64,000 nt of DNA, taken from positions 1-64,000 of the forward strand of contig CABZMT010000005.1 of the NCBI GenBank assembly GCA_902526965.1, read 5' to 3'. Under the pieces are notes generated by a model. That model ran no database searches. It was not told the DNA's origin and saw only the letters and a list, made by a program, of their open reading frames with translations. Both the position numbers and the translations under genes were made by a program. Shown here piece by piece: positions 1 through 64,000 of the stretch. Source of the DNA: an uncultured Alphaproteobacteria bacterium. GTDB taxonomy: Bacteria; Pseudomonadota; Alphaproteobacteria; HIMB59. Numbering within the stretch: position 1 is the stretch's first letter; every line of letters begins with the position of its first letter.

Positions 1-701
1 TTATCATTGTAATGAACAATACTATGAATGAAAGCTTCCTTTGAAATAAGAAAATTAATTTTGTTTAAAGGAATATTATAAATATATGAAAGTTCATATA
101 TTTCCAAAATCTTATTAATGAAGTTGGATGAGTCGATTAAATTATTTTTACCCATTTTCCACTTTGGATGGGATAGGACTAACTTTGAATTAACATTATT
201 TAAATTTAATTTCTTGTTAAAATAAAAAGGACCACCAGAGGCTGTTATATATACTTTTAGGATATTATTTTTATTTATATTTGAATTAATTAAAGAAAAA
301 TGTTCAGAATCAAGGGGTATAAAAGTATTTTTAGTCTTATTTATTTTGGACTGAAGAATTGAACCTCCAGCAATTATCATTTCTTTGTTCGCAATTGCTA
401 TAACAGATCTTTTATTAAACTTTAAAAAATGATTAAGATAAGTCAATGAAAGACTTCCGTAATCTAAAAAATATAAAACATGTATTTTTTCTTCAAGTAA
501 TTTTAAAAATTTAAATCTTTCAATGGAATTATTTAAAACAAATGATTTATTAATATTGTATTTGTTTTTTTGATTATTTAATTTTTTATAATTCCTATAA
601 CAAGTGGCTCCATAAATTGGTATGGAATATTTATTAGTAAAATTTAAAAGTTTAGTTCCAAGTTTACCTGTTGAACCTACAATTACTATCTTAATGCTCA
701 T
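1..701 (-). CDS. dxr: 1-deoxy-D-xylulose 5-phosphate reductoisomerase, partial (C-terminus beyond window start)
   Basis: Manual minus-strand translation gives MSIKIVIVGSTGKLGTK...IAIANKE...IPLDSEHFSLIN...TASGGPF...HPKWKMGKNNLIDSS; ATGA overlap with the cdsA stop. Confidence 0.85.
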   Translation of the reverse strand, partial: MSIKIVIVGSTGKLGTKLLNFTNKYSIPIYGATCYRNYKKLNNQKNKYNINKSFVLNNSIERFKFLKLLEEKIHVLYFLDYGSLSLTYLNHFLKFNKRSVIAIANKEMIIAGGSILQSKINKTKNTFIPLDSEHFSLINSNINKNNILKVYITASGGPFYFNKKLNLNNVNSKLVLSHPKWKMGKNNLIDSSNFINKILEIYELSYIYNIPLNKINFLISKEAFIHSIVHYND

Positions 702-1426
702 ATTGAATAAACTAAGTAGACTTGAAAAATAATTGCAACAAAAAACATACTATCTAGTCTATCAAGAATACCTCCATGGCTAGCTAATAATAAAGAAAAG
801 TCTTTGATATTTAAGTATCTTTTAATAAAAGAGAAAAAAATATCACCAATAAATAAAAAAACAGAAATAAACATAGATATGAAAATTTCAAAATTAAAAA
901 ATAACAGAAGCAATGTAGAAGCAATGAAAGAAATTGATGTTCCAGACCAAGTCTTTTTTGGACTTATATTTGGTAAAATGAGAGGACCTTTTAAATATCT
1001 ACCGGAGATATAAGCAATTGTATCATTAAAAAAGGAAACAAGTATTAATAAATAAAAAATATTTCTATCAATATTTACAATATAAAAAAGTATAATACAG
1101 AAAATGTATAATGATAAAATAAATAATTCTTTTCTATATTTGCTTGAAAAGCAAATACACGAAACAATAATAAATTGAAAAATAAATAAATTTTGAAATG
1201 AATGAAATGAAAAAAAAGATAAAGAGAATAAGACGATAACTGTTAAAGAGATAAGAAAGTAATTGCTTGAGATTCTTATATAATATAAATCGTAACTTAT
1301 AAGACTTACTAAAATTAAAATTAGTAGTAGATCTAAATTAATAAAATAAAATATTAAAACTGTAAGTATTAAAAGAGAACCAATAAATAGTCTGTTTAAA
1401 TTACTAGAGACCAAACTTTCTCTCAA
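698..1426 (-). CDS. cdsA: phosphatidate cytidylyltransferase
   Basis: Multi-TM protein with SPKKTWSG...GDIFFSFIKRYLNIKDF...HGGILDRLDS motif. Confidence 0.9.
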   Translation of the reverse strand: MRESLVSSNLNRLFIGSLLILTVLIFYFINLDLLLILILVSLISYDLYYIRISSNYFLISLTVIVLFSLSFFSFHSFQNLFIFQFIIVSCICFSSKYRKELFILSLYIFCIILFYIVNIDRNIFYLLILVSFFNDTIAYISGRYLKGPLILPNISPKKTWSGTSISFIASTLLLLFFNFEIFISMFISVFLFIGDIFFSFIKRYLNIKDFSLLLASHGGILDRLDSMFFVAIIFQVYLVYSI

Positions 1427-2066
1427 TTGAATTGTAATTTATAAATATTTTAGACAAATCATTTTTATTTAATTCAGGCCATAATTTTTTTAAAAAATAT
1501 AGTTCAGTGAATGTTAATTTATATAATAAAAAATCGCTAAGTCTATTATAACCACCTGTTCTAATTAAAATATCAGGATCTGGAATACCTTTTGTCATAA
1601 GTAAACTATCAAACTTTGAATGATTATTAGTATATTTCAGCGATGCTTGTTCAATATCGGCCTTACCACTATAATTAATATAAATTAATAAGTATTTTTT
1701 ATGAACTTTATTTAATTGCTCTAATTCATCAATTTTATTATTTATTTGTTTACTTAAAAATTTTCTATCTCCAATAAACTTTATATTAAATTTATATTTT
1801 TTTTCTTCCTCTATAACTTTATTTAAAAATTCAGAAAGTATTTTTTTTAAAGTAGATATCAAATTTTGAGACCTACTTAAATTATTTTTAGATAGAGCAA
1901 AAGCAGAAATATATTTAGCATTAGTATTATCAAATATAAAATTTGATAAGTTAATTAGTGTGTTTGCCCCTTTTTTATAACCGTTGTATTTATTATAATT
2001 GTTTTTTTTTAACCATCTATTATTACCATCCATAATAAATGCAATATGGTTTAATATATTTTTCAA
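1404..2066 (-). CDS. uppS: isoprenyl (undecaprenyl) diphosphate synthase
   Basis: N-terminal HIAFIMDGNNRW; PDPDILIRTGGYNRLSDFLLY motif. Confidence 0.93.
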   Translation of the reverse strand: MKNILNHIAFIMDGNNRWLKKNNYNKYNGYKKGANTLINLSNFIFDNTNAKYISAFALSKNNLSRSQNLISTLKKILSEFLNKVIEEEKKYKFNIKFIGDRKFLSKQINNKIDELEQLNKVHKKYLLIYINYSGKADIEQASLKYTNNHSKFDSLLMTKGIPDPDILIRTGGYNRLSDFLLYKLTFTELYFLKKLWPELNKNDLSKIFINYNSIERKFGL

Positions 2067-2068
2067 AA

Positions 2069-2620
2069 TTAAACTTTTAGAATTTCAGACTCTTTTAAAA
2101 CTGATAAATTTTCAATTTCTTTTATAGAAATGTCAGTAATTTTTTGAATTTCATCTTGAAATCTTTTACTCTCATCAATTGAAATTAATTTTTCTTTTTC
2201 AAGATTTTTTATTTCATCGAGAAATTTTCTTCTAATACCTCTGACAGAGATTTTAAATTTTTCAGATATTTCAGAAATAATTTTCACTAATTCTTTTCTT
2301 CTTTCAGCAGTTAACTCAGGAAATTTTAAAAGTATATTAGTTCCATCGGTTTGGGGGTTTACACCAAGGTTTGAGTCTAAAATAGTTTTTTCTATAGTTT
2401 TGACTAAAGATGGATCCCAAATATTTACATTTAAAGTCATATTATCTATGTTGTTCACATTTGAAAGTTGAGTTAAGGGTGTCTTTGACCCATAACTATC
2501 AACAACAATAGTTTTAAGTATGTCTGGAGAAACTCTCCCAGTTCTAATATTTTTAAGTTCACTAGAAAAAGCATTGATACTTGATTGCATTTCAAAAGAA
2601 CATTTATCTTTATTAAACAT
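2069..2620 (-). CDS. frr: ribosome recycling factor
   Basis: 183 aa; RTGRVSPDIL, LTAERRKELVKI, RGIRRKFLDEIK. Confidence 0.95.
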   Translation of the reverse strand: MFNKDKCSFEMQSSINAFSSELKNIRTGRVSPDILKTIVVDSYGSKTPLTQLSNVNNIDNMTLNVNIWDPSLVKTIEKTILDSNLGVNPQTDGTNILLKFPELTAERRKELVKIISEISEKFKISVRGIRRKFLDEIKNLEKEKLISIDESKRFQDEIQKITDISIKEIENLSVLKESEILKV

Positions 2621-3330
2621 TATTTGGTCTCTTTAATAATTGAGTATGAACCCTTGCCTTCTACAATATCTAATATATTAGAGCTTTTTAATATAGAAAA
2701 AATGATAATAGGAAGGGATCTATCCTTTGCCAAGCTTATAGCAGTTGCATCCATGACTTCAATATCTTTATTCAAATAATCAGAGTAAGAAATTTGTGAT
2801 ATTTTTTTTGCATCAGAATTGTTAACTGGATCTTTGTTATATATACCGTCTACTTTTGTGCCTTTTAAAATAATATCAGACTTCATTTCTGAAGCTCTAA
2901 GTACAGCAGCTGTATCTGTCGAGAAGAAAGGATTACCTGTACCTGAAGCAAAAATTACAACGCGATTTTTTTCTAAATGATTTGATGCTTTATTTTTGAT
3001 GTAAGGCTCTGCTACTCTATTAATACTTATAGCAGTCATAACTCTGGACTCTACACCTATTTTTTTAAGATTAGATTGTAAAGCTAAAGAATTTATTACA
3101 GTGCCTAACATGCCCATGTAATCTGAAGTAACTCTATCAACTACACCATTTGAAAAAGATGAACCTCTAATAAAGTTTCCTCCACCCAAAACAATAGAAA
3201 TTTTTAATTTCTTAGATTGAAGTTTTTTTATACTTTTAGAAAGATCATTGAGAATGTCAAAATCAAAACCTTGTTCATTTAATCCTGCTAAAGACTCCCC
3301 AGATATCTTTAGCATGATATTTTTATACAT
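2620..3330 (-). CDS. pyrH: UMP kinase
   Basis: LKISGESLAG, GGGNFIRG, ASGTGNPFFSTDTAAVLRA. Confidence 0.96.
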   Translation of the reverse strand: MYKNIMLKISGESLAGLNEQGFDFDILNDLSKSIKKLQSKKLKISIVLGGGNFIRGSSFSNGVVDRVTSDYMGMLGTVINSLALQSNLKKIGVESRVMTAISINRVAEPYIKNKASNHLEKNRVVIFASGTGNPFFSTDTAAVLRASEMKSDIILKGTKVDGIYNKDPVNNSDAKKISQISYSDYLNKDIEVMDATAISLAKDRSLPIIIFSILKSSNILDIVEGKGSYSIIKETK

Positions 3331-3334
3331 TTAC

Positions 3335-4207
3335 TTAAATAGTATATAAATCCATTGAAGTGATGTTAAGTTTTATATTATTATTTTTTGAAATTTCATT
3401 AAGAAATAAACTTACACTCTTCTTTGGATCTGTTATTAATGCTTGGCCTAAAAGAGTATTTTCTTTTAAAAATTTATTTAATTTTCCCTGAATAATTTGA
3501 TCTTTTTTGTCATCAGGTACGTTATTTAATTGTTTCAAAATTATATCTTTTTCATCTTGTAAAGTTTTTGGATTTATAGAACTTTCATCAATGCCCATTG
3601 GCTTCATTGCAGAAATTTGCATAGCAATTAACTTTAAATCATCAACTAGTTTTAATGCAGTGTCTTTATCATCTGTAGAAATTTCAACTACCGATCCTAT
3701 TTTAGAGCAATTAGAATTATATTTATTGTGAAGATAACTGATGAAAATTGATTTTTCAGAATTATATTTTTTGTAAGAAACAACTTGGATATTTTCGCCA
3801 ATCTTAGAAATTAAATCTGTAAGACAATCATTAAAATTTTTATCATTTATTTTTAAATCAACTAAATTTTCATCAGTTCCATGATCATTAATATTTTCAT
3901 TATCATGTATTGCTTTTGATAAGGTTTTAGCAAAATCTAAGAAATCATCATTTTTTGCTACAAAATCAGTTTCACATTTGATCTTACAAACAGTAAAGTC
4001 TGTGTATGATTCATTATTATAAAATGAAACAACACCTTCGTTTGTTTCTCTATCTTGTTTCTTTTGCGCTTTTAAAATTCCTTTTTCTCTGAGCCATTTT
4101 ACTGATGCATCAATATCATTATTATTTTCTGATAATGCTTTTTTGCAATCAACAATTCCACTCCCGGTGGCATCTCTTAGATTTTTGATTAGTTCCATAC
4201 TACTCAT
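3335..4207 (-). CDS. tsf: elongation factor Ts
   Basis: MSSMELIKNLRDATGSGIVDCKKAL; track ORF starts 12 codons too early, inside rpsB; ATG at 4205-4207 follows the rpsB stop. Confidence 0.94.
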   Translation of the reverse strand: MSSMELIKNLRDATGSGIVDCKKALSENNNDIDASVKWLREKGILKAQKKQDRETNEGVVSFYNNESYTDFTVCKIKCETDFVAKNDDFLDFAKTLSKAIHDNENINDHGTDENLVDLKINDKNFNDCLTDLISKIGENIQVVSYKKYNSEKSIFISYLHNKYNSNCSKIGSVVEISTDDKDTALKLVDDLKLIAMQISAMKPMGIDESSINPKTLQDEKDIILKQLNNVPDDKKDQIIQGKLNKFLKENTLLGQALITDPKKSVSLFLNEISKNNNIKLNITSMDLYTI

Positions 4208-4208
4208 T

Positions 4209-4913
4209 TTAAGTTGTGCTTTCCGTTGATGAGGTATCTTCACTGGAAACTAGTACTTTTTTAAAATTATCAAGAATAAATTGAACAGATTTAACGCCAT
4301 CATCATTTGCGGGTATAGGGTAATCAATTAAGTCTGGGTCACAATTAGTGTCCACAATACCAATAATTGGTATTCCTAATTTTTTAGCCTCTAAAACAGC
4401 AATATGTTCTCGGTTTGTATCAATAATAAAAATTATGTCTGGTGTTGATTTCATTTCAACAATTCCACCCAATGTCTTATCTAATCTAATCTTCTTTTTT
4501 TCTATATCTGATAATTCCTTTTTAGTAAAAACTGTATCTTCAGTGTTTAAAATATTTTCATAGTTATTAAGAGTGTTAATAGAATTCTTAACAGTGTTCC
4601 AATTAGTAATCATACCCCCTAACCATCTAAAATTGACAAAATAATTGCTAGTTTCTTTTGCAATGTTCTCAACAATCTCACTATGTTGTTTTTTGGTAGA
4701 AACAAATAAAAATTTTTTTTTATTTTTTGATGATTCATGAGCAAACTTTAAAGCATTCTCTAATAAAGGAAGAGATTTTCTTAAATCTAGTATGTGTGTG
4801 CCATTTTTTTCGCCATAAATAAATTTATCCATTTTTGGATTCCATCTTTTTTTATTGTGGCCAAAGTGAGAACCATTTTTTAATAGATCCTCTAGTGATA
4901 TTTCTATATTCAT
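4209..4913 (-). CDS. rpsB: 30S ribosomal protein S2
   Basis: LLKNGSHFGHNKKRWNPKM, FRWLGGMITNW, PIIGIVDTNCDPDLIDYPIPANDD. Confidence 0.97.
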   Translation of the reverse strand: MNIEISLEDLLKNGSHFGHNKKRWNPKMDKFIYGEKNGTHILDLRKSLPLLENALKFAHESSKNKKKFLFVSTKKQHSEIVENIAKETSNYFVNFRWLGGMITNWNTVKNSINTLNNYENILNTEDTVFTKKELSDIEKKKIRLDKTLGGIVEMKSTPDIIFIIDTNREHIAVLEAKKLGIPIIGIVDTNCDPDLIDYPIPANDDGVKSVQFILDNFKKVLVSSEDTSSTESTT

Positions 4914-4917
4914 TTTG

Positions 4918-4979
4918 CCTCCGGTTAAGCTTTAGTTAACAGAAAGGAAACCATAAAGGCACCGGATGACTGTTAACCT
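4918..4979 (-). promoter_or_regulatory. candidate structured rpsB 5' leader (possible pseudoknot overlapping the SD)
   Basis: Minus strand GTTAACAG(4977-4970)/CTGTTAAC(4942-4935) interleaved with TCCGGT(4966-4961)/ACCGGA(4925-4920); SD GGAGG at 4922-4918. Confidence 0.4.
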
Positions 4980-5022
4980 GTTTTTTTTGATGTTTTAAAG
5001 GATAAAAAGCAATAATCAAGGG

Positions 5023-8000
5023 TTAATTCAAAGAAATATTTAATATTTTGTTATCATTATAAACCCGAATACTATTGAAATTAGCTGTTTTATCTAGATC
5101 CAAAAGCTCTTGGTAGGATATATGTCTAATTTGTTTTATTAAATCTTCATCTTCTACAATTAATAAATTTTCAATATTAATATTATAAAAGTCATTTTTA
5201 ATAACTGATTTGATCTTGGCTTTTATATATTTTGTATGTAAAGATCTAATATCAAAATTATCATTAAATAGTCTCAACTCAAAAAAACCACTCTCATTAA
5301 TAACATTTAAAAGAATGTATCTCTTGCCATTCTTAGTTGTTTTGTATTGAGCTTTTACAACATAAAAATAAAAATCATCTAAAAATTCATGCTTAGTATC
5401 AATTTTTTCCTTAAAAGAAGAATGATTAAGATTCATTAATATTTTTGTTTGTTTTTTTTGAGAATAAAGAAAACCATAGCTTTCAAATTCTGCTTTAATT
5501 TGATCAATAACTGCATAGTCTTTTTTAAGAAGAAATTGTTTATCTGACAAGTCGTTAAATAAGGTTGCACCAGATTTCTTTTGAATAATATTTTCTACAT
5601 TAGCAAATAGCTTTGAAATATCTAAATGAAGTGTATTTAAAGAATTTGATAATATAAGTTTTTCTATTTGTCTTTTGTTTAGAACTGATCTAGAAAGCCT
5701 ACTATTAAAATCAGACAAAGACATAAATTTACCATTAGTATTTCTTTCAGTAACTAATTCTTTCATGGAGTCTTCACCCACTCCCTTTAAAGCTGCTAAA
5801 CCATAAATAATTTTATCCTCTTGAACAGTAAATTTATAATCAGAATAATTTATATCGGGAGGTAATATTTTTAAATCTAGTTCATTAATTTCATTTAGTA
5901 TTACAAAAATCTTATCAGGATTATTTAATGAATTGTTTAAAAGTTCACAATAAAACTCTTTAGGGAAATGTGCTTTTAAATAAGCAGTATAATAAGTAAT
6001 AAATGCATAAGCAGCTGCATGACTTTTATTAAAGCCATATTCTGCAAATTTCTCTATTAAAGAAAATAGTTTTTCTGCATCTTTAGCTCTTATTTTTTTA
6101 TTTACTGCACCTTTTATAAAATTGTCTTTTTGACTCATCAAATCTGATTTAATTTTTTTTCCAATTGCTCTTCTCAATAAGTCTGCCTGTCCAAGTGTGT
6201 ATCCAGATATTACCTGTGCTATTTTCATTATTTGCTCTTGATAAACTATAATTCCATATGTTTCCTTTAAAATTGGTTCTAGTAAAGGATGATCATAATT
6301 GATCTCCTCTTCTCCTTTTTTTCTTTTAATGAAACTATCTATGAATTGCATTGGGCCAGGTCTATTCAAAGCCAACACAGCTATAATCTCTTCTAAATTA
6401 GTTGGTTTAAGTTTAATTAGAGTGTCAACCATCGCAGCACTCTCAACTTGAAATACACCACATGTATAGCCCTTACTTAATAGCTTAAACGTTTTTTCAT
6501 CATTTAAAGGAATTTCAGTGAGATCAATAGAGACATTATTTATTTTTTTTATTAATTTAAGAGTTTCATCGATGATAGTAAGATTAGCCAATCCCAAAAA
6601 ATCAAATTTCAATAAACCTGCTTTTTCACAGTCTTTCATATTAAATTGCGTAGCCATAATTTCAGATTCATCATCTTTGAAAAGAGGGATATTACCGTAA
6701 AGTTTATCGGAAGAAATAATTATGCCAGCAGCGTGTGTAGATACATTTCGTAATGCACCTTCCATAGACTCGGCTTTGTCCATCATTGGTGAATTAGCTA
6801 AATCACCCAATTGATCAGTATGATTAGCCTTTAATTCGCTAATACTTAAAGGGTGGACAGGATTATAAGGAATTTTATTTACCATTCTCTCTACTTCAGA
6901 ATATGGAACACCCTCAACCCTACCAATATCTTTTAGTATACCTCTTGAAATCATAGATCCAAAAGTGATTATTTGAGCAACATTTTGAAAACCATATTTT
7001 TTTTGAACATACTCTATAACTTCGTCTCTCCTAGATTTACAAAAATCAATATCAAAATCAGGCATTGAGACTCTATCAGGGTTTAAAAATCTTTCAAAAA
7101 GGAGTCCAAATTGAATTGGATCAACATCTGTGATTAATAAAGACCAAGCAACAATTGAACCAGCACCAGAACCTCTACCTGGTCCTACAGGAATTGAATT
7201 AGATTTAGCCCATCTGATAAAATCACTAACAATAAGGAAGTAGCCAGAAAACTTCATTTTAATAATCACATTTAATTCATATTCAAGTCTATCTCTATAA
7301 ATTTTAGATTGATGATTAAACTCCTCAATTGATTTATTTGAAATTATTTTTTTTAATCTTAAATCAAGGCCACTTCTAGATTGTTTTATAATCTCTTTAT
7401 CTTCATCAGAGTCTAAGTCTGATTTAAAATTTGGAAGAGTTATTTTTTTTTCCTCAATTAAAAATTTTATTTTATTTGAAATTAAATTTGAATTTTGAAT
7501 TAATTGACTGAATTTGTCAATATTTTGATGAGATTGCGTCAAAGAATAATTATTTTTTAATTTGAATGATGTATTTTGAAGATACTCACCATTTTTTAAA
7601 CAATGTAAAATTTTAATTGCATCAAAGTCTTTATCTTGTTTGTAAAAGCTAAAAGATGATAGAAAACAATTAATATTACATTTTTGAGATATTTCATTTA
7701 ATAATTTATTATCAAGATTTTCGTCTAACTCAAAATAAATATCACTATTAAACAATTTTTTTAATGTATTAATTTCATCAAAAATTAGCTTCAAATTATT
7801 TTTATTAATATTTATGTCTTCAAAATAACTATATAAACCTCCCAAAATTAAGATATTTCCATCAGAGAAATCTTTGATATTTTTTAAGGATAATTGAAAA
7901 TCATTTTCCGTATTTATTTTTGTAGATAAAATATTTAAATTTTTAAAACCATTTTCATTTTTAGAGAGAATAGTAAGACGAGAGTTATTTTTTAATATTG

Positions 8001-8208
8001 ATAAATAATCAACATCTAAACCTATAATTGGTTGAATACCTTTTTTTTGACATTTTATTGAAAATTCTAGTACGCCCGATAATAATTTATAGTCTGTTAA
8101 TGCTATAGCTGGTAATTTTTCTTTTTCTGCAAAGTTTACAAGATCATCAATTTTTATATTTGACTCACAAATAGAATAATTAGAGTAATTTCTTAGTGGT
8201 ATCAGCAT
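5023..8208 (-). CDS. dnaE: DNA polymerase III subunit alpha
   Basis: 1061 aa; PVGPGRGSGAGSIVAWSL, PDFDIDFCKSRRDEVI, HAAGIIIS, ALNRPGPM, EYGFNKSHAAAYA. Confidence 0.96.
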   Translation of the reverse strand: MLIPLRNYSNYSICESNIKIDDLVNFAEKEKLPAIALTDYKLLSGVLEFSIKCQKKGIQPIIGLDVDYLSILKNNSRLTILSKNENGFKNLNILSTKINTENDFQLSLKNIKDFSDGNILILGGLYSYFEDININKNNLKLIFDEINTLKKLFNSDIYFELDENLDNKLLNEISQKCNINCFLSSFSFYKQDKDFDAIKILHCLKNGEYLQNTSFKLKNNYSLTQSHQNIDKFSQLIQNSNLISNKIKFLIEEKKITLPNFKSDLDSDEDKEIIKQSRSGLDLRLKKIISNKSIEEFNHQSKIYRDRLEYELNVIIKMKFSGYFLIVSDFIRWAKSNSIPVGPGRGSGAGSIVAWSLLITDVDPIQFGLLFERFLNPDRVSMPDFDIDFCKSRRDEVIEYVQKKYGFQNVAQIITFGSMISRGILKDIGRVEGVPYSEVERMVNKIPYNPVHPLSISELKANHTDQLGDLANSPMMDKAESMEGALRNVSTHAAGIIISSDKLYGNIPLFKDDESEIMATQFNMKDCEKAGLLKFDFLGLANLTIIDETLKLIKKINNVSIDLTEIPLNDEKTFKLLSKGYTCGVFQVESAAMVDTLIKLKPTNLEEIIAVLALNRPGPMQFIDSFIKRKKGEEEINYDHPLLEPILKETYGIIVYQEQIMKIAQVISGYTLGQADLLRRAIGKKIKSDLMSQKDNFIKGAVNKKIRAKDAEKLFSLIEKFAEYGFNKSHAAAYAFITYYTAYLKAHFPKEFYCELLNNSLNNPDKIFVILNEINELDLKILPPDINYSDYKFTVQEDKIIYGLAALKGVGEDSMKELVTERNTNGKFMSLSDFNSRLSRSVLNKRQIEKLILSNSLNTLHLDISKLFANVENIIQKKSGATLFNDLSDKQFLLKKDYAVIDQIKAEFESYGFLYSQKKQTKILMNLNHSSFKEKIDTKHEFLDDFYFYVVKAQYKTTKNGKRYILLNVINESGFFELRLFNDNFDIRSLHTKYIKAKIKSVIKNDFYNINIENLLIVEDEDLIKQIRHISYQELLDLDKTANFNSIRVYNDNKILNISLN

Positions 8209-8837
8209 TCTTTAATAGATTTATTATCTAATGTATAAGATTTATCAAATAAAGGTTTAAATGAAATATCATGGCTTGCTATTATTGTTGATAAATTGAA
8301 TTTTCTAGAGCTGCTCAAAATAAGATCTATTACTAATTTTGCATTTTCTTTATCTAAGTAACTTGTTGGTTCATCTGCTATTAAAAGCTTAGGATTATTT
8401 ACTAAAGATCGAGCAACACAAACTCTTTGTTTTTGACCATTTGATAATTGATTTGGATATTTAAGTTTTAAATCAGCCATTTCAAAATAATCTAAAATAT
8501 TTTCAATTTTAGTAGTGTCATTACTTTTAAGTTTTATATTATCAAAGATATTAAGCTCAGATATTAAATAGTGATCTTGAAAAATTATACCAATGTCATC
8601 TTTAAGTAGCTCAAAAGGATTTTTAACTAAATTTCCATTAAAATAAACTTTACCAGTGTCTGAGTTATCTAATCCAGAGATTAAGTTTAATAATGTTGAT
8701 TTTCCGCATCCGGAGGGTCCAAATAAAAATATATTTTGGTTATGTTCTACTGTCAGATTTAATTGATCAATTACTTGAAAACTTCCAACCCTTGATATGT
8801 AAGATTTAGAAATATTTTTTAACTCTAATAAACTCAT
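8202..8837 (-). CDS. lolD: lipoprotein-releasing ABC transporter ATP-binding protein
   Basis: Walker A GPSGCGKST, LSNGQKQRVCVARSL, Walker B LLIADEPTSYLD; adjacent to lolC/E-type permease. Confidence 0.85.
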   Translation of the reverse strand: MSLLELKNISKSYISRVGSFQVIDQLNLTVEHNQNIFLFGPSGCGKSTLLNLISGLDNSDTGKVYFNGNLVKNPFELLKDDIGIIFQDHYLISELNIFDNIKLKSNDTTKIENILDYFEMADLKLKYPNQLSNGQKQRVCVARSLVNNPKLLIADEPTSYLDKENAKLVIDLILSSSRKFNLSTIIASHDISFKPLFDKSYTLDNKSIKEC

Positions 8838-10021
8838 CTTAAAATTAAATTTGGTTTTATTTTAAAAATTCTCATTATTGGAATATAAGATGCGATTAAA
8901 CTTGAAAAAAGAGAAATACTTACAATAAATACAATATCATTTAATCTAATACTATAGGGCATTGATGTTAAATATCTAATTTCGTTATTCCAAAGTTCAA
9001 AATTTAATAAATAAGATAAAAAGCTTTCGACAGAGTCAATATTTGTAGATAACAATAATCCCAAACAGGTACCTAAAATAATTGAAAAAAAAGAAATAAG
9101 AAATGAATTCAAAAAAAATATAAAGCAAATTTTAGATTGTCGTATGCCTAGTGCTTTTAATAAAATAATATCTTTATACTTCTCTTTAATAAAAAAAATT
9201 TGATTGGAAATAATTGTAAAAGAAGAAATTATAATAATAAAAAAAAGTATGACAAACATAACATTTTTTTCAGTTGATAATGCTTGTGCTAAGGTTTGAT
9301 TTTGATCCTCCCAAGTAGAATAATTTATACCTTCTAAATCAGTGTAATCAAAGTCTTTGCCATTTAAGTATATATCTATGACTGAACTATTAATATTTTT
9401 ATTAAATAGCTCTATATTGCTGAAGATAAAATATTTATCAAAATCATATACACCTGTATTAAATATTCCTTTAATTATTAGTTCTTTTGAATTTAGAACT
9501 GGTCCTAGTATTGTCATCGACTTTCCTGGAATATTAATTTGCATAGGCATTCCTACTTTTAGACTTAAAGATCTTGCTAGTTCAACTCCAATGAAGACCC
9601 AGTTGTCAGTTTCTCTTTCTATTTCAAATATATTTTTATTTATCTTAGGTATCTTATAAAAATCCTCTTTATTAAGAGATTTCATTAACAGGCCCTCTAT
9701 TCCTTTTTCATTACTTGTTATCACCCTACTTTGAACATTTTGAACTAAAGAAATTGATGGATTTTTTTCTTTAATTTGTTCAATTTTATCTTTCTTGGCA
9801 TCATAAATTGTAATGTCACCATTTACTCCACTCAATGACTCTACTAATTGTTCTCTAAAACCATTCATCACTGACATAACTGTAATTAATATTGAAATAC
9901 CAAGTATTAAAGCCAAGGAAGATAAAATAGTCGATACTGAAAAAGCTTTATCTTTTTTAAAATTAAAAATATAGGAGAAAGATAGTTTATGGAGTATATT
10001 GTTCAAATTCAAAGTTCTCAA
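8834..10021 (-). CDS. lipoprotein-releasing system permease (LolC/LolE family)
   Basis: FtsX-like permease with MSVMNGFREQ signature near the N-terminus and four predicted TMs; followed by lolD. Confidence 0.85.
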   Translation of the reverse strand: MRTLNLNNILHKLSFSYIFNFKKDKAFSVSTILSSLALILGISILITVMSVMNGFREQLVESLSGVNGDITIYDAKKDKIEQIKEKNPSISLVQNVQSRVITSNEKGIEGLLMKSLNKEDFYKIPKINKNIFEIERETDNWVFIGVELARSLSLKVGMPMQINIPGKSMTILGPVLNSKELIIKGIFNTGVYDFDKYFIFSNIELFNKNINSSVIDIYLNGKDFDYTDLEGINYSTWEDQNQTLAQALSTEKNVMFVILFFIIIISSFTIISNQIFFIKEKYKDIILLKALGIRQSKICFIFFLNSFLISFFSIILGTCLGLLLSTNIDSVESFLSYLLNFELWNNEIRYLTSMPYSIRLNDIVFIVSISLFSSLIASYIPIMRIFKIKPNLILR

Positions 10022-11261
10022 TTTCTTGTTTACTTAAAAATACCTTATCTCCATCAGATCTCCTAATAACTTCAACTTGACCTTTTTCTTTATAGTTATT
10101 TCCAATAATCAATGTCCAAGGTATTCCGATTAATTCAGAATCTTTAATTTTTCTACCCATGCTTAAATCTCTATCATCAAGACTAATGTTATTATATTTA
10201 GAAGTTAGAATATTGTAGATGTTCTTAATATCTTCATTTAAATCAAAGTTTGATTGAGTTACAATATTTATCCTGAATGGGGCAATGTTAATAGGCCATT
10301 TGATACCTCTCTCATCATGAAATGCTTCTATTATAGCTGCTGTTAATCTTGAAACACCAATTCCATAAGATCCCATGTGTGGGGTTATCCTCTTTCCATC
10401 TTTATTTAATACATAACATTCTAATGGTTTAGTATATTTTATACCAAAATTAAATATATGACCTACTTCAATACCTCTTCCAACTATTACATCAGATTTT
10501 GATTTATCAATCATTTCATCTGAAGCTGAATACATTGATGTAATTTCTTCATAACTTTTTTCAAATAAATTAGAGTCAACCAATTTTGAGTCATAGGCAA
10601 GTTCACTTTCACCTGTACTCGCTAATATTTGAAACTCATGAGATAAATCTCCTCCAATAGCTCCTGTGGCTGCCTTAACTGGTATTGGTTGTAAGCCTAG
10701 GTCTAAAAAAGTTTTTAGGTAACTTCTAAAAAAAATTTTATAAGTTTCAAAAGCACCTTCCTCTGTTAAATCAAAACTATATGCATCCTTCATCAAAAAT
10801 TCTCTACCTCGCATTACTCCAAATCGAGGTCTAATTTCGTCTCTAAATTTCCATTGAATATGGTAAAGATATTTTGGAAGAGCTTTATAGGAATTTACAT
10901 AGTCTGAAAATAAATCTGTTATTACTTCTTCATTCGTTGGTCCATATAATAATTCATTCTCATGTCTGTCAGTAATTCTTAACATCTCTTTACCATAATC
11001 GGTATATCTTCCACTTTTTTTCCACAATTCCGAAGATTGGATAGTAGACATTAACATTTCATTACAACCAATTTTGTTTTGATTGTGCCTAATGATATTT
11101 TCAATATTTTTTAAAACTTTATAACCCAATGGTAACCAGGTATAAATTCCTGACGTGTGCTGTCTAATCATTGAGGAGCGCAGCATTAATTGATGGGATA
11201 TAATTTTAGCTTCTTTAGGTGACTCTTTTAGTGAATTAAATAAAAGGTTAGATAATCTCAT
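9987..11261 (-). CDS. proS: prolyl-tRNA synthetase (short alphaproteobacterial form)
   Basis: 424 aa; RQHTSGIYTWLPLGYKVL, GPTNEEVITD, QWKFRDEIRPRFGVMRGREFLMKDAYSFD. Confidence 0.95.
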   Translation of the reverse strand: MRLSNLLFNSLKESPKEAKIISHQLMLRSSMIRQHTSGIYTWLPLGYKVLKNIENIIRHNQNKIGCNEMLMSTIQSSELWKKSGRYTDYGKEMLRITDRHENELLYGPTNEEVITDLFSDYVNSYKALPKYLYHIQWKFRDEIRPRFGVMRGREFLMKDAYSFDLTEEGAFETYKIFFRSYLKTFLDLGLQPIPVKAATGAIGGDLSHEFQILASTGESELAYDSKLVDSNLFEKSYEEITSMYSASDEMIDKSKSDVIVGRGIEVGHIFNFGIKYTKPLECYVLNKDGKRITPHMGSYGIGVSRLTAAIIEAFHDERGIKWPINIAPFRINIVTQSNFDLNEDIKNIYNILTSKYNNISLDDRDLSMGRKIKDSELIGIPWTLIIGNNYKEKGQVEVIRRSDGDKVFLSKQEIENFEFEQYTP

Positions 11262-11458
11262 TTAAAGTATTCAAATATATTATTTTCAAATTTCATTATA
11301 AAAAAGGATACAATCATTGACAAAGCAAATGAAATTAAAAATTTAGCACCTAAATAAGACTTTCTAGGCATACCCTCTTCAAATTCAGATCTTTTAATAG
11401 GTAATATTGTCATGAAAATAACCCACCAAATTATAAAAAGTAAAAATAAAAACTTCAT
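11258..11458 (-). CDS. DUF1467 family small membrane protein
   Basis: 66 aa, two TMs, RSEFEEGMPRKSYLGAKF; located between proS and rnj as in other alphaproteobacteria. Confidence 0.7.
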   Translation of the reverse strand: MKFLFLLFIIWWVIFMTILPIKRSEFEEGMPRKSYLGAKFLISFALSMIVSFFIMKFENNIFEYFK

Positions 11459-13113
11459 ATCAATGATATGTGAATTAATAACTCTGGCTTTAATGAAAAA
11501 TTTCTATTAAAGGTTTTTTTTGAAACTTCCTCTACTAATTCACTTAGAGATATTTCATTAATTTCCTCCTTAATAAATAATATTTTATTTAATAAAATAT
11601 CTTTGATTTCATTTTGAATAATTTCCTTATTATAAGAAAAGGGAAAACCCTTATCAAAAATTTGAAATTTAATAATATCAAATTTTTTATTTAAAATTAA
11701 ATTTATACTTATTAATCCATTATGAAGAATTTTTCCTCTTTCATTGATAAAATTATCTTCTTCTATTATTAGGTTTTGAACAACAGGAAGTTTTTTTATA
11801 ATAAATTGATCTATAAGTTTATGATTTTTATTGACTAAATCTAATTGACATAAGTCTCCACTCAAAAGAAGGTTGGTTTTCTCAATATTTAAAGTTTTAG
11901 CTATTTCAAGATGTTTTTTTAAATGAAGATATTCTCCATGCATAGGAATTAAAGATTTTGGTTGAATAAAAGAATAAAACTCTTTGATTTCATATCTGCC
12001 TGGATGGCCTGAAACATGAACAAATTCATCAGTATCCGTGATAATATTTAAACCATGGTAACTAAAAGAGTTTTTAAGATAAGATATTGATTTTTCATTA
12101 CCTGGTATTTCCTTAGATGAAAAAATTATATTATCTTTTGAGCTTAATTTAATTTGATTATGGGTATTATTTGCAATCTTCCAAAGAGCAGAATTTTTTT
12201 CACCTTGACTTCCCGTGCAAATCAATATTACTTTTTCTCTATTATAGTCTTGAAACTTTTTCTCATTCAGAATTTCAAAAGGTTCAATTAATTTTTCTTC
12301 AATGGCAGTATTAATAGCTCTTTTAATACTTCTTCCAACAACAAATATTTTTTTATCCTGCTTGATAGCATTTGAAATAATTGTTTTCAGTCTTGCAATA
12401 TTAGAAGAAAAACAAGTAACTACAATTCTTCCTTGAAGTGTTTTAAATAGATTATCAAAAGATGAGTCTAATTCGGACTCTGAACGAGAAATTTCGTTTA
12501 CACCCGCATTTGTTGAGTCGCCAATAAGTAAATCAATATTTTCATCCTTTAGTAACTGATAGTTTTGATAATCAAATGGAGAACCAGTTACTGGATTTTT
12601 GTCTATTTTCCAATCACCTGTGTGATATATATTGCCTTCTGATGTCTTAAAAAAAATACCTGTTGGATCTGGTATGGAGTGAGTGGTAGGTATTAATTGG
12701 AAAGAGAAATTTTCAAATTCAATCTCTTGAAAATCTTCAATTATAATAAATTTCTTTTCATATCCAGCTATTTTATAAAATTTATGTTTTATATATGAGA
12801 ATGTAAATTGGTTGCAATAAATAGGAAAATCTATTTTATCAAAGTAATACTCTAATCCCCCAACATGATCTTCATGAGCATGGGTTAAGATCATAGCTTT
12901 AGGTTTAATTTTTGAATTTAGAAAAATATAGGGATCAGGGATAGTGATATCTACACCCGGAAGACTATCATCAGCAAATGATATACCTCCATCAACAATA
13001 ACTTGTTCCCCTTTAAAAGAATATAGGTAGTTATTACCACCTATTTCTCCTATTCCGCCAATTGACAAAAAATAAGTATTCTTTTTATTGTTTAATAATT
13101 CAATGTTTTTCAT
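11455..13113 (-). CDS. rnj: ribonuclease J family metallo-beta-lactamase
   Basis: LTHAHEDHVGGLEYY, TTHSIPDPTG, YHTGDWKID, VSGHPGRYEI, PKSLIPMHGEYLHLKKH. Confidence 0.93.
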   Translation of the reverse strand: MKNIELLNNKKNTYFLSIGGIGEIGGNNYLYSFKGEQVIVDGGISFADDSLPGVDITIPDPYIFLNSKIKPKAMILTHAHEDHVGGLEYYFDKIDFPIYCNQFTFSYIKHKFYKIAGYEKKFIIIEDFQEIEFENFSFQLIPTTHSIPDPTGIFFKTSEGNIYHTGDWKIDKNPVTGSPFDYQNYQLLKDENIDLLIGDSTNAGVNEISRSESELDSSFDNLFKTLQGRIVVTCFSSNIARLKTIISNAIKQDKKIFVVGRSIKRAINTAIEEKLIEPFEILNEKKFQDYNREKVILICTGSQGEKNSALWKIANNTHNQIKLSSKDNIIFSSKEIPGNEKSISYLKNSFSYHGLNIITDTDEFVHVSGHPGRYEIKEFYSFIQPKSLIPMHGEYLHLKKHLEIAKTLNIEKTNLLLSGDLCQLDLVNKNHKLIDQFIIKKLPVVQNLIIEEDNFINERGKILHNGLISINLILNKKFDIIKFQIFDKGFPFSYNKEIIQNEIKDILLNKILFIKEEINEISLSELVEEVSKKTFNRNFSLKPELLIHISLI

Positions 13114-13846
13114 TTAAAAAGTTTTGGTAAAAAGAGGTACCTAAAAGAGTTAAATCTTCTCTATAAATAAATTTTGTCTTTTTATTAATGATAGTGCTAG
13201 CATATCCACCAGTAAAAATCACTTTAAAATTTCTCTTAAAAGTAGTTTTAATTAGTTTTAAATAAGACTCTATCATGAGCTTATAGCCTATGTTAAAACC
13301 AGACATCAAGGCTTGGTTTGTATTTTTTCCTAAAATATTAGTATCGTTAGAGAATTTCACATTTTTTATACCTGAGGCTAATGATATTAGATTTTCATAT
13401 GAGGTAGTACGTCCTGGTAAAATAACACCACCAAAATATTTATAATCAATTACAATATCTAAAGTAGTTGCAGTACCTAAATCAATTATTATGAAAGATT
13501 TAGATTTAGGGTAAATTTTAATTACAGATAATACATTGATTATTCTATCATTTCCGAGTTGACTTAAATTTACTCGGCGATGAACTAAGGAAGTTAATTT
13601 TTTCTTGTTAATAAATATTAAATCTTTTCTATAGGTTTTTAAATATTCTTTAATAATCTTGTCTATTTCTGAGACAACCGAGCAAATATAAATTATTTTA
13701 TGAGTTTTAAATTGGTTTTTTAAAAATTTAATAATAAATATAGGTTTTTTTTTTGAATATTTTAATTGGCGTACTTTTTTTATACCAATATCAGTAGTTG
13801 ATGAATACTTTAGAGAGGTGTTACCAATATCGACAACTAAATTCAT
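13100..13846 (-). CDS. coaX: type III pantothenate kinase
   Basis: VVDIGNTSLKYS, LGNDRIINVL, IIDLGTATTLDIV, GGVILPGR, FTGGYA. Confidence 0.9.
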   Translation of the reverse strand: MNLVVDIGNTSLKYSSTTDIGIKKVRQLKYSKKKPIFIIKFLKNQFKTHKIIYICSVVSEIDKIIKEYLKTYRKDLIFINKKKLTSLVHRRVNLSQLGNDRIINVLSVIKIYPKSKSFIIIDLGTATTLDIVIDYKYFGGVILPGRTTSYENLISLASGIKNVKFSNDTNILGKNTNQALMSGFNIGYKLMIESYLKLIKTTFKRNFKVIFTGGYASTIINKKTKFIYREDLTLLGTSFYQNFLNEKH

Positions 13847-14529
13847 ATAAGCTCTCCAAAAAAGATTTTCTTAATTTCATTTTCAATTTTAATATTTAAT
13901 GAGAAATCTTCATTAACATTTATTATTTCAACAATTTTTTTTCCAAAAGTTGGATGATTTAATTTAAAATTTTTTAGCATGTATTTATTAAGATATCTCA
14001 CTAATATCTGATTGGATATTTCTTTTAATAAATTATATTCAATATAATCAATAATTTTATTTGATAATTCTATAATATTTGATTTTTTTTTAAGAATACG
14101 TAACAAAGAAGTAGAGTCAATTAAAGGTGTGTTATTTATATTTATTCCTATACCAGTTTTTAAGTATGAGTTGTTTCCTAAAATAGTTGATTTGACTACA
14201 ACACCAACTATTTTTTTATTTTGGTAAAATAAATCGTTTGGCCATTTATACTCTAAGTCTATATCGTGAGTCTTCTTAAAAAATTTATGAATTAAATAAC
14301 AAATATAGAAATTATTTTTAAGAGCAACATTAGCTTTTAATTTTTGATTAATTGTTAAGTAAATATTACCTTTAGGGCTTATCCACTTTTTTTTACCTCT
14401 TCCAGTACCTTTTTCTTGTTCTAAAGATTGAACATACAAATTGTTATTATTTAAGACTTTTTTATATCGATCAAAGTTGATTATCTCATTTTGAGTTGAG
14501 GCAATGGTATCATAAATAACTTTATACAA
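13843..14529 (-). CDS. birA: biotin--[acetyl-CoA-carboxylase] ligase, no N-terminal HTH
   Basis: EQEKGTGRGKKKWISPKGNIYLT, YKWPNDLFYQNKKIVGVVV, GIGININNTP. Confidence 0.88.
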   Translation of the reverse strand: MYKVIYDTIASTQNEIINFDRYKKVLNNNNLYVQSLEQEKGTGRGKKKWISPKGNIYLTINQKLKANVALKNNFYICYLIHKFFKKTHDIDLEYKWPNDLFYQNKKIVGVVVKSTILGNNSYLKTGIGININNTPLIDSTSLLRILKKKSNIIELSNKIIDYIEYNLLKEISNQILVRYLNKYMLKNFKLNHPTFGKKIVEIINVNEDFSLNIKIENEIKKIFFGELI

Positions 14530-14532
14530 TTT

Positions 14533-15921
14533 TTATTTAAAAAGATTATCTACTAAATTGATTAATGGATCTGGATAAAAGAAAAATAAAGTTATTATTA
14601 ATCCAAAACTAATAAATATTACTTTACCTATTTTATTGTTGTCATCTAATAACTCTATTTCTGATTTATTGAAAAACATATTTTTTATAATCGTTAGATA
14701 ATAAAATGCTGCAATTACAGAACTCAAAACAGCAACTATTGATAAAAAGAAAAAACCATCAGTTATAGAAGCTGAAAGAATAAAAAATTTTGCAAAAAAA
14801 CCAGCAAAAGGCGGTATTCCCGCAAGTGAAAAGAAAAACACGAGCATACTGATAGATTTAGAGTTCGATGTAAATCTTAAACCATTAAGTTGAGAAATCT
14901 TTGTAAATTCACCTTCTACAGTTCTTAAATTAAGTAAAACAGCAAAAATCCCAAAAGTAGTAACTAAATAAATAATTAAATAGAAAAATAATGTTCCCTC
15001 AGACATAAATTGGTAACACATGATTCCAAGTAGCATAAAACCTATGTGATTAATTGAGCTAAAGGCTAATAATCTTTTGATAACTTTTTGTGTAATTGCC
15101 CCATAAACTCCAACAAGCAGTGAAATGGCGCAAACAATTTTAAAAATATAATCAAGAGACTGAATGCCTGAAATGTTAAGTTCTTGATAAACTCTAAATA
15201 AAAATATTAGTGAGGCAAACTTCGGTAAACTAGCAAAGAAAAGTGTGGAAATAGTCGGTGATCCTTCATATACATCTGGTGTCCAAATATGAAATGGAGC
15301 TGCAGAGACCTTAAAAAACAAAGAAATAAGGATTAAAGATAAGCCTATTTCACTTATGGTTGTAAAATTATTAAGATTTTGCATATAAAAAGAACTGGTA
15401 TCGTAATAAATCATTGAGATACCAAATAAAAGAAATCCAGATGATAAAGCACCAAGAGAAAAATATTTAATCCCCGCTTCATTTGATTTTAAATTTTTTG
15501 TATTAAAGGCTGCCATTAAATATAATGACAAAGATTGAAGTTCTAACCCAATAAAGGCTGTTAAAAAATTATCGCTTGAAATTAGAACGAAAGACCCAAG
15601 AATAGCAAATAATATGAATAGGATATATTCATATCTATACAAATTTTCATTTTTTAATGGTCTCTTTGAGAGTAAAATAAAAACAATAGAACCAATTGAA
15701 AGTATTATCTTTGATAATACAAATAAGTTAATTGTATTTAATGAAAGATCAGTGGAATTATAAAAGTCTTTTCCAAAATTTATAAGTATTAGAGTTAATA
15801 TGAAAAAACCTACAGCATTTATTGCAATAGACCTATCCTTGTTAAATAACCCGAAACATAATGTTAATAAAATTAGAGCGAGTATAAAAATTTCTGGTAT
15901 AAATTGATAAAAATTGATCAT
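14533..15921 (-). CDS. nuoN: NADH-quinone oxidoreductase subunit N
   Basis: Multi-TM antiporter-like subunit; terminal position in nuo operon. Confidence 0.93.
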   Translation of the reverse strand: MINFYQFIPEIFILALILLTLCFGLFNKDRSIAINAVGFFILTLILINFGKDFYNSTDLSLNTINLFVLSKIILSIGSIVFILLSKRPLKNENLYRYEYILFILFAILGSFVLISSDNFLTAFIGLELQSLSLYLMAAFNTKNLKSNEAGIKYFSLGALSSGFLLFGISMIYYDTSSFYMQNLNNFTTISEIGLSLILISLFFKVSAAPFHIWTPDVYEGSPTISTLFFASLPKFASLIFLFRVYQELNISGIQSLDYIFKIVCAISLLVGVYGAITQKVIKRLLAFSSINHIGFMLLGIMCYQFMSEGTLFFYLIIYLVTTFGIFAVLLNLRTVEGEFTKISQLNGLRFTSNSKSISMLVFFFSLAGIPPFAGFFAKFFILSASITDGFFFLSIVAVLSSVIAAFYYLTIIKNMFFNKSEIELLDDNNKIGKVIFISFGLIITLFFFYPDPLINLVDNLFK

Positions 15922-17375
15922 TAAATAATACTTATAGAAATACTCTTGTTAATCATTTCAAATAATAGTTTAGGATATACACCCAGAAACATCGTGAGAA
16001 AGGCTAAACAAGAAAAGTAAAAAATTTCAATATTTGTTAGATCTGCTAATTGTTTTATATCAGTCTTTAAGTCACCAAAATTAACATTTTTATATAATAA
16101 AAGCATATAAGATGCTCCTAAGATTACCCCAATTGCTGTGAAAAATGTCAGGTACACGCTTACACTTATAGTAGACATAATTACTAAAAACTCTCCAACG
16201 AAACCACTAGTTCCAGGTAAACCTACAGACGAAAGCATAAAAATCATGAAAAAAAATGAATATTTAGGCATTACATTCGTGACTCCACTATAATCTGAAA
16301 TCATTCTTGTATGATGTCGTTCGTAAATAACTCCAACTATTAAAAATAGTGCGGCTGATACTATGCCATGACTTATCATTTGAAAGTATGCTCCATTTAT
16401 ACCATCCTGTGTAAGAGTAAAAATACCTATTGTAACAAAACCCATATGAGCCACTGAGGAATAAGCAATCATTTTTTTCATATCTAATTGTCTTAAAGCA
16501 ACAATTGATGTGTAAACAATTGCTACACAGCTTAGTGCAAAAATCATTGGCTGAAAATATATTGATGCATACTCAAAGAAAGGCAAAGATAGTCTTATAA
16601 AACCATATGCCCCTAACTTAAGTAGCACACCAGCTAATATAACTGACCCACTTGTAGGAGCTTGAACATGAGCATCAGGTAACCACGTATGAAAAGGAAA
16701 CATTGGAACTTTTACAGCAAAAGATGCGAAGAAACATAAAAATAGAATTAATTCTACTTGTTGATCAAAAGTAAAATCTGAGATTAATTCAATGTTACCT
16801 GATTTAACTTTAGAGATAATGTATATAATAGCTAAAAGCATTAAAACAGACCCTGCAAGCGTATATAAGAAAAATTTAAAAGTGGCATAAAGCCTATTTT
16901 CTCCTCCCCAAATTCCAATGATTAAAAACATAGGAATTAAAACTGCCTCAAAGAAAACATAAAAAATTACCAAATCAATACTAACAAAAACTCCAATGAT
17001 AAAACTTTCAAGTAAAAGAAAATAAATTACAAATTCTTTAGCTCTATTTTGGATTGAATTTAATGAGCACAATAAACAAATAGGAACTAGAAAAGTAGTT
17101 AAAAGTATTAATGGAATAGATACGCCATCTACACCAACATAGTAATTAATGTCAAACTTATCGAACCATGTGTGATACTCTGTAAATTGGTAACCATTTT
17201 TAGTTTTATCGTAAAATATTGGTAAAAGTAAGCTTAGAAGAAATTCACCTGTAGTGATCCATAAACCAGATAAAAAAATAGTTTTATTTTTTAGTTGAGA
17301 ACTACTTGATAATGATAGTGTTAATGCTCCTATGATTGGAGTTAAGATTAATAGTGATAATATTGGGAAGCTCAT
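15921..17375 (-). CDS. nuoM: NADH-quinone oxidoreductase subunit M
   Basis: VGVDGVSIPL, FHTWLPDAHVQAPTSGSVILAGVLLKLGAYG. Confidence 0.95.
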   Translation of the reverse strand: MSFPILSLLILTPIIGALTLSLSSSSQLKNKTIFLSGLWITTGEFLLSLLLPIFYDKTKNGYQFTEYHTWFDKFDINYYVGVDGVSIPLILLTTFLVPICLLCSLNSIQNRAKEFVIYFLLLESFIIGVFVSIDLVIFYVFFEAVLIPMFLIIGIWGGENRLYATFKFFLYTLAGSVLMLLAIIYIISKVKSGNIELISDFTFDQQVELILFLCFFASFAVKVPMFPFHTWLPDAHVQAPTSGSVILAGVLLKLGAYGFIRLSLPFFEYASIYFQPMIFALSCVAIVYTSIVALRQLDMKKMIAYSSVAHMGFVTIGIFTLTQDGINGAYFQMISHGIVSAALFLIVGVIYERHHTRMISDYSGVTNVMPKYSFFFMIFMLSSVGLPGTSGFVGEFLVIMSTISVSVYLTFFTAIGVILGASYMLLLYKNVNFGDLKTDIKQLADLTNIEIFYFSCLAFLTMFLGVYPKLLFEMINKSISISII

Positions 17376-17376
17376 T

Positions 17377-19293
17377 TTATGTGATAGATATATAAAAAAT
17401 GATACTTATAAAAAGTGTGAAACCTGAAATTACAATAAATGTATAATCAAAAATATATCCTGTTTGAATTCTTTTAAACGCTTTTGAAATTATAGATACT
17501 ATAGATGCACTTCCATTTGGAAGATATTTATCAATAATACCTTGATCTATTCTGGTCCATAAAAATTTTCCTAAATTATACAAAGGTAAAACAAAAATCT
17601 TATTATATAATTCGTCAAAGTACCATTTGTTCAAAATAAAATTGTAAATTGAGTAAAATCTTTTTTTCATGTCAGCGAGTTTATTTAAATTAAATCCATA
17701 GTAATAAACTGCAAAAGCAACTCCTAAAGCAACCAAGGATTTAGATAATATTGGAAAGAAAGAAGAGTAATAATTTTTATCTTGGTCTAAAAATATAATT
17801 CCATTCCAAAAATTTTTTGAATTATATCCAGCGAGTAAATCATTTAGAAAGTAGCCTACAAAGATTGCTCCTATTGATAAAAGTAATAAAGGAGCTAACA
17901 TAAATGGTCCTGACTCATGAATTTTTTCATAATCGTAAGATCCATTATATTCACCATGAAAAACCTTAAATATTAATCTGAAAGAGTAAAAAGCAGTCAT
18001 TGCAGATACAATTGCTAAAATAAAATAAACTAAAGGACCAAAATTATTCAAATTAAAAGATGAACTTAAAATTAAATCTTTTGAAAAATAACCAGATGAA
18101 TATGGAAAACCAATTATAGCAAGAGTACCTATCCACATCATCACTGCAGTGATTTTCATCTTTGAAAAAAGATTTCCCATTTTATCCATATCTTGTTCAT
18201 CGTGAACACCATGAATAACAGACCCTGAAGATAAAAAGAGTAAGGCTTTAAAATAACCATGCGTTATTAAATGAAATATGGCAATGTTGAATGCGCCTAG
18301 TCCACAAGCCACAAACATGAAACCTAATTGACTACAAGTAGAGTATGCAATTACCTTTTTTATATCTTTTTGGAAAAAACCAACTGATGCTGCAAAGAAT
18401 GCTGTAAGTAGTCCTATAATAAGAACAAAAGCCATAATAAAATCAGACATGACCATTAATTCTGAAAATCTAACGGTCAAAAAAACACCAGCTGTTACCA
18501 TCGTAGCTGCATGAATTAATGCTGAAACAGGAGTTGGTCCTTCCATAGCATCAGGTAACCAAGTATGAAAACCAAATTGAGCGGATTTTCCCATTGCACC
18601 TATGAAAAGAAAAAAGCATGAAAAAACTAGTGCATTTATATTAAAACCTAAAAAATTGATATCGTAATTTAATAATTTTTCTTTACCTGCAATTATTTCG
18701 TTAATAGATAATGTATCTAAAAATATATAAAGAGTCGCGATACCAATAAGAAAGCCAAAATCTGCAACTCTATTTACTAAAAAAGCTTTCATGGCTGCTA
18801 AATTTGCAGATTTCTTGTGGTGCCAAAAACCTATCAGTAAATAAGAGGCTAATCCAACCCCTTCCCATCCAAAAAATAATTGAATTAAATTATCGCTTAC
18901 AACTAAAGCCACCATACAAAATGTAAATAAACTCAAGTAAGTCATAAATCTTACTTTTGAATTGTCATGTGCCATGTATTCAATTGAATAAATATGGACT
19001 AAAGCTGATACAGTAAGAACAAGTGTTAACATTAAAAGCGTTAAAGAGTTAACTGAAATTCCCCAATTAAAAAACTGTCCCGAAACAAAAAACCACTCTA
19101 ATACAGGAATTATAATTTCTTGAGAGGGAGACATTGAAAAACTAATAAACAAAAACCAGCTTAAAATAGCTGCAATTGATATAAGCGTGGATGAAAAATA
19201 TTGAGCTGTTTTATCACCCAAAAGAACCCCAAAAGGATATGTAAAGATTGTTGAAATTAATGGAAGAAAGAAAAGTAATTTATAGCTAAACAT
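17377..19293 (-). CDS. nuoL: NADH-quinone oxidoreductase subunit L
   Basis: FFGWEGVGLASYLLIGFW, FHTWLPDAMEGPTPVSALIHAATMVTAGV. Confidence 0.96.
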   Translation of the reverse strand: MFSYKLLFFLPLISTIFTYPFGVLLGDKTAQYFSSTLISIAAILSWFLFISFSMSPSQEIIIPVLEWFFVSGQFFNWGISVNSLTLLMLTLVLTVSALVHIYSIEYMAHDNSKVRFMTYLSLFTFCMVALVVSDNLIQLFFGWEGVGLASYLLIGFWHHKKSANLAAMKAFLVNRVADFGFLIGIATLYIFLDTLSINEIIAGKEKLLNYDINFLGFNINALVFSCFFLFIGAMGKSAQFGFHTWLPDAMEGPTPVSALIHAATMVTAGVFLTVRFSELMVMSDFIMAFVLIIGLLTAFFAASVGFFQKDIKKVIAYSTCSQLGFMFVACGLGAFNIAIFHLITHGYFKALLFLSSGSVIHGVHDEQDMDKMGNLFSKMKITAVMMWIGTLAIIGFPYSSGYFSKDLILSSSFNLNNFGPLVYFILAIVSAMTAFYSFRLIFKVFHGEYNGSYDYEKIHESGPFMLAPLLLLSIGAIFVGYFLNDLLAGYNSKNFWNGIIFLDQDKNYYSSFFPILSKSLVALGVAFAVYYYGFNLNKLADMKKRFYSIYNFILNKWYFDELYNKIFVLPLYNLGKFLWTRIDQGIIDKYLPNGSASIVSIISKAFKRIQTGYIFDYTFIVISGFTLFISIIFYISIT

Positions 19294-19604
19294 CAGTCTC
19301 TTAATTGATTGATTTTGGTTATATCAATCTCTCCCTTATTTCTAAAATATATAACCAGTATAGCTAAACCAATAGCTGCCTCAGCAGCAGCGATTGTTAA
19401 AATAAAAATTGAGAATACTTGTCCATTAATATCATTCAAGAAAACTGAAGCGGATACAAAATTAATATTTGCCGCTAATAATATAATTTCAATACACATT
19501 AAAATTAAAATCATATTTCTTCTATTCAAAAAAAGACCAAAACAGCCAATTATAAAAATTACAATGGAGAGAATAAAAAAATGATTGTATGACAAACTAA
19601 TCAT
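19293..19604 (-). CDS. nuoK: NADH-quinone oxidoreductase subunit K
   Basis: 103 aa, three TMs, MCIEIILLAANINFV, AAAEAAIGLAILV. Confidence 0.95.
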   Translation of the reverse strand: MISLSYNHFFILSIVIFIIGCFGLFLNRRNMILILMCIEIILLAANINFVSASVFLNDINGQVFSIFILTIAAAEAAIGLAILVIYFRNKGEIDITKINQLRD

Positions 19605-20196
19605 TTTTAATTCCTTGACCAGATTTTATTTTTACTAACTGTACTCTATTTGATGATGATGTTGTATTTTGTTTATCTATATTTTGTCTTTTAATTGAGG
19701 GTCTGTATACATGGGTAAGTACTATTGCTCCTATCATTGCAAGTAATAAAACTATTCCACTTAATTGAAAATCAATAAAATATGTTGTATAAAGAACGTC
19801 GCCTATCTGTTCAGTATTATTCTCATGTTTTATAATTATATCAGGGTTTACTTTAGTAGTTTTGTAAACTGTGAGATAAATAATTTCTGCTAGAATTATA
19901 CTTGCAAATACAACAGCAATAGGAACATATTTTTTAATATTCAGCATTAAAGTAACTTTTTGAATGTCAAGCATCATAACCACGAATAGAAAAAGTATTG
20001 CAACAGCTCCTATGTAAACTATTGCTAGAATAATGCCTACGAATTCTGCTCCTATGAGTATAAATAAAAAAGTAGAGTTTAAAAAAGCTAGAACGAGAAA
20101 TAATACAGAATTAACTGGATTTTTTGAAAAAATTACAAATATACACGTCGTAACCAGGAACGCTGAAAACAAAAAAAAAGAGCCTACAAGAAACAT
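19597..20196 (-). CDS. nuoJ: NADH-quinone oxidoreductase subunit J
   Basis: NPVNSVLFLVLAFLN, EFVGIILAIVYIGAVAILFLFVVMML. Confidence 0.93.
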   Translation of the reverse strand: MFLVGSFFLFSAFLVTTCIFVIFSKNPVNSVLFLVLAFLNSTFLFILIGAEFVGIILAIVYIGAVAILFLFVVMMLDIQKVTLMLNIKKYVPIAVVFASIILAEIIYLTVYKTTKVNPDIIIKHENNTEQIGDVLYTTYFIDFQLSGIVLLLAMIGAIVLTHVYRPSIKRQNIDKQNTTSSSNRVQLVKIKSGQGIKND

Positions 20197-20684
20197 TATC
20201 TGTATTTAGAGTCTCTTTTTAGATTTTCGCTAATTTGTTTTTCCCATATATCTCCATTTCTTAAAAGTTTTTCTTTGTCATATAGTAATTCTTCTCTTGT
20301 TTCAGTTGCATATTCAAAATTTGGACCTTCTACTATTGCATCAACTGGACAAGCTTCTTCGCACAATCCACAGTATATGCACTTTGTCATGTCAATATCG
20401 TATCGACTAGTTCTCCTACTCCCATCTGGCTTTGGCTCTGCTTCAATTGTGATTGCTTGTGCAGGACAAACAGCTTCGCATAACTTGCATGCAATACATC
20501 TTTCTTCACCGTTTGGATATCTTCTAAGAGCATGTTCACCTCTAAAACGTGGGCTAATTGGACCTTTTTGATTTGGATAGTTTAAGGTTACTTTGGGTTT
20601 AAAAAAATAACTTAGTGTTAGTTTTAACCCTTTCACTAATTCAAATAAAGTAAAAGACTTTATATATTTGATTAATACTGTCAT
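20196..20684 (-). CDS. nuoI: NADH-quinone oxidoreductase subunit I
   Basis: Two 4Fe-4S motifs [12 protein letters not shown] and [12 protein letters not shown]. Confidence 0.96.
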
Positions 20685-20686
20685 GT

Positions 20687-21685
20687 TTAGTTTGGCAACA
20701 TGTCAAAATAAAATAAGAAAGCAGATGTGATTACAACCCAAACTAGTGTAAAGGGCAAAAATATCTTCCATCCTAATCGCATAAGTTGATCATATCTATA
20801 CCTTGGGAAAGTAGCTCTTACCCATAAAAAAATAAATAATATTAGAAATACTTTTAAAACAAACCAAACTAATCCAGGTATTAAATTTAGTGGAAAAATA
20901 TCTATTGGAGGATACCAACCACCTAGAAATAAAATAACAGTCAGAGAACTCATCAATATCATATTTGCATATTCAGCTAAAAAGAATAATCCAAAAGAAA
21001 TTGATGAATATTCAGTAAAGAAACCTGCTACTAAGGTAGCCTCGTCCTCAGGTAAGTCAAATGGAAGTCTGTTTGTTTCTGCTAGTGCAGAAATTATAAA
21101 TATTATAAACATTGGAAAGAGTGGTATAGCGAACCAAATATTTTTTTGACTCTCTACAATATCTATTAGGTTCAAAGAACCTACACATATTAAAACTGTT
21201 ATAATTACAAAACCTATTGAGACCTCGTAAGAAATCATTTGAGCAGCTGATCTTAAAGCTCCAAGAAAAGGATATTTTGAATTACTTGCCCAACCAGCAA
21301 TGATTACTCCGTAGACACCAAATGATGACACAGCAAATAAATACAAAATGCCTATATTTAAATTAGCGATTACATAGGTTGAACTAATTGGAATTACAGC
21401 CCATGCAATAAGACTTAAAATTAATGTAAGCATAGGGGCAAACATAAATAGAAATTTATTAGAACTGGAGGGAAGTAAGTTTTCTTTAGTTAAGAGTTTC
21501 AAAACATCGGCAAAACTTTGTAAAATTCCAAAAGGTCCCACAACATTAGGACCTTTTCTCAACTGCACAGCTCCGAGAACTTTTCTCTCTAAGTAAACAA
21601 GTAAAGCAACTGATACCAAAACAGGAACTACAAAGCTGAATATCTTTAGTACACCTAATGTGATTTCCAATGATATTGGGTTCAT
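20687..21685 (-). CDS. nuoH: NADH-quinone oxidoreductase subunit H
   Basis: [55 protein letters not shown]. Confidence 0.96.
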
Positions 21686-23718
21686 TACGCAGATTTCTCC
21701 AAGAGCGGCTTCGTCATTATTTCATTAACACATTTGGCCATTGTCACTGAATTTTTTGAGATGATGTCCGACATATAGAAATTTTCAAATGGGTATGTAA
21801 TTCTACATTCTTCAAATAACATATTTTCAGCTACTGGGAGACTTGAATTCTCCTGAATGATTTCATTAAATTCGAATAACTGTGGATATTCACCAGATAA
21901 TTCTTGCCTCAATTGATCAAAGGTGTTTGGTTTAAATTCAAATAACAATTCCTCTGACATTTTTTTGATGATAGCCCATTCCTCTTTAGATCCTCCGATG
22001 GGATTATGGCATTTTTTTGCCTCTTGAGGCCGACCCTCAATATTTAAAAATATTCCATTTTTCTCTGTAAAAAGGGGTGTAGGCAATACTATATCAGATT
22101 TCATAGCACCCTCATCACCATGATGACCAAAATAAACTTTAAAACAATTATCAAATGAGGAGTCAACAATCTTTTCGGAGCCAAAAGACAAAACAGTGTC
22201 AAAATTTTGATTTGATAATTTTGTAAAGGGTTCGCAATATTCTTGAGAGGTATTCCCAATAAATAACTGGCCAACTCTTGATGAAAAAGGATTTAAAAAA
22301 TTTAAATTATTTTTAGTTTCTGTAATAACCTTATATTTTTGTGAAAATGATACGATTGATTTAAAAGTATTAATATTTCTTATACTATTTAAAAGAGCAG
22401 AACCAACAATTATTAATGGGTTTTTAGATTTTTTAATAGATTTAACAAATTTTTCATTATTCAATGCTTCTAAATGTTTTCCAAGATATTTAGTATCATA
22501 ATTTAGCAATATATCTTCCCCAATATTAAAAATTTCTGAACCATTATTAAAAGCTTTAAATATTTTATGATTAATTATGGGAGTTTCTATTTTAGGATTT
22601 GCACCTATTAGTAAAATTAAATCTGCATCTTCAATTTTATTTATTGGTGTGTTAAAACGAAAGCTATTCAGACTTTCATGTATAAATTGATTATCTGTTC
22701 GGCACTCAACATTATTATCTCCAAAGTTTGACATAAACTTTTTTACAGCATAACCTGTCTCAACATCTACTAACTCTCCAATTAAAGCCAATGGTTTAGA
22801 GTTTTTTAATTTGCTAATAAGAATTTTTAATGACTCATCCCAGTTAGAATTTTCAAGTTTTTGGTTTTTTCTTATGTAAGGTGTATCAATCCTTTGTTGG
22901 TAATAACCGTCATAATTAAATCTTACTTTGTCAGATATCCATTCCTCATTAATATCCTCATTTGTTCTTGGTGTTACTCTTAGAATTTCCTCAGCCCTAC
23001 TGTCAATTCTTATATTAGATCCAACGCTGTCAAAAATATCTATTGAGTCAGTTCTTTTTAGCTCCCACGGACGCGCCTTAAATTGATAAGGTTTACTTGT
23101 TAATGCACCTACAGGACACAAGTCAATAACATTACCTGATAGCTCAGATGTTATTGAATTTTCAAGATATGTAGTTATTTCAGCATTTTCTCCTCTACCT
23201 AGCATACCTAGTTCAGGGACACCTGCAACTTCAGTTGCAAATCTTACACACCTTGTACAATGTATACATCGAGTCATTATTGTATTAACAAGAGGGCCCA
23301 TATTCTTGTTCTCAACAGCTCTTTTATTTTCACTATATCTTGATTTATCAAATCCATAATACATAGCCTGGTCTTGTAAATCACACTCACCACCTTGATC
23401 ACAGATTGGACAATCTAAAGGATGATTTATTAATAAAAACTCCATGACACCTTTTCTACCAGCATTAACTTTCTCAGAGTTTGTAATAATTGACATTCCC
23501 TCCATTAAGGGCATAGTGCATGAAGAAACTAGCTTGGGAGCTTTTTCAATTTCTACTAAACACATTCTACAATTTCCTGCTATGGATAACTTGTCGTGAT
23601 AACAGAACCTTGGGATTTCCTCACCTGCAATTTCACAAGCTTGCATAACTGTTAAATTTTTATCTACCTCAAAATCTTTGTTGTTGATTTTTATTTTTAT
23701 AAGAGAGTTTTCGCTCAT
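21685..23718 (-). CDS. nuoG: NADH-quinone oxidoreductase subunit G
   Basis: 2Fe-2S and 4Fe-4S N-terminal modules ([35 protein letters not shown]). Confidence 0.95.
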
Positions 23719-24989
23719 GATGCTTTTAAATTTCTTTTGTTATATTTTTCAATTAGTTCTGATTTAAAGTTTTTTATTAATCCTTGAATGGGCCAAGCAG
23801 CAGCGTCCCCTAAAGCACAGATGGTATGTCCTTCTACTTGTTTAGTTACATTTTCTAACAGTTCAATTTGTTCAGGAGATATTTCACCTTTAACTAATTT
23901 TTGCATCATCCTAAACATCCAACCAGTTCCTTCTCTGCAAGGAGTGCATTGACCGCAGCTTTCATGTTTGTAAAAGTGTGCAAATCTTTCAATGACTTCT
24001 GATATATCATTATATTTATTCACAACTATAACCCCCGCCGTTCCTAGGCCAGAGCCATAGGCTTTTAAATCATCAAAATTCATTTTTACCGTTTCACATA
24101 CAGTTTTAGGCAACATTGGGGTGCTTGAGCCACCAGGGATAATTGCTTTTAAATTGTCCCAACCTCCCTCTACTCCTTCACAATGTTTTTCAATTAATTC
24201 TTGAAGAGGGATGCCCATTTCTTCCTCTATAGTACAAGGTTTGTTTACATTTCCTGATATACAAAAAACTTTAGTACCAGTGTTATTTTCTGTACCTATT
24301 TTTTTAAACCAATCAGAACCTCTCCTTAGTATTGTTGGAACTACAGCTATTGACTCTACGTTATTAATGGTCGTTGGCATCCCATACAAACCAACGCCTG
24401 CAGGAAAAGGAGGTTTTAACCTAGGTTGACCCTTTTTTCCCTCTAAACTCTCAAGTAATGCCGTTTCCTCTCCGCAAATATATGCTCCTGCGCCCCTATG
24501 AACATAGAGATCAAAGTCAAAATTACTTCCACAGGCATTTTTCCCTAATAATCCCTTTTCATAAGCCTCAGCTATTGCTTTTTCTAATTGTATATACTCA
24601 AAATGATACTCACCTCTTATATAGATATAACATTTTGTAGCTTGGATAGCATATGAAGCTATAAGACAGCCTTCTATAAGAGTGTGTGGATCGTTTCTGA
24701 TAATTTCTCTATCTTTACAAGTACCTGGTTCTGACTCGTCAGCGTTCACAACAAGATAATGTTGCTTGCCAGTATTTTTTGGCATAAAGGACCATTTAAG
24801 ACCAGTTGAAAAACCAGCTCCGCCTCTTCCTCTTAATTGACTGGATTTAACCATTTCAATTACATCGTTTTGGTCTTTTGATAAAATTTCTTTAGTGTTT
24901 GACCACGACCCTCTTTTTAACGCACCTTCTAAAAAAGGCTCATCAAATCCATGGAGATTTTGGAAAATTTTATCTTTAATGTTAAGCAT
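23715..24989 (-). CDS. nuoF: NADH-quinone oxidoreductase subunit F
   Basis: [63 protein letters not shown]; likely start is MLNIKD, 11 codons into the track ORF. Confidence 0.95.
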
Positions 24990-25566
24990 TCTCTGAACTT
25001 CTTCTTCCCTTTTGCGATCCAATTTTATTAGGTCTATTATTTTTTATATTATCGATAATTGCTTTTGTGCTTTCTTCATCTAAGTCTTCGTAAAAGTCAT
25101 TATTAATTTGGATCATCGGACCGTTTGAACAAGCACCTAAGCATTCAACTTCAACGACAGTAAACAGATTGTCTTCACTAGTTTCGTTAATATCACATTT
25201 TGTCTCTTTACATATAGTGTTTGTAATTTTATTTGAGCCTCTCAGCCAGCATGGAGAGGTTCTGCAAATTTGAACCAAGTTTTTCCCAACAGGTCTTGTG
25301 TTATACATGGAGTAAAATGATGCAACTTCGGTAACTCGAATTTTAGGCATATTTAAGGTCTCAGCTATTGTTTCTATACACTCGATACTTATCCAATTAT
25401 TATTTTGCTCCTGTGCTAAATATAATAGTGGCATCACTGCGCTTTGATGTCTATCTTTCGGGTACCTAGAAATGATCATTTTAATTGATTTGAGGCTTTC
25501 TTTTGACCATTCGAATTTTTCTCCAGAGCTTGAAAAAGTATTTGATAATCCTGGGTGATTGCTCAT
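24982..25566 (-). CDS. nuoE: NADH-quinone oxidoreductase subunit E
   Basis: Thioredoxin-like 2Fe-2[12 protein letters not shown] ... [16 protein letters not shown]. Confidence 0.95.
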
Positions 25567-26738
25567 CTATCAACTTCTCCAAATACAATATCTAAGCTAC
25601 CTAAAATAGATGGTAAATCTGCTAATTGGTGACCTTTGGAGAGGAAATTAAGAGCCTGCAAATGAACAAACCCAGGAGCCCTTAGTTTACATCTATAAGG
25701 CTTGGAACTTCCATCTGATACCAAAACTACACCAAACTCTCCTTTTGGAGCCTCAACACATCTGTAAGTTAAACCTTTAGGAACTCGGTATCCCTCAGTA
25801 AACAATTTAAAATGGTGGATAATAGCTTCCATTGAATTCTTCATTTCTGATCTTTTAGGAGGAGTTATTTTATTGTCCTCAATCATTACAGGTCCCGAAG
25901 GTATTTGATCTATGCATTGAAGAATAATTTTTACTGACTCTCTCATTTCTTCCATCCTTACTAAGTATCTATCGTATGTGTCACCTGTTTTGCCAACTGG
26001 AATATCAAAATCTAATTTGTCATAAACATCATAAGGTTGTGATTTTCTTAAATCCCAAGCTACACCACTTGCTCTTAAGACTGGACCACTGCAACTTAAC
26101 CTTATAGCGTCATCTTTTGATAAAATTCCTATATCTACTGATCGTTGTTTAAAAATTCTATTTTCTGTTAATAACTCTTCAAGAGTATCAATGAACTTTG
26201 GAAAGTTAGTGAAGTAAGTTTTCATTTTATCAGCTAAATTTTCAGGTAAATCTTGATGTACGCCACCAGGTCTAAAATATGCAGCATGAAATCTTGCACC
26301 GGAAACTGCTTCATGAAATTCCAACATCTTTTCTCTTTCCTCAAATGCCCATAACATAGGTGTTGCTGCTCCGATATCCATTGCAAAGGCTGGAATGTTT
26401 AATAAATGATTTAATATCCTTGTGAGTTCTGCAAACATAACTCGAATATACTGAGCTCTAATTGGAGCTTTAATATTTAAAAGATCTTCAACTGCAAGAG
26501 CAAATGCATGTTCTTGACACATCGGAGATACATAATCCAATCTATCGAAGTAAGGTATTGCTTGGGTGTAAGTTTTTTGTTCAATTAGTTTTTCTGTGCC
26601 CCTATGTAACAGACCTATGTGAGGTTCAGCTTTATTAACTACCTCTCCCTCTAATTGAACTAATAATCTTAACACTCCGTGAGCTGCTGGGTGTTGGGGA
26701 CCAAAATTAAGAGTAACAGGTTTAAAATTTTCGGACAT
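25563..26738 (-). CDS. nuoD: NADH-quinone oxidoreductase subunit D
   Basis: [49 protein letters not shown]. Confidence 0.97.
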
Positions 26739-26740
26739 TA

Positions 26741-27334
26741 TTAATTACCAATTTCTTTTTTTATAGTTTCTTTCATGCCTTCCCATGGGCTTTCGCTATC
26801 AAAATCTCTGAATTCTTGTTTTAAGGTAACAGGCTCATAAACCACTTTTTTAAGATTTTCATCATATCTTACTTCTTCGTATCCTGTCAGAGGGAAGTCT
26901 TTTCTAAGAGGATGACCTTGAAAGTTATAATCATTCATTATCCTTTGTAAATTAGGGTGATTTTTAAAATTAATTCCAAACAAATCATATATTTCTCTTT
27001 CAAACCAGTTTGCTGACTCAAATATTTGAGTAATGGAGTCAATATTTTGATCATCTTCTGAAATATTACTATAAACCAGAAGTCGCTTATTAAAGCTCAA
27101 ACTTAGAAAAGAGTAAATAATTGTGTATCTCTGGTTACTATAATTTTGCTTAGATAAAACGTTATCAATAACAGTTATATCTATTAACTGATCGTACAAC
27201 AATTTGTCATCTTCTTTTATTTTTTGAATTATTTCCAAAATCAATTCTTTTTTAACGAGCATACTTAAGAGGCCTGATTTTGTTGGAAATTGGATTTCTC
27301 CAACAGAATATTTATTGATAAGGTCAGTGGACAT
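26741..27334 (-). CDS. nuoC: NADH-quinone oxidoreductase subunit C
   Basis: [51 protein letters not shown]. Confidence 0.96.
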
Positions 27335-27342
27335 TTAATTTT

Positions 27343-27873
27343 CTATCTATAGATCTTCTTTTTTTTCTTTATTTTGTCTTGAAGTTGCATGATGCCATAT
27401 AAAAGTGCTTCGGCAGTGGGGGGACAACCTGGAACATAAATATCTACAGGAACAATTCTGTCACAACCTCGAACAACTGAGTAGGAGTAATGATAGTATC
27501 CACCACCATTCGCACATGATCCCATTGATATAACCCATCGAGGTTCTGGCATTTGATCGTAAACTTTTCTCAAGGCTGAGGCCATCTTGTTGGTTAATGT
27601 ACCAGCTACAATCATTACATCAGATTGTCTCGGAGATCCTCTAGGTATTACACCTAATCTATCTAAATCATATCTACTCATATAGGAGTGCATCATTTCA
27701 ACACCACAGCATGCTAGACCAAAAGTCATAGGCCATAAAGATCCTGACCTAGCCCAATTAATTAAATTTTCAAAAGATGCTGTCACAAAACCTTTTTTTT
27801 CAAAAAGCTCATCGATATTTAATGATTTATCTTTTTCTAAAACTACTCCCAATCTAATGCTCCATTTCTCCAC
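27343..27873 (-). CDS. nuoB: NADH-quinone oxidoreductase subunit B
   Basis: [82 protein letters not shown]. Confidence 0.97.
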
Positions 27874-28202
27874 TCATAAATAAAACCAACTGTTAAAATA
27901 AATAAAAAAAACATCATCGAATAAAAACCAAGAGCCCCTATATTGCCAAGACTCACAGCCCATGGAAATAAAAATGCAATTTCCAAATCAAAAATTATAA
28001 ATAGAATTGAAACTAAATAGAATTTCACATCAAATTTTGAGCGTGTGTCATCGAAAGCCTCAAATCCACACTCGTAAGCAGATAGTTTCTCAGAGTCAGG
28101 AGAACTGGGAGCTAGTATTTTGGATAATAGAAACATAGCTATTGCCATACCAGCACCAATAAGGATAAATATCAAAATAAAGATATAGTCTAAGTTATAC
28201 AT
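27843..28202 (-). CDS. nuoA: NADH-quinone oxidoreductase subunit A
   Basis: [41 protein letters not shown]. Confidence 0.96.
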
Positions 28203-28268
28203 ATTAAATTACAGTTTTTCGAAATCGAGTTCATTATAGAAAACATTAAAAAATATGAGATGATTAAA

Positions 28269-28313
28269 ATGACGCATTAGTCATACACACTAATTATTAA
28301 AATCTGTGTGTAT
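28269..28313. promoter_or_regulatory. overlapping inverted repeats upstream of nuoA (candidate operator)
   Basis: ATGAC-GCATTA-GTCAT (28269-28284) overlapping ATACACAC (28283-28290)...GTGTGTAT (28306-28313). Confidence 0.35.
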
Positions 28314-28554
28314 AATTTGCAATTTTATTCAGCTATTTACGTTGAAAAACAAGGATATTAAAGTATATAAATTTTTTTAATTTTTTAACAAACTTACTTA
28401 AATTCTCAAAACAAATAATACGGTAAAAAGAATTGATAGAAATATCAAATAAATAGAATTGTTTTAACAAGATATAAAATCTGATTCATGATTTATATGA
28501 ATATTATAATATTGGTTTAAAGAAAAAAACCTTGAAATTTTGAGTTTTTAATAA

Positions 28555-31500
28555 TTAAAACCTGTATTGCCCCATTAAACCCATACTAATTGAGGAATTA
28601 TTACCCTCTATATGGTTATAATCACGTATTTGATTTATGTTAACACCGATATCAATTTCATCGTTGAGAGAGTGTAAATAATTAATATTTAAATCAAGTT
28701 GTCTACCAGAGCTTTTTAGATCAATATCTTTTTCTGTATATGGAATATTTCCATTACTATCAGCTAACCCAGGTATACGAATTTTCATTGAACCGTCTTC
28801 TATTCTATTTGGCTGATTTACTGAAAGGGATAATTTATTATTTTTATCAGCTATTTGATGAAATGACAAAGATGCATTCATACTTGAGCTAATTACATTT
28901 GAGGTTCCCTCAATCAAACTATGTTTAGAATTGTCCATTTTTGATTGAGCTAATGTTCCTGAAAAACTAAAAGATATATTATTTACTCTCTTACCTAAAT
29001 TAATTCCAGTAAAAAGAGAATTTGGATTAGAACTTCGATAACCTAAAGCACCCTCACCTTTAGAAAATAAGAAAGTGTCCTCCTCATTTAATATACCTAA
29101 TATAAATTCTACTTTTGTATCCTCATTGGTATCTATTTCAAAAGTGGCTGCTAGTGTGTCGGTTTTTAAATCACTTTGAAGATTTTCTCCTTCAAATTCT
29201 GAGTTATGATAGCCCAGCACAGTACTAATCTTTCCTATTTTAAGCTCTGTATTGATACCAAGACCTTTTGTTTCTCCAATAAATGGGTTTTTTTGTGCAC
29301 CGTAATAAAAATTATTATTATTATTAAAATTTGCAAATTTTTGAATTGCTGCATTAGGCGCCTCTAATGTTACGTAGGTGCCAGTTCTTTGATCCGGATT
29401 AGTAAAGAGTAATGCATTTGCTGGGTCAAATTCTAAAGTAAAATTACTTTGATCATCTATCTGTCCTAATTTTGATGTATGTTTATTTATATTATAAGAA
29501 GGAGGTTTTTGAATTGTCTGATCAACATTGAGAAGAGAAGACATATTAAACTTAAATCCACCGTTTAATCCATCATAGAAATATCCAGTTTCTTTACTTA
29601 AAGCATTTGATATAGAGTCACCAAAACTTGAAGAATTTTTAAGGGATGTCGAAGATAAAGAGAACCTACTTGGGTTTTGATTATTACTACTAGAAGCTGC
29701 TTGCTGGGATAAGCCTTCAGATAAATTATTACCAGTAGTTATTGATGCTGGATTTCTGTTTGATGTTATTGGACTTAATGCTGCATAAAAATCAGGAACA
29801 CCATGACCCCAAGTGTTATGATAACCATGAGTAATACTAGCACCATGTGAAGTAAATGTAGTATTTCCTGCAGGAGTGAACCAATCATTATTAGCTGAAG
29901 CTAAAATTCTATCAGTAATTTGTTCTGGAGTATGATTTGGAAATGCCTGACTTAATAAAGCTATACCACCAGCAACCATTGGAGCAGAGTAAGAAGAACC
30001 TGAACCGTTAACAGAATAATTATGAGTTAATCCTCCATTAGTTCTCCAACCTCCACCATTTAATTGATATCCATCAACAGTTAAACAGTATTGTTCAGCG
30101 CTTCCACATTTGTTACCATGTAATGTAAAATCAGACTCACTAGCAGAAGCTATATCACTACCTGTAAAATCAGATAAATTTACTACTAACCAAGCTTCAG
30201 CTAACTGAGGATACCATTTAGGTAATGCGGCAACTGCTGAAACATCACTTTCATAAGTAGAATTTCCTGCAGCAAATACAACTACACCATTATTTTGAAA
30301 ATTATCTAAAGCTGTAACATATTGTTGTGCTTCTGATACAGCAGCAGTAGTTCCATCCAATAAATAAGCTACTAATTGATCCGTTGAATAAACGCCACTA
30401 TAAGTAGTTATAAGTGATTGTAATTCTGTAGCATTAAAATTACAGTTTGCATCTCCTGATGCACAAGTTGTAACTCCAGATCTATCACTAGATGCCCAGC
30501 TCTGATTAGAAGCTACTGCACTGTAACCTCTTGCACTATCTAAATCTCTTGCATGGTCATCTGCACAATAAGAACCGAGACAATCAGGTATAGAAGATAG
30601 AATTAAATCTGCATCTGGAGCTACTCCAACAACTAGATTCTCACCTGCATTATCTCCTGTACCAGTACCATCTCCAGCCGCCATAGATGCAACAAATTGA
30701 CAATGATGACTAGCTGAAGTTGCTGCACCAAAAGTGCTTTCTCCTGAACCACCATCATCTAAGTTGATAATTGTTTTATTTGCATAAACCAAGTGATCAT
30801 CATCACAATTGAAGTCTGCAATATGGATATATTTACCTACACCTGTCAAATTATTTGATCCGTCGGTGAAAGATTGAACTTTATGAATATTCATTTGTTC
30901 ATAAGGATGAACAGTACTTGCGCTAGAAGCATTATCCACGAGACCCCAATGTGTCTCTGCTTTTATTGCATTTTGAGCAGAAGTACTGCCCTCACTAAAT
31001 GCAGTTGCAGTTCTTAATGCATATTCTGTTATCGTAATAGTAACAGATGTTGTTCCTGATGTTGAAGAGTCAGCTCCTGAAACACTTGAAATAGATATCG
31101 TTGCTGTCTCTGATCCTTCATTAACTGTATCTTCAGTTGGATTAAATGTTGCCGTACCTGTTGTAGATCCAGCACTAATAGTAATATCAGAAATATCCGC
31201 GTAATCTGTTCCTTCAGTAGCTGTACCACTTGTTCCTATTAATACTGTTATATCTTCATCCGCTTCTTGTGTTGAAGTTGCTGTTAGAGTGATATTGAGA
31301 CCATTGTCATAAACACTAGAACTACTTGCTCCAATTGATACTGTAGGGGCGCTTTCATTATCTGTAATTGTGACTGTTGCTGTACTGTCACTTATAGAAC
31401 CTGCAGAAGCGTTAGATAAAGTAATTGTGAAAGTTTCATTACCCTCATAAACAGAGTCATTTGTAATAGACACCGTAAATGTTTCAGAAGTATCTCCTGC

Positions 31501-34500
31501 ACTAAAAGTTAAAGTTCCACTAGTTGATGTATAATCAGTTCCTGCCGTTGCTGTTGAATTTGATGTTGCATATTGTATTGTAGTTGATGAAGCACTAGCA
31601 CTACTCATATCTACAGTAATAGTTGCACTACCTGCATTCTCAGCAACAGTTACATCATCAACTGAAAAACTAAAATTATCATCATCCGTAATGGTAAAGG
31701 TTCCTGTTGAATCACTGATTGTTGCATTTGAGGCATTTGATAATGTCATTGTTACTGTTTCATTTCCTTCATTTACAGTATCAGCAAGAACTGTTACCCC
31801 TATCGTGCCTGTCGTACTTCCAGCACTGATAATTAAAGTGCCACTTGTTGCCGTATAATCTGATCCTGCTGTTGCTGTTCCATTTGATGTAGCATAATCA
31901 ACCGTTACATCTCTTCCAGATGCAGCTGATAATGTTACTGTCATATTTGTTGACGTGTTACTTTCATCTGACGTGGAAACATCATTAATAGATAAAGACG
32001 GTGTTGCGTCATCATCCGTAATGGTAAAGGTTCCTGTTGAGTCGCTTATTGTTGCATTTGATGCACTAGATAAGGTCATGGTCACTGTTTCATTTGCTTC
32101 ATCCAATGAGTCAGCTAATACTGTTATACCAATCGTACCAGTTGTATCACCAGCACTAATTGTTAGCGTACCAGAGGTAGCTGTATAGTCTGAGCCAGCA
32201 GTTGCTGTTCCGTTTGAAGTTGCATAATTGACAGTAACATCCCTTCCAGCAGCAGCAGAAAGAGTTACTGTCATGTTGGTAGCAGTATTGTTTTCGTTAG
32301 AAGTTGTTACATCATTAATTGAAAGTGACGGTGTTGCATCATCATCTGTAATGGTAAATGTTCCTGTTGAATCACTAATGGTTGCATTGGATGAACTGGA
32401 TAATGTCATCGTTACAGTTTCATTTGCTTCATCTAAAGCGTCAGCGAGAACAGTTACAGCGATAGTCCCTGTTGTACTTCCAGCACTGATAGTTAAGGTA
32501 CCACTTGTTGCTGTATAATCACTTCCAGCAGTTGCTGTTCCGTTTGAAGTTGCATAATTGACAGTGACATCCCTTCCAGCAGCAGCAGAAAGAGTTACTG
32601 TCATGTTTGTAGATGTATTATTTTCGTTGGAAGTTGTCACGTCATTGATAGATAAAGAAGGTGTGGCATCATCATCCGTAATAGTGAAAGTACCAGTTGA
32701 GTCGCTAATAGAAGCATTCGAAGCATTAGATAAAGTCATCGTAACTGTTTCATTTGCCTCGTCTAACGTATCAGCAAGAACAGTGACTCCTATTGTTTTA
32801 GTTGTTTCACCAGCACTAAAAGTAAGTGTTCCACTAGTCGCCGTATAATCAGAACTTGCGGTAGCCGTACCATTGGATGTAGCATAATCAACCGTCACTG
32901 TTTTTGCTGAAGCAGCAGAGAGTGTTACTGTCATGTTTGTTGCTGCATTACTTTCGTCTGATGTTGAAACATCATTGATGGATAAAGATGGTGCATCTTC
33001 ATCATCGGTAATGGTAAAAGTTCCTGTTGCATCACTTATGTTTGCATTTGATGCATTTGATAAGGTCATGGTGACTGTTTCATTATTTTCATCAGTAGAG
33101 TCTGCAAGAACAGTTACAGCAATAGTTTTAGATGTTTCGCCAGCACTAAATGTTAATGTTCCACTTGTTGCTGTATAGTCTGAACCAGCAGTTGCTGTTC
33201 CGTTTGATGTTGCGTAATCAACAGTCACAGTTTTAGTTGATGCATCAGATAATGTTACCGTCATGTTTGTTGATGTGTTACTTTCATCTGAAGTCGTAAC
33301 ATCATTAATGGATAAATTAGGTGTATCATTATCTGTTATTGTGACTGTTCCAGTTGAATCACTAATAGTTCCATTAGATGCATTACTAATAGTGATGGTA
33401 ATAGTTTCACTACTTTCATCAGTGCTATCATCTGTTATAGATACTGAAAATGTCTTGGAGGTATCACCAGCACTAAATGTTAGAGTCCCATTTGTTGCCG
33501 TATAATCAGAACCTGCTGTTGCCGTACCATTAGAAGTCGCATAGTCAATAGTCACATCACTTGAATAGGCATTACTTACCGAAACGGTAACAGTTGCAGA
33601 TCCTGCCCCTTCTGCAACAGTAACATCAGCAACAGAAAAACTTCCACTATCATCATCAGTAATTGTTATCGTTTCAGCTTGTGTTCCACTTTCTGTAGCA
33701 CTACCGCCAGATACACTTGTGACTGCAATGGTAGCGGTTTCATTACCTTCTACTATGGAATCATTTGTCGGTGTAAAAGAAACAGTACCCGTCGTACTAC
33801 CAGCACTAATAGTGATATCATCTAAGTTACCACTTCCATCCGTATAATCCGTTCCTTCTGTTGCTGTACCTGATGTACCTAGTGCAGCGGTCACATCTTG
33901 ATATGTTCCATTTGATAAAGTAGCAGTTACAGTCAGTGATGTACCTGCATTCTCTGCAATAGAAGTAGCACTCGTAGAGAGTGTTAAAGTTGGTGCTGAC
34001 TCATTATCAGTAATAGTAATCGTAACTGCTTGTGTTCCATTTTCTGATGCCCCTCCTCCACTGACAGCTGAAACAGAAATACCTGCTGTTTCATTTGAAG
34101 TAGCATCATAAATACTATCATCCGTTGGAGTAAAAGATGTTGTTCCTGTTGTTGATCCTGCACTAATAGTTATATCAGATACCGTTCCAAAATCTGTTCC
34201 TTCAGTACCTGTACCTCCAGTTCCATCTATTGATACTGTTACGTCTTCATAAGTTGCATTACCTATAGTAGCTGTTAAAGTTAAAGATGATCCTGCATTC
34301 TCAGCAATACTATTTGCACTAGTAGTTAATGTAACAGAAGGCGCACTTTCATTATCCGTAATTGTTATGGTGACTTCTTGCGGTGTACTATTTTCGGCAA
34401 CACCAGTTTTTCCTGAAACACCGTTAATAGAAATAGTTGCTGTTTCATTCGATGTTGCATCATAAATACTATCATCTGTTGGAGTGAAATTAACAGTACC

Positions 34501-37500
34501 TGTGGTACTACCAGCTGAAATCGTAATATCATCAATATTCCCCGAGCCATCGGTATAATCTGTTCCTTCCGTTGCGGTACCTGACGTATCTAAAGCAACT
34601 GTAATGGCAGAATCCGTTGCACCACTTAATGTAGCCGTCAGAGTTAATGAAGATCCTGCATTCTCAGCAATACTAGTTGCGCTAACAGTTAAAGTTACAG
34701 TTGGCGCACTTTCATCATCTAAAATTGTTACAACTACATATTGTGTCCCACCAGAAATATATGCGTCTCCACCAGATACACTACTAATCGAAATTGTTGC
34801 TGTTTCATTTCCTTCGTAAATGGAGTCATTTGTTGGTGTAAAGTTAACACTTCCTGTTGTACTTCCTGCACTAATTGTAATGTCATCAATATTTCCACTA
34901 CCATCTGTGTAATCAGTTCCTTCGGTTGCTGTTCCTGATGTACCTATAACAACAGTAACATCTTCATCAGCAGCTCCTGTTAGGGTTGCCGTTATTGTTT
35001 TGGAATTTCCTGAATTTTCTGCAAGAGTTGATGAACTTAAAGTTAAAATAACTCCAGGTGCAGATTCATCTTCAGTGATTGTTACAGTGACAGATTGAGA
35101 ACCACTTTCACTAGCACCACCTCCTGAAACTCCTGAAATAGATATGCCTGCTGTTTCATTTCCTTCATAAACAGAGTCATCGGTTGGATCTACTGCTGCA
35201 GTGCCTGTTGTAGCACCTGCACTTATCGTTATATCTGAAACTGTTCCAAAGTCAGTTCCCTCTGTACCTGTTCCCCCTGTTCCATCAATAGTAACTGTTA
35301 CATCTTGATAAGTTGCATTAGATAAAGTTGCAGTAATAGTAACAGTGCTAGAAGAATCTTCATCTATAGCAGCTGCACCTCTTGATAATGTAACTGTTGG
35401 AGCGCTTTCATCATCCGTAATTGTTATTGTTACATTTTGTGTTCCATCTTCAGTGGCACTACCACCAGATACACCGCTTATATCTATTGTTGCTGTCTCA
35501 TTTGATGCAGCATCATAAATTGAGTCGTTTGTTGGTGTAAAACTCACTGTTCCTGTTGTCGAGCCAGCAGAAATTACAATATCATCAATTGATCCACTAC
35601 CATCAGTATAATCTGTTCCCTCAGTTGCTGTGCCAGAAGTTGATAGAGCAACAGTGACATCAGCAGTTGTTGCAACTGATAACGTGGCAGTTAATGTTAA
35701 CGAAGTACCAGCATTCTCTGCAATGGATGTTGCACTTGTTGCAAGTGTTACAGTTGGTGCTGATTCATTATCCGTAATAGTAATTGTTTTTGATTGAGAA
35801 CCACTTTCTGTTGCGCTTCCACCCGAAACACTACTAATAGCAAGAGTGGCAGTCTCATTTCCTTCATAGATAGAGTCATCAGTTGGTGTAAAGTTAACTG
35901 TTCCAGTTGTTGCACCAGCACTAATTGTGATATCATCAACATTACCGCTACCATCAGTGTAATCGGTGCCTTCTGTTGCTGTACCACTTGTACTTAAAGC
36001 AACAGTGACTGCTTCATCAGTCGCTCCAGATAGTGTTGCCGTTACGGTAATAGAAGTACCAGCATTCTCTGCAATCGATGTTGCACTAACACTTAGAGTA
36101 ACTGTTGGTGCACTTTCATTTTCTGTTATTGTGACTGTAACTGATTGATCACCGTTTTCTGATGCATCTCCACCTGATACACTGCTGATAGCAATCGTAG
36201 CAGTTTCATTTCCTTCATAAACTGAATCATCTGTTGGGGTAAAGTTAACTGTGCCTGTCGTACTTCCTGCACTAATGGTAATATCATCTATTACTCCACT
36301 ACCATCTGTGTAATCTGTTCCCTCAGTAGCTGTTCCTGACGTTGATAGAGCAACAGTAACATCTTCATCACTTGTACTAGAGAGAGTTGCGGTTATAGTA
36401 AGAGAAGTACCGGCATTCTCTGCAATAGAAGTTGCGCTAACAGTTAAAGTAACACTTCCCGCACTTTCATTATCTCTAATCTCAATCGTAGCTGATTGTG
36501 ATCCACTCTCTGTTGCACTTCCACCTGAAACACTACTAATTGCAATTGTTGCAGTTTCATCTCCTTCATAGACACTATCATCTGAAACAATAAAGTTTGT
36601 AGATCCTGTCGTACTTCCTGCGCTAATAGTGATGTCATCAAGATTACCAGAACCATCAGTGTAATCAGTTCCTTCTGTTGCTGTACCACTTGTACTTAAA
36701 GCAACAGTTACATCTTCATCTGTTGCACCAGATAATTTTGCTTCTATTATTAAAGACGTCGATGAATCATTCTCATTAATCCATGTACTTGCGTATTCAT
36801 ATCCTAAACCACCTTTTTTAACATATAAAGTAACAGTAGGCGCTGATTCATTTTCTGTAATAGTTATAGTAACTGCTTGAGTTCCACTCTCACTTGCTTC
36901 ACCGGTAACGCTACTTATAGCAATGGTAGCTGTTTCATTTCCTTCATAGACACTATCATCAGTTGGCGTAAACGAAACAGTACCAGTGGTACCTCCTGAA
37001 CTAATCGTAATATCATCAACATTACCACTTCCATCGGTATAATCCGTTCCTTCCGTTGCTGTACCAGATGTACCTAATACAACGGTAACATTTTGATCAG
37101 TTGCACCTGATAATGTTGCCGTTAAGGTCAATGATGTTCCAGCATTCTCTGCAATCGATGTTGCGCTTACTGCAAGTGTTACTGTTGGCTCAGATTCATT
37201 TTCAGTTATTGTAACTGTTACTGATTGTGTTCCACTTTCTGTTGCATCAGCACCTGATACCGTATCAATCGCTATAACAGCTGCTTCATCATCTTCATAC
37301 ACACTATCATCTGTTGGTGTAAAGTTGACTGTTCCTGTTGTGTCTCCTGCACTAATCGTAATATCATCAATGTTTCCTGAACCATCTGTATAATCTGTTC
37401 CTTCGGTTGCAGCACCACTTGTACTTAATGCAACTGTTACAGGATCATCAGTTTTTATCGAAAGAGTTGCTGTTAATGTAACTGAAGAACCTGCATTCTC

Positions 37501-40500
37501 TGCAATGGATGTTGCACTTGTTGCAAGTGTGACGGTTGGCGCTGATTCATTATCCGTAATAGTAATTGTTTTTAATTGAGAACCACTTTCTGTTGCACTT
37601 CCTCCAGAAACTGAATGTATATATATCACTGCGGATTCATTTCCTTCATAAACAGGATCTGCCGCATCATCTATTGGCGTAATATTAATAGTTCCTGTTG
37701 TACTACCAGCATTAATAACAATATTATCGATAGAACCAGAACCATCGTTGTAATCGGTTCCGTAAATGGCTCTTGTAGTGTCACCAGAATTTGCACCTAA
37801 TGTTTTAAGGACAACGGTTACATCTTCTGTAGTAGCTGTAGATAAAGTCGCTGTTAATGTAACTGAGGAGCCTGCATTCTCTGCAATAGACGTAGCACTT
37901 GCTGAAAGAGTTACTGTTGGTGCACTTTCATCTTCTGAAATTGTAATCGTAACAGATTGCGTTCCACTTTCCGTTGCACTTCCACCTGAGACACTACTAA
38001 TAGCAATCGTAGCCGTTTCATCACCTTCATACACACTGTCATTAGTTGGTGTAAAGTTAACCGTACTTGTTGTGCTTCCAGCACTGATGGTTATATCATC
38101 AATATTTCCTGATCCATCCGTGTAATCGGTTCCTTCGGTTGCTGTTCCAGAAGTTGATAATGCAACTGTAACATCAGCAGTTGTTGCAACTGATAATGTT
38201 GCTGTTAATGTTAGAGATGATCCAGCATTCTCTGCTATACTTGTTCCACTTGTACTTAAAGTAACTGTTGGTGCACTTTCATTTTCTGTAATTGTAATAG
38301 TAACAGCTTGAGAGCCGCTTTCACTTGCTCCACCACCCGACACACCAGACACAGAAATACCTGCTGTTTCATTTCCTTCATAAACATTATCGTCTGTTGG
38401 ATCAAAAGTTACAGTACCTGTAGTACTGCCAGCACTAATTGTAATGTCTGATACTGTACCAAAGTCTGTTCCTTCTGTTCCTGTACCACCGGTCCCATCA
38501 ATTGATACTGTAACATCTTGGAAGGTGGCAGTTGATACAGTAGCTGTTAAGGTAATTGTATCACTAGAATTTTCTGCAATAGATGATGATGCCGCTGCTA
38601 ATGTAACGGTTGGTGCAGATTCATTATCTGTTATTGTTATCGTAACTGTTTGCGGTGTACTATTTTCGGCAACACCCGTTTTTCCTGAAACGCCATTAAT
38701 TGATATGGTTGCAGTTTCATTTGAAGCCGCATCATAAATACTATCATCGGTTGGTGTGAACGACACCGTTCCTGTTGTAGCACCAGCACTAATAGTAATA
38801 TCATCGATATTACCTGAGCCATCGGTATAATCGGTTCCCTCAGTCGCTGTACCAGCAGTATCTAAAGCAACAGTAATATCTGCATCTGTTGTGCCACTTA
38901 ATGTAGCTGTTAATGTTAATGATGATCCTGCATTCTCCGCAATAGTTGTATCACTTACTGCCAAAGTAACAGTTGGTGCAGATTCATTATCTGTAATAGT
39001 TATTGTAACTGCTTGCGGTGTACTATGTTCTGTAACACCCGTTTTTCCAGTGACACTAGCAATCGACAAAGTTGCTGTTTCATCTCCTTCGTAAACGGTA
39101 TCATTAACTAAGGAGAAGTAAGCAAAAGCTGATGTATTACCAGCCGAAATAGTAATGTCAGGAAATACATTAGCATTATTGTAGTCAGTTCCTTCTGTTG
39201 CAGTTCCTGATGTATCAATACCAACAGTTATTGTTTCATCTGTTGCACCGGATAGAGTCGCTGTTACGGTTAAAGCCGATCCATTCTCAGCTACAGTAGT
39301 TGCATCAACAGAAAGTGTTACAGTAACTGCACTTTCATTTTCTGTAATTGTTATAGTAACAGATTGCGAACCACTCTCTGATGCTCCACCTCCTGAAACA
39401 CTTGCGATAGAAATGATTGCCGTTTCATTTCCTTCATAAATAGAATCATCTGTTGGCGTAAAGTTAACGGTACCTGTCGTACTTCCTGCACTAATAGTAA
39501 TATCATCAACATTACCACTTCCATCAGTGTAGTCTGTTCCCTCAGTTGATGTACCGCCTGTATCAATTCCAACAGTTACCGTTTCATCTGTTGCACCTGA
39601 TAATGTTGCGGTTAACGTTAACGATGATCCCGAATTCTCTGTTATAGAAGTTGCACTTACACTTAAAGAAACTGTTGGTGCAGATTCATTTTCTGTAATT
39701 GTTATCGAAACTGATTGCGATCCACTCTCACTAGCACTTCCTCCGGAGACGCCATCAATTGTAACAGTGACTGTTTCATCATCTTCGTAAACAGAGTCAT
39801 CGGTTGGATCAAGAGACGTTGTCCCTGTTGTGCTACCTGCACTAATCGTAATATCAGAAATCGTAGCATAATCTGTTCCTTCTGTTCCACCTGAAGCACC
39901 AATACTGACCGTAACATCTTGATAGGTTGCATTCGATAATGTTGCAGTAATTGTAACAGTGCTAGAAGAATTTTCATCTATAGCTGCAGCACTTCTTGAT
40001 AAAGTAACTGTTGGTGCACTTTCATTATCGGTAATAGTAATTGTTACAGATTGAGTTCCATTTTCTAGTGCATCACCTCCTGAAACTGAATCAATAGACA
40101 CCGTTGCTGTTTCATTCGATGTTGCATCATACAAACTATCATCTGTTGGTGTAAAAGTTGTTGTTCCTGTTAATGATCCAGCAGTAACAGTAATGTTTGA
40201 TAAAGATCCATAATCTGTTCCCTCTGTAGCACTTCCAGATGTACCAAGTGTAACAGTAACGTTTTCTGCTGCCGTTTTAGATAGCGTTGCCGTCAATGTT
40301 AAGGATGAACCAGCATTTTCTGCAATCGATGTTGCGCTAACAGTTAAGGTAACACGCGGAACACTTTCATCATCTAAAATACTAATGGTAACTGATTGCG
40401 AACCACTCTCACTAGCACCACCACCGCTTACACCGCTTATGGCAATTGTTGCGGTAACAGTATCTGTTTCATCGGAGTCATCAGTTGGATCAAAGGTTGC

Positions 40501-43500
40501 CGTTCCTGTTGTGGAACCAGCACTAATTGTAATATCAGATACATTTCCGTAATCCGTTCCCTCAGTTGCCGTACCAGATGTTCCAATTGAAACAGTTACA
40601 TCTTGATAGGTTGCATTTGATAGAGTTGCTGTTAACGTAATTGTTGAGGCAGAATTTTCTGCAATACTTGTCGCCGATGCTGCTAAGGTAACAGTTGGTG
40701 CACTATCATCATCTGTTATTGTAATTGTTACTGATTGCGATCCACTCTCACTAGCACTGCCACCAGAGACACCACTTATAGCAATTGTTGCAGTTTCATC
40801 TGATGCTGCATCATACAAACTATCATTTGTAGGCGTAAAGCTTACTGTACCTGTTGTTGATCCAGCAGAAATAACGATATCATCTAAATTTCCTGAACCA
40901 TCTGTATAGTCTGTTCCCTCTGTTGCGGTACCACTTGTACTCAAAGCAACAGTAACATCAGCTGTTGTTGCAACAGATAACGTTGCAGTTAGTGTTAATG
41001 ATGTTCCAGCATTCTCTGCTATACTTGTTGCACTTGTTGCAAGTGTGACGGTTGGTGCTGATTCATTTTCTGCAATTGTGACACTTACTTGTTGTGTTCC
41101 ATTTTCGGTAACACCAGATTTTCCCGAAACACTACTAATATCAATTGTAGCTGTTTCATCATCCTCGTAAATATTATCATCCGTTGGATCAAGTGTTGCC
41201 GTTCCTGTTGTTGCCCCTGCACTAATCGTAATATCAGAAATTGTTCCGTAATCAGTTCCCTCTGTTGCTGTACCGGACGTATCAAGCGCTACGGTAACAG
41301 CTGAATCTGTTACACCAGATATAGTCGCTGTTAATGTTACAGTAGAAGCAGAATTTTCATCAATGGATGCAGCACTTCTTGCTAACGTAATTGTTGGTGC
41401 ACTTTCATTTTCCGTAATCGTAATTGTAACAGATTGTGATCCACTCTCACTAGCATCAGCACCTGAGACACTACTAATTGCAATGATTGCTGTTTCATTT
41501 CCTTCATAAACTGAGTCATCAGTTGGTGTAAAGTCAACTGTTCCTGTTGTAGAACCTGCACTAATGGTAATATCATCAACGTTACCTGAACCATCGGTGT
41601 AATCGGTGCCTTCTGTTGACGTACCAGAAGTTGATAAAGAAACTGTAACAGCCTCATCTGCAGCAACAGATAACGTAGCTGTTAAGGTTAATGATGAACC
41701 AGCGTTCTCTGCAATAGATGTTGCACTGACAGTTAAAGCTACAGTCGGTGCCGATTCATTTTCACTAATTGTAATAGTAACAGACTGTGAGCCACTCTCA
41801 CTTGCTCCTCCACCCGATACACCAGTAATTGCAAGGGTTGCAGTTTCATCATTTTCATAAACTGAATCATCAGTTGGGGTAAAGTTAACTGTTCCTGTCG
41901 TACTACCCGCACTAATGGTTATATCATCAACGTTACCACTTCCATCAGTATAGTCCGTTCCCTCTGTTGCACTACCAGAAGTTCCAAGTGCTACAGTTAC
42001 TGTTTCATCTGTTGTCCCGGACAACGTTGCTGTTAATGTGAGAGACGATCCAGCATTCTCTGCTATTGAAGTTGCACTTACAGCAAGTGTAACTGTTGGG
42101 GCGCTTTCATTTTCTGTAATCGTAACGGTAACTGATTGTGTTCCACTTTCTGTTGCATCAGCACCTGATACTGTATCAATGGCGATAACAGCTGCTTCAT
42201 CATCTTCATACACACTATCATCGGTTGGTGAGAAACTTACTGTTCCTGTTGTTGAACCTGCTGAAATGGTAATATCATCTAAATTACCAGAACCATCGGT
42301 ATAGTCTGTACCTTCGGTTGCAGCACCACTTGTGCTTAGAGATACTGTTACATCTTCATCAGCAACATTTGATAATGTAGCAGTTAGGGTAAGAGATGAA
42401 CCTGAATTCTCCGCAATACTTGTTGAACTAACTGCAAGTGTAACTGTTGGAGCTGACTCATTTTCTGAAATAGTAACAGTAACTGATTGTGATCCATTTT
42501 CACTTGCACCACCTCCAGAAACCGTGTCAATCGCAATAACTGCAGCTTCATCACCTTCATACACGCTGTCGTCTGTTGGTGTAAAAGATACGGTACCAGT
42601 TGTCGAACCAGCTGAAATTGTTATATCATCTAAGTTACCACTTCCATCTGTAAAGTCTGTGCCTTCTGTTGCAGCACCGCTTGTACTTAATGCAACTGTT
42701 ACCGCTTCATCAACTTTAATAGATAGGGTCGCCGTTAAAGTAACTGAAGAGCCTGAATTCTCAGCAATCGATGCAGCACTTCTTGTTAAAGTAACTGTAG
42801 GAGCACTTTCATTTTCTGTTATCGTTATTGTAACTGACTGCGAACCACTTTCTGTTGCACCACCTCCAGAAACAGATCCTATAGAAATAATTGCTGTTTC
42901 ATTTTCTTCATAAACAGGATCACCAGAGTCATCACTTGGTGTAAATGAAACGGTACCTGTTGTTGACCCAGCAGAAATGGTAATATCATCGAGATTGCCA
43001 GAACCATCAGTATAATCCGTTCCCTCTGTTGCTGTCCCTGCTGTATCGATGCCAACTGTAACATTTTCATCTGTTGCACCAGATAGAGTTGCTGTAATGG
43101 TTAGCGATGATCCTGCATTTTCCGCAATCGATGTTGCGCTCACACTTAAAGTAACAGTTGGTGCACTTTCATTTTCAGAAATCGTAATGGTAACGGATTG
43201 TGTTCCACTTTCTGATGCACCACCACCAGATACACTTCCAATTGAAATTGTTGCACTTTCATCATCCTCGTAAACTGAGTCATCTGTTGGCGTAAAGTTC
43301 ACGGTTCCTGTTGTGCTTCCAGCACTAATAGTAATATCATTGATGGCACCACTTCCATCCGTATAGTCTGTTCCTTCTGTTGCTCCACCCGATGTATCAA
43401 TACCAACGGTAACATCTTGGAAAGTTGCACCAGATAACGTAGCTGTTAAAGTTAAAGACGATCCTGCATTTTCTGCAATAGATGTTGCGCTAACACTTAG

Positions 43501-46476
43501 AGTAACAGTAGGAGCACTTTCATTATCAGTTATGGTAATGGTAACTTTTTGGTCACCACTTTCCGTTGCTCCACCACCTGAAACGCCACTGATAGAAAGG
43601 ATAGCAGTTTCATTTGACGTTGCATCATAGAGACTATCATCTGTTGGTGTAAACGTTGCTGTTCCAGAGGTTGATCCAGAAGAAATAGTTATGTCCGAAA
43701 CAGTGCCATAATCTGTTCCTTCTGTTGCAGTGCTAGAACTTGATAAAGAAACAGTTACATCTTGACTTGTTGTTCCACTTAATGATGCAGTAATTGTAAT
43801 GGATGAACCTGCATTCTCCGCAATGCTTGTTGCACTTGCCGCTAATGTTACTGTTGGAGCTGATTCATTTTCGTTTATTGTAATTGTAACAGCTTGTGTT
43901 CCATTTTCTGTTGCTGAACCACCACTAACTGTATCAATAGCAACAGTTGCCGTTTCATCTGTTGAAGTTTCATACATACTATCATCAGTAGGTGTAAAGG
44001 TTGTTGTTCCTGTTGTTGCACCAGCGCTAATGGTAATATCAGATAGAGATCCGTAATCTGTTCCCTCTGTTGCTGTACCACTTGTACTAAATGTAACTGT
44101 AATGTCTGATCCTGATACAATTGAACTGGTTGCTGTTAAAGTTAAAGATGATCCTGCATTCTCTGCAATGCTTGTTGCACTAACAGTTAATGTAACAGTT
44201 GGCGTTGCTTCATTATCATTTATTGTAATTGTAACTGATTGCGATCCACTCTCTGTTGCATCTGCTCCTGATACGCTGCTTATTGCAACAATGGCAGTTT
44301 CGGCTACATCAGAAATACTATCATCAGTTGGATCAAAAGTTGCCGTCCCAGTTGTGTTACCAGCAGTAATTGTAATATCAGAAATTGTTCCATAATCTGT
44401 TCCTTCAGTTGCGGTACCAGAGGTTGAAATTCCAACAGTAATATTTTCATCTGCAACAATAGATGATGTAGCTGTAATAGTTAGAGTAGATCCTGAGTTC
44501 TCCGCTATAGAGGTAGCACTAACGGTTAAAGCAACAGTTGGTGCGTTTTCGTTTTCAGCTATTGTTATACTTACAGCTTGTGTGCCACTTTCTGTTGCTT
44601 CTCCCCCAGATACACCACTAATAGAAATTGTTGCTGTTTCGTCTCCTTCATAAACGCTATCGTCCGTTGGATTAAAACTAATTGTTTCAGTGGTATTGCC
44701 AGCTGTAATAACAAGATCATCAATATTTCCACTACCATCTGTATAATCTGTTCCTTCTGTAGCAGTACCTGAAGTTGCAATAGTAACTGTAACATCAGCT
44801 GTTGTTGCAACTGACAAAGTTGCAGTTAATGTTAATACAGAACTGGAATTTTCATCAATGCTAGTTGCACTTGTTGATAATGTTACAGTTGGTGCACTTT
44901 CATTTTCTTCAATCGTTATGGTAACTGATTGCGATCCACTTTCAGTAGCACTACCACCTGAGACGCCTGTAATAGAGATTGTTGCTGTTTCATCAGTGCT
45001 TGTTTCGTATAAATTGTCATCTGTTGGTGTGAAAGATGCTGTTCCAGTTGTGTCTCCAGAGGAAATAGTAATATCAGAAATTGTTCCATAATCTGTTCCT
45101 TCCGAAGCACTTCCAGATGTTCCAATTGAAACAGTTACATCTTCACTTGTAGGGTTTGACAACGTTGCAGTTAATGTAATTGAAGTGCCAGCATTTTCTG
45201 CAATACTAGATGAACTAGCAGCAAGAGTTACTGATGGCGCACTGTCATTTTCTTCAATGGTTATTGTTACAGATTGAGAACCACTTTCGGTAGCTCCGCC
45301 TCCTGAAACAGTGTCAATAGCAATAGTAGCTGTTTCATCTGTAGATGTTTCATACATACTGTCATCAGTAGGTGTGAAGGTTGTTGTACCTGTGGTTGAA
45401 CCAGCTGAAATAGTAATATCTGATATTGTTCCATAATCTGTTCCTTCGGTTGCAGTACCAGAAGTATCAAATGATACAGTTATATCTGAACCAGAAATAA
45501 TCGAACTAGTTGCAGTCAATGTAATAGAAGACCCTGAATTTTCTTCTATACTTGTAGTATTAGCAGCAAGAGTAATAGTTGGAGCAGCCTCGTTATCTAT
45601 TATGGTAATTGTTGACGATGTTAAAGGTGTATTACATAGATTAGTATCTGCACTAATTGGAGTTAAAGTAAGAATTACTGTTTCATTAATGTCAGAAATA
45701 GAGTCATCTGTTGGTGTAAGTGAAAAGGTCTCTGAAGTATTAGATATTGTTAAGTCTGGTATCGTTTCATAATCTGTACCCTCTGTGGCAGTTCCTCCCG
45801 TAGTAATTGAATATGTTGTACCAGTAACTACCCCATCAAATGTTAAAGTGAAATCAATTGTATCTGATGAATTTTCATTGATAGATGTTGCTGTTTGAGT
45901 TAAAACCGCATTAATTTCACATGTTTCAACAGAATTTATAAGGTATCTATAAGGTAAATAAAATAAAGCTGCAGCAAGAGATAGTGTATCATCATCTACT
46001 TCATTGATTGATTCATTTTGATTTATTTTGCCTGTTGGCAATGACTCAAATAATCGAGGTAGTAGGTCTGATTTTTTAAGAACAACTTCTTCAATAATAG
46101 GTTTGTCACCCCGTAATAACTTATCAATCGCATAAATATGATTTGGGTATTTTTTTAAATAATTATCAATCTGAATTCTTTGCTTTAAGTCATAATTATC
46201 TATGTTTAAATATTGATTTACTTCAAAACCAAAATTAATAATTTCAAAAAAGTCATTTGGTAATTCCTCACCTAATGTGTAATAAAAGCTGTTATAAAAT
46301 CTTTTATTAAATTTATTAAAGCAATTTTTTATATTTGAAGCGTAGACATTTAAATCATTGCTAAATGGAATACATTCATTAATTTCTTCATAATCTTTGA
46401 ATTTTACCTCATTAGCTAAACTGCTAGAAAAGATCGATAAAGAAATTATCCAAAATAATAAAAATTTTTTTAACAT
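28555..46476 (-). CDS. giant secreted/surface protein (5973 aa): signal peptide, ~43 Calx-beta-type repeats, S8 subtilisin-like protease, C-terminal OM barrel-like (autotransporter-like) region
   Basis: Single uninterrupted ORF; N-terminal MLKKFLLFWIISLSIFSSSLANE; tandem repeats APTVTLxxSATSIAENAGSSLTLTATLS...GTATEGTDYTDGSGNxDDITISAGSTTGTVxFTPTDDSVYEGNETATIxISSVSGGxATESGSQSVTITITENES; protease motifs HIADFNCD, HHCQFVAS, VVFAAGNS, GSSYSAPMVAGG; terminal GLMGQYRF. Confidence 0.95.
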   Translation of the reverse strand: MLKKFLLFWIISLSIFSSSLANEVKFKDYEEINECIPFSNDLNVYASNIKNCFNKFNKRFYNSFYYTLGEELPNDFFEIINFGFEVNQYLNIDNYDLKQRIQIDNYLKKYPNHIYAIDKLLRGDKPIIEEVVLKKSDLLPRLFESLPTGKINQNESINEVDDDTLSLAAALFYLPYRYLINSVETCEINAVLTQTATSINENSSDTIDFTLTFDGVVTGTTYSITTGGTATEGTDYETIPDLTISNTSETFSLTPTDDSISDINETVILTLTPISADTNLCNTPLTSSTITIIDNEAAPTITLAANTTSIEENSGSSITLTATSSIISGSDITVSFDTSGTATEGTDYGTISDITISAGSTTGTTTFTPTDDSMYETSTDETATIAIDTVSGGGATESGSQSVTITIEENDSAPSVTLAASSSSIAENAGTSITLTATLSNPTSEDVTVSIGTSGSASEGTDYGTISDITISSGDTTGTASFTPTDDNLYETSTDETATISITGVSGGSATESGSQSVTITIEENESAPTVTLSTSATSIDENSSSVLTLTATLSVATTADVTVTIATSGTATEGTDYTDGSGNIDDLVITAGNTTETISFNPTDDSVYEGDETATISISGVSGGEATESGTQAVSITIAENENAPTVALTVSATSIAENSGSTLTITATSSIVADENITVGISTSGTATEGTDYGTISDITITAGNTTGTATFDPTDDSISDVAETAIVAISSVSGADATESGSQSVTITINDNEATPTVTLTVSATSIAENAGSSLTLTATSSIVSGSDITVTFSTSGTATEGTDYGSLSDITISAGATTGTTTFTPTDDSMYETSTDETATVAIDTVSGGSATENGTQAVTITINENESAPTVTLAASATSIAENAGSSITITASLSGTTSQDVTVSLSSSSTATEGTDYGTVSDITISSGSTSGTATFTPTDDSLYDATSNETAILSISGVSGGGATESGDQKVTITITDNESAPTVTLSVSATSIAENAGSSLTLTATLSGATFQDVTVGIDTSGGATEGTDYTDGSGAINDITISAGSTTGTVNFTPTDDSVYEDDESATISIGSVSGGGASESGTQSVTITISENESAPTVTLSVSATSIAENAGSSLTITATLSGATDENVTVGIDTAGTATEGTDYTDGSGNLDDITISAGSTTGTVSFTPSDDSGDPVYEENETAIISIGSVSGGGATESGSQSVTITITENESAPTVTLTRSAASIAENSGSSVTLTATLSIKVDEAVTVALSTSGAATEGTDFTDGSGNLDDITISAGSTTGTVSFTPTDDSVYEGDEAAVIAIDTVSGGGASENGSQSVTVTISENESAPTVTLAVSSTSIAENSGSSLTLTATLSNVADEDVTVSLSTSGAATEGTDYTDGSGNLDDITISAGSTTGTVSFSPTDDSVYEDDEAAVIAIDTVSGADATESGTQSVTVTITENESAPTVTLAVSATSIAENAGSSLTLTATLSGTTDETVTVALGTSGSATEGTDYTDGSGNVDDITISAGSTTGTVNFTPTDDSVYENDETATLAITGVSGGGASESGSQSVTITISENESAPTVALTVSATSIAENAGSSLTLTATLSVAADEAVTVSLSTSGTSTEGTDYTDGSGNVDDITISAGSTTGTVDFTPTDDSVYEGNETAIIAISSVSGADASESGSQSVTITITENESAPTITLARSAASIDENSASTVTLTATISGVTDSAVTVALDTSGTATEGTDYGTISDITISAGATTGTATLDPTDDNIYEDDETATIDISSVSGKSGVTENGTQQVSVTIAENESAPTVTLATSATSIAENAGTSLTLTATLSVATTADVTVALSTSGTATEGTDYTDGSGNLDDIVISAGSTTGTVSFTPTNDSLYDAASDETATIAISGVSGGSASESGSQSVTITITDDDSAPTVTLAASATSIAENSASTITLTATLSNATYQDVTVSIGTSGTATEGTDYGNVSDITISAGSTTGTATFDPTDDSDETDTVTATIAISGVSGGGASESGSQSVTISILDDESVPRVTLTVSATSIAENAGSSLTLTATLSKTAAENVTVTLGTSGSATEGTDYGSLSNITVTAGSLTGTTTFTPTDDSLYDATSNETATVSIDSVSGGDALENGTQSVTITITDNESAPTVTLSRSAAAIDENSSSTVTITATLSNATYQDVTVSIGASGGTEGTDYATISDITISAGSTTGTTSLDPTDDSVYEDDETVTVTIDGVSGGSASESGSQSVSITITENESAPTVSLSVSATSITENSGSSLTLTATLSGATDETVTVGIDTGGTSTEGTDYTDGSGNVDDITISAGSTTGTVNFTPTDDSIYEGNETAIISIASVSGGGASESGSQSVTITITENESAVTVTLSVDATTVAENGSALTVTATLSGATDETITVGIDTSGTATEGTDYNNANVFPDITISAGNTSAFAYFSLVNDTVYEGDETATLSIASVTGKTGVTEHSTPQAVTITITDNESAPTVTLAVSDTTIAENAGSSLTLTATLSGTTDADITVALDTAGTATEGTDYTDGSGNIDDITISAGATTGTVSFTPTDDSIYDAASNETATISINGVSGKTGVAENSTPQTVTITITDNESAPTVTLAAASSSIAENSSDTITLTATVSTATFQDVTVSIDGTGGTGTEGTDFGTVSDITISAGSTTGTVTFDPTDDNVYEGNETAGISVSGVSGGGASESGSQAVTITITENESAPTVTLSTSGTSIAENAGSSLTLTATLSVATTADVTVALSTSGTATEGTDYTDGSGNIDDITISAGSTTSTVNFTPTNDSVYEGDETATIAISSVSGGSATESGTQSVTITISEDESAPTVTLSASATSIAENAGSSVTLTATLSTATTEDVTVVLKTLGANSGDTTRAIYGTDYNDGSGSIDNIVINAGSTTGTINITPIDDAADPVYEGNESAVIYIHSVSGGSATESGSQLKTITITDNESAPTVTLATSATSIAENAGSSVTLTATLSIKTDDPVTVALSTSGAATEGTDYTDGSGNIDDITISAGDTTGTVNFTPTDDSVYEDDEAAVIAIDTVSGADATESGTQSVTVTITENESEPTVTLAVSATSIAENAGTSLTLTATLSGATDQNVTVVLGTSGTATEGTDYTDGSGNVDDITISSGGTTGTVSFTPTDDSVYEGNETATIAISSVTGEASESGTQAVTITITENESAPTVTLYVKKGGLGYEYASTWINENDSSTSLIIEAKLSGATDEDVTVALSTSGTATEGTDYTDGSGNLDDITISAGSTTGSTNFIVSDDSVYEGDETATIAISSVSGGSATESGSQSATIEIRDNESAGSVTLTVSATSIAENAGTSLTITATLSSTSDEDVTVALSTSGTATEGTDYTDGSGVIDDITISAGSTTGTVNFTPTDDSVYEGNETATIAISSVSGGDASENGDQSVTVTITENESAPTVTLSVSATSIAENAGTSITVTATLSGATDEAVTVALSTSGTATEGTDYTDGSGNVDDITISAGATTGTVNFTPTDDSIYEGNETATLAISSVSGGSATESGSQSKTITITDNESAPTVTLATSATSIAENAGTSLTLTATLSVATTADVTVALSTSGTATEGTDYTDGSGSIDDIVISAGSTTGTVSFTPTNDSIYDAASNETATIDISGVSGGSATEDGTQNVTITITDDESAPTVTLSRGAAAIDEDSSSTVTITATLSNATYQDVTVTIDGTGGTGTEGTDFGTVSDITISAGATTGTAAVDPTDDSVYEGNETAGISISGVSGGGASESGSQSVTVTITEDESAPGVILTLSSSTLAENSGNSKTITATLTGAADEDVTVVIGTSGTATEGTDYTDGSGNIDDITISAGSTTGSVNFTPTNDSIYEGNETATISISSVSGGDAYISGGTQYVVVTILDDESAPTVTLTVSATSIAENAGSSLTLTATLSGATDSAITVALDTSGTATEGTDYTDGSGNIDDITISAGSTTGTVNFTPTDDSIYDATSNETATISINGVSGKTGVAENSTPQEVTITITDNESAPSVTLTTSANSIAENAGSSLTLTATIGNATYEDVTVSIDGTGGTGTEGTDFGTVSDITISAGSTTGTTSFTPTDDSIYDATSNETAGISVSAVSGGGASENGTQAVTITITDNESAPTLTLSTSATSIAENAGTSLTVTATLSNGTYQDVTAALGTSGTATEGTDYTDGSGNLDDITISAGSTTGTVSFTPTNDSIVEGNETATIAVTSVSGGSATESGTQAETITITDDDSGSFSVADVTVAEGAGSATVTVSVSNAYSSDVTIDYATSNGTATAGSDYTATNGTLTFSAGDTSKTFSVSITDDSTDESSETITITISNASNGTISDSTGTVTITDNDTPNLSINDVTTSDESNTSTNMTVTLSDASTKTVTVDYATSNGTATAGSDYTATSGTLTFSAGETSKTIAVTVLADSTDENNETVTMTLSNASNANISDATGTFTITDDEDAPSLSINDVSTSDESNAATNMTVTLSAASAKTVTVDYATSNGTATASSDYTATSGTLTFSAGETTKTIGVTVLADTLDEANETVTMTLSNASNASISDSTGTFTITDDDATPSLSINDVTTSNENNTSTNMTVTLSAAAGRDVTVNYATSNGTATAGSDYTATSGTLTISAGSTTGTIAVTVLADALDEANETVTMTLSSSSNATISDSTGTFTITDDDATPSLSINDVTTSNENNTATNMTVTLSAAAGRDVTVNYATSNGTATAGSDYTATSGTLTISAGDTTGTIGITVLADSLDEANETVTMTLSSASNATISDSTGTFTITDDDATPSLSINDVSTSDESNTSTNMTVTLSAASGRDVTVDYATSNGTATAGSDYTATSGTLIISAGSTTGTIGVTVLADTVNEGNETVTMTLSNASNATISDSTGTFTITDDDNFSFSVDDVTVAENAGSATITVDMSSASASSTTIQYATSNSTATAGTDYTSTSGTLTFSAGDTSETFTVSITNDSVYEGNETFTITLSNASAGSISDSTATVTITDNESAPTVSIGASSSSVYDNGLNITLTATSTQEADEDITVLIGTSGTATEGTDYADISDITISAGSTTGTATFNPTEDTVNEGSETATISISSVSGADSSTSGTTSVTITITEYALRTATAFSEGSTSAQNAIKAETHWGLVDNASSASTVHPYEQMNIHKVQSFTDGSNNLTGVGKYIHIADFNCDDDHLVYANKTIINLDDGGSGESTFGAATSASHHCQFVASMAAGDGTGTGDNAGENLVVGVAPDADLILSSIPDCLGSYCADDHARDLDSARGYSAVASNQSWASSDRSGVTTCASGDANCNFNATELQSLITTYSGVYSTDQLVAYLLDGTTAAVSEAQQYVTALDNFQNNGVVVFAAGNSTYESDVSAVAALPKWYPQLAEAWLVVNLSDFTGSDIASASESDFTLHGNKCGSAEQYCLTVDGYQLNGGGWRTNGGLTHNYSVNGSGSSYSAPMVAGGIALLSQAFPNHTPEQITDRILASANNDWFTPAGNTTFTSHGASITHGYHNTWGHGVPDFYAALSPITSNRNPASITTGNNLSEGLSQQAASSSNNQNPSRFSLSSTSLKNSSSFGDSISNALSKETGYFYDGLNGGFKFNMSSLLNVDQTIQKPPSYNINKHTSKLGQIDDQSNFTLEFDPANALLFTNPDQRTGTYVTLEAPNAAIQKFANFNNNNNFYYGAQKNPFIGETKGLGINTELKIGKISTVLGYHNSEFEGENLQSDLKTDTLAATFEIDTNEDTKVEFILGILNEEDTFLFSKGEGALGYRSSNPNSLFTGINLGKRVNNISFSFSGTLAQSKMDNSKHSLIEGTSNVISSSMNASLSFHQIADKNNKLSLSVNQPNRIEDGSMKIRIPGLADSNGNIPYTEKDIDLKSSGRQLDLNINYLHSLNDEIDIGVNINQIRDYNHIEGNNSSISMGLMGQYRF
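31025..45935 (-). repeat. tandem Calx-beta-type repeat array, ~43 units of ~330-350 bp (two sequence classes)
   Basis: Counted by eye from the protein: 35 class-A units (about 33655-45935), 7 class-B units (about 31360-33655) and one A-like unit next to the protease. Confidence 0.85.
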
Positions 46477-46617
46477 CTGCTTATAAAAAAATAATTATTT
46501 AATTTTATTATATTTGAAATCACAAAAAAAGACCGTATTTCAATGATATTATGAACTTAAATTTACAAAATTCTTGTATGTAAAATTTTTTATTTATTTT
46601 CCAATATTTTATGATCT

Positions 46618-46700
46618 TGTTCACCTTATGTTCACCTAAAAAAGAAATCTTGTGAAATTAATTGAAATTTTATTTAATTAAGGTTGGAATAAGGTGAACA
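46618..46700. promoter_or_regulatory. TGTTCACCT repeat cluster upstream of the giant gene (candidate operator)
   Basis: TGTTCACCT at 46618-46626 and 46629-46637 (11-bp phasing); perfect 12-bp inverted copy TGTTCACCTTAT (46618-46629) vs ATAAGGTGAACA (46689-46700). Confidence 0.45.
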
Positions 46701-46750
46701 GATAACTATTGAAAATACTAAGAAATATGTAACATCCTACCTTATAAAAG

Positions 46751-46828
46751 TGGCGGGAGCGACGGGACTCGAACCCGCGACCTCCTGCGTGACAGGCAGG
46801 CGTTCTAACCAAACTGAACTACACCCCC
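46751..46828 (-). tRNA. tRNA-Asp (GTC)
   Basis: GGGGGTGTAGTTCAGTTTGGTTAGAACGCCTGCCTGTCACGCAGG...GGTTCGAGTCCC...CCA; anticodon stem CCTGC/GCAGG, loop CTGTCAC; CCA encoded. Confidence 0.95.
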
Positions 46829-46841
46829 GACTATTGTCGTG

Positions 46842-46917
46842 TGGTGGGCGATGACGGACTCGAACCGCCGACCCTCTCGGTGTAAACGAGATGCTCTACC
46901 AACTGAGCTAATCGCCC
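46842..46917 (-). tRNA. tRNA-Val (TAC)
   Basis: GGGCGATTAGCTCAGTTGGTAGAGCATCTCGTTTACACCGAGAGGGTCGGCGGTTCGAGTCCGTCATCGCCCACCA. Confidence 0.95.
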
Positions 46918-46934
46918 TATCTAATTTTCAAAAA

Positions 46935-47216
46935 TTAGACTGTGGACTTTATTAGTTCTTTTAGCTGTTTTCCAGCAAGAAATTTTGGCTTTTTTGATGC
47001 AGGAATTTGGATTGACTCACCCGTTCTTGGGTTTCTTCCAGTTTTAGCTTTAGTGTCTGCTACCTTGAAAGTACCAAAACCGGCAATCTTAACATCGCCT
47101 CCAGCCTTTAAAGTAGATGTAATAATATCAAATAAACTTTCAACAGCCTTAGTTGCATCTGATTTTCCAACACCATTTTTCGTACTATATTCAGCAATGA
47201 GTTCATTTTTATTCAT
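46935..47216 (-). CDS. hupB: DNA-binding protein HU
   Basis: MNKNELIAEYSTKNGVGKSDA...GFGTFKVADTKAKTGRNPRTGESIQIPASKKPKF. Confidence 0.95.
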   Translation of the reverse strand: MNKNELIAEYSTKNGVGKSDATKAVESLFDIITSTLKAGGDVKIAGFGTFKVADTKAKTGRNPRTGESIQIPASKKPKFLAGKQLKELIKSTV

Positions 47217-47286
47217 ACCGAACCTCCTTAGTGATTCTATTTATTAATTGTAGTAAGAAAAAAGTATGAAAATCAACAACAATATA

Positions 47287-49704
47287 CTAGTTTACAAAAG
47301 TTTTTTCTTGATTTTGCTGGTTTTTTGATTTCATAGACTCAGTTACGATGTGCCTCCAATCAAGTTTTTTGTTGATTTTGTTGATTTTTCCATCAATAGC
47401 AATGTCTAGTACTTCTCTAGCAAACTCAACTTTTTTGATATTTAGCTTATTTTGAATATCCTTTTGTATTTCAGAGAGGTCTTTCTCATTTTCCTTTGGA
47501 ATAATAACAGTTTTGATACCGTACCTTATAGCTGCAAGAAGTTTCTCTTTTAAACCTCCAATGGGGAGAACTCTTCCCTTCAAAGTAATTTCTCCAGTCA
47601 TAGCAACGTCACGTTTAATTTTTAAGTCAGTTAGTGATGAAATTAAGGCAGTAAATATTGTTATACCAGCACTAGGTCCATCTTTTGGTGTTGCGCCTTC
47701 GGGGACATGAAGGTGAATATCAACTTTATCAAATACTTTTGGATTTACGCCAAATTCAACTGAATTTGATTTGATATATCCAAGAGCAGCGGTGATTGAC
47801 TCCTTCATGACATCGCCAAGTTTACCAGTGGCATTAATTAAACCTTTACCTGAAGAGAGGTTCACTTCAATATTTAAAATATCGCCACCAACTTGTGTCC
47901 ATGCAAGGCCATTAGTAATTCCAACAAGGTTTTTCTTTTCTAGAATGCTCTCTTTAAATTTTTCAGGGCCTAAAAAATTTACAATTGTCTTTGGATCAAA
48001 AACAAAAGGTTTTTTAGATCTAGATTTTGTTTTTTCCAATTGTAAAACTAATTTTCTAAAAAGCTTATCAAAAACTTTTTCAAGTCCTCTTACCCCTGAC
48101 TCTCTCGTATAATGTCTTACGATTTTAGTGATAACTGACTTGTCAAGCTTAAACTCGTTATTTTTAAGAATGTTCTTATTCATTTTTCTAGGTATTAAAT
48201 ATTTCTTTGCTATTTCAACTTTTTCTTTTTCAGTATATCCAGAAACCTCGATAACCTCTAATCGGTCTAATAATGGGCCAGGAATATTGTATGTGTTACC
48301 TGTGCAAATAAACATCACATTTGATAAGTCATAATCAACCTCTAAATAATGGTCATTGAATTGGTTGTTCTGTTCTGGGTCTAGAACTTCTAATAATGCA
48401 GATGAAGGATCACCTCTCCAATCACTACCAACCTTGTCAATTTCGTCGAGTAGAATAATAGGGTTTGATGTTTTTGTTTTTTTCATAGCCTGAATAAATC
48501 GACCTGGCATTGAACCTATGTATGTTCTTCTATGACCTCTTATTTCAGCCTCATCTCTTAAACCACCTAGTGAAATTTTTGCAAATTCTCTACCAGTAGC
48601 TCTTGCAATTGATTTACCTAAAGAGGTTTTTCCAACACCTGGGGGTCCAATGAAACAAAGAATTGTACCTGAGGCTTTTTTTGATCTTTTTTTAACAGCA
48701 AGGAATTCAAGAATTCTTTCTTTAACTTTTTCAAGACCATAATGATCATCATTTAATATTTTTTCAGAACCCTTAATATCTATGACTTCTTTTGAGAATT
48801 TTTCCCATGGAATATCCAATATCCACTCTAGGTAATTACGTATCACTGAAGCTTCAGCAGACATAGGGCTCATAGACTTTAATTTTTTAAATTCATTTAA
48901 GGCTTTTTCTTTTGCTTCTTTGGATAATTTTACTTCATTAATTTTTTTCTCAATTTCAGAATACTCGTTAGAACCATCTTCACCATCACCAAGTTCTTTT
49001 TGAATAGCTTTCATTTGTTCATTTAAGTAATATTCTCTTTGAGTTTTTTCCATTTGTCTTTTAACTCTATTTTTGATTTTTTTCTCAAGAGCAGAAAAAT
49101 TTAATTCTTTTGAAAAGAAATTTAGTAAGTTTTGAATTTTTTTTTCGATATCAATGATTTCTAAGTTTTTTTGTTTTTCATCAATACCTAAGTTTAGATT
49201 ATAATAAATGTTATCAATAAATTGATATGGATCTTCTATATTTAAAAGACCCTCAAGAATGTCATTATTATTTCCAATATTTTGGATATAATTTTGAAAT
49301 TCGTTTTTGAGAACTCTTAATGAAGCTTTTAATTCAGTAGAATTTTTTTTATTAATATTTACTGGCTCTAGCTTGGCAGTAAGAAAGTTATTGCTAGCTT
49401 TAACTGCAGATTTTATTTTAACAATTTCTAAACCTTCCGTGAGAACTTTATAAGTATTATCAGGTAACTTGAGGAATTGTATAATTTTAGATTTTACCCC
49501 ATAAGAATAAACATCGTTTACTTGGGGATCATCAGTAGTTGGCTCTTTCTGGGTAAATAAATAAATAATTTTGTTGTTATTATTCATTGCAAAATTAATT
49601 GCATCTATCGATTTTGCTCGACCAACAAATAAAGGTGATGTGATAGAGGGATATACAACTAAATCCCTTAAAGGTAAGATTGGTCCGATAATTTGATTTT
49701 CCAT
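47287..49704 (-). CDS. lon: ATP-dependent protease Lon
   Basis: LPLRDLVVYP, GPPGVGKTSLGKSIA, HVPEGATPKDGPSAGITI, MTGEITLKGRVLPIGGLKEKLLAA. Confidence 0.97.
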   Translation of the reverse strand: MENQIIGPILPLRDLVVYPSITSPLFVGRAKSIDAINFAMNNNNKIIYLFTQKEPTTDDPQVNDVYSYGVKSKIIQFLKLPDNTYKVLTEGLEIVKIKSAVKASNNFLTAKLEPVNINKKNSTELKASLRVLKNEFQNYIQNIGNNNDILEGLLNIEDPYQFIDNIYYNLNLGIDEKQKNLEIIDIEKKIQNLLNFFSKELNFSALEKKIKNRVKRQMEKTQREYYLNEQMKAIQKELGDGEDGSNEYSEIEKKINEVKLSKEAKEKALNEFKKLKSMSPMSAEASVIRNYLEWILDIPWEKFSKEVIDIKGSEKILNDDHYGLEKVKERILEFLAVKKRSKKASGTILCFIGPPGVGKTSLGKSIARATGREFAKISLGGLRDEAEIRGHRRTYIGSMPGRFIQAMKKTKTSNPIILLDEIDKVGSDWRGDPSSALLEVLDPEQNNQFNDHYLEVDYDLSNVMFICTGNTYNIPGPLLDRLEVIEVSGYTEKEKVEIAKKYLIPRKMNKNILKNNEFKLDKSVITKIVRHYTRESGVRGLEKVFDKLFRKLVLQLEKTKSRSKKPFVFDPKTIVNFLGPEKFKESILEKKNLVGITNGLAWTQVGGDILNIEVNLSSGKGLINATGKLGDVMKESITAALGYIKSNSVEFGVNPKVFDKVDIHLHVPEGATPKDGPSAGITIFTALISSLTDLKIKRDVAMTGEITLKGRVLPIGGLKEKLLAAIRYGIKTVIIPKENEKDLSEIQKDIQNKLNIKKVEFAREVLDIAIDGKINKINKKLDWRHIVTESMKSKNQQNQEKTFVN

Positions 49705-49727
49705 ACTATTAAAATAGTGAGGAATTT

Positions 49728-50981
49728 TTAATTTTCACCCACTTTTTTTTTTAATTTTACTTTCTCTTTATATACGATTATAGGATTATTTGAGATTACT
49801 GACTCTTTGCTCAAAACAACCTTATCCACAGAGTCTTTGTCAGGTATATCAAACATACAATCAAGGAGTAACTTTTCCATTATAGATCTAAGACCTCTAG
49901 CTCCAATTTTTTTCTCTACTGCTAATTGAGCAATCTGTTCTCTTCCATCATCTGTTATCTCAAATTCCACACCTTCAAAAGAAAAAAGAGCTTTATATTG
50001 CTTAGATATTGCATTTTTTGGCTTAGTAAGTATCTCTTTTAAATCCTCTAGAGATAACTCGTTAAGACTTGCACTAACAGGAAGCCTTCCAACTAGTTCA
50101 GGAATGAGTCCAAATTTAATTAAATCATCATTTTCTAGCTGCGAAGTCAATGGTTGGTCCTGATTTACTGATTTATTGAAGCCTATGGACTTTTTATTCA
50201 CACGATTTTTAATAATTTTATCAACGCCCTCAAAAGCACCACCACAAACGAACAATATGTTTTTAGTATCAACTTGAAGAAACTCTTGTTGCGGATGTTT
50301 CCTTCCTCCTTGAGGAGGTACACTAGCCGTGGTACCTTCAATGATTTTTAGAAGTGCTTGTTGAACACCCTCTCCTGAAACATCTCTGGTTATTGAAGGA
50401 TTCTCACTTTTTCTTCCAACTTTATCTATTTCATCAATATATACGATACCCTTTTGCGCCAAAGACACGTCATAATCACATTGTTGGAGTAATCTTAAAA
50501 TAATATTTTCAACATCCTCACCAACATATCCAGCCTCAGTAAGAGTAGTTGCATCAGCAATCGTAAAGGGAACATTCAAAAATTTTGCTAACGTTTGGGC
50601 AAGAAGAGTTTTACCACATCCTGTAGGTCCTATTAATAAAATGTTTGATTTAGATATTTCAATATCCTTTGAGGGATTTTGGACTCTTTTGTAATGATTA
50701 TATACAGAGACAGACAATATTTTCTTTGCATGATCTTGACCAATTATATGATCATCTAAATAATCATAAATCTCACTAGGTTTTGGTATTTCAAATTTTT
50801 TCTTTGTATCGATTTTATCATCTTCAACTAATATATCCTTACATAGAACCACGCATTCATTACAGATATAAACATTTGGGCCAGCTATAAGCTTTTTTAC
50901 TTCTTCTTGGCTTTTACCACAAAAAGAGCAGGATATTTTTTTATCAGAGCTATTAGCAGAAGTTATTTTTTCATCAGACAT
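49728..50981 (-). CDS. clpX: ATP-dependent Clp protease ATP-binding subunit ClpX
   Basis: [18 protein letters not shown] zinc finger, [32 protein letters not shown]. Confidence 0.97.
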
Positions 50982-50983
50982 AT

Positions 50984-51574
50984 TTATTTTTCAATTCTAG
51001 TGGTTATAACTTTATCAATCAAACCAAATTTTTGTGCCTCCTCTGGATCAAAGAATCTATCTCTTTCCATTGCTTTTTCAATTTCATTTATACTAATTTT
51101 AGTGTGTTTTTGATAGATCTCGTTAAGTCTTTTTTTTGTCTTTAAAATTTCTTCAGCATGAATTTTAATGTCGCTAGCTTGTCCAGAAAAACCACCTGAT
51201 GGTTGATGTATCATAATTTTAGCATGAGGTAAGGCATATCTATTTCCCTCTTTACCAGCAGCGAGTATCAATGAACCTGCTGAGGCAGCTTGTCCAATAC
51301 ACACTGTATGAACGGGGCATTTAATGTATTGCATTGTGTCATACATAGCAAAGCCAGCAGTAACCAGCCCACCAGGTGAATTGATATATAGATTGATAGG
51401 TTCTTCCGGGTTTTCAGACTCTAAAAATAATAATTGAGCACAAATTAGTGAGGCAGTTTCATCGTTAATTGGGCCTGTAAGAAAGATTATTCTTTCTCTG
51501 AGCAGTCTAGAGAAAATATCAAAAGATCTCTCTCCTTTTCCAGATTGTTCAATGACTATGGGTACCAGATTCAT
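50984..51574 (-). CDS. clpP: ATP-dependent Clp protease proteolytic subunit
   Basis: [31 protein letters not shown]. Confidence 0.97.
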
Positions 51575-52775
51575 GATTGTGAGATCCTTTTTTCATTAAT
51601 TGCTCTAAACTTAACTTAGTTTCTTTGATTTTGAAAGTTTTCATAGACTCATCTGCTATTTTATTTCTTAATAGAGTTCCGTAGGCAGTCTCAGCTGTTC
51701 TCTGATCAATTTTTTCACCATAGTATTTTTGAATATATTGTTGTAATTCTTTTTGATCAACTTTCACATTTAAGAATTTAACCAATTCTGAGAATAATAC
51801 ATCTTTTTGTATATTCTCACTTGTAAGTTTTTTTAAACTTTCAATCCTCTCTTTGTGTTCATCTTTCATTAAAGATAGGTCAATTTGATATTTTCTTTTG
51901 AGTTCTAAATTTACAACTTCATCATTAATATCAATCTTTTTTTTCTCAGATAAAACTTTAAGGAGGTCCTCTATAAAAAATTCCTTTTGAAGATAATTCA
52001 TATCCTCGTTTAATTTGTTATCAATTTTATCATTTAATTCTTGTGTAGAATTTAGTTTTAAAATTTTTATTAATTCTGCGTCATTTTTTGGATAAATCTT
52101 TTTATTAATATCTCTAATTTTCGCCTCTATTTTTGTACCCTTTGCAGTGAAACTAAAGTCAGATTTGTTTTTAATTTTTAATAGAGCTTTCTTTAAATCT
52201 ATGAATATTTCTTCTTTTGTCTCGGTATTTAAATCAACCCTTACCTCTTTTTGAGTAAATAATTTCTTTTGTTCTTCTTCAAAATTTAGTATTTCAAAAT
52301 CAACCACAGAATTATCATCTGATATGTCTATGCTCTCCAAAGAATAATATTCTTTTCTGACCTTTTCTCTAAAGTCATCAATATCTTTTTTAGTTACCTC
52401 TGATGTAACTTTTTCAATTTCACTTTCTTTTAGCTCATCCAATTTAATTTCTGGTTTCAAATAAAAGGCTAAAGAAAAATTGTAAGAGTCTTTAAAACTC
52501 ACATCAGGCTGAATCATAGATTGAATTTTTTCCTTTTCACTAATTGTATTAATATTTTTTGAAATTTCATCGTTTAGAACTTCATTTTCAATTTGAGGGC
52601 CTATCTTGGATTTTATTATATTAATAGGCACCTTCCCCTTTCTAAAACCTGCTATTTCAAAAGAAGGTTGTTTATCTAAAAGCTTTTGATCGATAATTTT
52701 ACCTATTGCATCTTGATCTAAAGAAACCTCAAAGGAGGATTTGAAGTTATTTTTTTCTATATTTTTATATTCCAT
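51549..52775 (-). CDS. tig: trigger factor
   Basis: [21 protein letters not shown]; track ORF over-extends through tRNA-Leu; ATG at 52773-52775 gives MEYKNIEKN, 408 aa. Confidence 0.9.
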
Positions 52776-52788
52776 TTTTTTATTTATT

Positions 52789-52870
52789 TGGTGCGCCAGG
52801 AGGGACTCGAACCCCCACGGTTGCCCACTGGTTCCTAAGACCAGCGCGTCTACCATTCCGCCACTGGCGC
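52789..52870 (-). tRNA. tRNA-Leu (TAG)
   Basis: GCGCCAGTGGCGGAATGGTAGACGCGCTGGTCTTAGGAACCAG...GGGGGTTCGAGTCCCTCCTGGCGCACCA; class II length. Confidence 0.93.
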
Positions 52871-52876
52871 GCAAAT

Positions 52877-52954
52877 TGGGGCGAGTAAGGGGACTTGAAC
52901 CCCCGACCTCCGGTACCACAAACCGGCGCTCTAACCAACTGAGCTACACCCGCC
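52877..52954 (-). tRNA. tRNA-His (GTG), with encoded G-1 and C73
   Basis: G-GCGGGTGTAGCTCAGTTGGTTAGAGCGCCGGTTTGTGGTACCGGAGGTCGGGGGTTCAAGTCCCCTTACTCGC-C-CCA; anticodon loop TTGTGGT. Confidence 0.94.
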
Positions 52955-52980
52955 AAAAATTGAATTAATTTATAGTATAG

Positions 52981-53358
<378 letters not shown>

Positions 53359-53397
53359 TTCTTATTTTGCCAAGTTATTAATTTAGGAGGATATTAA

Positions 53398-54813
53398 ATG
53401 GATAAAAAATCATTACAAAAAATGATCGATGAGAATGGAATTAAATACATAGATTTCAGATTTACCGATCCATTAGGGACATGGCAGCATTTTTCAAATC
53501 ATATTAATACTTTTGAGATGGATGTTTTTGAAGAAGGAGTTGGATTCGATGGTTCTTCAATTAGATGTTTTCAATCAATCGAAGCAAGTGACATGATATT
53601 AATTCCAGATATGGAAACTGCATTTGTAGATCCATTTTTTACAGACCCTACTCTAGTTTTGATATGTGACATCCAGGATCCAATCACTGGACAAAAATAT
53701 GATAAAGATCCAAGATACGTTGCAAAGAAAGCAGAAGAATATGTTAAGACATCTGGTATTGGTGATAGTATTTTTTTTGGACCAGAAGCTGAGTTTTTTC
53801 TGTTTAATAATGTTCAAATTAACACACACCCTCATCATTCTTCTTTTTCTGTGGACTCAGGTGAAGCTGTTTGGAATACAGGTACAAATGAAAGTCCAAA
53901 TCTAGGTTATAAGGTCAGAAATAAAGGCGGCTATTTCCCATGCCCGCCTCACGACACTATGCAAGATGTTAGATCAGAAATGGTAAATCATATGGTCTCA
54001 ATTGGTATGAGTGTAGAAGCTCAGCACCATGAGGTTGCTACTGCTGGTCAATGTGAAATTGATTTAAAATTCGACACTTTAGTTAAGATGGCTGATGACC
54101 TTCAAAAATATAAATATGTTGTTAGAAATACAGCAAAAAGTAATGGTTTGAGTGCCACTTTTATGCCAAAACCACTCTCAAATGATAATGGTTCAGGAAT
54201 GCATTGCCATCAAAGTATTTGGTCAAATGGTAAACCAATATTTTACGGTGAAGGTGGATATGCTAATCTTAGTGATGAAGCAAAATTCTATATTGGTGGT
54301 TTGCTTAAACACGCCCCATCTTTGTTAGCATTTACAAATCCTACTATAAATTCTTATAAGAGATTAGTTCCCGGTTATGAGGCGCCAGTAAAACTTGCAT
54401 ACTCTAATAGAAATAGAAGTGCCATATGTAGAATACCTGCGTATTCTCCATCACCAAAAGCAAAAAGAGTCGAGTTTAGATGTCCAGATGCCACTGCGAA
54501 TGGTTATTTATCATTTTCAGCTATGCTCATGGCAGGTTTAGATGGAATTAAAAATAGGATTGATCCTGGCGAACCAATGGACAAAAATCTTTATGATTTA
54601 CCTCCTGAAGAACAGTCAAAAGTGAAAGAGGTACCAGGTAGTCTTGAAGAAGCAATTGATAATTTAGAAGCTAATCATGACTTCCTACTTGAAGGTAATG
54701 TTTTCACTAAAGACTTACTTGAGTCATATATTGAATATAAAAGAGAAGAAGAAATCGAGCCAAATAAATTACTTGTTACACCAGCTGAGTTCGATATGTA
54801 TTACGACTATTAA
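53398..54813 (+). CDS. glnA: glutamine synthetase type I
   Basis: FRFTDPLGTWQHF, GSGMHCHQSIWSNG, RNRSAICRIPAYSPSPKAKRVEFRCPD; preceded by SD AGGAGG. Confidence 0.97.
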   Translation: MDKKSLQKMIDENGIKYIDFRFTDPLGTWQHFSNHINTFEMDVFEEGVGFDGSSIRCFQSIEASDMILIPDMETAFVDPFFTDPTLVLICDIQDPITGQKYDKDPRYVAKKAEEYVKTSGIGDSIFFGPEAEFFLFNNVQINTHPHHSSFSVDSGEAVWNTGTNESPNLGYKVRNKGGYFPCPPHDTMQDVRSEMVNHMVSIGMSVEAQHHEVATAGQCEIDLKFDTLVKMADDLQKYKYVVRNTAKSNGLSATFMPKPLSNDNGSGMHCHQSIWSNGKPIFYGEGGYANLSDEAKFYIGGLLKHAPSLLAFTNPTINSYKRLVPGYEAPVKLAYSNRNRSAICRIPAYSPSPKAKRVEFRCPDATANGYLSFSAMLMAGLDGIKNRIDPGEPMDKNLYDLPPEEQSKVKEVPGSLEEAIDNLEANHDFLLEGNVFTKDLLESYIEYKREEEIEPNKLLVTPAEFDMYYDY

Positions 54814-54814
54814 A

Positions 54815-57139
54815 CTAATTTAAGAGCAACCTGTCCAAATATTTTTTATTATCTAATTTGGGCGGGTTGCCTGTTAACTCTTCATTCATTAATAAATTTC
54901 TAAGATAATCTATTTCCTTAAAATAAATAATTTTTTTGCAGTTAATTTGGTTAATATCCACAAAAATTTTGTAAATTTGAAAAAGATCTTTAATATTTTC
55001 TAAAGGTTTTTTAGCTTTAATAATTTTTAATAGATAATCATTATCAATTTTAGAAAAGCTAGAGATAATATGTTTTTTCATTTTCTTAAAATACTTAGCC
55101 AATTTGAGATTATCTGTAAGAAGATAGACTTTTAGAAAAGACAATTTATGAAATGGTTCATTAGTGTTTACATAGAATGAAAAAAAATTATCAATATTTA
55201 TTACTTGATCAGAATCTCTATCGAAAGGTTTATTTCTATCATCTATAACTAAAATATTGGGATCAATATACTGTTTAATTATTGAATAAAATCTTCTTAC
55301 AATTTTTATATTATCTATATGATTATTTTTTTTGGACTGATAGGTAAAAAAGATGTCTAAATCAGAGAAATTTGAAGCATTTTTAATACCATAGCTGCCA
55401 AATAAAATTGGTGTTAGATCAGAGAATATATTAATTCTATTTGCAATATAATCATTTTTTACAAGCTCGAAAATGTAAAAGATAAATTTCCTAACAGCAA
55501 TATTTCTTTTTCTGAGATAATCATGATTTGTAATTTTTTGAGATAATAATAGATAATCTAATAAAAATAAAATTTCATAAATATCTTGAATAGATTTTTT
55601 TAAATCTAAATCAAAATTATCAGAAAACTCTCTTAATTTAAAAATAGGTACACCATAATTGAAAAAATATACTAAAGACTCAATTAAAAAATTGTTCTTG
55701 AAGATTAAATTAGTTAATTTAGGTGATTGTCCAAAAATAAGAATTAATTCTATAAATAATTTACTATTATATTTATATAAAGCAGTTAAATGAACACCAG
55801 ATTTATAATAATTTATTAAATAATCAAATTTTATAATTAACTCATCACGTTTATCATTTTTAGATAAAATATTTATTAAATTAGAAATAGACTCTAAATA
55901 ATCGTTTTTTACAGCCTCAGAGCTATTAATTTTTTCAGCGCGTTTGAAAAGATTTTTAATTATTTTTTGACTTGAAATATTAAATTTTTGAGATTGTAAG
56001 ATTTCTCTATCAATTTTAGGGAAAAATAGACGTTGATATATTGCCTGTATTTGAAAATAATGCTTTTCTAAATTTATTGAAAAATTTTCAATTATGGACT
56101 CTAGATATGCTCTGTCAGTGTTAATGACGTTTTGAAATGTGTTTTGTTTTATATGTAAATAATTTTCAATTTTACGGAAATAGTAATAAGCATCAGTAAT
56201 ATTTTTTAAGTCATTTTTTGGAATGATATTTTTATGAGTTTTAAAATTAATTAGCAATTTATGAATATTACTCTCTTTGAGAGAATTTATTTTTCCAGAC
56301 CAGAGCAATTGATTAAAGTGAATAATATTTTCACAAGATCTAATAAAGCCATATGAATTTTTAATATCTAAATTTTGTTCATTATTTTTATATGCAAAAA
56401 GTTTTTTAATTTCATCTATTGCATAATAATCAAATGATCTACGAAATAAAAAACTTTTAATTGACTGTTTAAATGAAAAATATTTTTGAATATTCCCACA
56501 TAAAAAACTAGATCTATGAAAAGCTAATCTTTCCCAATTTCTACCAATAGATGTATAGTAATTAATAGACTGTTCAATATCGGATATTAATAAAGAATTA
56601 CCAAAATCAGGTCTTAACCTTAAATCTATCCTATGAAAAAAAGTTTCAGACACATTTGATATATCACTTATAATTTTTTTTATGGCTTTATTAAAATCTA
56701 TTGCAGAAATTGGACTTTTATTTGAGTCATAAAATACAATGAGATCTATATCGGATGCGAAATTCAAATCTTTTACACCAATTTTACCCATGCCTATTAT
56801 GAAATAAAAATTATTCAAATTTATATTAAAAAATTTAACTAAATTGAAATTAATTATTTTACTTAAAATATTCTTACATAGTATAGACCACAATCTTGAG
56901 CCATTAGGTTGAGAAATTAAATTCAGATGAATTGATAAAAAAATTAAATAAATTAATTCCTCTTTCAAAACATTTATATTTAAAAAATGTGGAGATTTAG
57001 AGACTTTATATTTATTTAAATTATTTTTATAGTGATTAAGTATTAATTTTGAGTCAAGGTTATTAAGATTATATGATTTATTAAGATATTTATATTTTGA
57101 TAAAAATGAAGAATGTTTATATAGGTCCTCTAACTCCAA
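54815..57139 (-). CDS. glnE: glutamine-synthetase adenylyltransferase/deadenylylase
   Basis: Two nucleotidyltransferase motifs: GMGKIGVKDLNFASDIDLIVFYD and FGSYGIKNASNFSDLDIFFTYQ; convergent with glnA. Confidence 0.82.
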   Translation of the reverse strand: MELEDLYKHSSFLSKYKYLNKSYNLNNLDSKLILNHYKNNLNKYKVSKSPHFLNINVLKEELIYLIFLSIHLNLISQPNGSRLWSILCKNILSKIINFNLVKFFNINLNNFYFIIGMGKIGVKDLNFASDIDLIVFYDSNKSPISAIDFNKAIKKIISDISNVSETFFHRIDLRLRPDFGNSLLISDIEQSINYYTSIGRNWERLAFHRSSFLCGNIQKYFSFKQSIKSFLFRRSFDYYAIDEIKKLFAYKNNEQNLDIKNSYGFIRSCENIIHFNQLLWSGKINSLKESNIHKLLINFKTHKNIIPKNDLKNITDAYYYFRKIENYLHIKQNTFQNVINTDRAYLESIIENFSINLEKHYFQIQAIYQRLFFPKIDREILQSQKFNISSQKIIKNLFKRAEKINSSEAVKNDYLESISNLINILSKNDKRDELIIKFDYLINYYKSGVHLTALYKYNSKLFIELILIFGQSPKLTNLIFKNNFLIESLVYFFNYGVPIFKLREFSDNFDLDLKKSIQDIYEILFLLDYLLLSQKITNHDYLRKRNIAVRKFIFYIFELVKNDYIANRINIFSDLTPILFGSYGIKNASNFSDLDIFFTYQSKKNNHIDNIKIVRRFYSIIKQYIDPNILVIDDRNKPFDRDSDQVINIDNFFSFYVNTNEPFHKLSFLKVYLLTDNLKLAKYFKKMKKHIISSFSKIDNDYLLKIIKAKKPLENIKDLFQIYKIFVDINQINCKKIIYFKEIDYLRNLLMNEELTGNPPKLDNKKYLDRLLLN

Positions 57140-58077
57140 ATATGACTCCTCTCAAAGTAATTCAATAGATCTTTAGTGTTATCTATTATAGAGAGATCTT
57201 TCTTAATTTTTTTGGAATTAGTCATATTATTTAGTGCAGTAAATAAACTTTTTTTTAATAAATTAATATTTAAATATTTATAGTTATCTAAATCTTTTAT
57301 TGAATTCATTATTAAAGGTGTTTTATTCTCAATTTCTTCAAGCTTTAGTCTTTCTAAAAAAAATGTATCTTTAGAAAACTGTCTTCCAATCATAAATTGA
57401 TTAATATTTTTTGATTTAAAAAAATTAAATGTTTCTAAGTTATTGACCTCGCCATTAGGAATAAGTTCCATTTCTGGAAATTTTTTAGTGCACTCCGTAA
57501 ATAGATCATAATTTATTTTTGGGATTGTTCTATTTTTTTTTGTATCTAAATTTAAAACACCATTCCTACAATGAATAAAAACTTTTTTAATTCCTATTTC
57601 ATTGAAAAGATTTAGATAACTGAAAATATAATTTTTATCTTCATTCATTCCTAATCCCAATCTACACTTTACTGACACTTCATACTTGTAATTGATTAAT
57701 TCAAATAAGCATTTTTTTACCAGGTCATAATTTTGAGTTAATGCAAGACCAAGCATATTTTCTTGTACTCTAGAACTTGGGCACCCTAAATTGAAATTGA
57801 CGTGTTTTAAGATATCTATACGATTTAAAATATTTATTGTCCTTTTAATTTCTTGAGGATCTGAACCAGCAATTTGTATAGCACTTTTATTTTTTTCTAA
57901 AAAATGCTTACTAATCGTTTTAATCTCATTATGAATAATTGCTTTATCAACAATCATTTCAGAGAAAGTAAGAACACGATTTCCATAAATATTTTCTATT
58001 AAACTTCTAAAATAACAGTCAGTGTATCCCATCATTGGCGCTAAATAATAATTCATCGAAAAAATTCTTTTATTCAT
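57130..58077 (-). CDS. dusA: tRNA-dihydrouridine synthase (DusA-like)
   Basis: YYLAPMMGYTDCYFRSL, LGCPSSRVQENMLGLAL, VSVKCRLGLG, FIHCRNGVL, FMIGRQF. Confidence 0.82.
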   Translation of the reverse strand: MNKRIFSMNYYLAPMMGYTDCYFRSLIENIYGNRVLTFSEMIVDKAIIHNEIKTISKHFLEKNKSAIQIAGSDPQEIKRTINILNRIDILKHVNFNLGCPSSRVQENMLGLALTQNYDLVKKCLFELINYKYEVSVKCRLGLGMNEDKNYIFSYLNLFNEIGIKKVFIHCRNGVLNLDTKKNRTIPKINYDLFTECTKKFPEMELIPNGEVNNLETFNFFKSKNINQFMIGRQFSKDTFFLERLKLEEIENKTPLIMNSIKDLDNYKYLNINLLKKSLFTALNNMTNSKKIKKDLSIIDNTKDLLNYFERSHIWS

Positions 58078-58122
58078 TGAAAAATACTTTAATAAAAGTA
58101 AAAATCATTAAAAATCAAGACA

Positions 58123-58455
58123 TTGGAAAATTTCAACATAAATCAACTAGTTTTTAATTCTGATGGGCTAATACCAACAATAGCTCAAGAGAAATCCACA
58201 AATGAAATTCTAATGTTGGCTTATTCAAATCAAAATTCAATTCAAATAACAATTGAGACTAAAAAAGCTCACTTTTGGAGCAGAAGTAAAAAAAAATTAT
58301 GGCAAAAAGGAGAAACCTCCGGTAACAAACTCAATATAATTAATATTTATACAGATTGTGATAGCGATACTCTAATTTTTGAAGTAGAGCTTGAAGGGGA
58401 AGGTGCCTGTCATACTGGTTCAAAAAGTTGTTTCTATAAAAAGTTAGAATTATGA
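58123..58455 (+). CDS. hisI: phosphoribosyl-AMP cyclohydrolase (TTG start)
   Basis: LIPTIAQEKSTNEILMLAYSNQ, AHFWSRSKKKLWQKGETSGN, DCDSDTL, GEGACHTGSKSCFY. Confidence 0.94.
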   Translation: MENFNINQLVFNSDGLIPTIAQEKSTNEILMLAYSNQNSIQITIETKKAHFWSRSKKKLWQKGETSGNKLNIINIYTDCDSDTLIFEVELEGEGACHTGSKSCFYKKLEL

Positions 58456-60236
58456 GTGAAGTAGTAGCATATAAAGACTCAAATAATAATTATTGGGATA
58501 CCGAAGTCGAAAATAGTACTCCTATAATACATAAATCTGAAGATGCTTTAAACATTATGCGTCACGATATGGCTCATATTTTAGCAGAGGCTGTCATATC
58601 TCTTTTCCCGAATGCTAAACCAACTATTGGTCCGTTTATAAAAAATGGTTTTTATTATGATTTTGATATGGAGAGTACATTATCAGATGATGATTTAGAA
58701 AATATTGAAAAAAAAATGAAAGAAATACTCTTAGAAGGAAGAGATTTTTTAAAAAGAGTTGTTTCCAAAAAAGAAGCCTTAGAAATTTTTAAAGATAATA
58801 AATATAAGTTAGAACTTATTAATAATCTGGATAACTCTGATGAAATAACTCTTTATGAACAGAATAATTTTACAGATCTTTGCAAAGGGCCTCATCATAA
58901 AACTACAGAGGATTATAATGCTAGCTTTAAAATAACCAGTGTTTCAGGAGCTTATTGGAGAGGCATTAGTACCAATAAAATGCTTCAAAGAATTTATGCA
59001 ACTGCTTGGTATTCAGAAAAAGAGCTTCGAGTATATTTAAAAAATTTAGAAGAAGCCAAAGAAAGAAATCATAGAAGATTGGGAACAGATATGGGTTTGT
59101 TCCTCCTCACTGATTTATCCGCAGGTAATGTATTTTGGAAAGATAAGGGTTTAACCTTGTATCAAAATATAGAGAAATATATACGCTTTGAGCAGCAAAA
59201 ATTAAACTATTTTGAAGTAAAAACACCTGAGTTAGTTTCAAATGAACTCTGGATAAAATCTGGTCACTGGGAAAATTTTAAAGAAAATATGTTCACGTCC
59301 GAAACAGATAACAAGACATTTGCATTAAAGCCCATGAATTGTCCATGTCATATTGTGTTATTTAATTCTCAACTCATAACTTATAAAGATTTGCCACTGA
59401 GATATTCTGAATTTGGTAAATGTCACAGATATGAACCCTCAGGGGCTCTGAATGGATTATTTAGAGTGAGAGGATTTACGCAAGATGATGCACATATCTT
59501 TTGCTCTGGTGATCAAATTTATGATGTGTGCAATGAGACAACTAAATTAATTGAGAGAGTTTATAAGAAGTTTGGTTTTGAAAAGATCAAATATAATATT
59601 TCTACTCGCCCGGAAAAGAGTATTGGCACTCAAGAAAATTGGGATAATGCAGAAAATCAATTAAAAAAAGTTTTAAAAGATAATAACAAGGAATTTAATA
59701 TATTAGAAGGAGAAGGTGCATTCTACGGACCAAAAATAGAGTATACATTAGAGGACTCTCTAGGACGTGAATGGCAATGTGGCACAATTCAAATTGATTT
59801 TAATCTGCCAGATAGACTGGGAGCGAAATACAAAGATAAGGATGACAAAAATCAAGTTCCTATAATGATACATCGTGCTGTAGTTGGTTCATTAGAGAGG
59901 TTCATAGCAATCATTTTAGAAAATACAAATGGATGGCTTCCATTATTCGTTACACCTATTCAACTTGCAATATTACCAGTATCTGAAAAATTTGTAGATT
60001 ATAGCAATCAAGTAAAAGTAAAGCTTCAACAACTTGGTGTCAGATCAATTGTTGACAGCTCAGATAATAAATTAGGATATAAGATAAGAAACTCTGTTTC
60101 TAAAAAAATTCCCTACTCACTAGTAATGGGTGAAAGAGAAATTGAGTCAAAATCATTCACTCTGAGAAGTAATGAGGGTAAAAATACTTCATTTGATGAC
60201 ATTAAATTATTATCAAATTTCTTTTTAAGCAATTAA
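58452..60236 (+). CDS. thrS: threonyl-tRNA synthetase lacking the N-terminal TGS domain
   Basis: IMRHDMAHILAEAV, LCKGPHH, PMNCPCHIVLFN, FRVRGFTQDDAHIFC, GEGAFYGPKIEYTL; 594 aa. Confidence 0.96.
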   Translation: MSEVVAYKDSNNNYWDTEVENSTPIIHKSEDALNIMRHDMAHILAEAVISLFPNAKPTIGPFIKNGFYYDFDMESTLSDDDLENIEKKMKEILLEGRDFLKRVVSKKEALEIFKDNKYKLELINNLDNSDEITLYEQNNFTDLCKGPHHKTTEDYNASFKITSVSGAYWRGISTNKMLQRIYATAWYSEKELRVYLKNLEEAKERNHRRLGTDMGLFLLTDLSAGNVFWKDKGLTLYQNIEKYIRFEQQKLNYFEVKTPELVSNELWIKSGHWENFKENMFTSETDNKTFALKPMNCPCHIVLFNSQLITYKDLPLRYSEFGKCHRYEPSGALNGLFRVRGFTQDDAHIFCSGDQIYDVCNETTKLIERVYKKFGFEKIKYNISTRPEKSIGTQENWDNAENQLKKVLKDNNKEFNILEGEGAFYGPKIEYTLEDSLGREWQCGTIQIDFNLPDRLGAKYKDKDDKNQVPIMIHRAVVGSLERFIAIILENTNGWLPLFVTPIQLAILPVSEKFVDYSNQVKVKLQQLGVRSIVDSSDNKLGYKIRNSVSKKIPYSLVMGEREIESKSFTLRSNEGKNTSFDDIKLLSNFFLSN

Positions 60237-60276
60237 CTATTAAAAACTTCATTTATAAAATAAGTTAATCTCGTAA

Positions 60277-61173
60277 ATGAGTGAACATATTAAAGCAGTA
60301 ATAATAGTTGTTTTAAGCGGTTTAATATGGAGTTTTGGTCCGCTAGTTGTTAAAAATATGATAGATCCACAAATCTATCAACTCCCCTATCTCATCATTA
60401 GAGGACTGACAGTAGCAGTAATTATAGCTACGTATCTTATAATCAAAGAACAAAAAAATTTCATTCTTAATATCATAAAAATAGATAAAGTTTCTATAAT
60501 TGGTGGTCTTTGTTTAACCACAGCTATGATTGGTTTTATTTATTCAATTAGTAATACAACTGCTGCTGTCACTCTTTTTATGTTAGCCTTAATGCCCTTT
60601 TTGGCTTCATTAATTGCATTAGTATTTATTAATGAAAAAATTTCAAAACAAAATTTTATAAGTATGATTATTGCTTTAATAGGCGCTTTAATAATGATAC
60701 ATGCTAGTGCTTTTAGTGGTTCATTATATGGATTGATCATGGGTTTTGTATCAAGCCTAGGATTTGCAGCATTTACCGTTGCCCTACGAAGTAAAAGCGA
60801 TTTCAAAAAATTTTATATTTTGATTTATGCTGGAGTATTTTGTGCAACTATTGCTTGCTTTTTGATATTAATAAATAATCAGGAAATTTATTTACCTTTA
60901 AAAAATATTTTATTAAGTATAACGCATGGCTTACTTGTTGCAAGTGGGTTAATCCTTTTTAGTATTGGATCAAAACACCTACTCTCAGGTGAATTGACAA
61001 TGTTATCTTTATTAGAGGTAGTTGGAGGAATTTTTTGGGCATGGCTGCCTTTACTTGGTATCAACGAAATTCCAAGCGCTAACACAATAGCAGGAGGTAT
61101 AGTTATTTGTTTAGCTATTGCTATGAATTCATATCGTTTTGATAAAAAAAGACTCCAAAATTTAATTAGATAG
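60277..61173 (+). CDS. EamA/DMT family transporter
   Basis: Multiple TM helices arranged as two EamA-like repeats. Confidence 0.8.
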   Translation: MSEHIKAVIIVVLSGLIWSFGPLVVKNMIDPQIYQLPYLIIRGLTVAVIIATYLIIKEQKNFILNIIKIDKVSIIGGLCLTTAMIGFIYSISNTTAAVTLFMLALMPFLASLIALVFINEKISKQNFISMIIALIGALIMIHASAFSGSLYGLIMGFVSSLGFAAFTVALRSKSDFKKFYILIYAGVFCATIACFLILINNQEIYLPLKNILLSITHGLLVASGLILFSIGSKHLLSGELTMLSLLEVVGGIFWAWLPLLGINEIPSANTIAGGIVICLAIAMNSYRFDKKRLQNLIR

Positions 61174-62020
61174 TTAGTCCAATAACCCCTATAAAAGTTA
61201 AAGAGATACCTAAGGTTTGAATTTTAGATATTTTTTCTTTTAGAACCATTCTTGCTAGTAAAACCGTTACAAGTCCAAAACCTGAGGAAATCACCACTGC
61301 TATACTCACTTTATCAAAGGCGTATGCTGAAACTAAACAGAAATAACCAGTTGTTTCTAATATTCCCTGAAAAAACAATATAGGAGCTGCTTTTTTTGTC
61401 AGTGTTATCTTAGATTTTGTAAATAACAATAAGATTGTAATACCTAACAAACTAAAAAATCTTACATACACAACTGCTTCGATTGGATCCAGAGAGTTAG
61501 AGGCTTCTTGAGAAAAAATAATACCTAAAGCCAACATACCACTTGCCATAAACGATACAATTAAAGCCTCTTTTATTTGTTTTTTTGATAAACCCAGGCT
61601 TTCTTTGAAACTATCTGCACTAATTGATACAAATACAGCACCTGAAATAACTATCAAAGTGGCAATCCATTGAGTAATTGTTGGTTCACTACCTAAAAAA
61701 AATCTTATGACAAAGACAAAAAAAGGGTTCGTTGCTGCTATAGAGGCAACGATTGATACAGGTCCCATTTGAAGGCCCTTATATAAGCATAAGAGTCCAA
61801 ACATTATTAGAATACCTGATAGAAAGCTATTGCTCAAACCTATTGCATTTGGAGATAATCCACTTCCAAAGAAATAAAATAAAAAAAGATAAAAAATTGA
61901 GCCAACGACTAACATCCAAAAAAGTGAGTTCTTGAAACCAACTTCTTGTGATGAAAATCTTGCTAAAAAATCGCCTACGCCAAAGCTTAACGCTGAGAGA
62001 ATTCCTAAAAGAATAGCCAT
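61166..62020 (-). CDS. EamA/DMT family transporter
   Basis: Multiple TM helices, GVGDFLARFSSQEVG..., C-terminal ARMVLKEKISKIQTLGISLTFIGVIGL. Confidence 0.8.
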   Translation of the reverse strand: MAILLGILSALSFGVGDFLARFSSQEVGFKNSLFWMLVVGSIFYLFLFYFFGSGLSPNAIGLSNSFLSGILIMFGLLCLYKGLQMGPVSIVASIAATNPFFVFVIRFFLGSEPTITQWIATLIVISGAVFVSISADSFKESLGLSKKQIKEALIVSFMASGMLALGIIFSQEASNSLDPIEAVVYVRFFSLLGITILLLFTKSKITLTKKAAPILFFQGILETTGYFCLVSAYAFDKVSIAVVISSGFGLVTVLLARMVLKEKISKIQTLGISLTFIGVIGLTI

Positions 62021-62034
62021 GAATTAATTAAAAT

Positions 62035-62370
62035 CTAAACGTGAAAACTTTCGCCGCAACCGCACTCACTAGTTTGATTGGGATTTTTGAAAACAAATCT
62101 TTCTCCATACTCTTCTTTTATAAAGTCCATTTCTGTACCAATAACATACATTACAGCTTTATTATCAATATAAAGAGGAAATTTATAATCATTAACTAGC
62201 TCACATCCTTGTATGTCACTTTCATTGACATATTCCATTGTATAGCTAAGACCAGCACAACCTTTTGTGCTTAAACCTATTTTCAAACCAATTGCATTAT
62301 TGTTATCCACTAACAATTTAGAAATTTGTTCTTGAGCCATTTTAGATAATGTAAATAAGGGATTAGACAT
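62035..62370 (-). CDS. iron-sulfur cluster assembly accessory protein (SufA/IscA family)
   Basis: LKIGLSTKGCAGLSYTMEYV ... SECGCGESFHV. Confidence 0.9.
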   Translation of the reverse strand: MSNPLFTLSKMAQEQISKLLVDNNNAIGLKIGLSTKGCAGLSYTMEYVNESDIQGCELVNDYKFPLYIDNKAVMYVIGTEMDFIKEEYGERFVFKNPNQTSECGCGESFHV

Positions 62371-62371
62371 T

Positions 62372-62761
62372 TTAAAAACCTAAAGCTAACTTTGCGTCGT
62401 CACTCATCATATCTTTATTCCAAGGAGGTTGAAAGGTTAGATTAACACTAACTTGCCCTGTGTTTGGAAGTTCGTGAACTTTTTTTGCAACATCTAATGG
62501 AAAACTATCAGCTACTGGGCAATTAACAGTTGTTAGCGTCATTATAATTTTAATATTGTTAAATTTATCGATTGATAGGTCATAAATTAATCCAAGATCA
62601 TATATATTTATATCAAGTTCTGGATCTTTTATTTTTGTCAGAACCTCTATAATTTTATCGTTTGTCAAGTTTACTGACTCTGATGTTGAAAAATCTCCAA
62701 AGGAAATATCTCCTTCAGAATTTAGTTTAGGCATAAAGTCAGAGAGTGTCTTATCGTCCAT
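62372..62761 (-). CDS. MIP18/DUF59 family Fe-S assembly protein (SufT-like)
   Basis: LTKIKDPELDINIYDLGLIYDLSI, LTTVNCPVADSFP, VNLTFQPPWNKDMMSDDAKLALGF. Confidence 0.85.
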   Translation of the reverse strand: MDDKTLSDFMPKLNSEGDISFGDFSTSESVNLTNDKIIEVLTKIKDPELDINIYDLGLIYDLSIDKFNNIKIIMTLTTVNCPVADSFPLDVAKKVHELPNTGQVSVNLTFQPPWNKDMMSDDAKLALGF

Positions 62762-62764
62762 GTC

Positions 62765-63973
62765 TTATTGTAATAATTTTAAAGTTTTTTTCATTGAGTC
62801 AACAAAGTGGTCTATATCATTAATGTCATTATAAATTCCAAAAGAAACTCGGCAGGAACCTGGTATACCTAATTTTTTCATAAAAGGTTGACAACAATGG
62901 TGACCACCTCTGATCATTATTCCATGTTGGTCAAGAAAAGTGGCAATATCATTAAAATTTTGGTTTTTGATATTAAAGGAAACAATTGAAGTGGCATTTC
63001 CATTGTCGTTTGAGCCATATATTTCTATTTCTTCAAAGTCATTAAGAGCTGAAATTAGTGTGGCTCTGAGTTTTTTTTCTTTTGAAAAATAATCTTGGTA
63101 GTTAATACTATTTAGATACTCCATGGCAGCTTTAAAACCGATGGCGGCCTCAATAGAGGGTGTTCCTGGTTCGAATTTATTTGGCAACATGGCATAAGAA
63201 AAATCATTTGAGGATACCTCATTGATCATCCCCCCTCCTAAAGTTGGAGGATTAAGTTGGTTAAGAATATCCTCTTTACCATACATAATTCCAATACCAG
63301 ATGGACCGTAAAGTTTGTGAGAGGAGAAAGAGTAAAAATCACAGTCTAGATCTTTTACATCAATATTAAGATGTGCAATTGATTGACATCCATCAACAGC
63401 TACATAAATATCCTTATTAATTTCTTGTTTAATTTTTTTTATATCAAGTATTTGTCCAGTTACATTTGACATGTGTGTTAAAGAAAGAACCTTAGTAGTA
63501 TCATCACAATTATTTATAATTTCATCTTCAGATAGAATACCTTCTTTAGAAATTGGGATTATTTTTAATTCTAATTCTAATTTTTTACATAAATGCATCC
63601 ATGGTAGGTAATTAGAGTGATGTTCTAATTCTGTCACAACAATCTTATCGCCCTTATTTAAATGCTCTACTAGTGAATTGGCAATAATGTTTATAGAGTC
63701 GGTAGCTCCTCTTGTAAAAATTATTTCGTTTGTAGAATTTGCATTAATAAAAGATTTGGCTACTTCTCTAGATTTTTCATATAAATCTGTAGCGTCGATA
63801 CTAAGGGAATTCATCCCTCTATGTACGTTTTCATATGAGTTTTCAAGAAACTCAGAAATTGAATTAATAACTTGTTTTGGTTTCTGGGTGCTTGCAGCAG
63901 AGTCAAGATAAGTAATGGTTTTATCTCTTATCTTTTTATCTAAGATTGGAAAATCTGATTTTATATTATTCAT
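62765..63973 (-). CDS. sufS: cysteine desulfurase SufS
   Basis: YLDSAASTQKP, FTRGATDSINIIA, SFSSHKLYGPSGIGIMYGK, IRGGHHCCQPFM. Confidence 0.95.
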   Translation of the reverse strand: MNNIKSDFPILDKKIRDKTITYLDSAASTQKPKQVINSISEFLENSYENVHRGMNSLSIDATDLYEKSREVAKSFINANSTNEIIFTRGATDSINIIANSLVEHLNKGDKIVVTELEHHSNYLPWMHLCKKLELELKIIPISKEGILSEDEIINNCDDTTKVLSLTHMSNVTGQILDIKKIKQEINKDIYVAVDGCQSIAHLNIDVKDLDCDFYSFSSHKLYGPSGIGIMYGKEDILNQLNPPTLGGGMINEVSSNDFSYAMLPNKFEPGTPSIEAAIGFKAAMEYLNSINYQDYFSKEKKLRATLISALNDFEEIEIYGSNDNGNATSIVSFNIKNQNFNDIATFLDQHGIMIRGGHHCCQPFMKKLGIPGSCRVSFGIYNDINDIDHFVDSMKKTLKLLQ

Positions 63974-64000
63974 GTTAATAAACTTTCAATTATTTTATTG

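Follow-up and report, generated by a model that had tools for sequence, protein, structure and literature searches.

The window analysed here, 64.0 kb out of a 64.5-kb contig from a 79%-complete draft genome of 1.09 Mb, carries on its minus strand a giant gene that is real, conserved, mobile and mosaic, and whose product is a variant of the subtilase autotransporters rather than a separate category. Taking architecture and route as a whole, we think it probable that the gene encodes a giant subtilase-type autotransporter, carried as one-gene cargo at a tRNA-Asp hotspot. On our best reading of the sequence, a Calx-beta fibre would take the place of the usual beta-helix, and the protease would lie at the membrane-proximal end.

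Architecture of the giant protein

The gene is one open reading frame with zero internal stops that accounts for 28% of the window and would make up ∼1.3% of a 1.41-Mb genome, and its product (∼598 kDa) has a pI of 4.05, with 789 D+E against 94 K+R. Homopolymer phase variation was considered and rejected, no run of eight or more being present in the gene. The frame is divided as follows.

28555..46476, minus strand: whole ORF, 5973 aa (ORF list, translation, composition count)
46414..46476, minus strand: predicted Sec signal peptide MLKKFLLFWIISLSIFSSSLA, residues 1-21, without lipobox (sequence, hydropathy peak)
45928..46413, minus strand: N-terminal tip domain, residues 22-183 (no family match; distant relatives; hydropathy)
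31021..45927, minus strand: stalk of 43 Calx-beta repeats, residues 184-5152 (Pfam and own-repeat profile)
29797..30999, minus strand: predicted S8 subtilase domain, residues 5160-5560 (Pfam, alignment, profile against PDB)
29263..29796, minus strand: linker, residues 5561-5738, with a conserved short helix (SFGDSISNALSK) ahead of the barrel (alignment, model)
28558..29262, minus strand: predicted 12-stranded outer-membrane beta-barrel, residues 5739-5973, ending in QYRF (AlphaFold2, Foldseek)

Much of this layout had been read correctly in the initial annotation, which described one unbroken frame (its coordinates proved exact; the strand, which it did not give, is minus) for a giant surface protein in a compact genome, with a signal peptide, about 43 Calx-beta repeats, an S8 protease with Asp/His/Asn/Ser motifs and a C-terminal barrel ending in YRF. 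All of these readings held, the signal peptide being judged of Sec type by inspection and hydropathy, and no frameshift, which had been named as a possible sign of error, was seen in the 17.9 kb of open frame. Overall its architecture stands, whereas the position of the protease and the view of the gene as a fixed lineage feature need correcting.

The tip domain matches no Pfam or NCBIfam family. Two of its cysteines, C35 and C52, are invariant, and a hydrophobic stretch at residues 165-183 might keep the N-terminus in the cell envelope, a point that counts against our best explanation. Its relatives, 14-38% identical, occur in the giant proteins of other genomes and in two shorter ones. We found it in five of 162 genomes of the order, and within the host genus only in this one; that count includes G133 and G147, whose frame lengths equal those of G101 and G100 and which probably duplicate these two genomes. 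The tip is rare, since the viral contigs searched held no copy and 398 phylum-wide genomes yielded only that of its own genome.

Pfam PF03160 matched the stalk 40 times (best E 5.7e-25; 33 of the 40 above cut-off), and a profile derived from its own repeats found exactly 43 copies, of which R1-R35 belong to a first subtype, R36-R42 to a second and R43 to the first again. Membership of the Calx-beta class is supported both by the PF03160 fold matches and by conserved acidic positions: at eight positions, D or E stands in 31 to 43 of the 43 repeats, with counts of 41 or more at seven of them, and we take the eight to correspond to the Ca2+ ligands of the NCX1 Calx-beta domains. A PDB sequence search with two repeats returned just antibody and cadherin noise. 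The stalk is under strong purifying selection, with a dN/dS across families of 0.09-0.10 in R2-R21 (the first 20 repeats compared) and of 0.16-0.23 in R22-R34. An RTX adhesin was ruled out, the RTX motif GGxGxDxxU being absent from the giant protein.

Behind the stalk, PF00082 matched with an E of 2.4e-18 (66.9 bits against a cut-off of 21.8), and D5221, H5258, N5405 and S5495 are invariant in an alignment of 11 sequences from the HIMB59 order, Thioglobus and one Pelagibacteraceae-labelled single-cell genome. The best solved relative found with an S8 profile was 8E7F (E 8.6e-23), the passenger of the subtilase autotransporter Ssp (PMC9977779). AlphaFold2 returned no confident fold for this domain (6-row alignment, mean pLDDT 38), so its identity as an S8 subtilase rests on sequence; the Foldseek matches of a poor 6-sequence model of S8 plus barrel are weak support at most.

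The C-terminal residues 5739-5973 are predicted to form an outer-membrane barrel that ends in an aromatic residue. AlphaFold2, run on 13 aligned barrels, predicted 12 strands with a pTM of 0.65 and a barrel pLDDT that was mostly 75-89. Almost every Foldseek match to this model was an outer-membrane barrel, those of the autotransporters EstA and EspP included, at modest TM-scores of about 0.3-0.5 that do not separate autotransporter from other outer-membrane barrels. None of 11 barrels matched the Pfam autotransporter family (PF03797) at E<=1, a match that is typical of the class and not strictly defining, and a barrel profile found nothing relevant among PDB and Pfam sequence models. Of the two folds that the initial annotation had expected from structure prediction, the barrel was thus obtained, and the S8 domain came back without a confident fold.

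Phage and plasmid record collections gave weak S8 matches at most. Separately, and unexpectedly, phage-like IMG/VR contigs (L096-L105, 6-115 kb) encode autotransporter-like proteases of ∼785-1115 aa, which combine S8 with a barrel-like C-terminal region whose last residue is F and are ∼16-26% identical to the giant protein (e.g. L096:9182-11869 and L105:7211-10558; PHROG 3677 'protease'); their neighbours belong to PHROG exonuclease, thymidine kinase and ATPase families.

A strain-variable island and a mosaic gene

Within the host genus, probably that of HIMB59, the giant gene is a strain-variable one-gene island at a tRNA-Asp hotspot, laid out as follows.

27343..28202, minus strand: right context, nuoA and nuoB, start of the complex I operon (Pfam/NCBIfam)
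28277..46750, no strand: strain-variable insert (DNA homology to 13 congeners)
46617..46750, minus strand: element end adjoining tRNA-Asp, common to five congeners, with three GTTCACC/GGTGAAC motifs (congener comparison)
46751..46828, minus strand: tRNA-Asp(gtc), attachment side of the hotspot (congener comparison)
46842-46917, strand not given: tRNA-Val, adjoining tRNA-Asp
46935..52919, minus strand: left context, hupB, lon, clpX, clpP and tig (Pfam/NCBIfam)

A check of synteny and presence in related genomes, proposed in the initial annotation, was run against 13 congeners, and none of them has the giant gene. In all 13, homology spans hupB, tRNA-Val and tRNA-Asp and ends at ∼46751, the 3' end of tRNA-Asp, or at most ∼135 bp past it; in the 12 whose contig continues, it returns at 28203-28404, ahead of nuoA. 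One of them (G028) has an empty site, where homology ends at 46751 and is back at 28276 with 14 bp between the blocks. Both the boundary at the tRNA 3' end and the empty site in a relative are those of a tRNA-targeted element, and the GTTCACC/GGTGAAC motifs are possible integrase arm sites. The genome is compact, as first described, but the gene does not belong to the fixed content of the lineage: it is strain-variable tRNA-Asp cargo whose stalk is shared across families.

The giant gene is the sole sizeable gene of its insert, and the cargo of the congeners between tRNA-Asp and nuoA (L064-L077) differs widely. A LysE-like exporter, MoxR/DUF58-like genes (identified by eye) or lipoprotein-like genes are found in some; in G012, a close relative whose HupB and NuoA proteins are identical, two different small ORFs occupy the site. 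G011 and G024 carry tyrosine integrase, primase and AAA genes (Pfam-tested in G024; the ORFs of G011 are near-identical at their starts), and G024 also encodes a restriction-type ResIII/Mrr protein and has the tRNA-Asp 3' end a second time. Neither an integrase of its own nor a flanking direct repeat was found in the giant gene's insert, whereas G024 has both.

Colinear giant genes are present in four other genomes, all from a second family of the order (f2, probably the GCA-002718135 family named in PMC10734472) other than that of the host genus. Two are single-cell genomes, with giant proteins of 5295 aa and 37 repeats (L015/G100) and of 5534 aa and 39 repeats (L016/G101). The other two are G065, where the gene is split over two contig ends and taken as one by inference, and G158, where a contig end cuts it inside the protease. 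The series of repeat spacings is nearly equal, position by position, between the giant protein and the other copies. In f2, ∼2-3 kb separate the giant gene from a tyrosine recombinase; the gene adjoins a conserved set comprising a 181-aa secreted TPR-like protein, a 151-aa protein of unknown type, a SIR2-family protein and the tyrosine recombinase (L015:12486-15472, L016:12474-15556, L024:7814-10887).

Identity to the f2 copies over residues 301-4200 is mostly 85-99%, lower in a few windows; between the two families, Lon is 57-58% identical (93-95% within the genus) and HupB about 59%. The stalk is thus highly similar but the tip (37-38% across families), protease and barrel (S8 plus barrel 60-67% over the whole part) are far more divergent; the gene, we conclude, is a recombinant mosaic. 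Between families, stalk dS is 0.28-0.69, against about 1.1-1.6 in the tip, S8 and barrel. These values were obtained by simple counting, which becomes saturated above about 1, so that only their order is meaningful; within f2, stalk dS is 0.46-0.57, like the cross-family stalk values. The lower dS of the stalks argues that these were exchanged between families later than the ends. Over most of the stalk, 7-55% of 4-fold sites differ from the known copies, so the stalk is not a cross-assembled piece of any of them.

Near-identical stalks bear different proteases. Between G100 and G101, dS is 0.19 in the tip and 0.20 in the barrel (the latter 97-100% identical), yet that of the S8 domain is 1.09. 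The stalks of G158 and G101 are mostly 93-100% identical (residues 301-3750), and the protease piece, which in G158 ends at the contig edge, is merely ∼32% identical. The protease of G065 is of a third type, ∼31% identical to that of the giant protein (two contigs joined by inference), and the membrane-proximal repeats likewise vary among copies. Because stalks are nearly constant and proteases differ, natural chimaeras for testing the role of the protease already exist.

Shorter relatives occur as well. Stalk-less S8-barrel homologues of ∼817-862 aa, found in the same order and in Thioglobus, have lipoprotein-like N-termini (a Cys and a Gly run) and a layout resembling lipidated NalP and SphB1. 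A Pelagibacteraceae-labelled single-cell genome (L019) encodes 1139 aa with tip, one repeat, S8 and barrel, and the complete 2.6-Mb genome of an alphaproteobacterium from another family (G543, L093:3954-10013) encodes 2019 aa with the same tip, nine Calx-beta repeats, S8 and barrel. The latter, being shorter, is possibly an easier model for study. The simplest history, we infer, is that the stalk grew between a tip and a NalP-like protease-barrel.

Streamlining theory holds that cells with 1.4-Mb genomes should drop costly genes, and this one is still strongly constrained in its stalk and moves between families. It offers a testable case of flexible-island cargo in streamlined ocean bacteria besides glycan and phosphate genes.

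Export and purpose of the fibre

The secretion route, orientation, attachment, Ca2+ binding and function of the giant protein are set out here as we infer them. Sec would export the protein and the C-terminal barrel would insert into the outer membrane, whereupon the passenger would cross C-end first. The subtilase would emerge and fold beside the membrane, the 43 Calx-beta repeats would thread out after it, stiffened by seawater Ca2+, and the small tip domain with its two invariant cysteines would emerge last and end farthest out. With about 4-4.5 nm added per Calx-beta repeat, the product would be a tethered fibre of ∼170-190 nm. The stalk or tip may hold or contact something, and the exchangeable protease may cut proteins near the cell surface. 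A protease between stalk and barrel would, in an autotransporter, sit where the fibre base meets the cell surface; the protease-bearing surface fibre first proposed therefore keeps both its fibre and its protease, with the latter at the base and not at the tip.

The subtilase might instead cut between itself and the barrel, or between the stalk and itself, so that the fibre is shed and the barrel serves as an export pore. We regard such self-release as doubtful. Several subtilase autotransporters work both at the surface and once released (PMC9289746, PMC9977779), and here the protease lies right by the membrane end with a ∼180-residue linker ahead of the barrel; losing a 600-kDa protein, however, would place a heavy burden on a small oligotrophic cell, the retention of tip, stalk and barrel together fits an attached fibre at least equally well, and no cleavage site can be read from the sequence.

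The exchange of proteases has two further readings. We tentatively suggest a modular, horizontally spread protease display, in which the fibre is conserved and protease cassettes and tips are exchanged between families. As a surface counterpart of polymorphic toxins, it could perhaps let streamlined plankton change which foreign proteins (phage, grazer or competitor) are destroyed, a suggestion we hold just as loosely. A dedicated anti-phage or anti-predator device, whose fibre screens the cell and whose variable protease breaks down tail proteins of phages or surface proteins of predators, seems rather unlikely. The different protease modules on near-identical stalks are arms-race-like, the site holds mobile elements (one congener's with the ResIII/Mrr protein) and phages are one of the two named drivers of intraspecific diversity in the order (PMC10734472), but location and variability are indirect, the exporter-like and MoxR/DUF58-like cargo of the site is not defence, and a variable substrate preference would suit nutrition too.

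Strong constraint on the stalk, and the presence of Calx-beta repeats in Ca2+-dependent adhesins such as BapP (PMC12153261), would suit a particle or cell adhesin with the protease in a minor processing role. We consider this improbable, given that the giant protein has neither an RTX motif nor a recognised adhesive domain, that HIMB59 is planktonic and that the protease residues are strictly kept. The likelihoods of self-release, defence and adhesion overlap with that of the giant autotransporter because they concern the purpose of the fibre.

Repeats are difficult to assemble and the source draft is incomplete, but an assembly or binning artefact is very unlikely, and a pseudogene or chimera is ruled out, by the 17.9-kb open frame, a repeat spacing colinear with that of four other genomes (two of which come from single cells), purifying selection on the stalk, flanks that both belong to the host genus, and the 4-fold-site differences from every known copy.

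Comparison with known systems

Known subtilase autotransporters, which cut surface or host proteins, consist of an N-terminal protease, then a beta-helix, then a barrel (PMC9289746, PMC9977779). In common with NalP, SphB1 and Ssp (Group 15, PMC9289746), the giant protein has a signal peptide, an intact S8 triad and a predicted C-terminal barrel of ∼12 strands, and its stand-alone relatives resemble lipoproteins, a group to which NalP and SphB1 belong. It differs in that a 43-repeat Calx-beta stalk precedes its protease, where theirs is N-terminal to a beta-helix, in having no lipobox and in a barrel outside PF03797; it is also about seven times longer than its own stand-alone relatives of ∼817-862 aa. 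The type V-like layout proposed initially thus stands, with a module order (tip, Calx-beta, S8, barrel) reverse to that of the known proteins, whose own order is typical of the class and not strictly defining. In the literature searched, no autotransporter passenger was this large or bore Calx-beta repeats, which counts against our best explanation; no paper joined Calx-beta, autotransporter and subtilase, a protease at the base of a Calx-beta fibre was not on record, and the lone match for giant SAR11 autotransporters was a sponge microbiome paper.

With BapP and with LapA, which also has Calx-beta-like domains (PMC12153261), the giant protein shares tandem Calx-beta modules and a presumed Ca2+-stiffened rod. 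It differs from both in lacking the RTX motif and in having its own barrel and S8 protease, and no type I secretion genes are found among the annotated neighbours (hupB, lon, clp, nuo).

Polymorphic toxin delivery proteins (CDI, two-partner secretion) combine a conserved long stalk with an exchangeable enzymatic module, as does the giant protein. Its module, in contrast, would be an internal surface protease by the barrel, no immunity gene accompanies it, and delivery into prey is not indicated.

Finally, unlike the tRNA-flanked islands, or tycheposons, of streamlined plankton (PMC10872708), the insert of the giant gene is without an integrase and is essentially one gene. As in tycheposons, it ends at a tRNA 3' end, and congeners bear tyrosine recombinase elements at the same tRNA-Asp.
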